From Mytilus galloprovincialis (Eukaryota; Mollusca; Bivalvia; Mytilida; Mytilidae): DNA of 64,000 nucleotides. Below are positions 1-64,000 of the stretch, one piece after another. The notes beneath the pieces were generated by a model, which saw only the letters and a list, made by a program, of their open reading frames with translations, had not been told where the DNA came from and did no database searches. Position numbers and translations under genes: made by a program. Location of the stretch: positions 76,730,724 to 76,794,723 of the forward strand of contig NC_134846.1 in assembly GCF_965363235.1 (NCBI RefSeq), in the 5' to 3' direction. How positions within the stretch are numbered: the stretch's first letter is position 1; each line of letters opens with the position of its first letter.

Positions 1-54
1 TTGGGAATGAACGATACAAAACAGTTTGTTATACTCAATTTAAATGGTTCATTT
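1..54 (+). CDS. TXNDC11: TXNDC11 exon (partial, cut by window start)
   Basis: Open frame of 18 codons reading LGMNDTKQFVILNLNGSF, then the donor gtaagt at 55. Phase 0 agrees with the next exon. Its 5' end is outside the window. Confidence 0.6.
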
Positions 55-3000
55 GTAAGTATTGTGTACACTAGAAAATTATATATAGTTGCAGTTCTGT
101 AAACAAAGTGTTCATTCTCCAAGTGCCCTTTTATGTAACTTTTTTTGGTCAGATTACTAATGAGTATTCTATCTGCTATGCCTAATTGTTCTTAATTATC
201 TTGATTATAGATAAAAAAAAGTTAAATAGCAAAAGTAAAGTGAAGCCTAAATTTTGACAACTAGATATAAGAAGATGTGGTATGAGTGCCAAGAGACAAC
301 TCTCCATCCAAGTCACAATTAGTAAAAGATAAAAACATTATAGGTCTTAGTACAATCTTCACACCTAACAGCAAGCTATAAAGGGCCCCCAAAATGACTA
401 GTGTAAAACCATTCAAGCGGGAAAACCAACAAATGTTATTAATATTCTATAAAATATTATTTTTGTTTGTCTCATTGACATAGTCAACATCTCTAAAGAA
501 ATTATTGATTATTGTGATTTTATGTCATATCAGATATTATTCAGGAAAATATTTTTTTTTTAACAGATTTACCCAACACAAAATAATTTTACTTCTGACA
601 GTATTGTCAAGTGGATTAATGAACACAGGTATGAGGTGAGAATGTAATATATGTTTTACTTGGTTATGTATTTTTTTTTTGTTATTCTTATAAAAATTAT
701 GTTTTATTGTTACTTTTATATAATGTTCAGATAAATTGCTTAGATATTTGAGTCTGAGGGGACTTGTATGACATCAGAGATAAATAATTTGTTAATTGTG
801 TTACCTCTTATTTTGTGTATGGAGTCACAACTCACCTGGCCCAAAAGGATTCTTTGCTTCTTTGTTGATTGTGACAATCAGTTATCTTCGGTTTCAAAAC
901 ACAACCATTAATTAGCTGCCACATTTTAATTACAACACTGACAGAATGAAATGTTTTCTTGACATTATACGATATGTATGAGTAAAAAATGAATAAATCG
1001 TTCACAGAAAACTAAGTTTATGATGTATGCTGCATGCATTGGTTCAAGGATTGGATTAACGTTATTTCTCACCAGTCACTCATTTCCTTCATCTTTAAGT
1101 TGCAGAATGTATGTCTGCTCCAGTAAGATAATATTCATATAGGATTTGAATGTTTAGATACATCCTTTTTTTATTGCTGTACATTTATATACTGTTTTCT
1201 TGTTTGTATATATGTAAAAGTGTAAAAACTGTTTAGATTTTTAAAAATTTTACTTGCTTATAAATTGCAGAACTTAGTGAAATGGATATCAGTACCAGGA
1301 CACAAGAGTCTACAGTTATCTACACTATTAAACCGGGGACCAGTTTTATTGGTCTTTGCTCCAGTGAATAGGCTGCATACAGTGGACTTCTATTATCTCA
1401 TAGTGAGTTATTAAAGATTTGACTAAAGATTTTACAAGTTTTCAGCCAAAAATGTTAAACCATCACTTAACCAAGTATTTTTTTCATGAGAACATGATTC
1501 ATTACATGTTCATTAAAATAAAAATATATTACAAACAAAATATGTTGATGAACTTCCTGATATAAGGTTCAAACAGAGGATCAAAAGTTATCACTGTTGA
1601 AAATGATGTGACCAAAAAAGTTGAATTCTTTAAAAAAAAGATTATGTTTTTTTGCCTTTTGATACATATAATAACTGTACATTAATGCTGGTGAATATTT
1701 CATGTTTATATTTCTTCATCAGATATCACTTTTTTGGTACAGATTGCGTGCAATGCAATCAAAACCTTATGGAGCTGACTTGATATCTAAATCTTCCAAG
1801 CCTTATCACTACCTTTTTGATACACAAAATATAGTGCATTGATCATAACATTCTAGATCCTATCCATTAACATTTTCAGAAATTTAACGTTGTAATATAT
1901 GCTCAGATATTCTACGCACAAAATAATGTTACACTTGTCAAGATAATAACATAACTTTTGCAGGGTGCATGAATCTAATAACCTTTTCTAAGAATATAAA
2001 TGATGTCATTATTTAAGTCATCTTTAAAAAAATTGAAGTTATATTCCTTTGTCTAGAATTGATATTAAATCAACAACAACCAATGCAATATTTAATTTTC
2101 CTTCCCACTGATAAATTGAAGCAATCTTTACCAATCAGTGCTTACAAGCACTTTGATTGAGATAATTTATTCATACAGTAATTGCTGAATTTGTTGGTTC
2201 TTCTATTTGATGAGAATGCTCCAATTAAATTGATATATACAGTACCATTCAAACGGATCGATTCGATACTTTTTTTTTCTGATTTCCGTGTGTTTCGGAG
2301 CCACACTGAGTACCACGGATTTCACTCCCAAATTCCTCCAAAGATTCTCTCCCAACACCACGTGGCTGGTAATTGGTTTATTGCCCATCGGATGTACTAA
2401 AAATTAACAATGTGTGACAACATAATCGGATTAGCCAGATAATTTACCTATGTACATTTAGTCGATCTTGATTGTACAGGTGTGCTTTAAAATCACGGGG
2501 TATTAAAATTTTAACAAACGTTTTCCTTCCTTTGACAAATAAAGATGTGAAATTATCAATTAGAATAAGATAATTATTATCTTATACGTTTTTGTCCCAT
2601 GCCATTATCTATGAAATAATTTTACAAACAAAAAAAATATCGTGTGCTGGTAGAGATCAAAGTAGGATAAGGGCAATTAATTCCTCAGTGTAGGGAGTGA
2701 GCTCGCTATCACAATAAACCTATACGCGATTTTGGGAGAGATTACTCCTAAATTCCTCCTAACATTTTGGGAGGAATATCTGAGTTTTTCGGAGTGACTC
2801 CTGACATTTTCCTTGGTGTAGGGCGTGGGAGAGCTGGTCCACTTGAATGGTACTGTAAATTTAAGCTTCAGAACCAGCTAATTTTTTATGTTAATTCTTA
2901 AAAAATGTTGTTAACATAACAAAAAAGCATATTAAAAACAATAGTTTTTGTAAATGTTCAATGTCTAATGATAATGTTATTGCTTTTTCAGTTGAGAGAA

Positions 3001-6000
3001 TTAGTATTACAGTATAGGAACTGTCATAACAGAACATTTATCATTTTATTAGAGGGTTTACTGAGACGTAAGAGAGAACATGCCATGAATTCATTGGTGC
3101 TACCAAAAGACTGCCTTCCTCCTCTTGTTAACAACCTGTCATGTTGTGTATCGTTACACCGCCAAAAACATATTTGTGAACTTTGTAAACGCACATTTGA
3201 TTATAAAGTCAAAGACAGTTGTCAATTTTCTCCTTCGGAAGAAGACATTCCCAAAAGAGGATTTGAAAATTATAGAACGCCATCGTGTTTGGACTCTTAT
3301 CAACATTATAATGTGAATGAGTATCGGACGTTGAAATGTAAACAATGTGATACTTTATCTAGTCATTCCTGTACCATCAGACGTAGTTCTGATCGTTATG
3401 TAAATAACCTTGTCAATAATTTTTCAAGGTCAAAATGTAAAAGACTGTCTTTTCAAAAATCAGTGAATCTGGATTCTGAGCAGAAGATCCACAGTTCTGA
3501 CATTGACCAGGATCTAGTGAATAAGGAATTTACAGGTTTTAAATGTCGCAGTAATAAAACAGTGAATGTTGTGTTATTAGATAAAAACAAGCATCAGGCA
3601 TTTTTAGACAGACTAGGTACATATGTACCAAAGGAGAGTAATATTTCAGTATCTGTGATCATTGATAAACAAGTAAGTAGGATTTAAGTTTCCCATTCTA
3701 CTGTTACTATGGAATTATTTATTTTTTGTAGGTATCAATTATTGTGGATTGAGGAAAATTTGCATTTCCGTGGATTCATGGTTTCAACAATCTCTGCATA
3801 TAAAGTGAATAGAAAATTTGTGATTAGCTGACAAATGAATTCTTGGTTCACTTGTACCCACGAAAATTGGTATCCAATGAATAATAATGAATCCACAGTA
3901 TGTCCAATGAACAATTATTAATAACAAGTTAATCAAATTTGATTGATATGCTTGCAAACTTTGTACATGTATGATGCATGTTCACAAATTGTAATACAGA
4001 TTGACATATAAAGACTGAATATGCATAAATTTCAGTCTACATATATACAGTATAATAAGATTTGATTGGATAATTGATGCAATATGGTCTTGAAAAGTAA
4101 ACCCCACTTTTTTATGTGGACTTTTATGTGATAATTTATAAATAAGATTTAACAGTGTTAGTTCAGTTTCAGGTTAAAGCTTTTAATTTCACAATTCAAA
4201 GTGAATGGAAATACAATGTATGATAGTAAAAATAGTGAATGGTGTCCCATCATTCCCATAGACATGTATTCTAGGTTGTATGACATTTCCTTGTATTTCA
4301 AATTCTCTTTTGAATCAAAGTGTGTTTTTTTTTATAGAATGAAGTCCAGCATTTTCTTAGGCAGCCATTTACGAAGCTTAATATTGGTAAGGCTTTTATA
4401 TCATGTATATGGTTTGATGTCATTTTCAATATCTATGATTTGAATTATGGATATCAAGAACTAAACAATATCTTCCACTTATTGAATATGAAAACAGTGC
4501 TTGATTAATCAGATTTTTCATACATATATACAGATTTAAATACATTATACACGAAAAAATATGTTATATTTTATGACAATGATAAAAAGAAACTACATGT
4601 TTAAAAATTTGTAACATTCAGTGAATTGCTAGAAAGTAAAACCAAATTACGTCAAATTCTTCATGGAAATATTTGCCATTTGAAAATGAAAATTAAACAA
4701 AGGTTGTTCCTTGTGTCATTGGTTTGCATATTAAGATCAGAGTTAATTTAGACATGCTTAGGGGAAAATTCAGGTAATTTTTAACAAAATTTTTGTCTAT
4801 TTTATTTCAGCCAATTTTGTAATTAATTTTACCAGAGGTGACCTTCCTCATCACTTTAGGTCAGAGGTTACCAGTGGGTCATGTGTGAGTGAGGTGTGTG
4901 TGTCTGATGCTACATCAACAACATTCAATAGTATTGTTATGGATGAAGATAAAGTAAGTCCTATGGCTGTAAATTATAAGATATATTTAGGATTGGTTGA
5001 TGGTCATCATTGCTACATGTATTGGCCTAATGTTCAGTTGCTGATATCTAATGTTATTCTGACCACTTTTCTGATTACCTTTGTCCTTTTTTGACAATGT
5101 CCACATACATAGTACATTGTGTGTTTAGCTAAGACTTCCTGCAGTTTTCAAGGCATAGTGAGTGTTTTTGATGTATTGCTTGCAAGGGACATCATCAATT
5201 AATTGTCTTGGATAATTGTAAATTTCATAACTAACATCAGGGCATCCAATTTGTCATTCACACAAAACCATTTCAAGCGACACTGTAATATATTTTGCAC
5301 TAAATCTAATGTTTGCTGATATACATGTATGGGCATCATCTTGTATAGTGTAATTGCAACCATCTTGAATCTAATTAGATAATTAATACATTTTGTCTTA
5401 ATACCTAAAGTGCAAATGATGACTAAGCTTTTGACACCTCTTATGCGAGTGTTTCAGACACAATGAATAGAAAAAGCTTAAATAAGTTGTTGATGCATGG
5501 GTATTAACAAAGTGAGACAGGTGAACACACTGTAAATATTTTATTTGAATTAAGCTGTTCGCGTGGAAAAGTCTGAGTGTCCTGGAATCATTTTACCAGT
5601 TTCAAATAAAATTGCATCTCATAATTTGAAAAACCAGATTTCAAATGATACCTGCTTTAATAAGATTGTAAAGTCTTATGATAAAAACAAAAACAGAAAG
5701 AACTCAGTATGTCTGCTACATCATTTGGACAGGACAAAGAAGATTTAAGGTATAAGTTGTGCCACTTAATTGTGGATCGGACGATATATAAATTCAGTTT
5801 GATTTGTAGTGTCAGTTATGATGAAGACAGTTGCTCTACATACAATGTTTTGTTATTATAGGATGTGATGATGCTTGTTTATTCTCCATGGTGTGGATTT
5901 TGTGCCAGTTTTGCTCATATTTACCTGAGTCTAGCAAGATATTTTAAAGCAGCCAAAAACATTATATTTTCAAGGTAATAATTAAATTTATTTAAGGAAT

Positions 6001-9000
6001 GACTGTAATATTTTTTCTGTCTATGAAGAAATAACATTAAAAATGTGGTGCACACTGAATAACACACGTAGCGGGTTATTTAACAGTGTGCACCACATTT
6101 TTTATGTTATCTTGAAAAGACTGACAAAATATTACAGTTATTTCTTATATTTTAATTCAAAATTCCATTTAAACCGGCGTAAATCATGAAAAAATGTTGA
6201 TGACGTTATGGTCACATGACAAAATTGTGTCTATGATATGATAAACAAAACGACGTCAGCCAATCAGAAGATGCATTACATTCAAAATAAATTATATATA
6301 CATGTAGACAAAAACGTTATCCGTTAAATGATATTCTGTAAGTTTTTGTTGCCTTACATTTCAATTCACTGGTTGTTGTGGATTATGTTTAAAAATCATA
6401 CGAATGAATAAAAAAAAAAATAGGTATTTAAAGTAAATGATATGTTGTGGTTTTGAGCATTTTGGATAAGAAGAAATCGACCTTTTTGTTACAGCAGATT
6501 TTATTTACATGGCATAGTGAACCCTGGATTTGTTGAAAATAAGTAATTTGAAGTACATTTCTATGGCCTGCTTATGATAGTAGGTAATATTGTTTTACAG
6601 TATGTGGGTTGGTTTGACGTTGTATTCACATCAACTTGATACTTATTACACATGTTTATTATGAACTTGATTTCCTTATGTAGTTTTGACCCAGAAGTTT
6701 TGACCCAGAGTTCATGGTTCACAAAAATGAAAATATAATGCCAGCAATGCAGTGTCTGCCAGTAAAATATTTTAATGCCCATAACTAATGTTGATGTACA
6801 CAGGCAAATTTTGCTTATGTGAATTTCACATGAATCTGAAGTAAAATTCACATAAAATATTTCATGTGAAATTCACCTTAAATGAGTCATTTTTTGGGGC
6901 CCTTTTTAGCTTACTGGAGGTGTGAGCCAAGAATCCATGTTGAAGACCGTTCTTTGATCAATAATGGTTTACTTTTTCAAATTACGACTTATATGGAGAG
7001 TTGTCTCATTGGCACTCATATCACATCTTTTTACATCTGTTATAAGTGAATATCATCAAAATTTTCATGTAAATTTTGCTTGAAATTCATTTGAACTTTA
7101 CAAAAATTTGAACAAAGAATAATGTTTTCATACGACAGCAAAAATTTTGCGGTCATATATTGGTATCACATCCTCGTCCTCGTCCTCGTCATCAGCGTGG
7201 TCCGAAGACGGATGGTTTCCAGATAATAACTTTAGTAAACAGGAATCAATAAAAATCTAACACAATGTTTGTAACTACAAAAGGAAGCTTTGGATTGATT
7301 TTGGGGGTTATGGTCCCTAAGGTTTAGGAATTAGGGGCCCAAAGGGCCCAAAAATAGCATTTATCTAGTGTCAGAACAATAAGTTGTGTATAAGTATTTC
7401 AATTGTTCTGAAATTGTCACACAATGTTTAATACCATAAATAAAAGGTTGAGATATATTTTAAGGGTTATGGGGCAAACAGTCTAGGAATAAAGGGCCAA
7501 AAAGGGGACAAAAACAAGCATTTTTGTAGTTTCAAGTCAATAAATTGGAGTTATCTTTCTTTGTCCAGAATGGTTGTTGAATCACCTAAAACCAATGCTT
7601 TATATAATCTTCTTTTAAAATTGGAGTTATCTTTCTTTGTCCAGAATAGAAGTTAAATTAACTTAAATCAATGCTATATACAATATACAATGCAATATTC
7701 ACTTTACTACCAACTGATAAATTAAAGCAATCTTTACCATTCAGTGATTACAAGCACTTTGATTACCATTCTAAGGATATGCCCCTTTACAAGTGGAAAA
7801 ATTGAAGATTTTTTTTTAGTTTCTGTTTGTCTCAACTACATTTAATGAAATGTGTATATAATGCTTATTACCTCTAAACTCAGTTTAAGTGGGGGAAGTG
7901 AAGAAAAAAATTGGGGTGGGGATCAATTTTTTTTTCTCATTTCAGATTTTAAAGAGATAATTTCTTCAAATATTTTTTCTGTGAGAGGATTAATATTTAA
8001 CAGCATAGTAAATTGCTCAAAAGCCAAATTTTTTTTTATTAGTTCATTAGACCACATTCGTTCTGTGTCAGAAACCTATGCTGTGTCAACTATTTAATCA
8101 CAATCCAAATTCAGAGCTTTATCCAGCTTGAATGTTGTGTCCATACTTGCCCCAACAGTTCAGGGTTCGACCTCTGCGGTCGTATAAAGCTGCGCCCTGT
8201 GGAGCATCTGGTTCATGATTCTAATTAAATTTGAATACTGAGATTTTATAAGAATTACTTCATTTTGAAAATTCTAGTGAATATCATGAGAAATCAATTT
8301 ACATGAGTTTCAAGTTTAAGTCCTTTAAGGTGAAATTCACTCTATTGAAATTTCCCTGTGTACATATTTTTAACACTCATCAAGTAAAAATGTTGTAGTA
8401 TCATATACTGTAAATTCAGAAATTATTGCGAGGTTTTTATTAATGCGAATAATGCGAGCGTCGGACGATCGCAATAATTAAACCTCGCATTCTTACTTTC
8501 ATTTTTCCAATGTCAATTTGTGATTGATTTATCTCCCTTTGTTCAGTGGTGTGATGTGTTTAACCTTTCACCTGGGGCATTTAAGGGTAATATGTTTTTA
8601 CAACTTATTTCCGCTAATCTGTGTAATCAGTGAAGCCAGGTGACATTTTTATAACACTTCGACTTTTAATTGGTAATGTGTCTGTAATATGTTTATGATT
8701 GAACAATATTGCCGGGAACTTTTATGAATGGGATACTAGTACTAGTAATTACTTTTGAATGCTGTTCGATTATTATATAAAGTGACAAATTACGATGTTA
8801 TTTTATTTTGTTAATATTGTTTGTAATTGTTCAGTGGAGCATGTGTATTTTCAGTATAAGTAAACCTTTTGAAACTTAGAAATAAAAACAAGTTATATAA
8901 TACAATTTATTACAATAAATAAATAATAAATAACAAAATAACAAAGATCATCAGAAGATAATATTGTTCATAAAGCACAAGCTACTATTGTTCATTGAGC

Positions 9001-12000
9001 ACAAGTTCAACACTACATGTAGTTCATTAAAAATACAATTTAACACTTTATACAGTCACTTATACCAGACTTTTTCCAACCTAGCAAGATAATGTCTTTC
9101 TTTGACTTCAAGTCGTGGAACACTTTACTCAACCACTTAGCATGTAACGGCTTGAGAACAGAAAGTCTTAAGTCAACCTTGTTGATGGTGGATGAATCTT
9201 TAAGATCTTCAGCAACCATATCTGCGTACCAGTTCGTGAATTCGTTTTTCATGGCAGCTTTGAGCTCACCATTCACGCTGAGATCCATTGGCTGAAGTTC
9301 CCCAGTACAACCCGCGGGTACGAAAACATGTTGAATTCGAGCTTTAGACAAAGCATCTAGGACTTCTTGACACCTGTGTGCACGGAAAACATCAAATATG
9401 GCAATTGACTGCTGTCGTATCGGCAGGTCTAACTCTTCTTTAACTTTGTCGGTATACGGCACAAGGACAGTCTCAATGTATCGTACCATACTCTGTTCAT
9501 TACTCCAGTGGCTCTCTGTGTGGAAAACGTCCCAGTCGGAGGGAAACGGATATTTAGCATGGCACTGGTCTGTTTTACCTTGGTATAAAATCTGAGGTGG
9601 TAAGAGGCAACCATCTGATGTGCTACCTAGCAAACCTGTTATCTCACGTTTATCTTCTAAACCGATGATATCAACTTGCTTTGAGCCCTCCATCTCTAAT
9701 GTCCAGTTAGATACAGGGACGATCTTCAACCCGGTCTGGTCAAAGTTGAAGATAAGTTGTGGAGGCACTTGGTACTTTGTAACGGTCTCGTTGATGATAC
9801 GATGAAATTCACTTTTTTGGTGCTCAAAGTCAACTGGTAGTTTTCTGGCTGCTTTGGTACCCTTTCGCTTGACGTACCCGAGTCTTTTTAGGAAGGATAC
9901 GGCCCATGTCTTGGTGATATGAATCGACCCACCAGCTTCACTGAGTAGTGTTGGGTTTTTGTGTTTGACTAGACCACGGGCTGTTGCAATAACGATAGCT
10001 TGGTTTACGATGCCACCGGCTTCTCTGATGCTGCGTATGTGGGCTGCTACATCTTTGTCTAAATCACCAAGTAGTAGCGGTCTACCACGTTTTTCTGGTG
10101 TCAACGCATTGACAGGTTGGTGGTTGGATTCTTTTGAGTGTACAAGATATTTCTTTTTCATGGCTCTTACTGCACTTTCTTTAATGTCAAGTTGGAGGTC
10201 TTTGCTAAATTTGCGGGCAGCGGCAACATTGCCATGTTCAGTGGCGTATTTAGCTATTTTAGCACGAGTCTCTGGTGTGTAGTGGTTGTTGCTGGCTTTT
10301 CTCTTGACCCCCCGTTTTGTGCTGGTAGTTGACTCATCAGTAGCAAGAGAGTTGACAATTTCAGTGTTAGCAGCTTTAATTTTATCAGCTGCATCTTTGT
10401 TGGTAGCGTTATCAGGATTGGGCAACCTCAAGACGATATCATCAGGGGAGCGTTTCTTTGTGACAAACTTCCACATTGACATTTTTTTACTTAATGGCGT
10501 AAAAAAAATATCATTCCTATTTATAACCAAATGAGTCTTTGCTAATCAAAGCTAATTTATAAGATGTGTAATTAAATTTATTTTTAACAATATACCACAA
10601 GCCAAGCCTTTATGATGAATTTTATTTTTCTCAACTTCGCTTGTATGCATAAAAGGACTAAGAAGCCAAACATAATTTACTACGGGTGATTGCGATTATC
10701 AACTTTTAATATTGTAATTTATTTTCTTTTGAAGTTAAAAATATCCTATAATTACCCAAGCCGGGCCTCGTTCTACACTAATCTTCTGCACGTGGTCGAT
10801 GTTCAATTAAGTTTCTAGATCCCCAAAGTCGGCATGCACAACACATAAGTTCTAGTAATGCATCTTAGTTTCTAGATCCCCTTTACAAGTTACATCAGTT
10901 AAGAATTGTGTATTCAATCACAGAAAACATACGGAAGGTAACTAAATGCATAGATTTGAACAAAGCTTTACTTTGCGAAAAGACATGTGAACATCTGTGA
11001 TTTACAATAATGTTCAGCATAAAAAAAATTTTTTTTTAATCGGCAAGTCGCAATAATTAAACCTCGCATTTTTGCCTGTGGTCGGCACATCGCAATAATA
11101 AATGCACGCAATAATTTCTGAATTTACAGTATTTCTTTTGGTGTCTTTCCTTAAAAACTAGTGAAGTTTTTGAAGTTAATTTTTTTAACACTAGTTGGAA
11201 TTTTAAAACGGACTTGAATCATAATTTATTCAGTATAATTTTGTACAAAATCTGGTTGACAAATAAATATATTTTGTAATTAGTACATTTTCATAGTCAA
11301 GAAGTTCAATTAATGATACATCTTCTTTTTATTTATTTAGAATAAATGGAGACAACAATGATTTACCATGGCAGTATACAATAGATAGATATCCTACTTT
11401 GCTGTTCTTCCCAGCTCACAGGTATGTCATATTTATAGACTACTATATATATCATTCATTAATATTCTTCATTGTGCTTCTTTTTACCTAAGAGGTAAGT
11501 CTTATAACTGTTCCATTAAACAAGGCATACCAGGGTTCTCGCTAAGACGCGTATACACGTCCTGGACGCATGGAAATCAAGCTGGACGCGTCATTTTTGA
11601 AACACGGTCCCTTGGACACGTCCTCGTTTTATCCCCTGAGTCCCAGACACATCGTTTTCCATAGAAGATTCTTGATTCCAACTTTGTTTTGACAGGAAAC
11701 TATACCGGAAGTTGACATTTTTATGATATGCGCGGAACAATATTTTTGTTGACTGATACGATTTTTTAAAAATTAAACGTATTTCATACTAAAATTTCAT
11801 AATTCTATTCAAAATGATCAATAAATATGATAAAGTTACCTATAACTTTATCGATTTTGTAATTTTACGAGTATTTGAAATGCTTGACTACTTCCACGTG
11901 TTGAACATCACGTACTTATCGATTGAAACATAGAAAGTAAAATATTTATGTGAACTTGAAAGCAAATAATAAAATATTTCGTTAATGATTCTTGGTGTAT

Positions 12001-15000
12001 AAAATATGTCATAAAACAGTGTAGATTAAAAAAAAATACGGATGAGAATAATTCTACTGGTCTTCGAATGATGTAACAATTTTCTTGTATTGTGCATGTT
12101 GAACATCACGATCGTAAACAAAGGTAAAAATTGTTTGGAAAATCCGAATAAAACATAATTAAAATATAATCACTATTTACCCAAGCTCATTATGTTGAAC
12201 AGAGTTCACTTTATAGTTGCTTGCTTTTATTAAATATAATGATAATTATCGTGATTCAAACATCAAAGTGATTATTAACTCAGTGATTAAATTAATTAAA
12301 ATTAATTAATAATAATTAATATGAACTATGTTCATACAATCGAAATTTCTTATAAATACTGGCTTGACCAACAAAATCATATCAGTATCAAAATGAGCCA
12401 GTCAAAGTTAAAGTCCTTCTTTAAAAGAAAACCTGATGACATTGAATCATCAGTACCAAGTAAAAGACCAAGAGGTTTCTCCTGCCAGAACAGAATAAAG
12501 ACAAAACTAAGATCAAGACTCCAACCAGAGACAGTATCCAAACTGATGAGAGTTCAACAAGATGGACCAGCACTAGATGACTTCAACCCATCATCCTCAC
12601 TGACAAAGTTCCTTGACCAAAGAAACAGAAGAAAATAAAGATATTGTGATAGACTTTCAAAATGAACAAAAGTGTTTCAATTATTGTATTGTGTAACTGT
12701 TATTGTGAAATATATGTACATATTAACTGTTGTATGTTTTATCTATGTAGTGCTTCTTTAGTCTAAAATGTAGTGCTTTTATATATCTGCTTTGTGTTTT
12801 ATTAATGATCTATAGTGCTTTTATAATAAATGCTTTATTGTGTATGTACTGTAGTGCCCTTTAAATGCCTGTAATACATGTTGTAGTGAACAATATCAAG
12901 ATACAATAACATGATTTATTATCAGATATAATAAAAATTATCAATCTAACACGCATCGTTCTAGTTTTATTTCTTCATATTTCTTCATATTGAGACACAA
13001 AAAATTACATGCATCCTGGACTCATCAAAATCTGCTGGGACTCACCATTTCTAAAAGTGATGAGTCCCAGGACTCACCATGAAAAATTCCTAGTGAGAAC
13101 CCTGGGCATACACTTATCACTGTTTATATTTATTTGTTATGGAAACTGGATTCATTATTTTTCGTTAGATACCAATTTTCGTTGATTTTTTCGTGGATAC
13201 AGGTGTACCACGAAATCAGATGTTCAGCAAATGACAAATATTCCATAAACTGGTATGCAGACATTAGGAAAACTACTAAATTGAATATACATGAATGTAA
13301 TTTTCATCAATCCACGAAAATTGGTACCAATGAAAATAAATGAGTCCACAGTTAGTTTCCAGGTAATACTTTGAATAAAGTGACAGTAGAGATAAATTAA
13401 TGGGGGCGGGCAGACCCTTGACCCAAACCTTTTTTTCAAAATCCTGGATCCACGTCTGCTATCAAAATATAAACAAACATCTTTTGAAGCTTCTCAATCT
13501 GATACTTTATCTTTTTGACGATGTCCTTTTTGTTTATTAAATCTTAAAGGACTTCAAATCCAATTAGACTCTGAACATCATTATATGCTCATCAGTTTGT
13601 TTGTCCTTTCAGGGGTCTCAAGGGACATTAGTTCTATGGTGTATATTGACTAGTAAAATAAAAAAATAAAAATACAAAAATAATGTTCCACAATGTTTTA
13701 TTTTGTATAATTAATATGAAAGGCAAGTAATTGGTATTTATTTGAGGAATGCTGTGATGCGCTGACCCAGATAATGACAGATATTGTAGATGGTTTATAA
13801 TGTTGTTGATTGAGGTTGTGGTAAATTAGTAAAGACCTTGAACCATTTCTTAATCATATTTTAAATAATATCTGCAGATATAAAAACAAATATATTTGAT
13901 TAAAATAATCAAGATTTTTCTAAATATCCCTTTCAAAATTTTCAGAGTTTACACTTACTAAAGCCAATATTAAAATAATATTTTCCTTTTATATAAAAGA
14001 CTTTCAAAAAGCCTGCAATTAATTATTTGACAGTTTCTCTTATAAAATATTCTGCTACTTTTTGATTCCATAATGTTCTCAAAATCTGTCTTTCTGGTTT
14101 TTATACGACAGCAAAAATTAAAAAAATTTTGGTCGTATATTGGTATCATGTCGGCGTCAGCGTCGTCCAAAGACCAATCGTTTCCAGATAATTACTTTTG
14201 AATAAGTAAAAAGAGATCAATGAAATTTTTACACAATGTTTATAACCAAAAAAGGAAGCTTGGGATTGATTTTGGGGGTTATGGTCCCAAAGGTTTAGGA
14301 ATTAGGGGCCCAAAGGGGCCAAAACAGCATTTATCTAGTTCCAGGACAAAAAGTTCTGTATTAGTATTTCAATTGTTCTGAAATTGTACCACAATGTTTA
14401 AGACCATAAGTAGAAGGTTGGGATTTATTTTAAGGTGTTATTGAGCAAACAGTCTAGAAATTAAGAGCCAAAAAGGAGCCAAAAAGAAGCATTTCTTAGT
14501 TTCAAGACAATAAGTTGTGTGTTACTGTATGGATCTCTCTGACATTGTACCACAAGTTTCCATATAACAGAGGAAAGGCTGGGATTCAGTGTGAGGTTAA
14601 TTTTCCTGAATATGTAGGAATAAGGGGCCAAAAAAGGGCCAAAAAGAAGCATTTTTCTAGTTTACAGACAATAACTTGTGTTTAAGTGTATGGATCTCTA
14701 TAAATTTTTAAGCAGTTAAGCTGCTTTATGCGAGCAACCTAGATTTATGTTCTACCCAATAAATGCTGAAATATGTATCTGGCTGGCTATCATGTTATTT
14801 ATAACTAATTGGACACTTTTTTCATACTTTTTATTCTGGAATATAAAAAATATTACCATAAAAACGTTAAATGGTCGTCGATTTTCCCAAAAGTTTTGAA
14901 GTTGCACATAGGAAGTAGTGCTCGATAGAAATCTTTCTATAGTTTATTATCCCCTGTGCTGTTGGCTAAGATGTCAAAGAACAATTGTATGAAATATTTG

Positions 15001-18000
15001 ATCGCCGAAAATCTATAAAGATGAGTCGTTTACATTTCCCAAATGGCAAAAATCCTAGGAATATTGTTTGTCATCGATACGTATTACATACGTCAGTAGT
15101 CTATTAATCAGCTGATATAAGTTGGCGGCAATTTCAAATTTCATAGAAGACGAAATTTACGTACCTTTTAAATTGGGAGGATTCTGTACATAGGTACTAT
15201 TATTAATCATTTTATTCGTTTTTGTCTGAAATGAGTGAGATTATTTAAATCATCTTAATTCAGTAATCTTAAATATATGCTCATTTATATTCTTGTTATC
15301 TCGTAAATGACCTCCTTCATGCTTGTCAAATAAAGTTGTTGTTATTGAAGTTTTCTGATTGGTCGATGTCAAGGTCATTTTAAGATTGTTTCGCTTTGGT
15401 GTTACAATGTAACATAATGCTACACGTGCTTTGATTTAGCTCAATGTGCTTCAATAAATATTGAGATTAAAACTTTAACAACTGTTTGCTAAAGAACGGC
15501 ATTATTTAACTTCCAAAGTCGCATATTCTGTAAAATATTAAGTCCGAATCTGTGACGCGTATCACACCGTAATTGTTTTTGATTTACAAGGACTTTTCGA
15601 TTTCCGGTACAGAAAATTACAACTTTTTTGTTATATGTTTCTTTTTATAATTTTTCACATTTAAACACTCGTTAAGTGTTCTTGAATCAATTCTATGCGG
15701 TTCCTTCAGCAACTTTATGCTGGTAAAGGATTTCCTAATGAAAATAATGTGAAAAGAATTCGCATGATACGATAAAAAGTTAACAACTATATAGAACGAG
15801 GCTTGAGAAATGTTTATGTTTTCAACAAGTTGAAGTTACAAACAAGTTGTTCTTAATTACTACTATAACAGTTATTTAAAGTTTAAATAAATGTTTTTTT
15901 TGGGATACGATTGCTTTCAAGCAATCTGTAGACTTTTACCAGTGGCTCCGGACAATGCCCTCAAGTCAACCGTTTTATTCTAAACATTAAAGACCATCTC
16001 AGATTCTTATGATTGTCTTGGTTTAAAAGGTAAAAACAAACAACAGGATTGAACTTAACAACTTTCCTATAATGTTCTTTTCATACTCTTCATGTTTGAT
16101 ATTTCCCTTGACTTATATGCGTGTTTTTAACAACACGGAAAATCAGAATCAAGCAGTATTTATATTTAGTGTTTTTATAAATTTAGAAACACGTCAGAGG
16201 GAATTCCCCAGTTGTGATAAAAATGCAAGAGTTCTCTGAATTCCGATAAATCTATTTCTGTCATATGAGAACTGAAGTGGGGTTTTACTTATATGTCACG
16301 TTATTAAACTGATTTTGATATTGTACTTCCATAAAAAAAATAGAGAACCATTTAGGTTGAACATACGTTCTTACTACAGGGTTTGTTTATGTAATTATGC
16401 GCATGCGTATAGTTTACTTCCAACACCCCTTCAGGCAAAATGGAGTCTTCCTTATTATCGTTTCGAGTTGTCTCCCTTCCGGAAGTCACTTCAACAATAC
16501 GTTGAGAAAAATTATCTCATTCTGTAGATAAACGTCGTATTATATTAAAAACGATCGCAATTTAAACCGATGAATGTGTACGGAAAGGAGTCATGATCAC
16601 TGACCCAAAGGAAATTAAATATTGAAAGAGTTAGGAATGGGGTTCCTCCTAGAATTAACGTAGGAAAATAGGTGATAAGATACGAAGTGACTTCTCTCAC
16701 TCTGAGTCTCAGTGACTGCTGTGGAAAGTAAACTTGGAATTGATAGTACAATAATAAAACACAATAGGCCTAAGTACATTGTTCATACACTTTTAACCGG
16801 GATTGGCTATTTTGTAACTATTCAGATTACATAAATTACATTTTACATGTGCAGTTGAATTAGTTTTGAAAACAATATTATACAGCTACATGTATACATG
16901 TGTCAATGAAAACAATGGCAATAGTATTCCTCAGAGCAATCTGCTCTTTGATTTTATTATGACATTAGTAATGGAAGACAGTTAAACCATTATAAAGATA
17001 TTTTAATTCAGTTATAATTTGAGACGTTAATAAAATGGCACTGGCTACGGTTACATGGAAATGTAACTAATAAAAATATTATTGTTACATTGGAGACTAA
17101 ATGCTGGAATGCATGGTTGGGTAAGGACCTGTTTAATTATGAATGTAACACTAATTATTGAGGCTACGGTTACATTGCGTTATTGTTACATGAAAAACAG
17201 TAATGTATGATGGGACTAGAAATATGTACTAATAATGAAAGTTGAAGACATTTATTTTATATTTACAATACATACATTTATTACATACAATTTATTTACT
17301 GTAATTTTTTATTTACAATGACAATTTCTACAAATCAAATAAGTGTTTTTTAAAGTCCGACACATTTTTTATGAGTATTATACAAGTATTGTTTAGTAAA
17401 TACAAAATGTATGGAAGAATTAAACAATACAACTATAGAAGATTTAAGTTTAATAAATCTAGCGTACATTGCTGTTTTTCATGTAACAATAACGTAATGC
17501 TGAGATTACTTTTAATATTAGCGTAATGTAACCGTAGCCTCAGTTATTATTGTTACATTTGTAATAAATCGGTTCCTCGCCCAACTTTGCATTCCGGCAA
17601 TAAGTCTCCAGTGTAACAATAATATTTTTATTGTTGTAACATTTCCATGTAACCGTAGACAGTGCTTAATAAAATTGAGAATGAAAATGGGGAATGTGTC
17701 ATATAGACAATAACCTGATCTAAGAGCTGACAACAGTGGAAGGTTACCAATGGATCTTTAATGCAGGGAGAAACTCCTACACCCAAAGGATTGCTTTTGC
17801 TGGCCCCTTAACATAATAACAAAAATGTATACTATTTCAACTAGTCACTTTGTTCCGGTGGAACTTGTAAATCAGAGGAAGAACAAAGTAACTAGTTAAA
17901 AGTTCCTCCGGAACTTTTCGGCTAGTGAGTTCTTTCCGCCTGGAACATTCCAACGTCAGAACTAAAGAGCATTTACAATATAAACTTGGACATACACTAA

Positions 18001-21000
18001 AATCAGAAGTATACACAAGAAATTAAAATTTTAAAAAATGTACAAAACAATTATGAAAAATAGATATGATATACAGCAACAGGATGGACAGGTACATACA
18101 GAATGTGGCGGCTTAAACATCTTAAATGGCATAAAACTCTCCCCTAACATGGGACAGTGTATGTGCATAATCTCAGACATTGAATCTTTATAAATATAAA
18201 TTGGAAATAACTTTTGAAAGTGGTACGATTGCATAACATAAACATTACTGTACAAGCATTATTTGATACTTTAGAAATAGCTGAGAACAATGCCTGAGAT
18301 AAATATTTTGACTAATTCTTTACACTATTCATCTGAACTTGGCCAAGTTTGCCTTTGGGTTTTTGATTAACTGCCTATAGCACCCTTTGGTGCTTTGATT
18401 ACAAGAAGGTTCAATAGTCTAAAGGAAGGTTCAGATTGATTTTTGGGGTTATGGTCCCTATAGTTTAGAAATGGGGGCCCAAAATAATAATTTTTGTAGT
18501 TTTCAAACAATAACTTATGTTTAAGTGTATGAATCTCTCTGAAATTAAACCACAAGTTTCCATACTATGAAGGGATGGTTAGTATTGACTTTGGGGGTTA
18601 TGGCTCAAAATGTTTTGGAATAAGGGTAAAAAAAGGGGAAAAACTAGGTATTTCTGGTCAATGGACAATTAAGACAATTTAAAACATGAAAAACCAGACT
18701 AAGGGAGGTAATTCTAAAACATTTAACATACAATGTTGGGTAAGTTCGGATTTACCTCCTTTACACTACTTTATATTATGTATAAAGAAATGTCAGGTTT
18801 TGGACTTATTACAAAAAAAGGGGGAGGGGGTGGTGATAGTTGCTTTCAATTTATTTTCCAAATTTCTCAAATTCCCAATTTTCAAAAAGTGAAAAGAAGA
18901 CTTTAATTGCACAATATTGTGCAATAGATTTGTAAGATCTTGACATTTGTTTTGTGTTGGAAACTCATGTCATGTCAAAAATTTGATGGCAACCCAAATT
19001 CAGAGCTGTATCAAGCTTGAATGTTGTGTCCATACTTGCCCCAACTGTTCAAGGTTCAACTTCTATGGTCGTATAAAGCTGCACCCTGCAGAGCACCTGG
19101 TTGTATATAAGTTACATAGGTATGCCATGGTCTAACTCACCTTTCAAATTAATGGCACAGATTTCCCCAGTAAATAGTCTTGCACAGAAGACTTCACTGT
19201 GTATTTTCATTATGTTTCTGCAATTTTCTTAATAAATGTCTGACATAATTTGTGTGATCTTTACAAAGAGATGATAGGTTTCCTACTGTGGTATTCTATT
19301 ATCTCGAAGAAAATATCAGACATACTTATAAGTAAAAAGGTAAAATAGTTTGCTACATCTATACGGTAAAATGATACATAAATATGACACAATTAGATTC
19401 CATTTATTGGTGCAATTTGTACCAAAAATAAACTAGACAGTGGGGCAATTGATATTTAAAAAAAATATAATTGGCACAAATTGTTCTGCTCTGAATCGAC
19501 TTTGTGTAATTATCCTTCAAACAATCTGATGCCAGAAAAATTGCAGTTTTATGTGGCATTCATAAAGGAAAGTTAAAAGCACTGTTACAGAATGAACACA
19601 AATAAATCTTCCTTAATTATCTCAAGAATGATTTATCATTGTTTTTTAAAAACACACAATTGCTTTATTATGGCTGTTTAAAAATAGAAACTTGCATTGT
19701 TATTTGATTAAATAACCAACCACATAAATCAAAAAGCAACTCTGATTTTATGAAAGGAATTTTGTTTTTGCCTTCTGGTACCAAGGGAAAGAAATTTTGA
19801 TTACATGGAAGAACTTTCATATAAATTTGTCATCATTAAATAATTGTGTTACATAATTATTTGAATACAAATGATAAGGGTGAGGTGAAATATTTATATC
19901 ATCAGCATATGGGTACTTTTTTCTCGATATTGACATGTTGATTTGAATACTGTAAAGTTCTGGTTTAAAATCTTTAGACTTTAGAGTTGTCTTTCTTTCC
20001 AGTACCAGTAAAGAAATAGTTCAGCCTAAATGATCTTACTGGTATTAATTTTTAACTGCTCTTGTTCTGATATTTTGGTTTTGTATTCTAAAATCTGCTT
20101 ATTTAACACTCTTGACTTATCAATTTAAAAGTATTTCTCTGAGATTTTTACTCGTTCTTCTTGATTTGTTATTGTTCAAATGAAATATTAGATCAAGTAA
20201 GAATACGAGATATTTAAGATATACTCTCACCATTTATTGAAAGAGTGTCAGATTTATATTATTTAAAATTATAGGTCACTGATTTTATTTCTATGAAATA
20301 TTAGGTACTCAATTTTATAATTTGATGCAGATTGTTAAGGGGAAAATCATTTTTGATGAATACAAAACTCATCAAAAATTTTTACATTCTCAGTTGAGAA
20401 TTTTTTTAAGGGAATTGCTTAAACCAATTACTTCTGAAAAATAAAAGGAAAGTAGGCATATCTTTTAAGTTTGTCTCGAAGTAGTTAACAAAATTTGCAG
20501 TAATCTGTTTTAAGTATCTTCCCTATATTAAGCATATAATAATTATATGTGCAAAAGATATGTCTACTGGTTAAAGTATTGGTTAATAATTTTGTATAGG
20601 GATATATTTGTCAACTATGTCATTTAGAATAAGATAAGTAGTTGTTTTTTAGTTAAAAATTAGAGTAAAAATTAATTCAGTAATATATGAGGGTAGTAAT
20701 GCCCTTTACCATCAATTTTGAATTGTAATTGTGACCATAATTTGAAAGAAAGAATTTTTTTTTGGAAATAGGGTGGGTGAGGTGAAAAAATAATTTAGAG
20801 GGGGGTGGGGGTGGGGAGGGGATTGTAAAATAAAAATGGGAAAGGGGTATACTATTTATTTTTTTTCGAGTTGGGGTAAATATGCAACAGCATAATGTAT
20901 TGCATTTATATAAAAAATGGGGGGATAATCTTTTTTTTTTTATTTTTGGGAGGAGGTGGGGGCAATTTGCAACAACATAGTGTATTAGTCAAAAGCAAAA

Positions 21001-24000
21001 AATTGAGCATATTACCAATTCTAAGTTCATTGACTACAGTTGTTCTGTGTCTGAAACCTATTATGTGTCAAATATTTAGTTACAATCTAAATTCAAACCT
21101 GTATCAAGCATGAAAATTGTGTCCATTTTTGCCCCAATGGTTCTGGGTTGGACCTCTGCGGTTGTATCCAGCTGCGCTTGGCGACGCAATTTATTTTCAA
21201 ATGAACAGTAGAGAATGTGGGAAGAAGAAACACTTTACAGCAAGCTATACAACATAATAACAAGATAACACCTCATCACAATAATAAGATAACACCACAA
21301 CACAATAATAAGATAACCCCACAACACAATAATAAGATAACATCACAACACAATAATAAGATAACACCACAACACAATAATAAGATAACACCACAACACA
21401 ATAATAAGATAACACCACAACACAATAACAATATAACACCACAACACAATAACAAGATAACACCACAACACAATAATAAGATAACATCACAACACAATAA
21501 TAAGATAACACCACAACACAATAATAAGATAACATCACAACACAATAACAATATAACACCACAACACAATACCAAGATAACATCACAACACAATAATAAG
21601 ATAACACCACAACACAATAATAAGGTAACATCACAACATAATAATAAGAAAACACCACAACACAATAACAATATAACACCACAACACAATAATAAGATAA
21701 CACCACAACACAATACCAAAATAACACCACCAACACAATACCAAGATAACACCGAAACACAATACCAAGATAACATCACAACACAATACCAAGATAACAC
21801 CACCAACACAATAATAACACCACAACACAATAATAAGATAACACCACAACACAATAACAAGATAACACCACAACACAATAATAAGATAACATCACAACAC
21901 AATAATAAGATAACATCACAACACAATAATAAGATAGCACCACAACATAATAATAAGATAACACCGAAACACAATACCAAGATAACACCACCAACACCAA
22001 AAAAATCCTGATATATAATACCATTAGAAATTCTCTTTCTTTTGAATATTGTCTAAAAAGAATTTTATTTGGTAGATAATTTTTAACAACATGCAAAGTG
22101 ATAAATAATTATTCATTACTTACAAAAAGAAAAAAAAAACATGCATTGACTGACAGTAACAAAAAACTGACATGCAACAAACTAAGATACAATGCTCTTT
22201 ATTTTCAGACATCGTCTCAAAAATCATTAGATAAAACAGTAAAGATTTTTAAACAAAATTGGTCAGGTCTAACAGGCAATTTAAATGCCTAATTTAGGAA
22301 ACTTCTAACTCAAAAGTCGTAAGCTTTTTTAAATGACTCATAATGTAGTGAAAAGATTGTTTCTGTTTTTCATTTATTTATACACGAGCAATAGGACTAA
22401 AAATTGATAACAGCATGCTATAAGCCACAAGCAAAAATCTACTAAGACGACAATGAATAACAAAGTATAAATCATAAAGACAATGTCTCACCAACAGTTA
22501 ACTTGGATCATTTCTAATCATAGAATTTGGTCATTTATTTCTTTTTTCCAGTCATCACATATTCAGTGTTTTAACTTTTGATGTCTTGATTATTTACACA
22601 ATGCAAAGGAAACCCATTGTACAGTGATATGTGTTTAAATCATTTTGTAAAAGATAGGATATGAAGTCATTTGTAAGTTTGGTATGGAAATGGCAATGAT
22701 TTATATGTATAATGTTATGGGAGAGCACCATTAAGTTAGAAAATAATTCTTATTTTACAGATGCTTCGTGTACTCCATCAGTTGTTCGGTATAATGGTGA
22801 TTATTTAGAGAAATCAAAATGTTGTTATTAAAATATATAGGTTTAGAGAGTATTGTATTGGTTTAAAGACTATTGTATTGATCAGCAGAATAACCCAGCA
22901 TTTATTGACTTGCTGGAGAGGATATGAAAATGTGTTAATTGAGTTGTCATACTCTGATGGAAGATAATCTATGATCTTACAAAGAAAAAAATCTTACAAA
23001 ATTAATATTGCTATTTTTGTCCAAATTTTGACAAGTGATGATTTTGATATATTTGTACGATTGGTGTAACCGTAGTGATACACATCTCCTGTAATTTGTA
23101 TCCTACCAGTGGGAACACTTTGTTAAAGTTCATTACAATTTCTATTAACGATCTTGATGAGAGAAGTGAAAGTTTCAATTAATCTTTATATTGATATTGA
23201 AGATTATAATTTTATTATTTAATTGTTTATCTTCACTAAACATGTGACTTGTTCTCAGATCTGTCAGTTGCATCACTCATTCTATTTCTATGGTAACACA
23301 TCCTGGTGAGAAAGATCTGGTTTCTGTCAAGTCCATACATTTGTCCTTTTCTCTTTCCATGCAATGAACCCTGTTTATAAATGACTTCTATATATGTAAT
23401 ACTCCCTATGAGAGTTTCACAGATACATGTTTTCCATTTTTGCTATACAATTTGTTTCTCTTTGTTTGTCCTTCTGATTTCATTACTACAAATCTCTAAT
23501 GAAAGGCAGAAACAGATTGCACAACCGAATCTGCTGTTGAAAATACAATATTTCTCAATTCTAGGCAGTTTAAGAAACATTCAAAACTCTGTTTAAATTT
23601 GACAAAAGTCATATACAGGAAGTGTCCATTGATGAAGTTGCACATAGACCTAGATGAGCGACACATGCTCGTTAGAGCCACCTAAGTATATTTAGTTTTG
23701 ATAAATAATTGCTATTTAGTAACAGATTTTCATTTCTACACTTCTATAACATACATCTCTTTATCACAATCTGGTTTTGTTAAATCAGGACTATATATAA
23801 AAAAAATAAAATAAGAATGTCTTGAATTCTTGTCGGTTTCATATACCACTATTTCAAATAACAAAACCGAAAGGTTTGACTCTTAAAAGCAATGTTTTAA
23901 TGATCAATTGTTTTATTCTGCCTAAATGTCATGGACACTGAGTGGAAAATTGTCTATATTATTAATTTATTATTTCATCGATAATTCGCTGTTGAATTTA

Positions 24001-27000
24001 GAAATGACATTAAATTGGGATTAATCAATAGAAAATGATGCTAGAAATTATGACAAAATGACAAAGAACAGGAAATTAATTTTTAAATTTGCAAACAAAA
24101 AGCTGTCAATTTAACTTGTGATGAAGTTACTTCTTGTTTGTTCTTGTAAAAAATCTGACTTTTAGTTTCCTTGAAAACTTTTCAATTTTCATGTGATTGA
24201 AATGATGCTTTATGGGAGGCTTTAATGGATTTTCCCTGGATGCTTAATGCAGTCATGCTATATGATGGCAAAACCTGTTTATGTCACGACAAAAAGTGAT
24301 ATGATAGAGTTAGTGTATCTCGAGAGAATTGGTGTTTGGTTTGAGGTAAAAAGTTGTTTGTCTATATTAATTGATAAGTACCTATCATACCCATAAACCT
24401 TATAGACAAATAAGAATTTCATTAACCTATAAGAATCTCGGAGGAGAAAACAAATATATGATGAAGATAGATAACGTTAATGTGTGTTTACTTGGCATGT
24501 TACTGGAGGTTTGAGAATAGATTGTCTTATGTGAAATATATCCTTTCTTTCTGATGGAAGTATTGATAATCTGTCACAGAATTTGTAATAAAGACAAAAT
24601 TATATTTTCTTGTTACGAAAACCACTTTAAGGCAGTACTATATTTATATATATCATACCATGATCCTTGGCACTACATACGAGGTATGAATCTTGGCAAT
24701 ATTGTAGGACAAAAAGGTCTGAGGAATGAGTTTTCAATGGTATGTCTAGTCAGACATAAAAATAATAACCAAAAATACAATAGCAGTAATTTATGTTACA
24801 CATGAATAAGCTTTAATGACAAGTCTAGCTTTGAAAGACAAATATCTAAATTTATGTTTTACACAATCTGACAAGTTCATAGGATTTTAAGATCTTTTTC
24901 CAGACAACTATAAACAATTTAAACATATACTAAGATTTCCAAAAGCCATATTTTATCTGGTGTCCTAGTTAAGTGTTCAGTTGAAATAGCAAAACTGTTT
25001 GTAAGACCTTTGCATCTTTTCTAGAATCCAGTACACAAAGTTCAAAAGAGGAGGTATATTAGACTTTACTAAGACCTGTAACTATAAGACAGTGTGACCA
25101 GTATGCAAATGAGACTGCAATATTACAAATTAAAGGATAACTCCTTGTTCCTAGCTCTAACCCAACAAATCTTGTGATTGAAATTGATCATTTTAGTTTC
25201 ATTGTACCTCATGTCAGTAAGTTCAGTGGTTTCATTGTAGTGATTGTACCTCATGTAAGTTCAGTAGTTTTATTGCACATTTTGTGAGTTCAGTAGTTTT
25301 TGTGTATATTTTCTGAATTCAGTTGTTTTATTGCACATTTTTGTGAGATCAGTGGTTTTATTTATCATTTTGTGTGTTAGTGGTTTTATTGTACATGTAC
25401 TGTCTGAATTCAGTTGTTCTATATAGTTTTATTGTACTTTCTGTGAGTTCCATTGTATAACTATGTGGAATCACAACCATGTAATAATAAAACAAACAAA
25501 AATTGATGTTACAAATGGGTTTGATTCAATATAAAACTTGAATTGCACATTGATCATATAAAAAACCAGGATAATCAAGAATTTGGAAAAAGTATAAATC
25601 AACTAAAAATTAAGAGCAATACTGTTTTACTAATTATCTTATTTATTTCAATCTGAATGACATCTTTTCCCCAGCGTAATACTAGCCACCAGAGTTGAAG
25701 AGAATTGAAATTTGTTCCCATGAACTGAAATGATCGTATGCACAAGATAGTGATCATCAGTTTTCTTATACTTGGATGGATCATCTTAGAGTAGATTTAT
25801 TGTTAATACAGTAGTTAAAGAGGGAAATTATTCAGATCAATACAATGTGACTTACGACAACATAATCTTAACTGCGGGAATATCGGAAATGAACAGTCAC
25901 CTAAAACAGTTATTTGCTCGACTAGGTTTTATTGGCTAATTACATGTGTTCTGATTGGAGATTCAATCATCCGTTTGTCACCAACAATTGTCAAATTATA
26001 CATAGATATATGTTTGCTGGCTATGGATTAAAGTTCATCTTGTACAATTATTTGATTAAAGAATGAGATACATTTGTAATACAGAAGTCATTTTTTGGGG
26101 GGGTTGATTTGTGTCTTGTTCAGTAGAATTTTTATATGGCATGGGAAATGAATGAAACAAATGTAGAATGTTTTGTATGTTGTACATTAAGTCTTTTAAA
26201 TCTTATGAATTGTCAGAATATTCTATTAGAATGCTGTTGTTGCTCATCAAAACTTGTAGAATTCTTAGATAGTGCCTCAAATTTTTATAAAACCCAGTAA
26301 AAAACATCAAAAACCTGGTCTAACACAGTACTTACCCTTGAAGTTATTGGTAAAAGTTTTAAGTTTGAGTTTATGCCAGTCATGATCAATCTATTCTGTT
26401 GATTTATTCTTCTAACTACTACCAATGAATTCAAATTTTCAATCCCTTTAATTTTTCCTATGCATGTATTTAAAATTGTGATTAAAGTATTCAAGAATTT
26501 CATATGATTGTAATTACCTTTACCTAACTTTCATGTTTACGATTGGCTTTTATAGTTAATAAATTTGAAGATTGTAATTATCTTGAGTTAATAGAATTTT
26601 AACACTTATTGTTTATTTTTTAGGATTCCTGATGTTGAAATTACACAAAACATTGAACTTGTATTAATGACTCTCTATAGTACAAATGTGTAAACTGTAG
26701 AACAAATAGAATTAAGGGACAACATCAAAAGATCGATGTAGGATAAAAAACTTAAATCAAATAGTTTGGGGGTGGGGGGTCATCATTGCTGTAAGTTTTG
26801 TTAATCTTAAATCGATTTTACATATATCCCTATTGGTCAATCAATTTTTCCCAAATTAAGTTAAGAGGGGGGTGTGGGGGTCAGTGAAAAAACTATGTGA
26901 ATTAAGTTTTTTATCCTTCATTGAACTTTTGACGTCGTCCCTAATGTATATACATTCTTTGTCATGATAATTAATCAGATTTATTTGGGATTTTCAGGAA

Positions 27001-27463
27001 AGCAGAGAGTGTAAAGTATCCTGAGACATTACCACTGACTTTACCAAACCTGATCAAGTTTGTTTTACATCATACAACACACGACTTGAGGATGGACACA
27101 GCAGTTGATGTCTGTACTAAGTCATGTATTGAGAAAAATCTACGCAGAGTATCGGAGGCTATCGTCCTTAACATAAAGAGAAGACAACTGTTACAAAACC
27201 ATATCGAAAAACTTAAACTACAGTATAAAACCAGACAGACTTCAGTTAGATTTAAATCAGGTGTCAAAGTGTTAAGTATAAGACTAAAGAAAATTGACAA
27301 GCAGTATAAAAATGCTTTTATTTTGTTAAAATTTCTTAAAAGCTCTCAAAAGATCTTAGATAAAGACAAATTAAAAAATGTATTAGAAAGTAAAAATAAT
27401 ATAATAATTGAAAAAGATCTTGCGAGTTCTGAAGTCAGATATGAAGTGCATGATGAATTATGA
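1..27463 (+). CDS. TXNDC11: Thioredoxin domain-containing protein 11 homologue, 3' part of gene (nine exons)
   Basis: The 5' end lies outside the window. Exons are 1-54, 567-635, 1271-1402, 2992-3672, 4338-4386, 4811-4953, 5862-5974, 11341-11421 and 26998-27463. All junctions are GT-AG and the reading frame is kept across each. The joined protein runs from a degenerate thioredoxin-like region through a long cysteine-containing linker to a classical thioredoxin module with VYSPWCGFCASF (exon 7), then NDLPWQYTIDRYPTLLFFP (exon 8), then VKYPETLPLTLPNLIKFVLH and a lysine-rich, probably helical tail ending at TGA 27461-27463. The WCGFC site, the DLPW..DR.PT.LFFP block and the KYPE..P.TLPNL block match what I recall of vertebrate TXNDC11, an ER membrane protein linked to DUOX maturation and ER-associated degradation. 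Function here is inferred from that family. Exon 8 lies between two introns full of transposons. Confidence 0.85.
270..430 (+). repeat. Dispersed bivalve-type repeat copy
   Basis: Segment with 'gatgtggtatgagtgccaag' and 'gagacaactctcc', followed by 'aagctataaagggcccc' and 'accattcaagcgggaaaac'. Pieces of the same wording recur at about 6,985-7,035 (reverse), 34,615-34,705 and 39,325-39,365 (reverse). I recognise it as a common bivalve interspersed repeat but cannot name its class. Confidence 0.55.
567..635 (+). CDS. TXNDC11: TXNDC11 exon
   Basis: A T-rich tract and acceptor tttttaacag precede 23 codons (IYPTQNNFTSDSIVKWINEH, then RYE). The donor used is GAG|gtgaga at 636. An upstream gtatga at 629 would break the frame into the next exon. 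Phase 0 on both sides. Confidence 0.7.
1271..1402 (+). CDS. TXNDC11: TXNDC11 exon
   Basis: Acceptor ttgcag, 44 codons, donor gtgagt at 1403. It starts NLVKWISVPGHKSLQLSTLL and contains PVLLVFAPVNRLH, the beta-strand with the position of a thioredoxin active site but no CxxC, so this domain looks redox-inactive, as is typical of several TXNDC11 domains. Confidence 0.8.
2038..2175 (+). repeat. Fragment of the repeat also seen near 7.6-7.8 kb
   Basis: The stretch with 'aaattgaagcaatctttacc' and 'cttacaagcactttgatt' is nearly the same as 7,545-7,770. It is a short truncated piece in a TXNDC11 intron. Confidence 0.6.
2240..2855. mobile_element. Non-autonomous element with TA flanks (MITE-like)
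   Basis: Starts CAGTACCATTCAA and ends TTGAATGGTACTG, which are exact reverse complements, with TA on both sides (2238-2239 and 2856-2857). The subterminal parts also fold on each other (CCTCCAAA..., ACTGAGTACC...). There is no coding ORF over 72 codons. A TA target duplication fits the Tc1-mariner/pogo group, but the class is inference. Confidence 0.65.
2992..3672 (+). CDS. TXNDC11: TXNDC11 large linker exon
   Basis: Acceptor ctttttcag, 227 codons, donor gtaagt at 3673, phase 0 on both sides. It starts LRELVLQYRNCHNRTFIILL and holds CxxC-type pairs (HICELCKR near 3168-3191, LKCKQCD near 3334-3354) in a basic, poorly conserved linker. The end, SVIIDKQ, joins in frame to NEVQHFL of the next exon. 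An ATG at 2968 opens the same frame upstream but lies in the intron tail. Confidence 0.85.
3720..3901. mobile_element. MITE remnant, same family as 13,146-13,351
   Basis: Has 'ggtatcaattattgtggatt' on the left and 'acgaaaattggtatccaatg' then 'atgaatccacag' on the right, the inverted arms of a short foldback element, followed by TA. The left arm is less well kept. Confidence 0.5.
4338..4386 (+). CDS. TXNDC11: TXNDC11 short exon
   Basis: Acceptor tttttttatag, 49 bases reading NEVQHFLRQPFTKLNI plus one base, donor gtaagg. The split codon G|CC gives Ala at the junction. The exon matches the end of a thioredoxin-like fold just before the active module. Confidence 0.75.
4811..4953 (+). CDS. TXNDC11: TXNDC11 exon before the active thioredoxin module
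   Basis: Acceptor tatttcag, donor gtaagt. It reads ANFVINFTRGDLPHHFRSEV and later FNSIVMDEDK, which runs directly into DVMMLVYSPWCGFC of the next exon. Confidence 0.8.
5862..5974 (+). CDS. TXNDC11: TXNDC11 exon with WCGFC redox site
   Basis: Acceptor ttattatag, donor gtaata at 5975. It reads DVMMLVYSPWCGFCASFAHI then a helix YLSLARYFKAAKNIIFS. CGFC is a full CxxC thioredoxin active site, the only one seen in the visible part of the protein. Ends on AG, completed to Arg by the next exon. Confidence 0.9.
6001..6143. mobile_element. Palindromic foldback MITE
   Basis: Long hairpin. The inner arms AAATGTGGTGCACACTG and CAGTGTGCACCACATTT are perfect. The outer arms GACTGTAATATTTT and AAATATTACAGTTA are near-perfect, with 'taacat' and 'atgtta' in between. 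About 143 bp, no coding capacity, lies in a TXNDC11 intron. Confidence 0.7.
7133..8215. repeat. Unnamed dispersed repeat family copy ('cggtcgtat' family)
   Basis: Begins near 'tacgacagcaaaaattttgc ggtcgtat' and runs through 'gattttgggggttatggtcc' to 'gttcgacctctgcggtcgta' and 'gctgcgccctgtggagcatc'. At least parts of it recur at 14,100-14,700, 18,370-19,110 and 20,750-21,190 in the same strand. No ORF of note. Its ends lack clear inverted repeats, so I do not assign a class. Confidence 0.6.
8408..11129 (-). mobile_element. Complete pogo-like (Tc1/mariner superfamily) DNA transposon
   Basis: The ends are perfect 23-bp inverted repeats beginning CTGTAAATTCAGAAATTATT, with TA duplications at 8406-8407 and 11130-11131. 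Subterminal motifs such as CGCAATAATTAAACCTCGCA occur near both ends in the same orientation (about 8,469 and 11,049). The 2,722-bp element sits antisense in a TXNDC11 intron and carries one open transposase gene. Matching ends and an open gene suggest a young insertion. Confidence 0.92.
9040..10530 (-). CDS. pogo-like DDE transposase, 496 residues, open
   Basis: A single exon encodes the whole protein. Residues about 80-130 form a helix-turn-helix-like DNA-binding region (HYTPETRAKIAKYATEHGNV then ARKFSKDLQL). Residues about 205-225 (TKTWAVSFLKRLGYVKRKGT) match the second, CENPB-type binding part. The DDE_1 catalytic core has the first Asp in FNFDQTGL (about residue 264), the second in IAIFDVFRAHR (about 380) and the third in ELQPMDLSVN (about 416), giving 35 residues between the last two. 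All three acidic residues are present. It would cut and paste the enclosing element at TA sites. A second Met at residue 17 (MSMWKFVTKK) is an alternative start. It may be a functional enzyme; no activity is shown. Confidence 0.9.
   Translation of the reverse strand: MVINRNDIFFTPLSKKMSMWKFVTKKRSPDDIVLRLPNPDNATNKDAADKIKAANTEIVNSLATDESTTSTKRGVKRKASNNHYTPETRAKIAKYATEHGNVAAARKFSKDLQLDIKESAVRAMKKKYLVHSKESNHQPVNALTPEKRGRPLLLGDLDKDVAAHIRSIREAGGIVNQAIVIATARGLVKHKNPTLLSEAGGSIHITKTWAVSFLKRLGYVKRKGTKAARKLPVDFEHQKSEFHRIINETVTKYQVPPQLIFNFDQTGLKIVPVSNWTLEMEGSKQVDIIGLEDKREITGLLGSTSDGCLLPPQILYQGKTDQCHAKYPFPSDWDVFHTESHWSNEQSMVRYIETVLVPYTDKVKEELDLPIRQQSIAIFDVFRAHRCQEVLDALSKARIQHVFVPAGCTGELQPMDLSVNGELKAAMKNEFTNWYADMVAEDLKDSSTINKVDLRLSVLKPLHAKWLSKVFHDLKSKKDIILLGWKKSGISDCIKC
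11341..11421 (+). CDS. TXNDC11: TXNDC11 exon, thioredoxin core strand
   Basis: Acceptor atttatttag, donor gtatgt. It reads INGDNNDLPWQYTIDRYPTL then LFFPAH. This contains the cis-Pro loop of the thioredoxin fold (RYPTL). The exon is only 81 bp and is isolated between introns of about 5.4 and 15.6 kb. Confidence 0.88.
11531..13104. mobile_element. hAT-like non-autonomous element
   Basis: Ends are CAGGGTTCTCGCTA and TAGTGAGAACCCTG, inverted with one mismatch, and both flanks read GGCATAC (11524-11530 and 13105-13111), a 7-bp direct repeat. hAT elements have CAGGG-type ends but usually an 8-bp duplication, so this is a good but not exact match. Inner ends are rich in 'ctggacgcg' (left) and 'gggactcacc' (right) motifs. 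It lies in the 15.6-kb TXNDC11 intron and has one short ORF. Confidence 0.65.
12393..12638 (+). CDS. Short ORF inside hAT-like element, 81 residues
   Basis: Reads MSQSKLKSFFKRKPDD, then a basic stretch with PSKRPRGF (possible nuclear signal), and ends KFLDQRNRRK. The start resembles the N-termini of hAT/ZMYM-like transposase relatives ('LKSFFKRK' type) with the rest missing. An in-frame Met at 12321 adds 24 residues. It is followed at once by AATAAA-like sequence (GAAAATAAAG at 12631). It may be a leftover of a lost transposase or a small element protein; function unknown. Confidence 0.4.
   Translation: MSQSKLKSFFKRKPDDIESSVPSKRPRGFSCQNRIKTKLRSRLQPETVSKLMRVQQDGPALDDFNPSSSLTKFLDQRNRRK
13146..13351. 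mobile_element. Short foldback MITE
   Basis: Left arm 'ctggattcattatttttcgt' then 'ataccaattttcgt'; right arm 'acgaaaattggtaccaatga' then 'atgagtccacag'. The arms are imperfect inverted repeats of about 40 bp. Same family as the remnant at 3,720-3,901. Confidence 0.6.
14100..14700. repeat. Copy of the 'cggtcgtat' dispersed repeat
   Basis: Shares 'tacgacagcaaaaatt', 'ggtcgtatattggtatcatg', 'gattttgggggttatggtcc' and 'aggaattaggggcccaaagg' with 7,133-7,400 and then contains two further internal units of the form 'ggggccaaaa..gggccaaaaagaagcat', so it is itself internally repetitive (period near 130 bp). Confidence 0.6.
14701..17036. other. TXNDC11 intron, no gene seen
   Basis: About 2.3 kb without a supportable ORF, RNA gene or transposon end. 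The longest open frame (16,315-16,527, 70 codons) has no recognisable features. Confidence 0.5.
17037..17680. mobile_element. Long inverted-repeat (foldback) element
   Basis: The left arm (about 17,037-17,220) with 'ggctacggttacatggaaat', 'ataatattattgttaca'-like text and 'attgaggctacggttacatt' is mirrored by the right arm (about 17,466-17,680) with 'aatgtaaccgtagcctcagt' and 'atttccatgtaaccgtag'. Arms are roughly 190-200 bp, spacer about 245 bp, no ORF. The repeated word GGCTACGGTTACAT occurs at the outside and inside of each arm. Confidence 0.7.
17684..17830. repeat. Dispersed repeat, same family as 53,797-53,985
   Basis: 'aatgaaaatggggaatgtgt' then 'aatgcagggagaaactcc' matches 'aatgaaatggggaatatgtc' and 'aatgcagcgagaaattcc' at 53.8 kb. 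Both are followed by a piece with 'tatacacaagaaa'. A common bivalve interspersed sequence; class unknown. Confidence 0.6.
18370..19110. repeat. Copy of the 'cggtcgtat' dispersed repeat
   Basis: 'tttggggttatggtccctat' near the start and 'gcttgaatgttgtgtccata' with 'atggtcgtataaagctgc' near the end follow the order seen in the 7.1-8.2 kb copy. Confidence 0.6.
20750..21190. repeat. 3' half of the 'cggtcgtat' repeat with a G-rich tract
   Basis: Ends with 'tgcggttgtatccagctgcg', as the other copies do. Contains 20,798-20,821 with four runs of at least four G separated by single bases (GGGGGGTGGGGGTGGGGAGGGG type), a strong potential G-quadruplex on the + strand. Confidence 0.6.
21235..22000 (+). 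repeat. 24-bp minisatellite
   Basis: About 30 tandem units of 24 bp, consensus 'ataacaccacaacacaat' plus 'aataag', with variants in which 'cca' alternates with 'tca' and 'aataag' with 'aacaag', 'aacaat' or 'accaag'. Because 24 is a multiple of three, several long frames stay open on both strands (for example 21,217-22,011 reading ITPQHNNK repeats). I regard these as a by-product of the repeat, not genes. One unit near 21,813-21,829 is shortened. Confidence 0.95.
22016..26712. other. TXNDC11 intron, little of note
   Basis: Long non-coding stretch. The only structure I see is an imperfect tandem repeat at 25,195-25,460. A T-rich tract and AG near 22,760 precede a short frame, but no frame-compatible donor joins it to exons 8 and 9, which join directly. 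Confidence 0.5.
25195..25460 (+). repeat. Degenerate tandem repeat, unit about 40 bp
   Basis: Repeated 'agttcagtggtttcattgta' / 'agttcagtagttttattgca' / 'aattcagttgttttattgca' units, six or more, with drift. Confidence 0.6.
26716..26941. mobile_element. 226-bp MITE, TAA target duplication
   Basis: Ends GGGACAACATCAAAAG and CTTTTGACGTCGTCCC are inverted and extend inward through 'ataaaaaacttaa' / 'ttaagttttttat' to about 45 bp. Both sides carry TAA (26713-26715, 26942-26944). A three-base TAA duplication fits PIF/Harbinger-type elements; the assignment is inference. It lies 56 bp before the last TXNDC11 exon. Confidence 0.7.
26998..27463 (+). CDS. TXNDC11: TXNDC11 last exon, thioredoxin end and basic helical tail
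   Basis: Acceptor gggattttcag; the split codon AG|G gives Arg. It reads RKAESVKYPETLPLTLPNLI then a tail rich in Lys, Leu and Gln (RRQLLQNHIEKLKLQYK and similar), a likely coiled coil, and stops at TGA 27461-27463. The vertebrate protein also ends in a coiled coil, but the tail here is shorter than I recall for human. Confidence 0.88.
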
Positions 27464-28753
27464 TATATAGATTATATTAATTAAATTCTATCTAAATGTG
27501 ATCAGACATCAGAGAGGTTCAATTTAGATGGAATGGTCACCTTCCTTTCATGATTAGATTTGTAAAGTCTCAATCATTGACTACATTTACGCCTGCCAGA
27601 ATCACTTGATTTGTTGATCAATATAGAGTGAAAGATTTAGAAGGTTTGTGCAATAATGAATCTGATATGAGTTTGGAATGATTTTATTAATTGTAAATGA
27701 TCAGACGATATACCCACATTAGTCATATATGATTTAATAGATTACCTTAATAGATGATCGTGGATAAGGGATTTTCTGAGATAATTTGCTCTCTAAGGAG
27801 GAATTCTTTTAATTAAGTATAATCAGAAGTACCTTTATTGTGGATTATTTTACATATCATTTAGTATTACATGTATATTAAGAGTCTTCCAAGATTAATA
27901 ACAAGTTTACTTTCTGGGAACTGTAATTGAAAACCCCTCCTACGTTAAAAAGTGTATAACTGTTTTCAGTTTTGGAAATTGGCAAATTACATCAAATTTC
28001 TTCAACTAAGTTTTTGTACACTGAGTAAAGATTATCAATTGATGTAACCCTTGTAAGTTATTTTGTTCATCCATTTGCATTCCTTGAACCACTAACAGGA
28101 TTATCTTGAAACTTTCAGTAAATCTTCATTGCCTTGTAGCCATGTTCACTCCAGTTTTCCCATTGAAAATCAATGTTATCCTGTTCTTGACCGCTGTATC
28201 ACTTTATAGCCAATTTGTTTGACCATTAGCATGATAAATCGTGCATAATAGTACTTGTTGATATTATCAATAACTTGTTTTATGTATAAATGTGTGAAAT
28301 GAAAGGTAAATAAGTTTTTTTAAAAGATAAAACCAAAACTGGCATTAGTTCATTTTGTAAACCATTCATGTTTTCTCATTGCAATATTTTTACTTGCATA
28401 TGGACAATCAAGCCTTACTGTGATTGTCTGAATGTTTGTGAAAGTGTGGGCGGGTTGCTTGTTTTCATACAACACATTTTGCGAGAGTAATTCATTTTTT
28501 GAATAGTATATTAGTTGACAGAAATTCAAAAAGAAAATTCAATTCATGCCAAATATTTGTAAATTTTAAAAAAGAACATTTACAATATATTTGTATTCTG
28601 CTCATTATTGTCATCTGCCAAAATGTATGGTTTATAATTGTGTTTTATGAATAATCCTTAGAAAGTTTATGGTTTATTTTCGTGTTTTATGAGTTATCAT
28701 TAAAAATTTAAAAGACATGTTTTTTAATCATGATATTTTAGTTCACCTTGTTC
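27464..28753. other. TXNDC11 3' flank
   Basis: No ORF or transposon end recognised. The first part is presumably the 3' UTR; I see no convincing AATAAA close to the stop. Confidence 0.4.
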
Positions 28754-29025
28754 ACTGGTGTCAACGTGATGATCGTAACTGCAATTACAATCATCCCAAT
28801 AAGGCGGACACAAATATAGGGAAATGTTATAAGGCTGATTATTCACTTTGACAGCTTATTTTCAGATTTGTATTATGTCAAGAAACATCTTTTTAAGCAT
28901 TGCCATTGAATTACTTTTTCGTTCATGTTGAAAAAGCAACAAGAAGAATGAAAATCGAGATACAAAAAATCACGATGATGATCGTAACTTTTATTTGTTT
29001 TTATCAACGATGATCGTAACTGTAT
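28754..29025 (+). repeat. Repeat 'GATGATCGTAACT', left copy of an inverted pair
   Basis: Contains 'gtcaacgtgatgatcgtaac' and 'tgcaattacaatcatcccaa', 'ggcggacacaaat'. The same text occurs reverse-complemented at 33,075-33,358. The word GATGATCGTAACT appears three times in this copy in one orientation. Confidence 0.7.
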
Positions 29026-31275
29026 GTTCCAACGAAGCATTTTCTGATAATTATAGCTGTTTGGTATGTGAAAAAGTGTACAATATTAGCTTATATTGTG
29101 ATAATAATTTGGAACGATCACTGAGGGGAGGGTAACGTCCTCATGATTGGTGAGTGCACAAATGGTAATGATTTGGCAAGATTTCGTTTTTAATTTATCG
29201 TATTCAATTTCAAAATGCATTTGGGATTAACAACTTTATATTGATTACATATATTTTATACAAATTAGGTATTGGACATTTCATATTAATGGCCAGTTTG
29301 GTAAAATGGAGATTTCCCCTACACTTTGTACAAAAAAACCAAGTAGGCACAATAGTACCTTTCGAGAACCTGTTATTTTTGGGAAATGCAGACTTTATAG
29401 TTTTTTATAAACAGATATAGGATTTTTAAAGGAGAGGTTGAATAAAAATATATCCTTTTTTAGCTCACGTGGCCCGAAGGGCCAAAGTGAGCTTATGCCA
29501 TCACTTGGCGTCCGTCGTCGTCAGTCGTCTGTCGTCGTCTGTCGTCGTCGTAAACTATTTCAAGAATCTTCTCCTCTGAAACTACTAGGCCAAATACTTC
29601 CAAACTTTAACTGAATGTTCCTTAGGGTATCTAGTTTATAAATTGTATCCGAAGTTTTGATCTATCAACAAACATGGTAGCCATTGCTAAAAATAGAACA
29701 TAGGGGTCAAATGCAGTTTTTGGCTTATAACTCAAAAACCGAAGCATTTAGAGCAAATCTGACATGGGGTAAAATTGATTATCAGATCAAGATCTATCTG
29801 CCCTGAAATTTTCAGATGAATCGGACAACCCGTTGTTGGGTTGCTGCCCCTGAATTAGAAATTTTAAGGAAATTTTGCTGTTTTTGGTTATTATCATGAA
29901 TATTATTATAGGTAGATATAAACTGTAAACAGCAAAAATGTTCAGCAAAGTAAGACCTAAAAATAAGTCAACATGACTGAAATGGTCAGTTGACCCCTTT
30001 AGGAGTTATTGCCCTTTATAGTCAATTTTTAACCATTTTTCATAAATCTGTTATCTTTTACAAAAATCTTCTCCTCTGAAACTACTGGGCCAAATTGAAC
30101 TAAACTTGGCCACAACCATCATTGGGGTATCTAGTTTGAAAATTGTGTCCGGTGACCTGGCCAACCAACCAAAATGGCCACCATGGCTAAAAATAGAACA
30201 TAGGGGTAAAATGCAGTTTTTGGCTTATAACTCAAAAACCAAAGCATTTAGAGCAAATCTGACATGGGGGTTAAATTGTTTATCAGGTCAAGATCTATCT
30301 GCCCTGAAATTTTCAGATGAATTGGACAACCCATTGTTGGGTTGCTGCCCCTGAATTGGTAATGTTAAGGAAATTTTGCTGTTTTGGTTATTATCTTGAA
30401 TATTATTATAGATAGAGATAAACTGTAAACAGCAATAATGTTCAGCAAAGTTAGATTTACAAATAAGTCAACATGACCGAAATGGTCAGTTGACCCCTTT
30501 AGGAGTTATTGCGCTTTATTGTCAATTTTTAACCATTTTTCGTAAATCTTAGTAATCTTTTACAAAAATCTTCTCCTCTGAAACTACTGGGCCAAATTAA
30601 TCCAAACTTGGCCACAATCATCTTTTGGGTATCTAGTTTTAAAAATGTGTCAGGTGACCCGGCCATCCAAACAAGATGGCTGTCTCGGCTAAAAGTAGAA
30701 CATAGAGGTAAAATGTCAAAAACCAAAGCATTAAGATCAAATCTGACTGTGGTTGAATTGTTTATCAGGTCAAAATCTATCTGCCCTGAAATATTCAGAT
30801 GGATCGGACGACACGTTGCTAGGTTGCTGCCCCTGAATTGGTAATTTTAAGGAAATTTTGCAGTTTTTAGCTCACCTTTCCTAAAAGGAAATGTGAGCTT
30901 TTCTCATCACTTGGCGTCCGTCATCATCGTCTGTCGTCGTTAACAATTTTTCAAACATCTTCTCCTCTGAAACTACTGAATGGATTTGGATGAAACTTAG
31001 CATGATTGTTCCTTAGATTATCCTGCACAAAGTTTGTGCTTCGATTTTTGATCCGTCAAAAAACATGGCCGCCGTTACTTAAAATAGAACATAGGGGTCA
31101 AATGCAGTTTTTGGCTTATATCTCAAAAACTGAAGCATTTAAAGCAAATCTGACATGGGGTAAAAATGTTCATTAGGTCAAGATTTATCAGCCCTGAAAT
31201 TTTCAGATGAATCAAACAACCCATTGTTGGGTTGCTGCCACTTAATTGGTAATTTTAAGGAAATTTTGCAGTTTT

Positions 31276-32365
31276 TAACCGGATTTTTGTGACAAAAATG
31301 TCGGTTATTGATTTGGGGATGTACGTCGGGCGGTCGGGCGGGCGGGCGGCAATCAAATGTTGTCCGTGCATTAACTCATGAACCGTTCAACCAAAGCTTT
31401 TAAAATTTTAATATGTTATTACTGACAACTATACGAAGGTCAAGTTCAATAATGGCGATTTTGACTTTTACCGTTCAGGAGTTATGGTTCTTGAAAGGCG
31501 GCAATCAAATGTTGTCCGTGCATTAACTCATGAACCGTTCAACCAAAGCTTTTCAAATTTTATTATGTTATTACTGACAACTATACGAAGGTCAAGTTCA
31601 ATAATGGTCATTTTGACTTTTACCGTTCAGGAGTTATGGTTCTTGAAAGATTGAAAAATGGAGTTTTCAGTCGTGTCCGTGCATTTACTCATGAACTGTT
31701 CTACCAAAGCTTCCCAAATTTTAATATGTTGTTACTGATGACAGAATGGAGGTCAAGTTCAATAATGACGATTTTGACTTTTACCGTTCAGGAGTTTTGG
31801 TTCTTGAAAGATTGAAAAATGGAGTTTCCAGTCGTGTCCGTGCATTTATGCATGAACTGTTCTACCAAAGCTTCCGAAATTTTAATATGCTGTTACTGAT
31901 GACAAAATGGAGGTCAAGTTCAATAATGACGATTTTGACTTTTACCGTTCAGGAGTTATGGTTCTTGAAAGATTGAAAAATGGTGTTTCCCGTCGTGTCC
32001 GTGCATTTTCTCATGAACCATTCAACCAAAGCTTTTGAAATTATAATATGTTGTTACTGATGACAAAATAGAGGTCAAGTTCCATAATGACGATTTTGAC
32101 TTTTACTGTTCAGGAGTTATGGTTCTTGAAAGATCGTAAAATGGCGTTTCCATTCACGTTGTTGCATTTACTCATGAACCATTCAATCTAAGCTTTTCAA
32201 ATATTATTATTTCAAAATGTTGATACTGATGTCAAAATGGAGGTCAAATTTGATATTGATGATTTTCACTTTCACCATTCATCAGTAATGGTTCTTGTGA
32301 TATTACCAGGACACAAATAAATGTAAATAAATCCGGTTTGCTGTCGTTGTGACAGCCTCTTGTTG
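31276..32365. mobile_element. Second repeat nested in the composite repeat
   Basis: Bounded by 'aaccggatttttgtgacaaa' on the left and 'aatccggtttgctgtcgttg' then 'acagcctcttgtt' on the right. It interrupts the host repeat exactly between 'aaattttgcagttttt' and 'ggtcattatcttgaat', which are contiguous in the other copies (for example near 30,366-30,405). Its core is a tandem array of about six units of 152-161 bp (31,344 to about 32,260). Confidence 0.75.
31344..32260 (+). repeat. Tandem array, unit 152-161 bp
   Basis: The word 'gtccgtgca' recurs at 31,362, 31,514, 31,675, 31,836 and 31,997 (steps 152, 161, 161, 161), each with 'ctcatgaac', 'accaaagctt' and 'acttttaccgttcaggagtt'. A diverged sixth unit follows. 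The frame at 31,746-31,976 is a repeat by-product. Confidence 0.85.
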
Positions 32366-32840
32366 GTCATTATCTTGAATATTATTATAGATAAAGAAAA
32401 AATGATCAGCAAAGTAAGATCTACAAATAAGTTAATATGACCAAAATTGTCAATTGACCCCTTAAGGAGTTATTGTCCTTTAATGACAATTTTTCACAAT
32501 TTGTTCATCATATTTGCTAACTTTAAAAAATCTTCTCCTCTAAAACTACTCAATCAAATTCAACCAAACTTCATTTGAATGATCAGTAGGGTGTATAAAA
32601 TAAAGTTTGTGTTTTATTTTCTATTTCGTCAAAAAACATGGCCGAAGGCATTGTTTACCAGGTGAGCGATTCAGGCTCTTGAGAGCCTCTTGTTTACTCT
32701 AAACTCCTGTCCTGCTTTTTTTTTTCCAAATCCCCGCCCCCTTTTTTCAATATAAAAACAATTGGTAGCTCCCCTTATTGATGTTTTTGGCTTAAACAAC
32801 TTCTTTGACTAACTTCAATAGTTCATATCATATACCGTAA

Positions 32841-33000
32841 GGGACGACATCAAAAGTTCAATGTAAGAAAAAAAAGTTAATTCACATTGATTTTGTCGCT
32901 GAACCCCCTCCCCTCCTTCTTAACTTAATTTGGGAAAAATTGATTGATCAATATGGATTTATGTACAGTCGATGTCAAATAATCAAATAACCAAAACTTG
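32841..33000. mobile_element. One-ended copy of the 26.7-kb MITE
   Basis: TAA followed by 'gggacgacatcaaaagttca' and 'aagttaattcacat', then C-rich 'gaaccccctcccctcc', is close to the reverse complement of the right half of 26,716-26,941. I do not find its second end. Confidence 0.55.
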
Positions 33001-33074
33001 CAGCAATTCGTGACTGCTAAATAGGATGTTCAATTTAAGGAAAAAACACATCGTAAATTTTGAGTTATGATCAT

Positions 33075-33358
33075 CTTTTTATTAAAACAAGTCCAAGTTA
33101 CGATCAACCATAGAAGCAGTTACGATCATCATCGTGATTTTTTTAATCCCAATTTCCATTCTTCAAGTTGTTTTTCTATCATTTAGGAAAAACACATTCA
33201 ATGACAATGCTTATTAAGATTTTACTTGATATAAAACAAATCTGTAAATAAGCTGTTAAATTGGAGAAGTCGACCTTCTAAAATTTCCCTCAATTTGTGT
33301 CCGCCATATTGGGATGATTGTAATTGCAGTAACGATCATCACGTTGACTCCAGTGCTT
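33075..33358 (-). repeat. Repeat 'GATGATCGTAACT', right copy of the inverted pair
   Basis: Read on the minus strand it gives 'gtcaacgtgatgatcgttac', 'tgcaattacaatcatcccaa' and 'ggcggacacaaat', as at 28,754-29,025. The two copies face each other across about 4.0 kb. Confidence 0.7.
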
Positions 33359-36169
33359 GTTGGATTAGACAGAACTATTGCCAATTTTAAGAATCCATCT
33401 ACCCCGGCTGCAAGCGAACTAAGATAAATCCTATCTTTAAAAAACTAGGAAATCAATACAGCAACAGACTGAAATAAATAAAATTTTACCTTTCAATTTA
33501 AGTTGCCAAAATAATTAGATATTTCTTGATCTGCACCACAAAAATCTTTAACATTTTTATTCCATTGCTTTCAGGGAAAATTACAATAAAATTTCTCCAA
33601 ATATATTGTTCACTTTAAACCCCTCCAGTCCTTTAAAAAACATTCCAATGATCTCTTTTGTTAGGTAACATGGACCATGCTGATTTTTTTTCATAAAATA
33701 TATTAGATAAATAGCAACCCACAATCAATAAATATACGAGTGTACCAGCAAGCTGTCAACACTAGTAGATATTTTATTAAGTAACTTCTTCATTTATTTT
33801 TTATGGAAGACTGTATGTTGACCTATATATATCTTTGTTATTACTGTGTTGTTGAGTTGCTGTCTGATTGGCATATATCCTATATATCTTCACTTGTCTG
33901 CTTTGTCTGCTTTGTGTGTTTATAGTCTATTCAGTGTTATTATTTAATCTATTTATTTTGATTCAAACTCTCTCTCATTATATAAAATTGTACTGATGAA
34001 AGATGCATATCATGTTTGCATCTTTAAATCAATAATTTTTGAAAGTTTACATGCACCTAAAACATGTCTCAAATGATATTTTTAACTCTAACTATGTATG
34101 GGATATGAAACATTACTTACTTATTGAGTTAATGGTGTTTTTAAGATCATATATACAAAAAAAGTATTATTTTTTGCTTTAAGGATTAATTCAGTAGTGA
34201 AGTAAAGCTATTCTCCATTAACAACTTGTATTAATCTGATTTTTATTACTTCATGCTAATTTAATCTGTCCTAGATTTAAATATGTTTTTGGCAGACAGT
34301 GAATTCACATTATTGGTAGTATCATTGTGGTGTTTTGATTTCTCAATTTTCAAACTGGAATCCAATTTCCTGTCTAATGGTAACTGTCTAAATGATAATG
34401 TTCTACAACTCAACTGAAAACTTAACACTTTCTTTGTCTTGAGAGTGACTATTAACAGTGGAAAATAGATATACAGCTGATTCTGTCTGCGTCTTGGTCA
34501 TGTGTCACAAACATTCAGATTTACATTATTTTCATAGCTCTTAAAAGTTTATAAGTATCAGCATGGGCTTGATTTATATTTTGTTGTGAACATGACAAAA
34601 TAAAATAAAAGAGAACATATGATGTTAAATTGCCAATGAGACAACTATACACTGTCCAAATGACATGCATGTAAACATCTAAAAGTCACCAAATGACCTT
34701 CAACAAATGAGCAAAAACAAACTTATCCTAACATTAAATAAGCAGAATCCATACAGAATAAACATAGCACTTGATGTTATCTTTTGTTGTTTACAATTAT
34801 TTATCTATTTAGCCACAGATTTTGTAGTAATTTGGTGTCAATTGATAAATCTATTGAATGTCTGTAATTGTATGTATGCATTAAGGGGCATTATTCTCTT
34901 TCTTTATATTGTATCATTGAGATACAATTTTACTAAATGTGTCTTATTCAGCATGAAACTTTATATTTGCTTTAAGCATGCTATCATTGACAGTAAATGT
35001 TCTTTAGAAATGTATATATCTGCCATTATCTGGTTAATGATTAGATAAAAGTGCAGATGATAACATCACTTAAGTGGAAACATTTCTCAGTTATGCAGTA
35101 TTTGAAGCAAACAGTATTTATTTTTGTACATAAAATGTAACTTAAATTTTGTGGAGGATAAGATGATAAAAAGATGTTATTTCTTGAACATTTTGCTTTT
35201 AAAAATACATGGCAGAAGATATTATGGAAGGAGGATGGACAGTTTCATGGCAAGACTTTTTTATTTCATCAAAAATGGTCAAACATATTATAATTTGCAG
35301 AGGGTTCTCATTTCAGTGTATTTGACCTACATTCAATGATTGGTTGACTTGAACATAAAAAGATGGGTTCCTTTCTGAAGAAATATGTTGATTCATATAA
35401 AGAATACTTCAACATTAAAGTACAGAAAGCTTGTGTTACTGTTTGGTTACAATCACTTGCATTTATTTACTGTCAGATTTTGCAATTTTGCATATTTTTT
35501 TATGCTAAGGTATTAGGTCTAGAGTTCAGGATCATGTTAATCCTCATGACTTTAAATAACTTGGGTAATGTTTTGCTTTAAGGTTAGAGTAAAATAAACA
35601 AGTTTTTTTTTCTTTTACAACCATCACTATGTTCACATTCTTCTTATAAAAATGAATACAAGAAAATGTTCTTTAAATTATTTGTTCCCTGGTATATATT
35701 TAAGTTCCTGCTAGTGTTATTTTTGGTAATACAATAAGCAGATTTAATGTTATTTATCATGTCATCAGTTGTCTTTATTGTATGTATTAGTTCCATTATT
35801 TATATCTTTAATATGCACTATTATAATGTTCATCAATCCAAAGTCAAATAAATTTATTTTCTTTATTGTGATATTTGAAATTAAAACCAAGTCATTAAAA
35901 AACTGTTTTTCCTACTAGTTCTTTATGATTTCATGGCCCTGCAATAGCAGATGGGACTTAAGTGTTACCCTTGTCCATTTGTACTTCCATCCATTGGTTT
36001 TATTCTCTAACTTTAGTTTCCTTCATCCTAGTGTTATGAAATTTATATACAATGCTTTATACCACAAAACACAGATCCAAATTGAATTTGGCTAGCTTCA
36101 TTTTTAGCTTTCTAGAGTTATGACCCTGCACAAAAAGAGGAAAATTGATCAATTTTCTTTTCTGTTCTC
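33359..36169. other. Intergenic, no gene supported
   Basis: AT-rich. The longest frame (34,707-35,048, 113 codons) starts inside a dispersed-repeat fragment (34,615-34,705), is hydrophobic and shows no family motif. I do not call it a gene. Confidence 0.45.
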
Positions 36170-36173
36170 TTAA

Positions 36174-39100
36174 GGTAACACGATACCGAATGGCATATCT
36201 CCTGATTTCCAAAATTTTTGGCATACGTGTACTTTGAATCGAGTTACATCGGAATATGTAATAAAAAATGGGGGTCACCATTTTTGTTTTTTTGTAATTT
36301 TCATAGGAAAACGTCAATTTTGGCGACAAATTTACTTAGGTATATAGGGGAAATGCCTTTTTTTCGGCTTACTTTTTTAAATTTTCGAATGGATGGCTTT
36401 TTCTTATATACGGAGAAAAACAAAAAACTAACATAATATCCAGGATTGCATAGTGAATCCATACACGTATAGAAACTCACATGTCACCATCCTTGTTTTT
36501 GAAATAAATGGCTTCAAAGTTGATCGATAGGCCTGGAATTTGACCAAAAACGTGTGACGTTATGGTGTACGGAATATAACGTTATTCCTTCTCAGAGAAA
36601 TGGAGAAAAAAATATGTGTCGGGATCTGAATGAGTATATTTTATTTTCATTTCCCCTGTCGACGGTCGTAAAGTTCCTAGTAATGCAATATACAATTCTA
36701 CTGAATCAGATATAATTTTATTTCGTCCTGGAATTTCACTAAAATGAATTAATATTAATATCGTCTGATTTTCACATCAAACGAGCATATACTTGAAACT
36801 TGCGTGAACAGGTTCCGTGTGAATCTTATGATAATAGTTCATGCATAAATCACCGGAATTTTGTACACGTTAAATTCGCGTAAATATTTGAAATAATATT
36901 ATTTAAATAATATCTTTGTTCTAAAATTTGATTAAAACCATAAAAATACCATCAGATTTGTTAAGTTTACGTGAAAATTAAATGAAACATTTCACGTGAG
37001 ATTCATCCGAATTACTTTTTTTTTTTACTTAGATTTTTAACTCCGTCATATTAGACAATGGTGGTATCATCACTGCATCCCGTGATGCAGAAATATAGTA
37101 TTTTAAAAAAATTGATTCATTTAACAGTTTTTAAATTGCTCGGTTTGATGGTTGTTTAACGTTCAGTGGCAAATAGTTCATGCATGTTCGGGACGATACA
37201 ATACAATTTTGAAAGCAGTTGTTTATAAAAGAAACATTTGATGCATCAGTCAAAAAAGATTAAACATTCTGTTATTTGTGAAAATTATGAGGAAAAATAA
37301 TGATCCTGATAAAATACACATTCCAAAAAAATAAAATAACAAAACTCCAAGAAAAATTCAAAACGAAAAAATCCCTTATCAAATGACGAAATCAAAAGCT
37401 GAAAAACATCAAAAGATTGATAAACAGCTGCCATATTATTGACTTGGTACATGCAATACATGTAGTATAGTGTACTCTGCGTGGTGTATCAAATGTGTTA
37501 CTTGTTTGCTCAGCAAGTCGGACAAACCTTGCAAACTGTTAACCCGAATATTTCAGTCGTTATATATCGCTTACTACTAAGTAAGTAGAAGAGATCGATT
37601 ACGGGGAGGGACTGAATTATTCGGGTTAGCAAACTGTATGCAAAATTTCACAAATTTCAACATTCTGTCATTTGTGAAAAAATATTTACATAACAAATCT
37701 TGAGATCATATATGCATTCTATATAAGTAAAACAATTGCGAAATTTAAAAGTTCCAGCTTGAAATTCAACCTGTATTAGATGTAAGCCGGAGTCTGTACT
37801 CTGTGTGCCTTTGTATTTTATCAAAATGCCTAATCCAGCAACCTGTCATGAAACAAAAAAGAAAATCCAGACGATATGCGCACCATAATATGAGTAGTAA
37901 CACCAGGTACATAGTTTTAAAGCTGAAGCAAAACGATTGCAGTTCTTAATAATTAGCCAAATTAACTCTATATATAAGAAGTGCGGGATTAACGGTCGAA
38001 CGGACAAATGTTAAACAATATGATGATACGTGCTCTATAAGTAATTTGGTGACAATGCATATTTTTGAATATGCAGTTCATATAATGGAATGGTAATTTG
38101 GAGATCTGAAATGTAGTAGCAATGTAAGGAGGCTAGCATTTCCCTCATTTCGTCTTTGGTGGAAAGTTGATTAATTGGAAATTTTACCGCATCTCCTTAT
38201 ATTTCATTATAGTTTGAATTTTCTAGAGAAGAGCAAAAGTTTTAAGACTTAAACTAATATTTACCAAGAGACTGAAATGTTACTGTGACAATTATACTAC
38301 ACATACTAAAAAATTTCCAACGTTTACTAAAACTACAAATAAGAAGTGTAAAGATACTATTCCAATTAGCATTATAGTCACGATTTTCTTGATGTCTTCA
38401 AGGTGTTGATGTCGTTTGATTAATGCCCAGCTATCTTATAAATTGCATATCATATATCTCCATTTATCATTCTATCAGCCAACGTGTACAAATAACATGT
38501 ACATGTACACAATTTTTTTTTATTTGTACTTGTACTTTTACAAATAAAGTCTCATGTTACCCCACTTCCATAATGAGCAAGCGGTAACGGAGATATTAAG
38601 TTTTGCATAACTGTTCAATTTTGGTCTTCCTCGCGGTCTGCGTTTAAACTTTGTTGAATTTTTTGAAAAAATTAGAGGCAATGATTTAAATTTTAACAAC
38701 TAAAGTTACAAGTGACGGGTGTAAATTTTAGGATTAATTGCTTTGATTATTGGTTGGTTAACGTCCAGTGGGAAATATTTCATGCATGTTCAGAACGAGA
38801 ACAAGGGATACGGCGTGAATCATGAATAGAATGAAATTCAAAACAGTGTGGCTCTGGCCATTGATTGACACATTAAATCCATCCATTGACTGGGACAATT
38901 TAGGTGAACGTTTGTATGTAACGACCACTGCTCACTATGTACTTTTTAAAGACACTTAAACTACGGGGTCACCAAAGGTTCTCAACACCTTAATAAAGTA
39001 ATTCGAAAAATTAATCAGAAATAACACGATGTTTTGATTTATATCAATTATATAAATCGAAACATAAAGGTTATTCCTGATTATTTTTTCGAATTATTTT

Positions 39101-39713
39101 ATAATTAAAGGCGTTAAGAAATCTTTGGTGACCCCACAGTTTAAATGTCTATCGTAGGTACGTGTTGAACAGTGGTCGTTACAGACAAACGTTCATGTAA
39201 ATTGTCCCAGTCAATGGATGAATTTAATGTGTCAATCAATGGCCACAGCCACACTGTTTTGAATTTCATTCTAAGTGCTTATTGCAAAAATAAACCAAGG
39301 TTTACTTTTATAAATTGTTATTTGGATGGAGAGTTGTCTCATTGGCACTCACACAACATCTTCATATATCTATACCAAGAATAAAAATAAAGTGATGAAA
39401 CTGTGTCTGTTATGCATAAGAAAATATATAGATAAAGCGTGCAGATGCTTAAATATCAAAGAAACAGAATATTTAAAAAGTAAAGTAATACTTTTTAAAG
39501 ATTAACAATGAGCAGAATGATTGCCGGAAAACGATAAAACAATCTATGTCAAATAACCGTATTGCATCACAACTCTCGGCACTCTGCATCTAGGGAAAGT
39601 TACCGTTAAAAATGTCACACAAAACCCGCTGCATTGGCTTATATGTGTGAACGTTATTCGATAACGTCAGGAACGATAACTCGTGGCGTAACGTCATTCG
39701 GTATCGTGTTACC
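36174..39713. mobile_element. 3.54-kb TTAA-flanked element without a gene
   Basis: Ends GGTAACACGATACCGAATG and its exact reverse complement, 19 bp perfect, with TTAA at 36,170-36,173 and 39,714-39,717. TTAA duplications are typical of piggyBac and Kolobok; the GG..CC ends fit Kolobok better than the CCC ends common in piggyBac. No frame longer than 90 codons inside, so it is non-autonomous or decayed. A foldback element sits inside at 38,829-39,271. Confidence 0.8.
38829..39271. mobile_element. Nested foldback element
   Basis: Starts GAATGAAATTCAAAACAGTG and ends with its reverse complement (CACTGTTTTGAATTTCATTC), with TA on both sides. Arms of about 200 bp mirror each other, including 'ccattgattgacacatt' / 'aatgtgtcaatcaatgg' and 'ggtcaccaaaggtt' / 'aatctttggtgacc'. 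The centre is AT-rich. The frame 39,172-39,384 lies in one arm and is not a gene. Confidence 0.75.
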
Positions 39714-39717
39714 TTAA

Positions 39718-40331
39718 TTAAGTTTGCCTCTGCCAAATATTATGAAACTTTTACACAATGCATATAAGCACAAAACTCAGATCATTTATGAATTTTGGTA
39801 CTGTCACTTTCTTGAGTTATGTCCCTTTATACTGTTTGATGCAAGTAGGGGAAACATCTTTGTCACATGGACACATTCCCCATTTATTTTGCTTGACATA
39901 TGCAATAGAAAAAAGAGACATAGCATAATTAATCAACTCAGCTACCCATACATGTTTTATGAAACTCAATGCAAAGGAACAACACTTTTATTGCTGTTCT
40001 TCATCTGAAAGTCAAAGAAATAATTGCCATTGGACTTAATGCAACCAACAATCAATCACCTAAAGGTTAGAGTGAAGCCCTCAACATGAGGCAAAAGTTT
40101 ACACATCCCTTTAAGTTTCATAAGTCACTATCTTCAGGTAGATGGAATTCTTTACAAGATGTTTATGTAGAGTAATATCAACAAATTACAGATTGCAATG
40201 AACAAAGAAATCTAATTTCACAGTATGATATTGAAACAAAACAAACATTTAAACAACCACAAGGCACATCAAGATACATATTTACTAATGTGGAGGGAAA
40301 TAAGGTATAAATAGTGCAAATAATTTGTATA
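39718..40331. other. Intergenic, no gene seen
   Basis: A 94-codon frame at 39,724-40,008 shows no motif or conservation I can recognise. Confidence 0.4.
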
Positions 40332-40527
40332 CTGTAAATTCAGAAATTATTGCGGCATTTTTTATTGCAGATTTGTCATTTTGGCCAAAAATGAGATTTA
40401 AATTTTTGCAATATTGCGTTTTGCAGTTCATATAAAAAATTTCAAAATGTTTGTTCAAATTATTGCGATTATAACACTTACATTTTTTGCAAGAATAAAA
40501 ATATTGCAATTATTTCTCAATTTACAG
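40332..40527. mobile_element. 196-bp MITE related to the pogo-like element
   Basis: Starts CTGTAAATTCAGAAATTATT, identical to the end of the transposon at 8,408-11,129, and ends with a near-match (AATTATTTCTCAATTTACAG), with TA at 40,330-40,331 and 40,528-40,529. It has no transposase, so it would depend on an enzyme such as the one at 9,040-10,530. Confidence 0.85.
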
Positions 40528-40529
40528 TA

Positions 40530-43494
40530 TTTGCAAATCTGTATCATTGATCATCATTGGTAATAGTGTAGTACTAAAATGCACATTATCGAAATTTAGA
40601 TAGTTAAAGGTGACAAGGATGATACATGGATTGTTCTTGCCTTTAAAATTTCTTAAATTATACTTTACATTTAAAAAAAAACGTTTTTGAAATCATATGA
40701 AATGGTTGCATTTGAATGGCTTTAAGCAGCATACCCATTTTTTACCTATAACAAACGAAAAATTGGACCAGTTGTGTTCTAGACAACAGCTGTTTCTGAT
40801 TAACCCCTCTCAAAGTGACTTCTAGTTAGCTGATTAAAACGGCTGTTACCATAGTCAATAACTTGATATTAACACGTATATGACAGCTAAGAACAATTGG
40901 GGTCAACAGTAGTGATGAAGCATCAATTAAAAGATACACTGGCAAATGCCAGTGACAAGATGGAAAGAAACAACATTAGACAATCAAAAGAGACTATACT
41001 CACTAAAATGCTATATAATACATTGTTTTATTGTGCTTTATGATATATGTGTAAAGGAGTGAACAACAGACTAGGTAGCCATTTTTGACGTGCCACTGAG
41101 ATGAAGGTTAAAAAAATAGCCTTTTTGCATTTAACATATTTACGAGCATTTTTGATATAACGCCCGACGGATGTTTTTTCTCCCACTATTTGAGATTTAT
41201 TTTTAAGATAAGAAAACATAGACATGTTAAAATCTCATTTAATGGCTTCCTTTTGACGTGCACCATAGTCAGTTGCAGGAAACGTAAATAGAAGTGAAGG
41301 TGATATTTGACCAGAACCGTTTACACATGAATTATTTTTTTATTTTGTTGAGCGCCCTAATGCCTTCCTGACTAAACATAACGCAATCTGATATATTCTT
41401 TCTTTGCTGATTAAAAGAAAAGAATTGTGAATAATTTGCATTTCAATTCAAAGATTTGTTATAAAAGTGATACCGGTATATTTTCTAAACGCCGCTTTAT
41501 GATCTATGCCACAAGCCTACTACAACAGCTGCAGTGGTCAACACCACATGAACTTTGAGATACGATACTGCATCTTCAACCAAGGTTGTGGTACCACCAA
41601 CTTGTCGTTTTCATCCGACAGCAACCTTTTAGAGAACACAGCTTTATAAACGTGTTACTACAATAACGCAGACTAACATGTACCAGCACTCGTTCTATTG
41701 AGACACAACGCACGACTATAGAACAGCCTCCTAGCATTATCGAAGTGTGCAACACAATTGACACCTTCAAGAGTGCAGCTACTAATCTGTGTTAAAAAGC
41801 GAACGCAATATCATTGTTATAGAATGTGTTGTCTGCAATTACACATCAGATCATGACTGAACTTTAAAAGAACTATAGGCGATCCCCGACCGAGTCGAGC
41901 CGAAAAGATTTTAATTGGCATTTGCTGTTTGTGTCATTAAGAAATCGAAACCAAGACACAGTTTCCGGGTACGTTGACATGTTTCCTACTTACTGTTTCT
42001 TTGTTAGTAAACTTGTTCAATGATTATGCATGTATTAATGTTCGATGAAGGTTAAGTAGTAATAAGTGAATCATACTCTATTAACGAATTAAGGTTATTA
42101 CTTGGGAATTTTTATGCATGCGACTCTTGTTTGAGAAACAAATTTGCATAACTCGATGAAGTCTTTTCTTCTCTATATAGAATACAAATACAAGTTAAAG
42201 TTTTACACCTATTAAACTGGCTACTAATTTCAAAATACAAGAGTAGAGACATTATCTGTAACCAATTTGAGGAGAACTGTCCAATCAAAAACACTTCGTT
42301 CAAATCATCGAAATCAAACCCGGAAAGTTCGATTCATACAGAGATATGTTTCTATGCAATGTTTCTCACTTAAACGTTTTATCTAAATTAGAGTGAGTCT
42401 CAAAAGTGCTGATGAGGGCCAAGTTCACTCAATCAAGTATTTTGCAATCAAATTAAACCAGTAAAAGATGAGCTGGATTTATTTCCATAGAGATTTGATT
42501 TCTTTCCATGATGGTTTTAATGTGATTCAGTATTCTTTATTACGATGAAAGACTAATGTTAAAAGAAATTGTATTTTAAAGTTTTATTTAATTTAAACGA
42601 AGCTATGTGGCTACATAAATATTTTGTAACCGATATCTGGTAAAAAAGTTAACACATAAGTATTAATGAAAACAATATATCTGAATAAAAAAAACCAGTT
42701 GCAAACAAAACCTTGCTTTAGAGTGACCGTGAAACTTTCTAATCTAAGAGTGATGTGACATTTAAAGTCAAAGGGTTTGTACTTAAAATTAAACTCCATC
42801 TCATTTTCAATAATTTCGTTTTACATATGTCTTCTCCGTTTTATCTTTCTACGTCATTTGGTCTCGGGTTGATAGTTGTCTCATTTACAATCATACAATA
42901 TTTTTATTTTCACATCGATAACTTAATCGGATGTACCAGGGGACACTAACATTGGCATTATCGATAACTGTAGCAGATAGTTAGAATCTAAAATGAAAAG
43001 ACAACCTTCCTTCATTAGATTTATGTAATAGAAACTATTTAATTGATTGTAAAATGTTTCTTGTTTGGATATTTAGTATATACATTTTTTTGTTTGATAG
43101 CAACAGTTTAAATGAATCTGCATGACATTTGGTCACCAAAGGTGAAAAAAGTGTGGAGCCACTATACATGACGTGGATGAAAACTGTATTGATCCAAATT
43201 GTATTTGCACCGGTCACTCCTGCCTGACAACCTTATTACATATATAATTTACATCTTACTAAACGACCAGAGACATACAATAATGACCTTTGGGTACTTG
43301 GAAGATATTTGAAATTTCCAGATATCCAAACAGGACAGATATCGGCTTAAATATTGATCAGTGTTATCACAGAAGGGCCAAACTTGCCCTTTGAAAAATA
43401 TATATCAATACGTATTACTGTGACAAAATAAATAAAAAGATAATTTGAGATCAACAGCAATAATGATAACAAGAAGAAAACTGTTTACAATGTA
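40530..43494. other. Intergenic, no gene seen
   Basis: No supportable gene. Near 41,530-41,655 (+) a short frame has several Cys (NSCSGQHHMNFEIRYC then NQGCGTTNLSF), but there is no matching exon nearby. Confidence 0.4.
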
Positions 43495-44285
43495 AATAAA
43501 AGAGGGACGAAAGATACCAAAGGGACAGTCAAACTCATAAATCTAAAACAAACTGACAACGCCATGGCTAAAAATGAAAAAGACAAACAAACAACAGCAC
43601 ACATCACACAACATAGAAAACTAAAGAATAAACAACACGAACCCCACCAAAAAACTTGGGGTGATCTCAGGTGCTCCGGAAGGGTAAGCCGATCCTGCTC
43701 CACATGTGGCACCCGTCGTGTTGCTTAAGTGATAACAAATCCGGGAAATAGTCCGATTCGGTAGGTCACATTCATGAAAGGGAAGGGGATTGTAGTTACG
43801 ACGTAAGGAACATATCCGATATCATTTGTGAAACGGTTATTCGTAACGGTCAACCAACTCGTGATGGCGTCAGTAGAATTTACGAAGGGATGATTTTAAC
43901 TTCACCATTTAGAACTCTTGGTTTAATAGCTTCCTTGTGAGCAACAACCCTCTATCAAGAAAATCATGATAGGAAATGCAAGCATGGGAATATCGTATCA
44001 ATTGGGAGATATATACCCCGTATGCAGGTGCTCCTGGAATGTTGCTACTTAGAAATGGAAAGTTCACAATTGGAAAGCGGAAATCATCTCTTTTGTCGTA
44101 AAGTTTTGTTTTCAACCGACCCTCATTGTCAATTTCTAGATGTAAGTACAGATATGAGGCCGACTTAACTGTATCTGTAGAATCCTATATCTCTAGCTCG
44201 ATGGGATAGTTGTGTTCCACATAGTCACCAAATTTTGAATTATTTAGTGAAAGAACATCATCTATATAGCGGAAAGTAGAGTTAA
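43495..44285 (-). mobile_element. Decayed retroelement fragment with reverse transcriptase remnant (possibly Penelope-like)
   Basis: On the minus strand the region keeps recognisable pieces of a reverse transcriptase, including FRYIDDVLSLNN and KLYDKRDDFRFPIVNFPFLS, followed by GVYISQLIRYSHAC. Downstream is a 3' tail with 'cacatgtggagcaggatcgg' and 'ggggttcgtgttgtttattc'. The element is broken by a few changes and 5' truncated. The same 3' tail is scattered at 52,960-53,175, 57,380-57,515 and 58,600-58,900, so the family is abundant. Assignment to Penelope-like elements is a guess from the YIDD block and RT style. Confidence 0.6.
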
Positions 44286-45506
44286 GAAGCAGCTATTTTA
44301 AATGTTAGATGGCGTTATTAATATCCAGGTCATGTTCCGTTAACTAGAATTAATAACGATATAATAAGCAAAAAAAAAAAAAAAAAGCCCCAAATAATCA
44401 CAAATCTAAAGATAATGATTAAATCAGGTATCATGTTACTAAGGAATGTCAGACCGTTACAAATCAGGAAGGAAAAAAATATATACATGACAAAGCAGCA
44501 TAGAATGAAATTAAACCACAAAGATGCGAAAAAGTAGTTAGAATATAATCCTAATAACCTATTTGTTTTTCTTAATTGACAAACCTGAATTATTACTTTT
44601 ACAGTAATATCTATTGCATGAGAAACCAAAATAAGTCATAAGATATAATCGAATTCTACCGTGACTATTTGTAAATAAAATTTGAAATGGTCTTCAGAGC
44701 TGAACACACCTTATGGTAAAAGATTATTTAACCATAATATAATTAGACAACACGACCTTAAACCACAGAAGAATTAGACAGCACAACCGTATATCACAAG
44801 AGAATTACATCAAATTAGTTTAGTTTTAGCAGTTGATAACTTAGACAGCCGACTAATAATGAAAACTGAGAAAATAAATATTTTGGAATATTTTTCAACA
44901 ATATTCACACATTAAAAGAAAAATCAACAAAATATACATAACTTGTGTAAATCATCGAATGACGAGACAGAAGTTTTGTTGGTTTTAGGTTTCATATCTG
45001 CTTTATCTATTTTCGCATCAAGAGTTATATACAAAATGGCTAACGAAGGACATTTGATTATAAAAGGTATTACAATAGTTTATAGACCATAATGAGTCCA
45101 GTACTGCAGTAGACGTCTTATATTGGTCAGCTTTTACTACTTTAATCAAATCACTATCTAGGGCTTTAACAGTTTTCTTGTGGTAATGGCTAATTTACGT
45201 TACATTTGATAGCCTATATCATGGCTGCTGTTGTGGTAAGTAATGGAGACAATACAATAATTTGGTTTTCTATCCACATTAAAGATCATCGAATAGTCAG
45301 CAATGCCACGTCTGATATTCAAATGTGTGTCCGTTGTGAAATAAAATGAGAATTGACCATTTCCCTGGTGTGTCTTTAGGAAGATAATGGTTACGAGTTT
45401 AGAATACTTATAACAATTTAGCCGCCATCTTACTTGCATTAATATGAGAATAATAAGAAGTTCACTCAACTTGTATTCATTTGAAATTCTCAAGCTTGAT
45501 ATCATG
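44286..45506. other. Intergenic, no gene seen
   Basis: Contains a poly-A run at 44,370-44,386 and a short duplicated motif near 44,745-44,815 ('attagacaacacgaccttaa' / 'attagacagcacaaccgtat'). Frames are not supportable. Confidence 0.4.
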
Positions 45507-45757
45507 CATAATACTACAGAATACCAGAGCTTTCTCATCTACATAATACTATAGAACACCAGAGCTTTCTCATCTACATAATACTACAGAACACCAGAGC
45601 TTTCTCATCTACATAATACTACAGAACACCAGAGCTTTCTCATCTACATAATACTACAGAACACCAGAGCTTTCTCATCTACATAATACTACAGAACACC
45701 AGAGCTTTCTCATCTACATAATACTACAGAACACCAGAGCTTTCTCATCTACATAAC
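45507..45757 (+). repeat. 35-bp minisatellite
   Basis: Seven tandem units of 35 bp, 'cataatactacagaacacca' then 'gagctttctcatcta', nearly identical. The first two units carry single differences, the rest are the same, so the array is recent. Confidence 0.95.
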
Positions 45758-47239
45758 TCCTATTTCTGTTTTTATCCCTCGGTATAAAAGAATGAAAAGC
45801 ATTCATTTCATCGTCTGTTTCCTTAAAATAAATACAACAAAAAAATGCACAAATATTAACCTTGGATACCCTATTCTGTAAATTTTAATGACACCACTTC
45901 AGTTTTTAAGCATTATTTTTGCCAACTCAAATAATGCATGATTCATTGAAATGTCGAAGTTCTGTTTTCTCCACCGCAGTATAATGTAACGAACGAATTA
46001 ACGTATATGTACACCATCATTATATGAAACTAAAAAAAAAAAGAGTTTAGCTTTTTTGATTTTTTTTCTGGTAACATATCAAAACTACTGGATTAAATAA
46101 TGTGTGTTTTTTTAATTGATGGGTTGCTGTCTGATTGACATTTACACAAAATCTTCTTTTTTTCATATTCAGTTATTTCTTGCATATAGACTATGTTTGA
46201 GTCGACAACATTAATCTGTATTGAATAAGAATGTTCTATACCATGAGTTGATTGAATAGTCTTTTAAAATAGCTCGGTATTATAATACTCTACAAGGTAT
46301 TACATCAACAACAGCAAAAGACGGAGGTGAAAATCCCTGTGGTCATAACCAGCGTAAATACCAATAATTTGTTGATTATCTAATTTAGCTTGCTTTCCTT
46401 AGAGATAATGTTGCAAAGTCGTTTTTATTTAGTATCTAATACTAAAACATAACGAGAAAAAAACACTTGTGAATATAATGTCATGAGCCATTACTATATA
46501 CTGATTAGATACAAATTAGTAACTGGCATGGCGCAGAGCAATTATTATTCACAAATGTATCTGCAACAAACAATTGTAACCGTTTGAAAAATTAAACATA
46601 AAATTTTACAAAATAATGATAATACTGATTGTGAAATGACCAATAAACCATCTCAGAATCTAAATTAGTCTTTGTAATATTTCTAAAAGTACATTAACAG
46701 TTGTGATAGCTTAAACTAAACAAATGATTACCATCTAAGGACGTTGTAATTCTATCATGATGATATAAAATAAAGAATTTAATCTTTGGAGTCTGAAACG
46801 AGACATTATAATTATACTGATTAACTGGTTAACTGTGAACATATAGATGTTGTCAAGTGACCTCTAACCACAATCAAATGGTACCTTATGACAACCTATA
46901 TAATGCATAATATTATATTACATATCAAAACACGAGTTTAGGAGAATGATTCATATCAACATTTTAGTTTCTAAGGTGCACTAGATTGACAGTGAAAAAA
47001 GTATTATTCAGTAAAAAATGTTGATGTGAATATTAAGTGTAACCTAAAGACGGATGTTGATATTGATAATGAATGTCAGTTGTTAGTCTGAATACTGTAC
47101 TTGGTCTTAATCAATTCAACCTTTAGGTATGGAGTTAACTATGTGTAGTGTAGGTCTTAGTCATTATTTGTTGTCCAAATAATTATAAAATTGTCTTTCA
47201 AAACCATCATTGTCCTATTTCTGAATATGACTGTTAAAC
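45758..47239. other. Intergenic, no gene seen
   Basis: AT-rich with short homopolymers. No ORF over 60 codons, no transposon ends recognised. Confidence 0.4.
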
Positions 47240-47835
47240 TAAGTATCAATTTGCATTGCTGTACGGCGTGTCTCGGTGTTTTGAATATTTAACATTCATG
47301 TATTTATTTTTTTTATGTTTCTGTTATGTTTCGTTTGGCTAATCTGTTAGGTCTTATTGTTTGTAGTCCAAATAGTTTTATTTTTTTTTCTGATATCCTG
47401 TGTTTGTCGTTGATGGAATATGTTTGTTGATGTTCTGTGGTTTGCATTTTTGGTCGAATATTATATTATTTGTTATTCGTTTCTCTGTTATAAATGTTCT
47501 TGCGTGTGTTTGTGGTGTATTTTTGTCACGTAGTGTTTTAGTGATATCTTTTAACATGGTCATACATAAAGCGGGACGTTTGGCTAGCCATTAAACAGGG
47601 TTCAACCTTCAATTTTTCTCAATATGTCCTATACCAAGTCAGGAATATGGCAGTAGATATCTACAAGTTTGTTTGTATGTGTGTTGGCGTTCGCTTTTGT
47701 TGCACTTCAGTGTTCCTCTTGTTCCTTTGTTTTCCTCTTATAGTTGATGTGTTTCCCTCGGTTTTAGTTTGTGATCCGAATTTGTGTTCTCTCGATCGAT
47801 TTTTACACACCATTATACTACTGTTGCCTTAATTT
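47240..47835 (+). repeat. Dispersed repeat ending 'gttgatgtgtttccctcggt'
   Basis: The text 'cctataccaagtcaggaat', 'atagttgatgtgtttccctc', 'gtttgtgatccgaatttgtg' and 'actactgttgcctt' recurs at 57,680-57,905, 49,905-50,010 and, reversed, at 62,930-63,060 and 54,595-54,685. A common bivalve interspersed repeat of unknown class. Confidence 0.6.
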
Positions 47836-49138
47836 ATATTTCTTTCTATTACAATAATATAGTACGAATACCACGCTTCCAATTACTATTAAGTCGCTGA
47901 CAAATGACACTGTGAAAACTTAAGTTTTAATCAGTTGCAGTTTCAAGACTTAGTGCGGCTAAAATTTTAGTTTTGATTTAAACCTTACTGTTTTTGTTTT
48001 TGTCTATTACAGTATAATGAGAAATTCTGGACTATCTACTTTCCTCAGTACTTTATGTGCTATATATTGTTTTTATGCCCGTTTTTCCCAATATTTTAAA
48101 TCGGTCAGTCTTATACATATTACTCATAAATATATCAAAATCTACTGACTCCTTGTAACAATTACAGCTTTGTTACCAATGACAGTGTTTCGTATTTGTT
48201 AAGATTTACTTACAATTTCTATTATACATTTACATAAATCTAGCCTGATTTTCAGTTTCCGAAAGCAAATGCAATATACAATAAAAGACATAGCCTGGGT
48301 TGATAAACGAACATTATTCAACAAATCAACATGCTCTGTTATTAGTAGTTTGAATGCCTTCATGGGAATAAAGCTATCACATTACGTATTTCTCAGTTTG
48401 TAATTGAAATGTGATTGAATCTGCGGAAAAGAAGAATACAATAACAGCCGCTTTGAAATTAGAGCATCGAATGGAACATACAAAGTTTCCCTTTGTAATT
48501 GGTCACACGAGACAGTTGGTTTTATTTGACCATTTCATGTGGTCAAATGTCCGTCAATAATGGATATTTTGCGTGCAAAGGCGACGTGTTTGAGACAGAA
48601 AGCATCCTCGATATCTTATTTTTCGTGAAATAGATTTTTAAATGACAGTCCACAGTATGTAAATAACCACTTTCTTTTATTTATCCTGACAGCAGAATTA
48701 ATGAATGTAGATAAACGGTTGTTTTTGGTGAGAAAGTTGCGTGAATTCTAATGAAAAAATCCCCAAGTGTATTTATAGAGTAGAAATTCGATGCTATCTG
48801 TTTGAACACGTCTCAGAAATATTAGTCACTTGTTCAATAGAAGCCAAGATTACTGTATATATAATAACCCAATTAAAGAACAATCGTTGTAGACTTTGAA
48901 GGTTTTTTTATCAGTATTTTTCTTTCCCTGAAATAAACCTCTCACGAGTCGACGTCAGCTTTGGATATTGAGTTATGATCATAATATAGATATCAATATT
49001 TTTGTTTTATTTAGTTCTACGTATGTTTGTGAAAGTATTTATGATGCAAAAAGCAAAACTTCCAACTTTAAAAAAATCTAAATTCTACATAAATACATCA
49101 ATTTGGATCGGATTTTTTTCAGAAAGAATAAATACAGG
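47836..49138. other. Intergenic, no gene seen
   Basis: No supportable ORF, RNA or element ends. Confidence 0.4.
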
Positions 49139-50235
49139 TTAATAATAAACTCATCAAAGATACCAGGATTGAAATTTCATATTTGCAACAGACGCGCGTT
49201 TTGTCTACAAAAGACTCATCAGTGACGATCGAATAAAGAATATTAAAAAGGCAATAAAGAAAAAAAGAAAAAAAGACGAAGTTGAAGTGCATTGAGGCCC
49301 AAAAATTTCTAAACGTTTTGCCAAATACAGCTAAGGTAATCTATTCCTGATGTAGAAAAGCGATAGTATTTAACAAAAATCAAAGTCAGTTTTGCGTTGA
49401 GGCTTTGGCTAACTCGGCTTTGCATTTTGATGTGCTGGATTAGGTTGTTTTATGTAATGTATCCGTTTTTATTCTGTAGTTAGTCAACACTTCGGGTTTA
49501 TCATGTATATCTATTATATAGTCATTTCATAAAATTTACTGTTAGCAAAAGTATGAATTATTCTTAATAATAAGGATGTTCTTATCCCAGGCAGAAAACC
49601 CTAGCCATATTGGACACAACTTTTTTGAACTTTTGGTCCTCAGTGCTCTTCAACTTTTTACTTGTTTTGGCTTTCGAACTTTTCATCTGAGCGTCACTGG
49701 TTGGTCTTGTTTGGACAAAACGCACGTCTGACGTATTAAATTTTCAACCTGGTACCCTTTGTTAGCTAATATTCGTGTGTTTTCTCTGTTCTATATGTTC
49801 TCCCATTTATTTGTATTGTAGTCCTGTCATGTAAATTAAATGTTGTCATTTTTTTAATGTTATATTTAACATTGCCATAAAAGCGGATGGGTTGTCATAC
49901 CACAAAACCAGGTGAGCGTTTCCCTCAGTTTTAGTTTGTAACCCGGATTTGTTTTTTTCTCAATCGATTTATGAGTTTCGAACAGCGGTATACTACTGTT
50001 GCCTTTATTTTTGAACAGGTTATTTATAGTAATGAACATATCAATAATAACTCAAGTCAACACAGAAGTGCTGACTACTGGGCTGGTGATACCCTTGGGG
50101 AATTAAAACTCCACCAGCAGTGGCATCGACCTAGTGGTGTTAAATAAACTAATCATAGATACCAGGATTGAAATTTTATAGATGCGCTGGTTTTAAAAAG
50201 TCATAAATCGATTGAGGGAAAACAAATCCGGGTAC
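49139..50235. repeat. Mosaic of the 'acgcgcgtttcgtcta' dispersed repeat
   Basis: Plus-strand unit at 49,139-49,370 ('gacgcgcgttttgtctacaa', 'gactcatcagtgacg'), minus-strand unit at 49,575-49,760, and a third part at 50,020-50,200 ('gtgctgactactgggctggt', 'ccaccagcagtggcatcgac'). Further copies are at 51,310-51,770 (minus), 60,680-61,535 and 62,200-62,360 (plus). Confidence 0.7.
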
Positions 50236-50406
50236 CAAACCAAAAACCGACGAAAACACATCAACTATTTTTTTGGAAAATATTTACTTTTATATTCACA
50301 TTTATGAACTGCTGCCATTTAACAATAAATATTTGTTAAAAAAAAATACTTGTAACTAAGATATATTAGTTTCTAAGATCTTCTATGATCTTATTTTAAT
50401 CAAACA

Positions 50407-50885
50407 TCATCTTGAACAAACAACGCATTTTAGATATTTCGAATTTTCATAAGGGGGACACGGCAATGAGCCACAGACGGTAATGACTGGAAAAAACAAT
50501 TTTCCGTCTAAATTTTGCCGACTTCCTTCAAAATATTGAGGATTTTCATCCACACATGAATACTCGGAAGCACCTGCATGTCCATAATGATTTGCACAAA
50601 GAAAACCTCCATATTGTTTTGTCCAGGTAGCAGGACACGAATTCTTTCCGGGAATCATCACGGAGGTGACTGCATTTGTATCCAAACAAGCCGCACAAGG
50701 AACGTCGTCATCCACTTTGACATTTCCATAGGCAAATTGATATTCTGCACCCCAAACGTGTGCTTTATAACCATGAATTTGTAATGCATTTGGAAAATCT
50801 GACGGAGCAAAATCTGGATCATGGGGTAGACATAAGTAATTTGTTCCACCTCCTGTTTCTTTCCAAGCCCCACCACCTGCTATAC
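50407..50885 (-). CDS. Gene A exon 3, C4-like cysteine-rich module
   Basis: Acceptor ttttattacag precedes GTATAGCAGG. About 159 codons to TGA, with Cys in YLCLP, VPCAAC, SCPATW, FLCAN, YSCVD, VCGSLPCPP and KCVVC. An ATG-started frame extends six residues into the intron (MYFITG); splicing to exon 2 is preferred because it keeps the conserved YSGIAGGG junction. Confidence 0.85.
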
Positions 50886-53599
50886 CTGTAATAAAATACA
50901 ATAACTTCTTAATATTATATACTCTTCATAAATACACAAATAAATGATATTTGAAAAAAGCACACTTTTAAGAAAGATTATATGAAAATCTGTAAAAAAA
51001 ACCCAGCACATTATGATTGGTCAACGGTTGAGTGTATACTTAACTTTCCAATCATTTATTTGCGTACATTGAGTTTACTCTGATTAAAAAAAAGAGAAGA
51101 AAGACACTAAGGCAAAAATACATATAGCGTTGTTTGATTGAAGTACATTTTGATTATTAAAGACAATTTGTTAAATTTTAACGGACCAGTCTATCAACAG
51201 AAGATATTTGTATTTGCACTGAACATGTTTGATTGTTTAAAAGACAGAATAAAAAGATGTGGTACGAGTAAAGATTATTTCAGCGAACGAAATCTCATCT
51301 CTAGATGAGCTTGATTTTAAATTATAATCCTTGTACCTTTGATAACTATTGAAACGGTTTACGCGCGTCTGGCGTACTAAATTATAATTCTGGTACCTTT
51401 GATAACTTTTACACCACTGGGTCGATGCTACTATGGGTGGACGTTTCGTCCCCGAGGGTATCACCAGCCCAGTAGTCAACACTCCGGTGTTGACATGAAT
51501 ATCAATAATGTGGTCATTTTTCTAAATTTCCTGTTAACAAAACTTTGAATTTTTCGAAACACTAAGGATTTTCTTATCCCAGGCATAGATTTATCCGTAT
51601 TTGGCACTTTTGGAATTTTGAATCCTCAATGCTCTTCAACTTTTTACTTGTTTGGCTTTAGAAATATTGTGATTTGAGCGTCACTGATGATTCTTATGTA
51701 GTCGAAACGCGCGTCTGGCGTACTAAATTATAATCCTGGTACTTTTGATAACTTTTACATTTTCTATCCAATAAAATAACATGAAATCAAAACAACAGTG
51801 ATTTCTGTAAAAGCCATTTATTTAATTTCAAGTCATGATAATAAAATTCATTTGATTTGCTTCTTTGGTAATACAGTTCTGTTTAAGTATATGAATGAAA
51901 TTATATCCAGTAAATATGTAACGTAATTACATTCACAATAAATTACAATACTTAAATATTATATATTACCAGAATATACTAAATTGGTTCCATTCACAAC
52001 TGGACAGTCTTTTCTTCCCCATCTAATATAAAAAGCACCACCTGTTGGAAGAAATGACCACAACAAATCTTAATAAAAAGTTTAAAAGTATTTATGTCTT
52101 ATCAAAAGGTTCCATTGTTATTTGGTTTTCTTAAATGAAATCAAGTACTTTTATCAAAATTAACTGTCATGCTAAATTTATTGTATTTTTCGTGATTTGA
52201 CCACTATACTATTATAAATGTTATTATTCGACAAACATATTTGTATGTTTCTGTAATAATTCACATGTTTGGTCACTTTTTCACGTTTTGTTACGTTTTT
52301 GGTGTTTGATATTTGGTCTTATTATTTTTGTAATTACAAATTAGAATGTTGTCATTATTTCGCTTGAAGTTCCTGCCTGTTTTTAATCCCACAGAAAGAT
52401 GATTTTTGGGGTATTTTTTTTTAATTACATTTTCTATACTTCAAACAATTTAAAGATTTAAGAAGATGCTTCTAGTATCATTTTTAGATCAACACATTTT
52501 TTCAATCCTGGTCATAGCCGTGTTAAGCATATTACCATAATGGTATGTTTAGAAAAAGGGGTATCTCAAAGAAGGAAATGTTTTAACAATACTTTGTTAG
52601 TTTTCGCATTTGCAAGTAGATGGAGAATAAATGAAATTTTTTAACGACATTGACTGGCTATACAGCCCTTGCAGGGCCGACCACAGCTTGCGCCTTTTTT
52701 GTGTATTGAAATAATTTAATTTTTATCATATGGTTATTAAATGACAAATAAAGTAAATAGAAGTAAAAAGTTGATGGACATGGTTCTCATGATACATTTG
52801 TATAGTATACATTTGTGGCGATAAACGTACCTGACAACACAATCACATCAATTATGAGCCTTTGCAAATACAATCATCTGCATATTTGTATTGCATTCAG
52901 AACGCATGTTCGGTCAAACCTTTCGAAAAACTAAACACATTAAAATATCTTAAATTGTTTCATCAATGTGGAGCAGGAACTGCTTACCCTTCTGGAGCAA
53001 CTGAGATCACCCCCATATTTTGATGGGGTTCGTGTTGGTTAGTCTTTAGTTTTCTATGTTGTGTCTTCTGTACTATCATTTGTCTGTTTGTCTTTTTATT
53101 TTCAGCTATGGCGTTGTTAGTTTATTTTCAATCTATGAGTTTGACTGTTCCTCTGGTATATTTGTCCTTCTGTTATATTCGCTTCGAAGCATTGCTAAGT
53201 TATATTGTGGTAAAAAACCATCTATGATAATTATTGAAATCAAAACAGAAATGTGTATCCTCAGTGTTTAAAAAATAAGATTTCTTGAAAACGCAGCGTA
53301 GGATATGTTATGATCTTCCTTTCTAGAAGCAGTAATTAGCTCAAACAATAATACACACGGTAATATTTTCCTGTTTGTAGTCTGCTTATTGCCAATTCTG
53401 ACCGTAACTTCGAATTTTCATTTTCTATAGACTCCATCCTTACATTTACGCCCTGCAGTTTCTTTTCCAATGCCAAAAAATGTGCATTTATTGCATCCGG
53501 ATCATTTAATAATAACCTTTTTCGTTCATTGTCATATTTCTCGGGCGAACAGAACCAGACAAATGACGTCAGAAACAGAAAGGATTTTACACATGCATC
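50407..53599 (-). CDS. Short-chain collagen C4-like secreted protein, gene A
   Basis: Three exons on the minus strand. Exon 1 (53,359 to about 53,599) reads KSFLFLTSFVWFC, a signal-peptide-like stretch, then ERKRLLLNDPDAINAHFLAL and a coiled coil ending LRSELAISRLQTGKYY; donor gtgtgt. Exon 2 (51,970-52,041, 72 bp) reads GGAFYIRWGRKDCPVVNGTN. Exon 3 (50,407-50,885) reads GIAGGGAWKETGGGTNYLCL, then HVWGAEYQF, DVPCAACLD, SCPATWTKQYGGFLCANHYG, CGSLPCPPY and stops after KCVVCSR. This order (GGGTNYLCLP, VPCAVC, CP..W, CGSLPCPP, CVVC) is the C-terminal module of sponge short-chain collagen C4 and its bivalve relatives. All exon phases agree. No in-frame ATG is visible at the start of exon 1, so the true start may be in an upstream exon or lost. 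No Gly-X-Y repeat is present. Confidence 0.75.
51310..51770 (-). repeat. Copy of the 'acgcgcgtttcgtcta' repeat in gene A intron 2
   Basis: Read on the minus strand: 'aagttatcaaaagtaccagg', 'cgcgtttcgactaca', 'gcctgggataagaaaatcct', 'tgactactgggctggtgata'. It lies between exons 2 and 3. Confidence 0.7.
51970..52041 (-). CDS. Gene A exon 2 (72 bp)
   Basis: Acceptor ttccaacag, donor gtaata. It encodes GGAFYIRWGRKDCPVVNGTN then LVYSG and starts and ends in phase 1, exactly as the 72-bp exon of gene B does. Confidence 0.85.
52960..53175 (+). mobile_element. Retroelement 3' tail fragment
   Basis: 'atgtggagcaggaactgctt', 'ggggttcgtgttggttagtc' and 'tatgagtttgactgttcctc' match the tail of the element at 43,495-44,285 on the opposite strand. 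Only the end is present. Confidence 0.6.
53359..53599 (-). CDS. Gene A exon 1, signal-like segment and coiled coil
   Basis: Aligns residue by residue with gene B exon 1 over the coiled coil (LLLNDPDAINAHFLALEKKL vs LLMNNQDAISAQLLTLERKL). The frame is open back to an in-frame stop near 53,620, without ATG. The 5' boundary is therefore uncertain. Confidence 0.6.
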
Positions 53600-53796
53600 T
53601 AACCTATACTGAATTGTTTAACTGATAATCATCCGGTATTGACAATGAACTATTTTGAAACATTTGAAGGTTGTAATTGATAAGACAGCAATGGTGTATT
53701 AGATATAGGACTATCAAATATGAAGGGCAACAGCCCCGAAGATACGAGAACCACGACCGATTTACATAGAAATAATGAAAAAAATTCAGAATAAAC

Positions 53797-53985
53797 AATG
53801 AAATGGGGAATATGTCAAAGAGACAACAACCCGACCATAGAACAGGCAACAGCAGAAGGTCACCAATAGGTCCACAATGCAGCGAGAAATTCCCGCACCC
53901 CTTCAGCTCGCCCCAAAACAAATGTATCTAATAGTTCAGTGATAATGAGCGACATACTAAACTCCAAATTATACACAAGAAACTA
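53797..53985. repeat. Dispersed repeat, same family as 17,684-17,830
   Basis: 'aatgaaatggggaatatgtc', 'caccaataggtccacaatgc' and 'cgagaaattcccgcacccct'. Lies upstream of gene A. Confidence 0.6.
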
Positions 53986-54030
53986 ATAATAATAATAATG
54001 ATAATAATAATAATAATAATAATAATAATT
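53986..54030 (+). repeat. (TAA)n microsatellite
   Basis: About 14 TAA/ATA units with one TGA interruption. Confidence 0.95.
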
Positions 54031-55204
54031 CTTTATTTAAAGAGGGTTACACAGTTAGATATAAAGCTAATCTTCACCGAGGCCCTCATGAAATACAATG
54101 AAATATAACAAACAATTACAAAATATCAAACAGACACACATACATGAATAATGAAATAAAAAATTGTTATGAAATATACAATTTTCAAAACAGGTAAAAG
54201 TTACAAATTCATATATGACATATATAAACTAATCTCTAGCCAATGAAGAAAAGTAAACGCATAACAATACGCACATTAAAATTCAGTTCAAGAGAAGTCC
54301 ATGTCTGATGTGAGAAGATGAAACAAAAGAAAATAAACAAAATAACAATACATAAATAACAACAGACTACTAACAGTAAACTGACATGTCAGCTCCAGAC
54401 TTCAATTAAACTGATTGAAAGATGATGTCTTCATCATATGAATATCAGGCACAATGCTTATTTTAATTTTTTTTTATATATTTTTCTAAAAAAAAACCAA
54501 TTTCTTTTGAAAATAAAAACAAGAATTCTATCGTATACCCAAATGTTCTATATGCTGCAACTCAAGAAGTGTTGTAGCTACAAGTAAAGACAACAGTAGT
54601 ATACCTTTTTCAAAAGTCGGAAATCGACTGAGAGAATACAAAGCGGGTTACAAACTAAAACCAAAGGAAACACATCAACTATAAAAGCTGGTTGACCATC
54701 AGTACCCAAAGGACTTGTATTAACAAAATGAACCGGAGGATGTTTATTTTAGAAACGCATGTTTTGTGCAAGGAAATCACTGTTTTTTTGTCTCTTTTTC
54801 ATTTTCATTGCTATACTACGCCTCATTTGAACCCACTGTATATAAATACCACTGCACTAATCAGAAGGACGAATTTTCTGTACAAAGCCAATAAATATAT
54901 AGACTTATGCAGCCCAAACTTCCATTGCCTTAAACATGTTAATGAAAGATCCGAAAACTATAACAATACAGAACGACATGCTTTAAAACTATAGCAAAAA
55001 TAATGTTTGACCCATTTTTATTCGTTATTGGAAAAAAAAAGAACTTAACATATATGAGGTAAAATTGATGGTTATCTTAAAAAATAAATAACATTTTCCG
55101 TTTAATTGGAATAATTAAAATATTTTCGATCTGCCTCTTTTGGACATCAAAGGTCAATACCATTATTTTAAGAGCAATTTCGTCTACCTCACAAAATCAA
55201 AAAT
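54031..55204. other. Intergenic between genes A and B
   Basis: No gene supported. The frame 54,692-54,994 (100 codons) follows a dispersed-repeat piece (54,595-54,690) and has no recognisable motif. Confidence 0.4.
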
Positions 55205-55411
55205 GGTTAGCGATCTCCAGAGTACTCCGGTCTCCTCCATCAATTAAATCTAACCACCACATCAAAGCATTATAGAGTTAAATTTGGCGTTAACCATCAA
55301 TCAACCAATCAATCTATGCATATGTTTCTGAGTTTTGTTCCAGGCATATGTTTTTAAAGATTTTCTAGGTATACTTTTCTTTCTTTTAAACGAATTCAAG
55401 GAAGGAAAACC

Positions 55412-55417
55412 TTTATT
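55412..55417 (-). terminator. Polyadenylation signal overlapping the stop codon of gene B
   Basis: On the minus strand the stop TGA (55,419-55,417) runs into AATAAA, sharing its last A. The partial copy B' keeps the same overlap at 63,848-63,855. Confidence 0.65.
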
Positions 55418-55895
55418 CATTTTGAACAAACAACACAAACCATATATTTAACGTTGTCATAAGGTGGACAGGGCAATGAGCCACATTTTGAAACAACTGG
55501 ATAGAACAATTTTCCATCTTGATTGTCTCGTTTTCCTTCAATATATTGTGCATCATAGTCAACACATGCGTATTCAGAAGCCCCAGCATGAGAGTACATA
55601 TTGGCACACAGAAATCCGTTGTATTGTTTTTTCCATTGAGACGGACATGACGTTTTCGCAAGAATCATCAAAGAGGTTTCTGTCGTTGTATCGCGACACA
55701 CTGCACATGGAACGTCGTCATCCACCTTGACCATACTGAAGGAGTACTGATATTCGGCTCCCCAAACGTATGCAACAAAACCACTTCTTTCGAGCTCATG
55801 AGGAAAATCTGCGAGACTTTGATCGGGATCATGTGGCAGGCATAAGTAGTTAGTACCACTTCCGGTTTTACCATAGCTTCCTCCACCTGCGATAC
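55417..55895 (-). CDS. Gene B exon 3, C4-like cysteine-rich module
   Basis: Acceptor ctgattcag. 479 bp, the same length as gene A exon 3 (479 bp). All Cys positions of gene A are kept. About 60% of residues look identical by eye; this was not computed. Confidence 0.87.
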
Positions 55896-56347
55896 CTGAA
55901 TCAGAAATAACGTTGAATTGGAATACGATAACGATAACGATACCTATACGATGGAGTTATTTCAAATTGAACTGTAAGATTATAACTAAACGGTGTAAAC
56001 AAAATATAATTGTATCAATAATTATTTACGCCCGTACAAGGCAAATACAAGAATAATTCAGTGGAATACATCTCAAAAGCAAAGAATTGTAAAACCAGAA
56101 ATATTATCTGTTTTGAAGGGTCAAGTTAAGTGAGTATTGAAAGACGTAAAAGCTATTTTGTTTGTCTCAAAATGAATATCCTTGGAAAGAAAATTATCCT
56201 TTGTTAGAAAATGCTATAATAACGGTTTCAACAGAAAATAAGACCACTGGAAAAGAGGCTCTTGCCTCATTTTTCCTCTTCATAGATGGATTTGATAATT
56301 TTTCCCCCTAAAATAATATCTTTATTGCACCTTTCTTTGCTGTTCTG

Positions 56348-56409
<62 letters not shown>

Positions 56410-59301
56410 TATTATAATATAAAATTGAGGAGAGCCCTTTTTTGATGAAGTAGAAAATAAAATTTAATAAATAAAAACAGATGCAGTGACGCTTTAAAAC
56501 AAAGAAGCATAACAAAATATATTAAGCATTACAAAGAATTAATTTGGCATGTCATTTTATAACAGTGAGGAATTCCAAAATATAAACAAATGTAAAAATC
56601 AGCTTATTCACATGTGAATCTATAGAATATCTTCGATTACACAACACACCACAACAACCAACAACACCGACTACTTCAAACGCTATTATCTATTAGATTA
56701 AATATTGAAGACAAAAAAATGAGGCTCTTCTGCAGTTTTTGCTGTTTGCACTAAATGCAAGAAATTTGAACCATACTATATTTGTATGCTAGATCCTGGA
56801 TGATTTAAAATTTTTGCTACTTCATAGTTTGTTAAATTACCAGATAACAAATGACAACTTAAGGTAGAAAGCGTGTTTTTCTCAATCTTGTATTTTGAAA
56901 TACCAGAAAACAATCGGTTTATATCTTGAATCCAATGTGCAAATTTTGAGAGTATTAGGTAATTCTTTTGTAAGAATTTTCATTTCAATATAGAAAACGA
57001 CATGGTTGTATTTATCAAAAACCAGAAAACTTTTGTTTAATTCAATTTTTCCAACTTTGACACATAAGCGGAGGCAACTCCAATGTAAGGGCAGATAATT
57101 CAGATAAAGTTACTTTTACAATAGAATGTGTTAGGAATTTACCTAATTGTATTTTATTATGTAGCAGGAAAACAGGTCCGTGACCCCATTTTTTCTTTTT
57201 CTTATCTAAAAGCATACTGTCAGAGCTATCTTTTCATATTTTATGGTGTAGTTTTCGTTGTATGGCGGAAATGTCAATTTTGCACAACATGTAGCGTTAA
57301 AATAAGCCCCTTGACCCATTATTTTTATTATTATTTTTAAAATATTTACGTTCTACGTTTTGACAGATTATTAAAAAAAGTTCAGTTTTCTATGTTATGT
57401 AATGTGTAATATTGTGTGTCTGTTTGTCTTTTTCATTTTTAGTCATGGCGTTGTCGGTTTAATTTCAATTATGAGTTTGACTGTCCCTCGGGTGTCTTTC
57501 CCCCTTTTATTTAGACAATCCATCTACCTTAATTTCAACTTTTCTTAGGAAATAATCAAATGTACAGCGCCTACGGATCATCAAGATATGTAATTGAAGG
57601 TATGCTGAAAAGAAATAATAAAAAAAGAACAATCACGCGATTTTTTTTGGGGTCCATTTGTTCTTGTGGTGACACTTTTATCTATGTCCTGTGCCAAGTC
57701 ATGAATATTGTTGTTTTATCTCATAGATCGTTTCTATGTATGTTGCATTTGCGTTTGGATTTTTTGAACTTCAGTGTTTTTGTTGTTCCGTTGTTTTCAT
57801 ATTATAGTTGATGTGTTTCACTGGGTTTAAGTTTGCTATCCGGATTTAAAAAAAAAAGAGTGTTTTATGACTTTTGAACAGCAGTATACAACTGTTGCCT
57901 TTATTTATAATCTTGTCAGAAATTTTTTCACCATTCGTAATTTTATTTTTTAATGTTTACCTGTATATACAAGTTGAGTTCCATTATTATTTGGACATTC
58001 GGTTCTTCCCCACCGTGTAAAAATAGTACTTCCTGTAGAAATAAAAATATTTCAAATTAGAATTTAAACACAAAAACCGAGTATTACAAAAAGAATTACG
58101 GATTTTAGAAGTATTTCTATAAAAATGAATATTGCTCCATCCATAAGAGAGACAAACGAATTGGAAGTACGTTATTTTAGTTCTTAATGTTTTCCCATTG
58201 CCAGAAATGCTTTTTGACATTTGCTCATTAAATGTCGTTTAAAACAATCACGGACAACTGCTATTGTTTAATATCTATTAGTAATTTAATCGCACTTCAA
58301 TAAATAGGGTTTGTTTTTAATACTAGATGATTTTTTATTTTTTTTTTGTTACCATACCTAACGGTTTTGCAGAGCACTCTCTAATGATTTGAAAAATAAT
58401 AAAAAATAAAAAAATTCTCAGGCCTTTGTTAAAATACCTTTGAGGACAAATTTGTGCCCGCAATGAAACTGTCAAGGAGAACATATATATGAATGATACA
58501 ACAACCAGTCTAAGATAGCCAGCTACTTGTATCTCTATTGATCCTTTCACTATGGCTGCGCCCATGTTACTATGTCACCCAAAAGTATATCCAATCAAAT
58601 TTAAAATGCCATGACAAAAAAATTCCGAAAAACGACGAAAAAAGTCAATAAAACACAAAAAACTGTATACATAGCAGCACAAACCCCCACCAAAAATCGG
58701 GAGTGATCTCAGGTGCTCCGAATTGGTAAGTAAATCTTGCTCCACATGTGGCATCCGTCGTGTTGCATATCTAAGTACAAATCCAGTGATAAGATTGATT
58801 TAGTAGATCACATTCGAGGAAAACAGGACGGGATTGTGGTTACGACATTTGGATATCCGTCTTCTTCATTGACTTTTTTTTTACTCCATAACGATCAACA
58901 ACCGCTTGATGATGTCGACAAATTCGATTTGATTTTTTCTCGGAGTTCAGTATTTTTGTGATTTAACGTTTTCTTTTCCCATTCTATTTTTATAAAAATT
59001 AAAAAGATACCTTTATATGACAATTGATTATGTATGTTGTTTATGTTCATATCTTCATATCTATTTGCTTTTTGCTTGCTACCAAATTCATTTTCAGCTG
59101 TGAATTTTCTGCCTCTATCGATGACATCTTCGCATTGACTTCTTGTAGTTTTCTTTCTAGTGTAAGAAGTTGAGCGCTTATTGCGTCCTGATTGTTCATT
59201 AATAAACGTTCCTGTTTCTTAGAACCCAAGTCACTTGCCGAAATAAAGCAAGCGAGGTACGTTAGAAGGAAACACACGGAAATTAATATGTTACTCATCA
59301 T
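55417..59301 (-). CDS. Short-chain collagen C4-like secreted protein, gene B
   Basis: Three exons seen. Exon 1 starts MMSNILISVCFLLTYLACF (signal peptide), then a coiled coil QLLTLERKLQEVNAKMSSIE. Exon 2 (57,961-58,032) reads GSTIFTRWGRTECPNNNGTQ. Exon 3 (55,417-55,895) reads GIAGGGSYGKTGSGTNYLCL, then YVWGAEYQY, DVPCAVCRD, CPSQWKKQYNGFLCANMYS, CGSLPCPPYD and ends CVVCSK. The family is short-chain collagen C4-like; in bivalves such proteins are secreted and their role is not settled. Exons 2 and 3 join in phase. Exon 1 has a problem: the donor gtagca (after TTG, phase 0) does not fit exon 2, and the frame homologous to gene A runs on to TGA at 59,047. Either a small exon is missing from my model or this copy's junction has decayed. 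Confidence 0.75.
56350..56407 (+). repeat. (TA)n microsatellite
   Basis: About 28 TA units in gene B intron 2. The frame 56,267-56,515 that reads through it is not a gene. Confidence 0.97.
57380..57515 (+). mobile_element. Retroelement 3' tail fragment
   Basis: 'tctttttcatttttagtcat', 'ggcgttgtcggtttaatttc' and 'tatgagtttgactgtccctc' repeat the tail seen at 43.5 kb. Confidence 0.6.
57640..57905 (+). repeat. Dispersed repeat copy, same as 47,240-47,835
   Basis: 'atgtcctgtgccaagtcatg', 'atagttgatgtgtttcactg' and 'cagtatacaactgttgcctt'. Lies just downstream (in gene direction) of exon 2 of gene B. Confidence 0.6.
57961..58032 (-). CDS. Gene B exon 2 (72 bp)
   Basis: Acceptor tttctacag, donor gtaaac. 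Encodes GSTIFTRWGRTECPNNNGTQ then LVYTG in phase 1-1. Confidence 0.85.
58600..58960 (-). mobile_element. Retroelement 3' tail fragment
   Basis: 'gagtgatctcaggtgctccg', 'ctccacatgtggcatccgtc' and 'gggattgtggttacgac' follow the tail of 43,495-43,800 in the same orientation. The end joins a different repeat ('ctcggagttcagtatttttg'). Confidence 0.6.
59047..59301 (-). CDS. Gene B exon 1, signal peptide and coiled coil
   Basis: Start ATGATG at 59,301. Residues 1-22 are a hydrophobic signal peptide ending near FISAS. Residues about 30-75 form heptads of a short coiled coil (LLTLERKLQEVNAKMSSIEA), which could make the protein trimerise in place of a collagen helix. The stated end is the stop of the open frame; the real donor may lie a little upstream. 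Confidence 0.75.
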   Translation of the reverse strand: MMSNILISVCFLLTYLACFISASDLGSKKQERLLMNNQDAISAQLLTLERKLQEVNAKMSSIEAENSQLKMNLVASKKQIDMKI

Positions 59302-59342
59302 AATCGAAACAATCTTAATACAAGTGCGTGTATTTTAAGGCT

Positions 59343-59376
59343 TTATCAGCTGAAGTATAAGACTTAAAGCTGATAA
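59343..59376. promoter_or_regulatory. 34-bp palindrome just upstream of gene B
   Basis: TTATCAGCT and AGCTGATAA arms, with inner AGT/ACT pairs, 42 bp before the gene B start ATG. It could be a dimer binding site near the promoter or a hairpin in the leader; this is inference. Confidence 0.35.
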
Positions 59377-60679
59377 CGATTGAGACCATAATTTACGTAT
59401 TGGATTTTTTTCGGAGATTATGCAGATGTTCTGTTTAACAAAGAAACGTTTTTAGTATAGATACAATGAATATGCGTTGATTTGTGATAATGGAACCATG
59501 AGGACGGAGGTCGAATTGTTTCATATTAAACAAACGCTTATCCATTGTGTCCTTAACTTAAACTATTGTTCTAATGTGTTTTCAACAAAGCATTTTATTT
59601 AGTTGAGAGTATTGTACACGAGTTTATGAGTTTGACTGTCCCTCTTGTTACTTTCGCCCCTCATTTAGATAATATATAATCATTTTCAACGATACGCTCA
59701 CAATTTACCAGTAAGAGAACTAGAAATATAACATAACACAATTAACGCACGTATGTTTACTATTATTTTATTTGCATACGTAATTTATTTAAAAAAAAAC
59801 CAAACGCATTTGAAATACTTGAATTTTTATACGCTGGACAAGGCAGTAAGCAATAAACGGTAATTACTAGGAAAACAAACCCCGTCTCAGTTTTGTCGCC
59901 TCCCCTCAAAGTATTGAGATTTTTCATCCACACGTGAATACTAAGAGGCACCTGCATATCCACAATAATTTGCACATTGATAACCCGCATATTCTTTTTC
60001 TAGATAACAGGACAAGCATGTTTTTTATTTTTTATTTTGTTTCCAAACATGTGTCACAATGAACATCGTCGTCAACTTTGACATTTCATTAGGCAAATTG
60101 AAATTCTGCACCCCGAACATATGTTTTATGAATATTAGTATTGTACTGCAATTGGAAAATCTGATGGCTCGATCATGACTGAGGTAGACATAAGTAATTG
60201 TTCCATTTCCTGTTTCTGTATACCCCGACCATCGACTATACCTGTAACACAATACAATAAACTTATTTCTAGTATATACACTTCTAAATAATTAAATAAA
60301 AGGTATTTGATTAGTTATACTTAACTGGAAAATGAGTAAAAACTGCAAATACCTCAGTAAAATCTGCTGGTTAACTGTTGGGGGTACAGATATAACATTC
60401 CAAATTATTAATATGCATCCAGTAAGGTTACACTGATTTAAGGAAAAGAAGAAATAGACACTGAGGCGAATCTACATACAGCCTTTGCTTAATATACATT
60501 TTAATAAAGATACTATTTGTTAAATGTTAAAGGACCAGTCTTTCAACATATGATTGCTATTCGAATGGGTGTTTGTTATGCGCTACATTTTTGATTGATA
60601 AAGACTATTTAAGCAAATCTATAATCTCTAGGAAGGCTTTTAACCGTCTACACGTTCTAGCAAATCAACAAACGTGAAA

Positions 60680-61535
60680 CCATAATAATTATCAAAGGTA
60701 CCAGGACTATAATTAAGTACGCCAGACGCGTGTTTCGTCTACATGAGACTCATCAGTGATGCTCATATCAAAATAGTTATAAAGCCAAACAAGTACAAAG
60801 TTGAAGAGCATGAGGATCCAAAATTCCAATTTTTTTTTCCAAAAACGTCTAAGGTAATAAAATTAACGGTACCAATTTTCTTGCACCAGATGCGTATTTC
60901 GACAATACATGTCTCTTCAGTGATGCTCGTGGCCAACATATTTGAAATTCAAAGCTTATATAAAAGATGAAGAGCTATAATCCGAAAGGTCCAAAAAGTA
61001 TAGCCAAATCCGTGAAAGGAATCAGAGCTTTGCATGAGGGAGATACATTCCTTAATATATAATAATTTCTATCATTTTGTAACAGCAAATTTTAATAACC
61101 CAAAAAATCCGTATTTTCATGCCATTACCGAAGTACTGGCTACTGGGCTGGTGATACCATCGGTACTAATAGTCCAACAGCAGATAAAATTAATGGTACC
61201 AATTTTCTTGCACCAGATGCGTAATTTATGCCTGGGATAATAAATCCTTAGTTTTTCGAAAACAGGGAATTTATAAAAATGACCACATAATTAATATTCA
61301 TGTCAACACCGAAGTGCTGACTACTGGGCTTGTGATGCCGTCGGGGACGAAACGTCCACCAGCAGTTGCTTCGACCCAGTGGTGTAAATAGCTATCAAAG
61401 ATACCAGGATTATAATTTAGTACGCCAGACACGCGTTTCGTCTACACAAGACTCATCAGTGACGCTCATATCAAAATAGTTAAAAAGCCAAACAAGTACA
61501 AAATTGAAGAGCATGATAATCCAAAATTCCAAAAA
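60680..61535 (+). repeat. Two copies of the 'acgcgcgtttcgtcta' repeat
   Basis: 'aattatcaaaggtaccagga' at 60,689 and 'gctatcaaagataccaggat' at 61,391, each followed by 'tagtacgccagac' and 'gactcatcagtga'. Between them is 'gtactggctactgggctggt' and 'gtgctgactactgggcttgt'. A related variant with 'accaattttcttgcaccaga' appears twice (about 60,870 and 61,198). Confidence 0.7.
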
Positions 61536-62199
61536 GTTATCATAACAATGATTCCCGTAAAATCTTTTCCATTTCACGACATTATAAAATTATTTTCACT
61601 CTACTACTTTGGTAATTCAGACCAATAAAGCATAATCACCAGTAAATATAAAACCCACACTTTTCGTCAGTAAAATTTAGATTCAGTATTACTTTTCTGT
61701 TTACATAAATGTATATCTGTCCCTGGTGTACCATTTGTGTTATGCCTATATTTTCCTATTTTTCTAGCTTATGACTTCAGCAATTAGGAGGTTTTTGAAA
61801 TGTTTCTTTACTTGGCATCACACGGATGCAACTAGTAGGAGATGTTTGACCGAAACACTAGAGCTCACCACGGCTTGTGATAAGTATGTGTTTACCAATT
61901 CTTATTTTTTTATTTAATTGCATGAAATGGACTGTTTATTGTCATTTCACTTATTTTTTTATAAATTTTTGACAATGGAGTCGTATACCCTTGGTATCTA
62001 TTAAGTTTTGAAGTGCCTTTGACTTGTCTATGTTGGACATAGTGTTCAAATACGGAAAAATAATTTATAATAAAGTATGCAAAAAGCACAACAGGACCTC
62101 CATTTCATCCTTATATATGTAAAAAGCATCGCCTGTTGGTAAAGTGACAATTACAAATGCCTTTATTTAATATAAATTTCAAATATTAAAATACTTAAG

Positions 62200-62360
62200 T
62201 AGTTATCAAAGGTACCAGGAATATAATTTAGTACGCCAGACGCCCGTTTCGTCTACATAAGACTCACCAGTGACGCTCATATAAAAATATTTATAAAACT
62301 AAATAAGTACAAAGTTGAAGAGCATTGAGGACCAAAATTCCAAAAAGTTGATCTATTATT
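62200..62360 (+). repeat. Single unit of the 'acgcgcgtttcgtcta' repeat
   Basis: 'gttatcaaaggtaccaggaa', 'gtacgccagacgcccgtttc', 'agttgaagagcattgaggac'. Lies between exon 1 and 2 relicts of A'. Confidence 0.7.
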
Positions 62361-62799
62361 TTAATTATTAAATTATTTCAATTAAACGTGATATTTCGTT
62401 ATTTTTTTTTACCATAAACGTCAATTTTCATTTCCTATAGACCCCATTCTAACATTCACTTTCTGCAGTGTCTCTTCTCCAGTGCCAGACGTTTATCGCA
62501 TCTGGATCATTAAATTATTATATTTTTCCTTCATTGTCACATTTTGTAGTCGAACAGAACCAGACGAATAAAGTTAGACATAGGAAGGTTTTACACAGAT
62601 ATACATATTGTTTCTAGACATCTATCTAGTACTGAAGTATGACAATCACCTGGTATTGACATTGAACTAATTCAAAACATTTTAAGGTTGTAATTTATAA
62701 GGCTTCAATATTGTATTTGATATAGGCCTCTCAAATATGAGGGGCAACAGCACCGAAGGTACGAGAGTCCACACCCGATTCACATAAAAGTAATACATA

Positions 62800-63652
62800 C
62801 TTATTTATAATTTTTAATATTGTTCTAAAAGGAGCAATTTGTCATGAAAATAAACACCAAAATTAATGTCATTATCTCAAACTTTTTAGATGCAGTAAAA
62901 CCTTTAGATAAAGTTTTATAGCTACAAATAAAGACAACAGTATACCGGTTTTCCAAAGTTGTAAATCGATTGAGAGAATACAAATTCGGATTACAAACCA
63001 AAACCGAGGTAAACACACCAATTATAAGAGGAAAACAAAGGAACAACAGGAACACTGAAGTACATCAAAAGTCAACGACAACACATGTCTTCTTTCTATC
63101 ATCAATTTGATATCTTATCCCTGCTTTTGTATGGTAATTCCTGTTCTATCTTGTCTTTCGTGTGACGACAAGACAATTGCATTTTCATCATTTACATGGC
63201 TGTGGTAAAAGGTAAACCATGTACCTTTAGTTTTATTTTATTAAAGTGTTACCATTTAACAGTAAAAAGTACAGGTTTAACTATTTATATAGCTATCGGT
63301 CATTGCAATTTGCTTTTGCATTTGCAGAAAGTGGGAATTGCAATAGGTATTGGGAATAGGAATTTGTATATTAAACACGAAAAGAAATTTACATTTCTTA
63401 GTAATAAACAATATAGCCAAGCCTTAAAAGTGGACTTCAAATAGCAGTTGTATACTCTTTTCTATTTTCAAGTAAAATTAACCCGTGCTCGACTTCTAGA
63501 CATGTATATATGACTTGTACAAGAATCTACAAACAATTTTATATTTTCAATAAAGTTGTTTTAACATCATTATTACCATACTCTATCTACAATCAATTAT
63601 TTCACATCAAAAGCAACAACAAAAAAATCAGCACCACTGATTGTTCGTTGTT
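62800..63652. other. Intergenic between A' and B'
   Basis: Includes a dispersed-repeat piece at 62,930-63,065 (reverse). The frame 63,196-63,444 (82 codons) has no recognisable motif; I do not call it. Confidence 0.4.
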
Positions 63653-63717
63653 CGGGCACTCCGGTCTCCTTATCACTACAAAATGGCACTGTAGAACTAA
63701 AATGGCGTTAAACACCA

Positions 63718-63757
63718 ATAATTGATTGATCAATCAATCAATCGATCAATCAATCTA
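63718..63757 (+). repeat. (ATCA)n microsatellite
   Basis: 'gatcaatcaatcaatcgatc' and continuation. The corresponding place upstream of 55,330 holds 'aatcaaccaatcaatc', so the repeat expanded after the duplication or shrank in the other copy. Confidence 0.9.
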
Positions 63758-63852
63758 TTATTTTAATATGTTCCAGGCATATGTTTTTTTCAATATTTTC
63801 TAGGCAAAATTACTCTTTCTAATAAACGAATTCAAAGCAGTAAAACTTTTAT

Positions 63853-64000
63853 TCATTTCGAACAAACAACACATACTATAAATTTAGCGTTCTCATAAGG
63901 TGGACAGGGCAACGAGCCACATTTAGAAGCAACTAGATAGAACAATTTCCCATCTTGATTTTCCCGTTTCCCTTCAACATATTGTGCATCATAGTCAACG
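63853..64000 (-). CDS. Short-chain collagen C4-like gene B', 3' end only
   Basis: Minus-strand frame reads VDYDAQYVEGKRENQDGKLF, then VASKCGSLPCPPYENAKF and ends CVVCSK with TGA at 63,855-63,853. It is very close to the end of gene B (VDYDAQYIEGKRDNQDGKLF). No damage in the visible 49 codons. The rest lies beyond the window. AATAAA overlaps the stop as in gene B. Confidence 0.85.
   Translation of the reverse strand, partial: VDYDAQYVEGKRENQDGKLFYLVASKCGSLPCPPYENAKFIVCVVCSK

Follow-up and report, generated by a model that had tools for sequence, protein, structure and literature searches.

Layout of the array

The window, by which we mean the whole 64,000-nucleotide stretch analysed, lies at C9:76,730,724-76,794,723 of a mussel genome assembly of 1.38 Gb in 331 contigs. 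Comparison of the window with itself revealed two types of related gene on the minus strand in the order A, B, A', B'—the alternation that the original prediction had proposed—with A/A' and B/B' collinear, and 65-79% identical, in their introns and flanks and along the intergenic stretch. An extended comparison, taking in the window plus 40 kb to the right and 20 kb to the left, agreed. A and B make up a first unit at 50383..59584, collinear with 59,760-67,208 and delimited by comparison of the junctions; A' and B' make up a second, also on the minus strand, of which 59709..64000 is visible and which runs on to about 67,208 beyond the window.

Gene A consists of three minus-strand exons. Exon 3 (50407..50885), which encodes the head of the protein, is open and holds the nine family cysteines, while exon 2 (51970..52041), found from the sequence and by tblastn, encodes YIRWGRKDCPVVNGTNLVYS in phase 1-1 between AG and GT sites. 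Exon 1 (53375..53617) encodes a signal-peptide-like stretch, the motif KRLLLNDPDAI, and a heptad coiled coil; no in-frame ATG was found in it ahead of the coiled coil, so the implied intactness of A is not supported. A' keeps an ATG at the position aligned with the missing start of A.

Gene B has the same three-exon plan on the same strand. Its head exon (exon 3, 55417..55895) is open and ends in a stop codon that overlaps the polyA signal (TGAATAAA), an overlap that had been predicted for both B and B' and that we read in the sequence of both. Exon 2 (57961..58032) encodes STIFTRWGRTECPNNNGTQLVYT, again in phase 1-1, and exon 1 (59011..59301) supplies an ATG, a signal peptide, and a coiled coil. 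This first exon carries an in-frame stop (59,047-59,049) upstream of an AG|GTATNT donor. The donor is kept in B, B', and the B-type copy of the third unit described below (B''), and its phase-1 frame is not that of the coiled coil; all three copies therefore have a frame break in common, with the coiled-coil frame stopping ahead of the donor. Other family members splice cleanly in phase 1 at this point (L019 and L024, and L015 as judged by eye), and inspection of B by eye for programmed frameshifting found no classical slippery heptamer.

The second unit has fared unevenly. All three exons of A' are remnants—exon 3 (59760..60270) with frameshifting indels and stops, a disrupted exon 2 with flank (62087..62217), and exon 1 with the shared upstream flank (62406..62794). 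The 3' part of B' exon 3 occupies 63853..64000 of the window, and the full exon, 63,853-64,331, is open. The claim that B' had stayed open thus holds for the head exon and fails for exon 1, where B' has the frame break of B and B''.

As had been anticipated, the alternation continues past 64 kb: beyond the open B' head exon lie the remains of a third unit at about 67.25-70.54 kb on the window scale, A-type first and then B-type. It comprises a dead A-type head exon (A'', 67,354-67,821) followed by B-type exon 2 (69,893-69,958) and exon 1 (70,222-70,435), the last with a 5-bp deletion; the head exon of B'' is gone, and the DNA between the A-type exon 3 and the B-type exons contains repeats that also occur in the window. 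At E ≤ 0.01, neither the remainder of the window nor the 60 kb of added sequence yielded another head.

Block duplication and gene decay

The flank pairs on which the prediction of block duplication had drawn proved real, at 72-79% identity in the window. A and A' match at 50,383-51,205 versus 59,760-60,554 (72% over 834 columns) and, upstream, at 53,396-53,776 versus 62,406-62,794 (74%). B and B' match inside the window at 55,250-55,563 versus 63,669-63,999 (79%), a match that extends past it to 55,250-56,101 versus 63,669-64,554 (78%), and in their 5' part at 58,407-59,584 versus 66,079-67,208 (67%). The A-B intergenic stretches match at 54,454-54,687 versus 62,797-63,030, a piece of which a dispersed repeat makes up part. 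One collinear chain, comprising 10 of the 40 matches listed, links unit 1 (50,383-59,584) with unit 2 (59,760-67,208) in the order A exon 3 and intron, exon 2, exon 1 and upstream flank, intergenic stretch, and B to its 5' flank; the remaining matches are dispersed repeats, cross-matches among A, B, and unit 3, and one query-subject overlap. As a control, unit 1 was compared with 19.5 kb of DNA lying right of the array; a single 84-bp match appeared at E < 1e-8.

The two junctions, at 59,584/59,709 and 67,208/67,250, are built alike, the 5' flank of B giving way to the 3' flank of A; the B flanks (59,251-59,584 versus 66,880-67,208) are 77% identical and the A flanks (59,709-59,846 versus 67,250-67,406) 68%. 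This arrangement indicates that a two-gene block was duplicated. It is very unlikely that A and B were instead duplicated in two single-gene events and came to alternate by chance. Kimura two-parameter (K2P) distances do lean that way, being lower for B-B' (0.20-0.24) than for A-A' (0.32 in the exon 3 region, 0.37 in the exon 1 region, and 0.46 over the 81 columns of exon 2), as does the dispersed repeat in the shared intergenic piece. These distances, however, include exons that are constrained in B/B' and unconstrained in A', and non-coding identities overlap (72-74% for A-A', 69-77% for B-B'); gene conversion is a possible source of the difference. Given collinearity across the whole unit and the matching junctions, we reject separate duplication, and the earlier conclusion that the pair was copied as a block stands, with roughly similar non-coding divergence in both genes.

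The copies of A bear on the order of events. A' and A'' have in common a 16-17-bp deletion, a 1-bp deletion, and a 4-bp insertion (identified by eye in the alignment), which places the loss of A' before the second round of block copying. The decay of A' had been predicted correctly, and the history is richer than predicted in that A' was dead before its unit was recopied. A tree of exon 3 DNA separated A from the pairs (A',A'') and (B,B'), each with support 1.0, rather than joining A with B and A' with B'; a protein tree of 35 heads gave (A,(B,B')) with support 0.96, the nearest relative of this clade among the aligned heads lying on C10 at 75.80 Mb (support 0.965). The A'-A'' distance is 0.28. 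Among the B copies the branching order is conflicting, with exon 1 distances of 0.22 for B-B'' and 0.33 for B'-B'' and the reverse in exon 2. The split between A and B is far older (dS of at least 1.2, saturated).

We consider it probable (about 0.78) that a two-gene block was duplicated and then copied again with a dead A', that the third unit collapsed, and that the type of protein encoded is a secreted, stalked head protein. A and B would be old paralogues within a large family of secreted proteins; a block of about 9 kb, from the 3' end of A to the 5' flank of B, would have been duplicated head to tail to give A-B-A'-B', probably by unequal crossing-over. A' would next have lost its function, a second duplication would have carried the block containing the already dead gene, and the third unit would have shrunk, probably via deletion, to an A-type head exon followed by exons 2 and 1 of the B type. 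The sequence establishes the copies, the order in which they lie, and the lesions they share, and with its repeated unit, shared flanks and junctions, and pseudogenes, the array is an instance of tandem block duplication with birth-and-death evolution, as first proposed. It is ordinary gene turnover by an ordinary mechanism, within a large and little-studied family, and offers a clean case of a dead gene carried along in a second block copy.

Each of A, B, and B' has a first-exon fault: the start codon is absent from A, and B and B' have the same frame break as B''. The frame is therefore demonstrably complete in none of the copies. Of the three A-type genes, two are plainly dead, and B'' is missing its head exon and has the exon 1 deletion noted above. 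That the whole array is dead or dying, with the start of A lost, an inherited frame break in B and B', and the rest pseudogenes, is accordingly an alternative with an appreciable chance, albeit a doubtful one. Set against it, the head exons of A, B, and B' run through 159 codons without a stop, and the stalk frame of B' withstands deletions of 36 and 9 bp. For the B and B' heads, dN/dS—a check suggested at the outset—was 0.115/0.296 by NG86, 0.112/0.317 by YN00, and 0.113/0.276 by maximum likelihood, ratios of 0.35-0.41 across the three methods, and in neutral simulations at three divergences (2000 runs each) both copies stayed stop-free at frequencies of 0.016, 0.006, and 0.0025. The B and B' heads have thus been under constraint since their split. 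In another recent pair of the family, L016/L017, constraint is tighter (dN 0.042, dS 0.30). A first exon or splice site that escaped recognition could restore A, B, and B'; for the B copies, the frame break and the constraint on the head could be reconciled by gene conversion of one defect or by an unrecognised gene model.

Stalk and head of the encoded protein

The layout of the protein is a signal peptide (called by eye), a heptad coiled coil, and a ten-cysteine head. Downstream of the signal peptide, the first exon carries the motif KRLLLNDPDV..RL..LE. Exon 3 contributes nine cysteine columns, of which seven are filled in all 35 heads, an eighth in 34, and the ninth in 33 (one head being incomplete), and the tenth cysteine sits in exon 2, in all 15 distinct family-type rows once weak chance rows had been set aside. 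Coiled-coil core positions were tested on nine stretches trimmed by eye, B' being left out: none of 5000 shuffles reached the observed value for A, B, three family members, or an exon on the C1q side, and the other three stretches were reached by 3, 5, and 136 of 5000. Periodicity of hydropathy along the stalk was not significant in the array (1136, 981, and 1525 of 2000 shuffles for A, B, and B'); the corresponding counts were 10, 54, and 110 for L034, L019, and L038.

The genes had been described as short-chain collagen C4-like, a putative label that comes from the original prediction and from annotations in papers. Gly-X-Y runs of at least six (X and Y not Gly) numbered zero when 69 partly overlapping records, 359,446 bases in total, were translated in all six frames. 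That scan covered a minority of the 189 loci counted below, took in introns only as far as the fetched DNA reached, and had exon 1 within reach (by the strict motif) for 6 of the 14 loci L015-L028. Collagen identity is rejected on this absence from the DNA read; the stalk fits a coiled coil, and "short-chain collagen" suits the head in name alone.

In the passages available, the name short-chain collagen C4 (spongin, CAS4_EPHMU) is used in print for annotated bivalve proteins, and spongin heads are described as homologous to the NC1 domain of collagen IV, their ten cysteines comprising seven shared with collagen IV and three of their own (PMC5395295). Ten conserved cysteines are likewise found in the mussel heads, a likeness in number, whereas the mussel genes have a coiled-coil stalk without Gly-X-Y in the DNA read. 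Unlike collagen IV NC1 (Pfam C4, PF01413), the mussel heads gave no match to that domain at E ≤ 10 (0 of 33). PF01413 itself has eight places in the genome, all in one region of C3, at 62.36 Mb (minus) and 62.48 Mb (plus), about 116 kb apart, an arrangement suggestive of two collagen IV genes lying head to head.

The 33 heads had no convincing match in Pfam, so domain surveys would miss the family. A head profile retrieved no PDB sequences at E ≤ 10, viral protease chains in the PDB that matched the joined B protein did so at E ≥ 0.14 only and were judged chance, and searches of viral_contigs and genome_contigs with patterns from the B protein alone confirmed no prokaryotic or viral relatives of its head. 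AlphaFold2 models of three window sequences (mean pLDDT 36.8) were too poor for use.

Family size and putative role

A single head query scored at least 150 places from 290 candidates, several of them partial and 12 of 150 with internal stops. A DNA pattern for approximately C-G-S/T-L-x-C-P-P-Y/F had 153 exact places (0 for the reversed control), and 39 of 100 among the matches listed fell outside the scored heads, identified by the motif alone. Together these give at least 189 head loci on 14 contigs, some partial or broken, of which 129 are clustered (gaps up to 50 kb). For 59 of the 68 exon 1 matches (E up to 10, query included), a head lies on the same strand no more than 20 kb downstream, against a mean of 0.18 and a maximum of 2 under random placement. 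The predicted expansion therefore holds within this genome, to which the comparison was confined. The wider value lies in this family, which bears a collagen name, has no collagen repeat in the DNA read, and is spread over so many loci; the titles and abstract openings listed by searches of open-licence papers held nothing on its size in mussels.

Many divergent, clustered, partly broken loci are a pattern associated with recognition families, and C1q-domain-containing (C1qDC) proteins combine a signal peptide and a coiled coil with a small globular head. The mussel family likewise has a signal peptide and a coiled-coil stalk ahead of its head, and C1q is also expanded in the same genome (at least 150 scored places, all above the cut-off, from 1055 first-look candidates); unlike C1qDC proteins, neither the 33 heads nor the joined B protein gave a match to the C1q domain (PF00386). 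The most likely product is a secreted oligomer, probably a trimer, that is stalked, has a C1q-like layout, and would bind a surface or ligand through its heads. Besides this layout, the suggested binding role draws on published tissue rankings: in the part of the source available, the transcripts specific to the gill of M. galloprovincialis include this name together with C1q, perlucin, apextrin, and fucolectin (PMC4581086).

A structural role, as extracellular-matrix, adhesive, or shell-matrix proteins, appears unlikely. Passages of other papers do point that way: spongins were first found in the demosponge skeleton (PMC5395295), two so-named genes are up in the adhesive pedal disc of an anemone (PMC6626399), and a study of oyster gill on plastic, in which the name occurs, links it to biomineralization (PMC12040131). 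The absence of Gly-X-Y runs, the number, divergence, clustering, and partial breakage of the loci, and the company that the name keeps in mussel gill argue against it. The name also occurs among pearl-oyster growth SNPs (PMC11270918) and in a table for Pinna (PMC13093298).

We offer one further reading as speculation, with the odds well against it: this collagen-free, coiled-coil-stalked family with spongin-like heads may form a second large mussel recognition repertoire beside C1q, having exchanged its stalk exon with C1q heads and diversified its own heads through duplicated blocks, fused exons, and an in-frame minisatellite that has enlarged a head loop (L028). Upstream of a C1q head, at C2:4,878,785, lies an exon that resembles family exon 1 (E 0.045); its visible donor is in phase 0 and the C1q exon acceptor in phase 1, with no direct fit, so a stalk exon shared with C1q heads stays a lead. 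Used as a reverse query, the same exon finds family exon 1s from 3.8e-5 on.

Repeats within and beside the array

The introns and flanks of the array are strewn with dispersed repeats, roughly 66-95% alike and in both orientations, which are found at positions 49,138-51,804 and 60,682-62,405 of the window and again at 67,838-69,633 in unit 3, the remnant unit to its right. Naive dot plots of the array are inflated by these elements. Further left, at 29,446-32,612, lie repeated segments of about 270-840 bp each, with 69-88% identity among repeats; the self-comparison of the window reported no match between the array and these segments.

Head and stalk exons elsewhere in the genome

One family head exon on another contig (L028, G000:C13:30,354,000-30,363,999; positions 8029-9613 of that stretch) contains 23 copies of a 69-bp unit in tandem (98% match). 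The unit encodes EFHSGTGPYNHDVPCAVCRATLS, so that a CxxC loop recurs in frame, and the array sits inside an open frame of 660 aa. Exon 1, which encodes the signal peptide and coiled-coil stalk, has five matches within about 205 kb at G000:C8:49,066,925-49,272,196, none with a head within 20 kb among those listed; divergent heads outside the 150 best-scoring places may perhaps accompany them. On a third contig (G000:C2:4,876,150-4,876,600 and 4,878,500-4,878,900), a C1q head is preceded, at a distance of 2.3 kb, by a stalk exon resembling exon 1 (KRILTNDPDHVETRLNQLEQKI), with no direct fit of splice phases between the two.

Collagen IV domains

The collagen IV C4 domain (PF01413) was found at eight places in the genome, all within G000:C3:62,358,454-62,480,186. 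These fall on opposite strands with about 116 kb between them, a layout that would suit two collagen IV genes arranged head to head.
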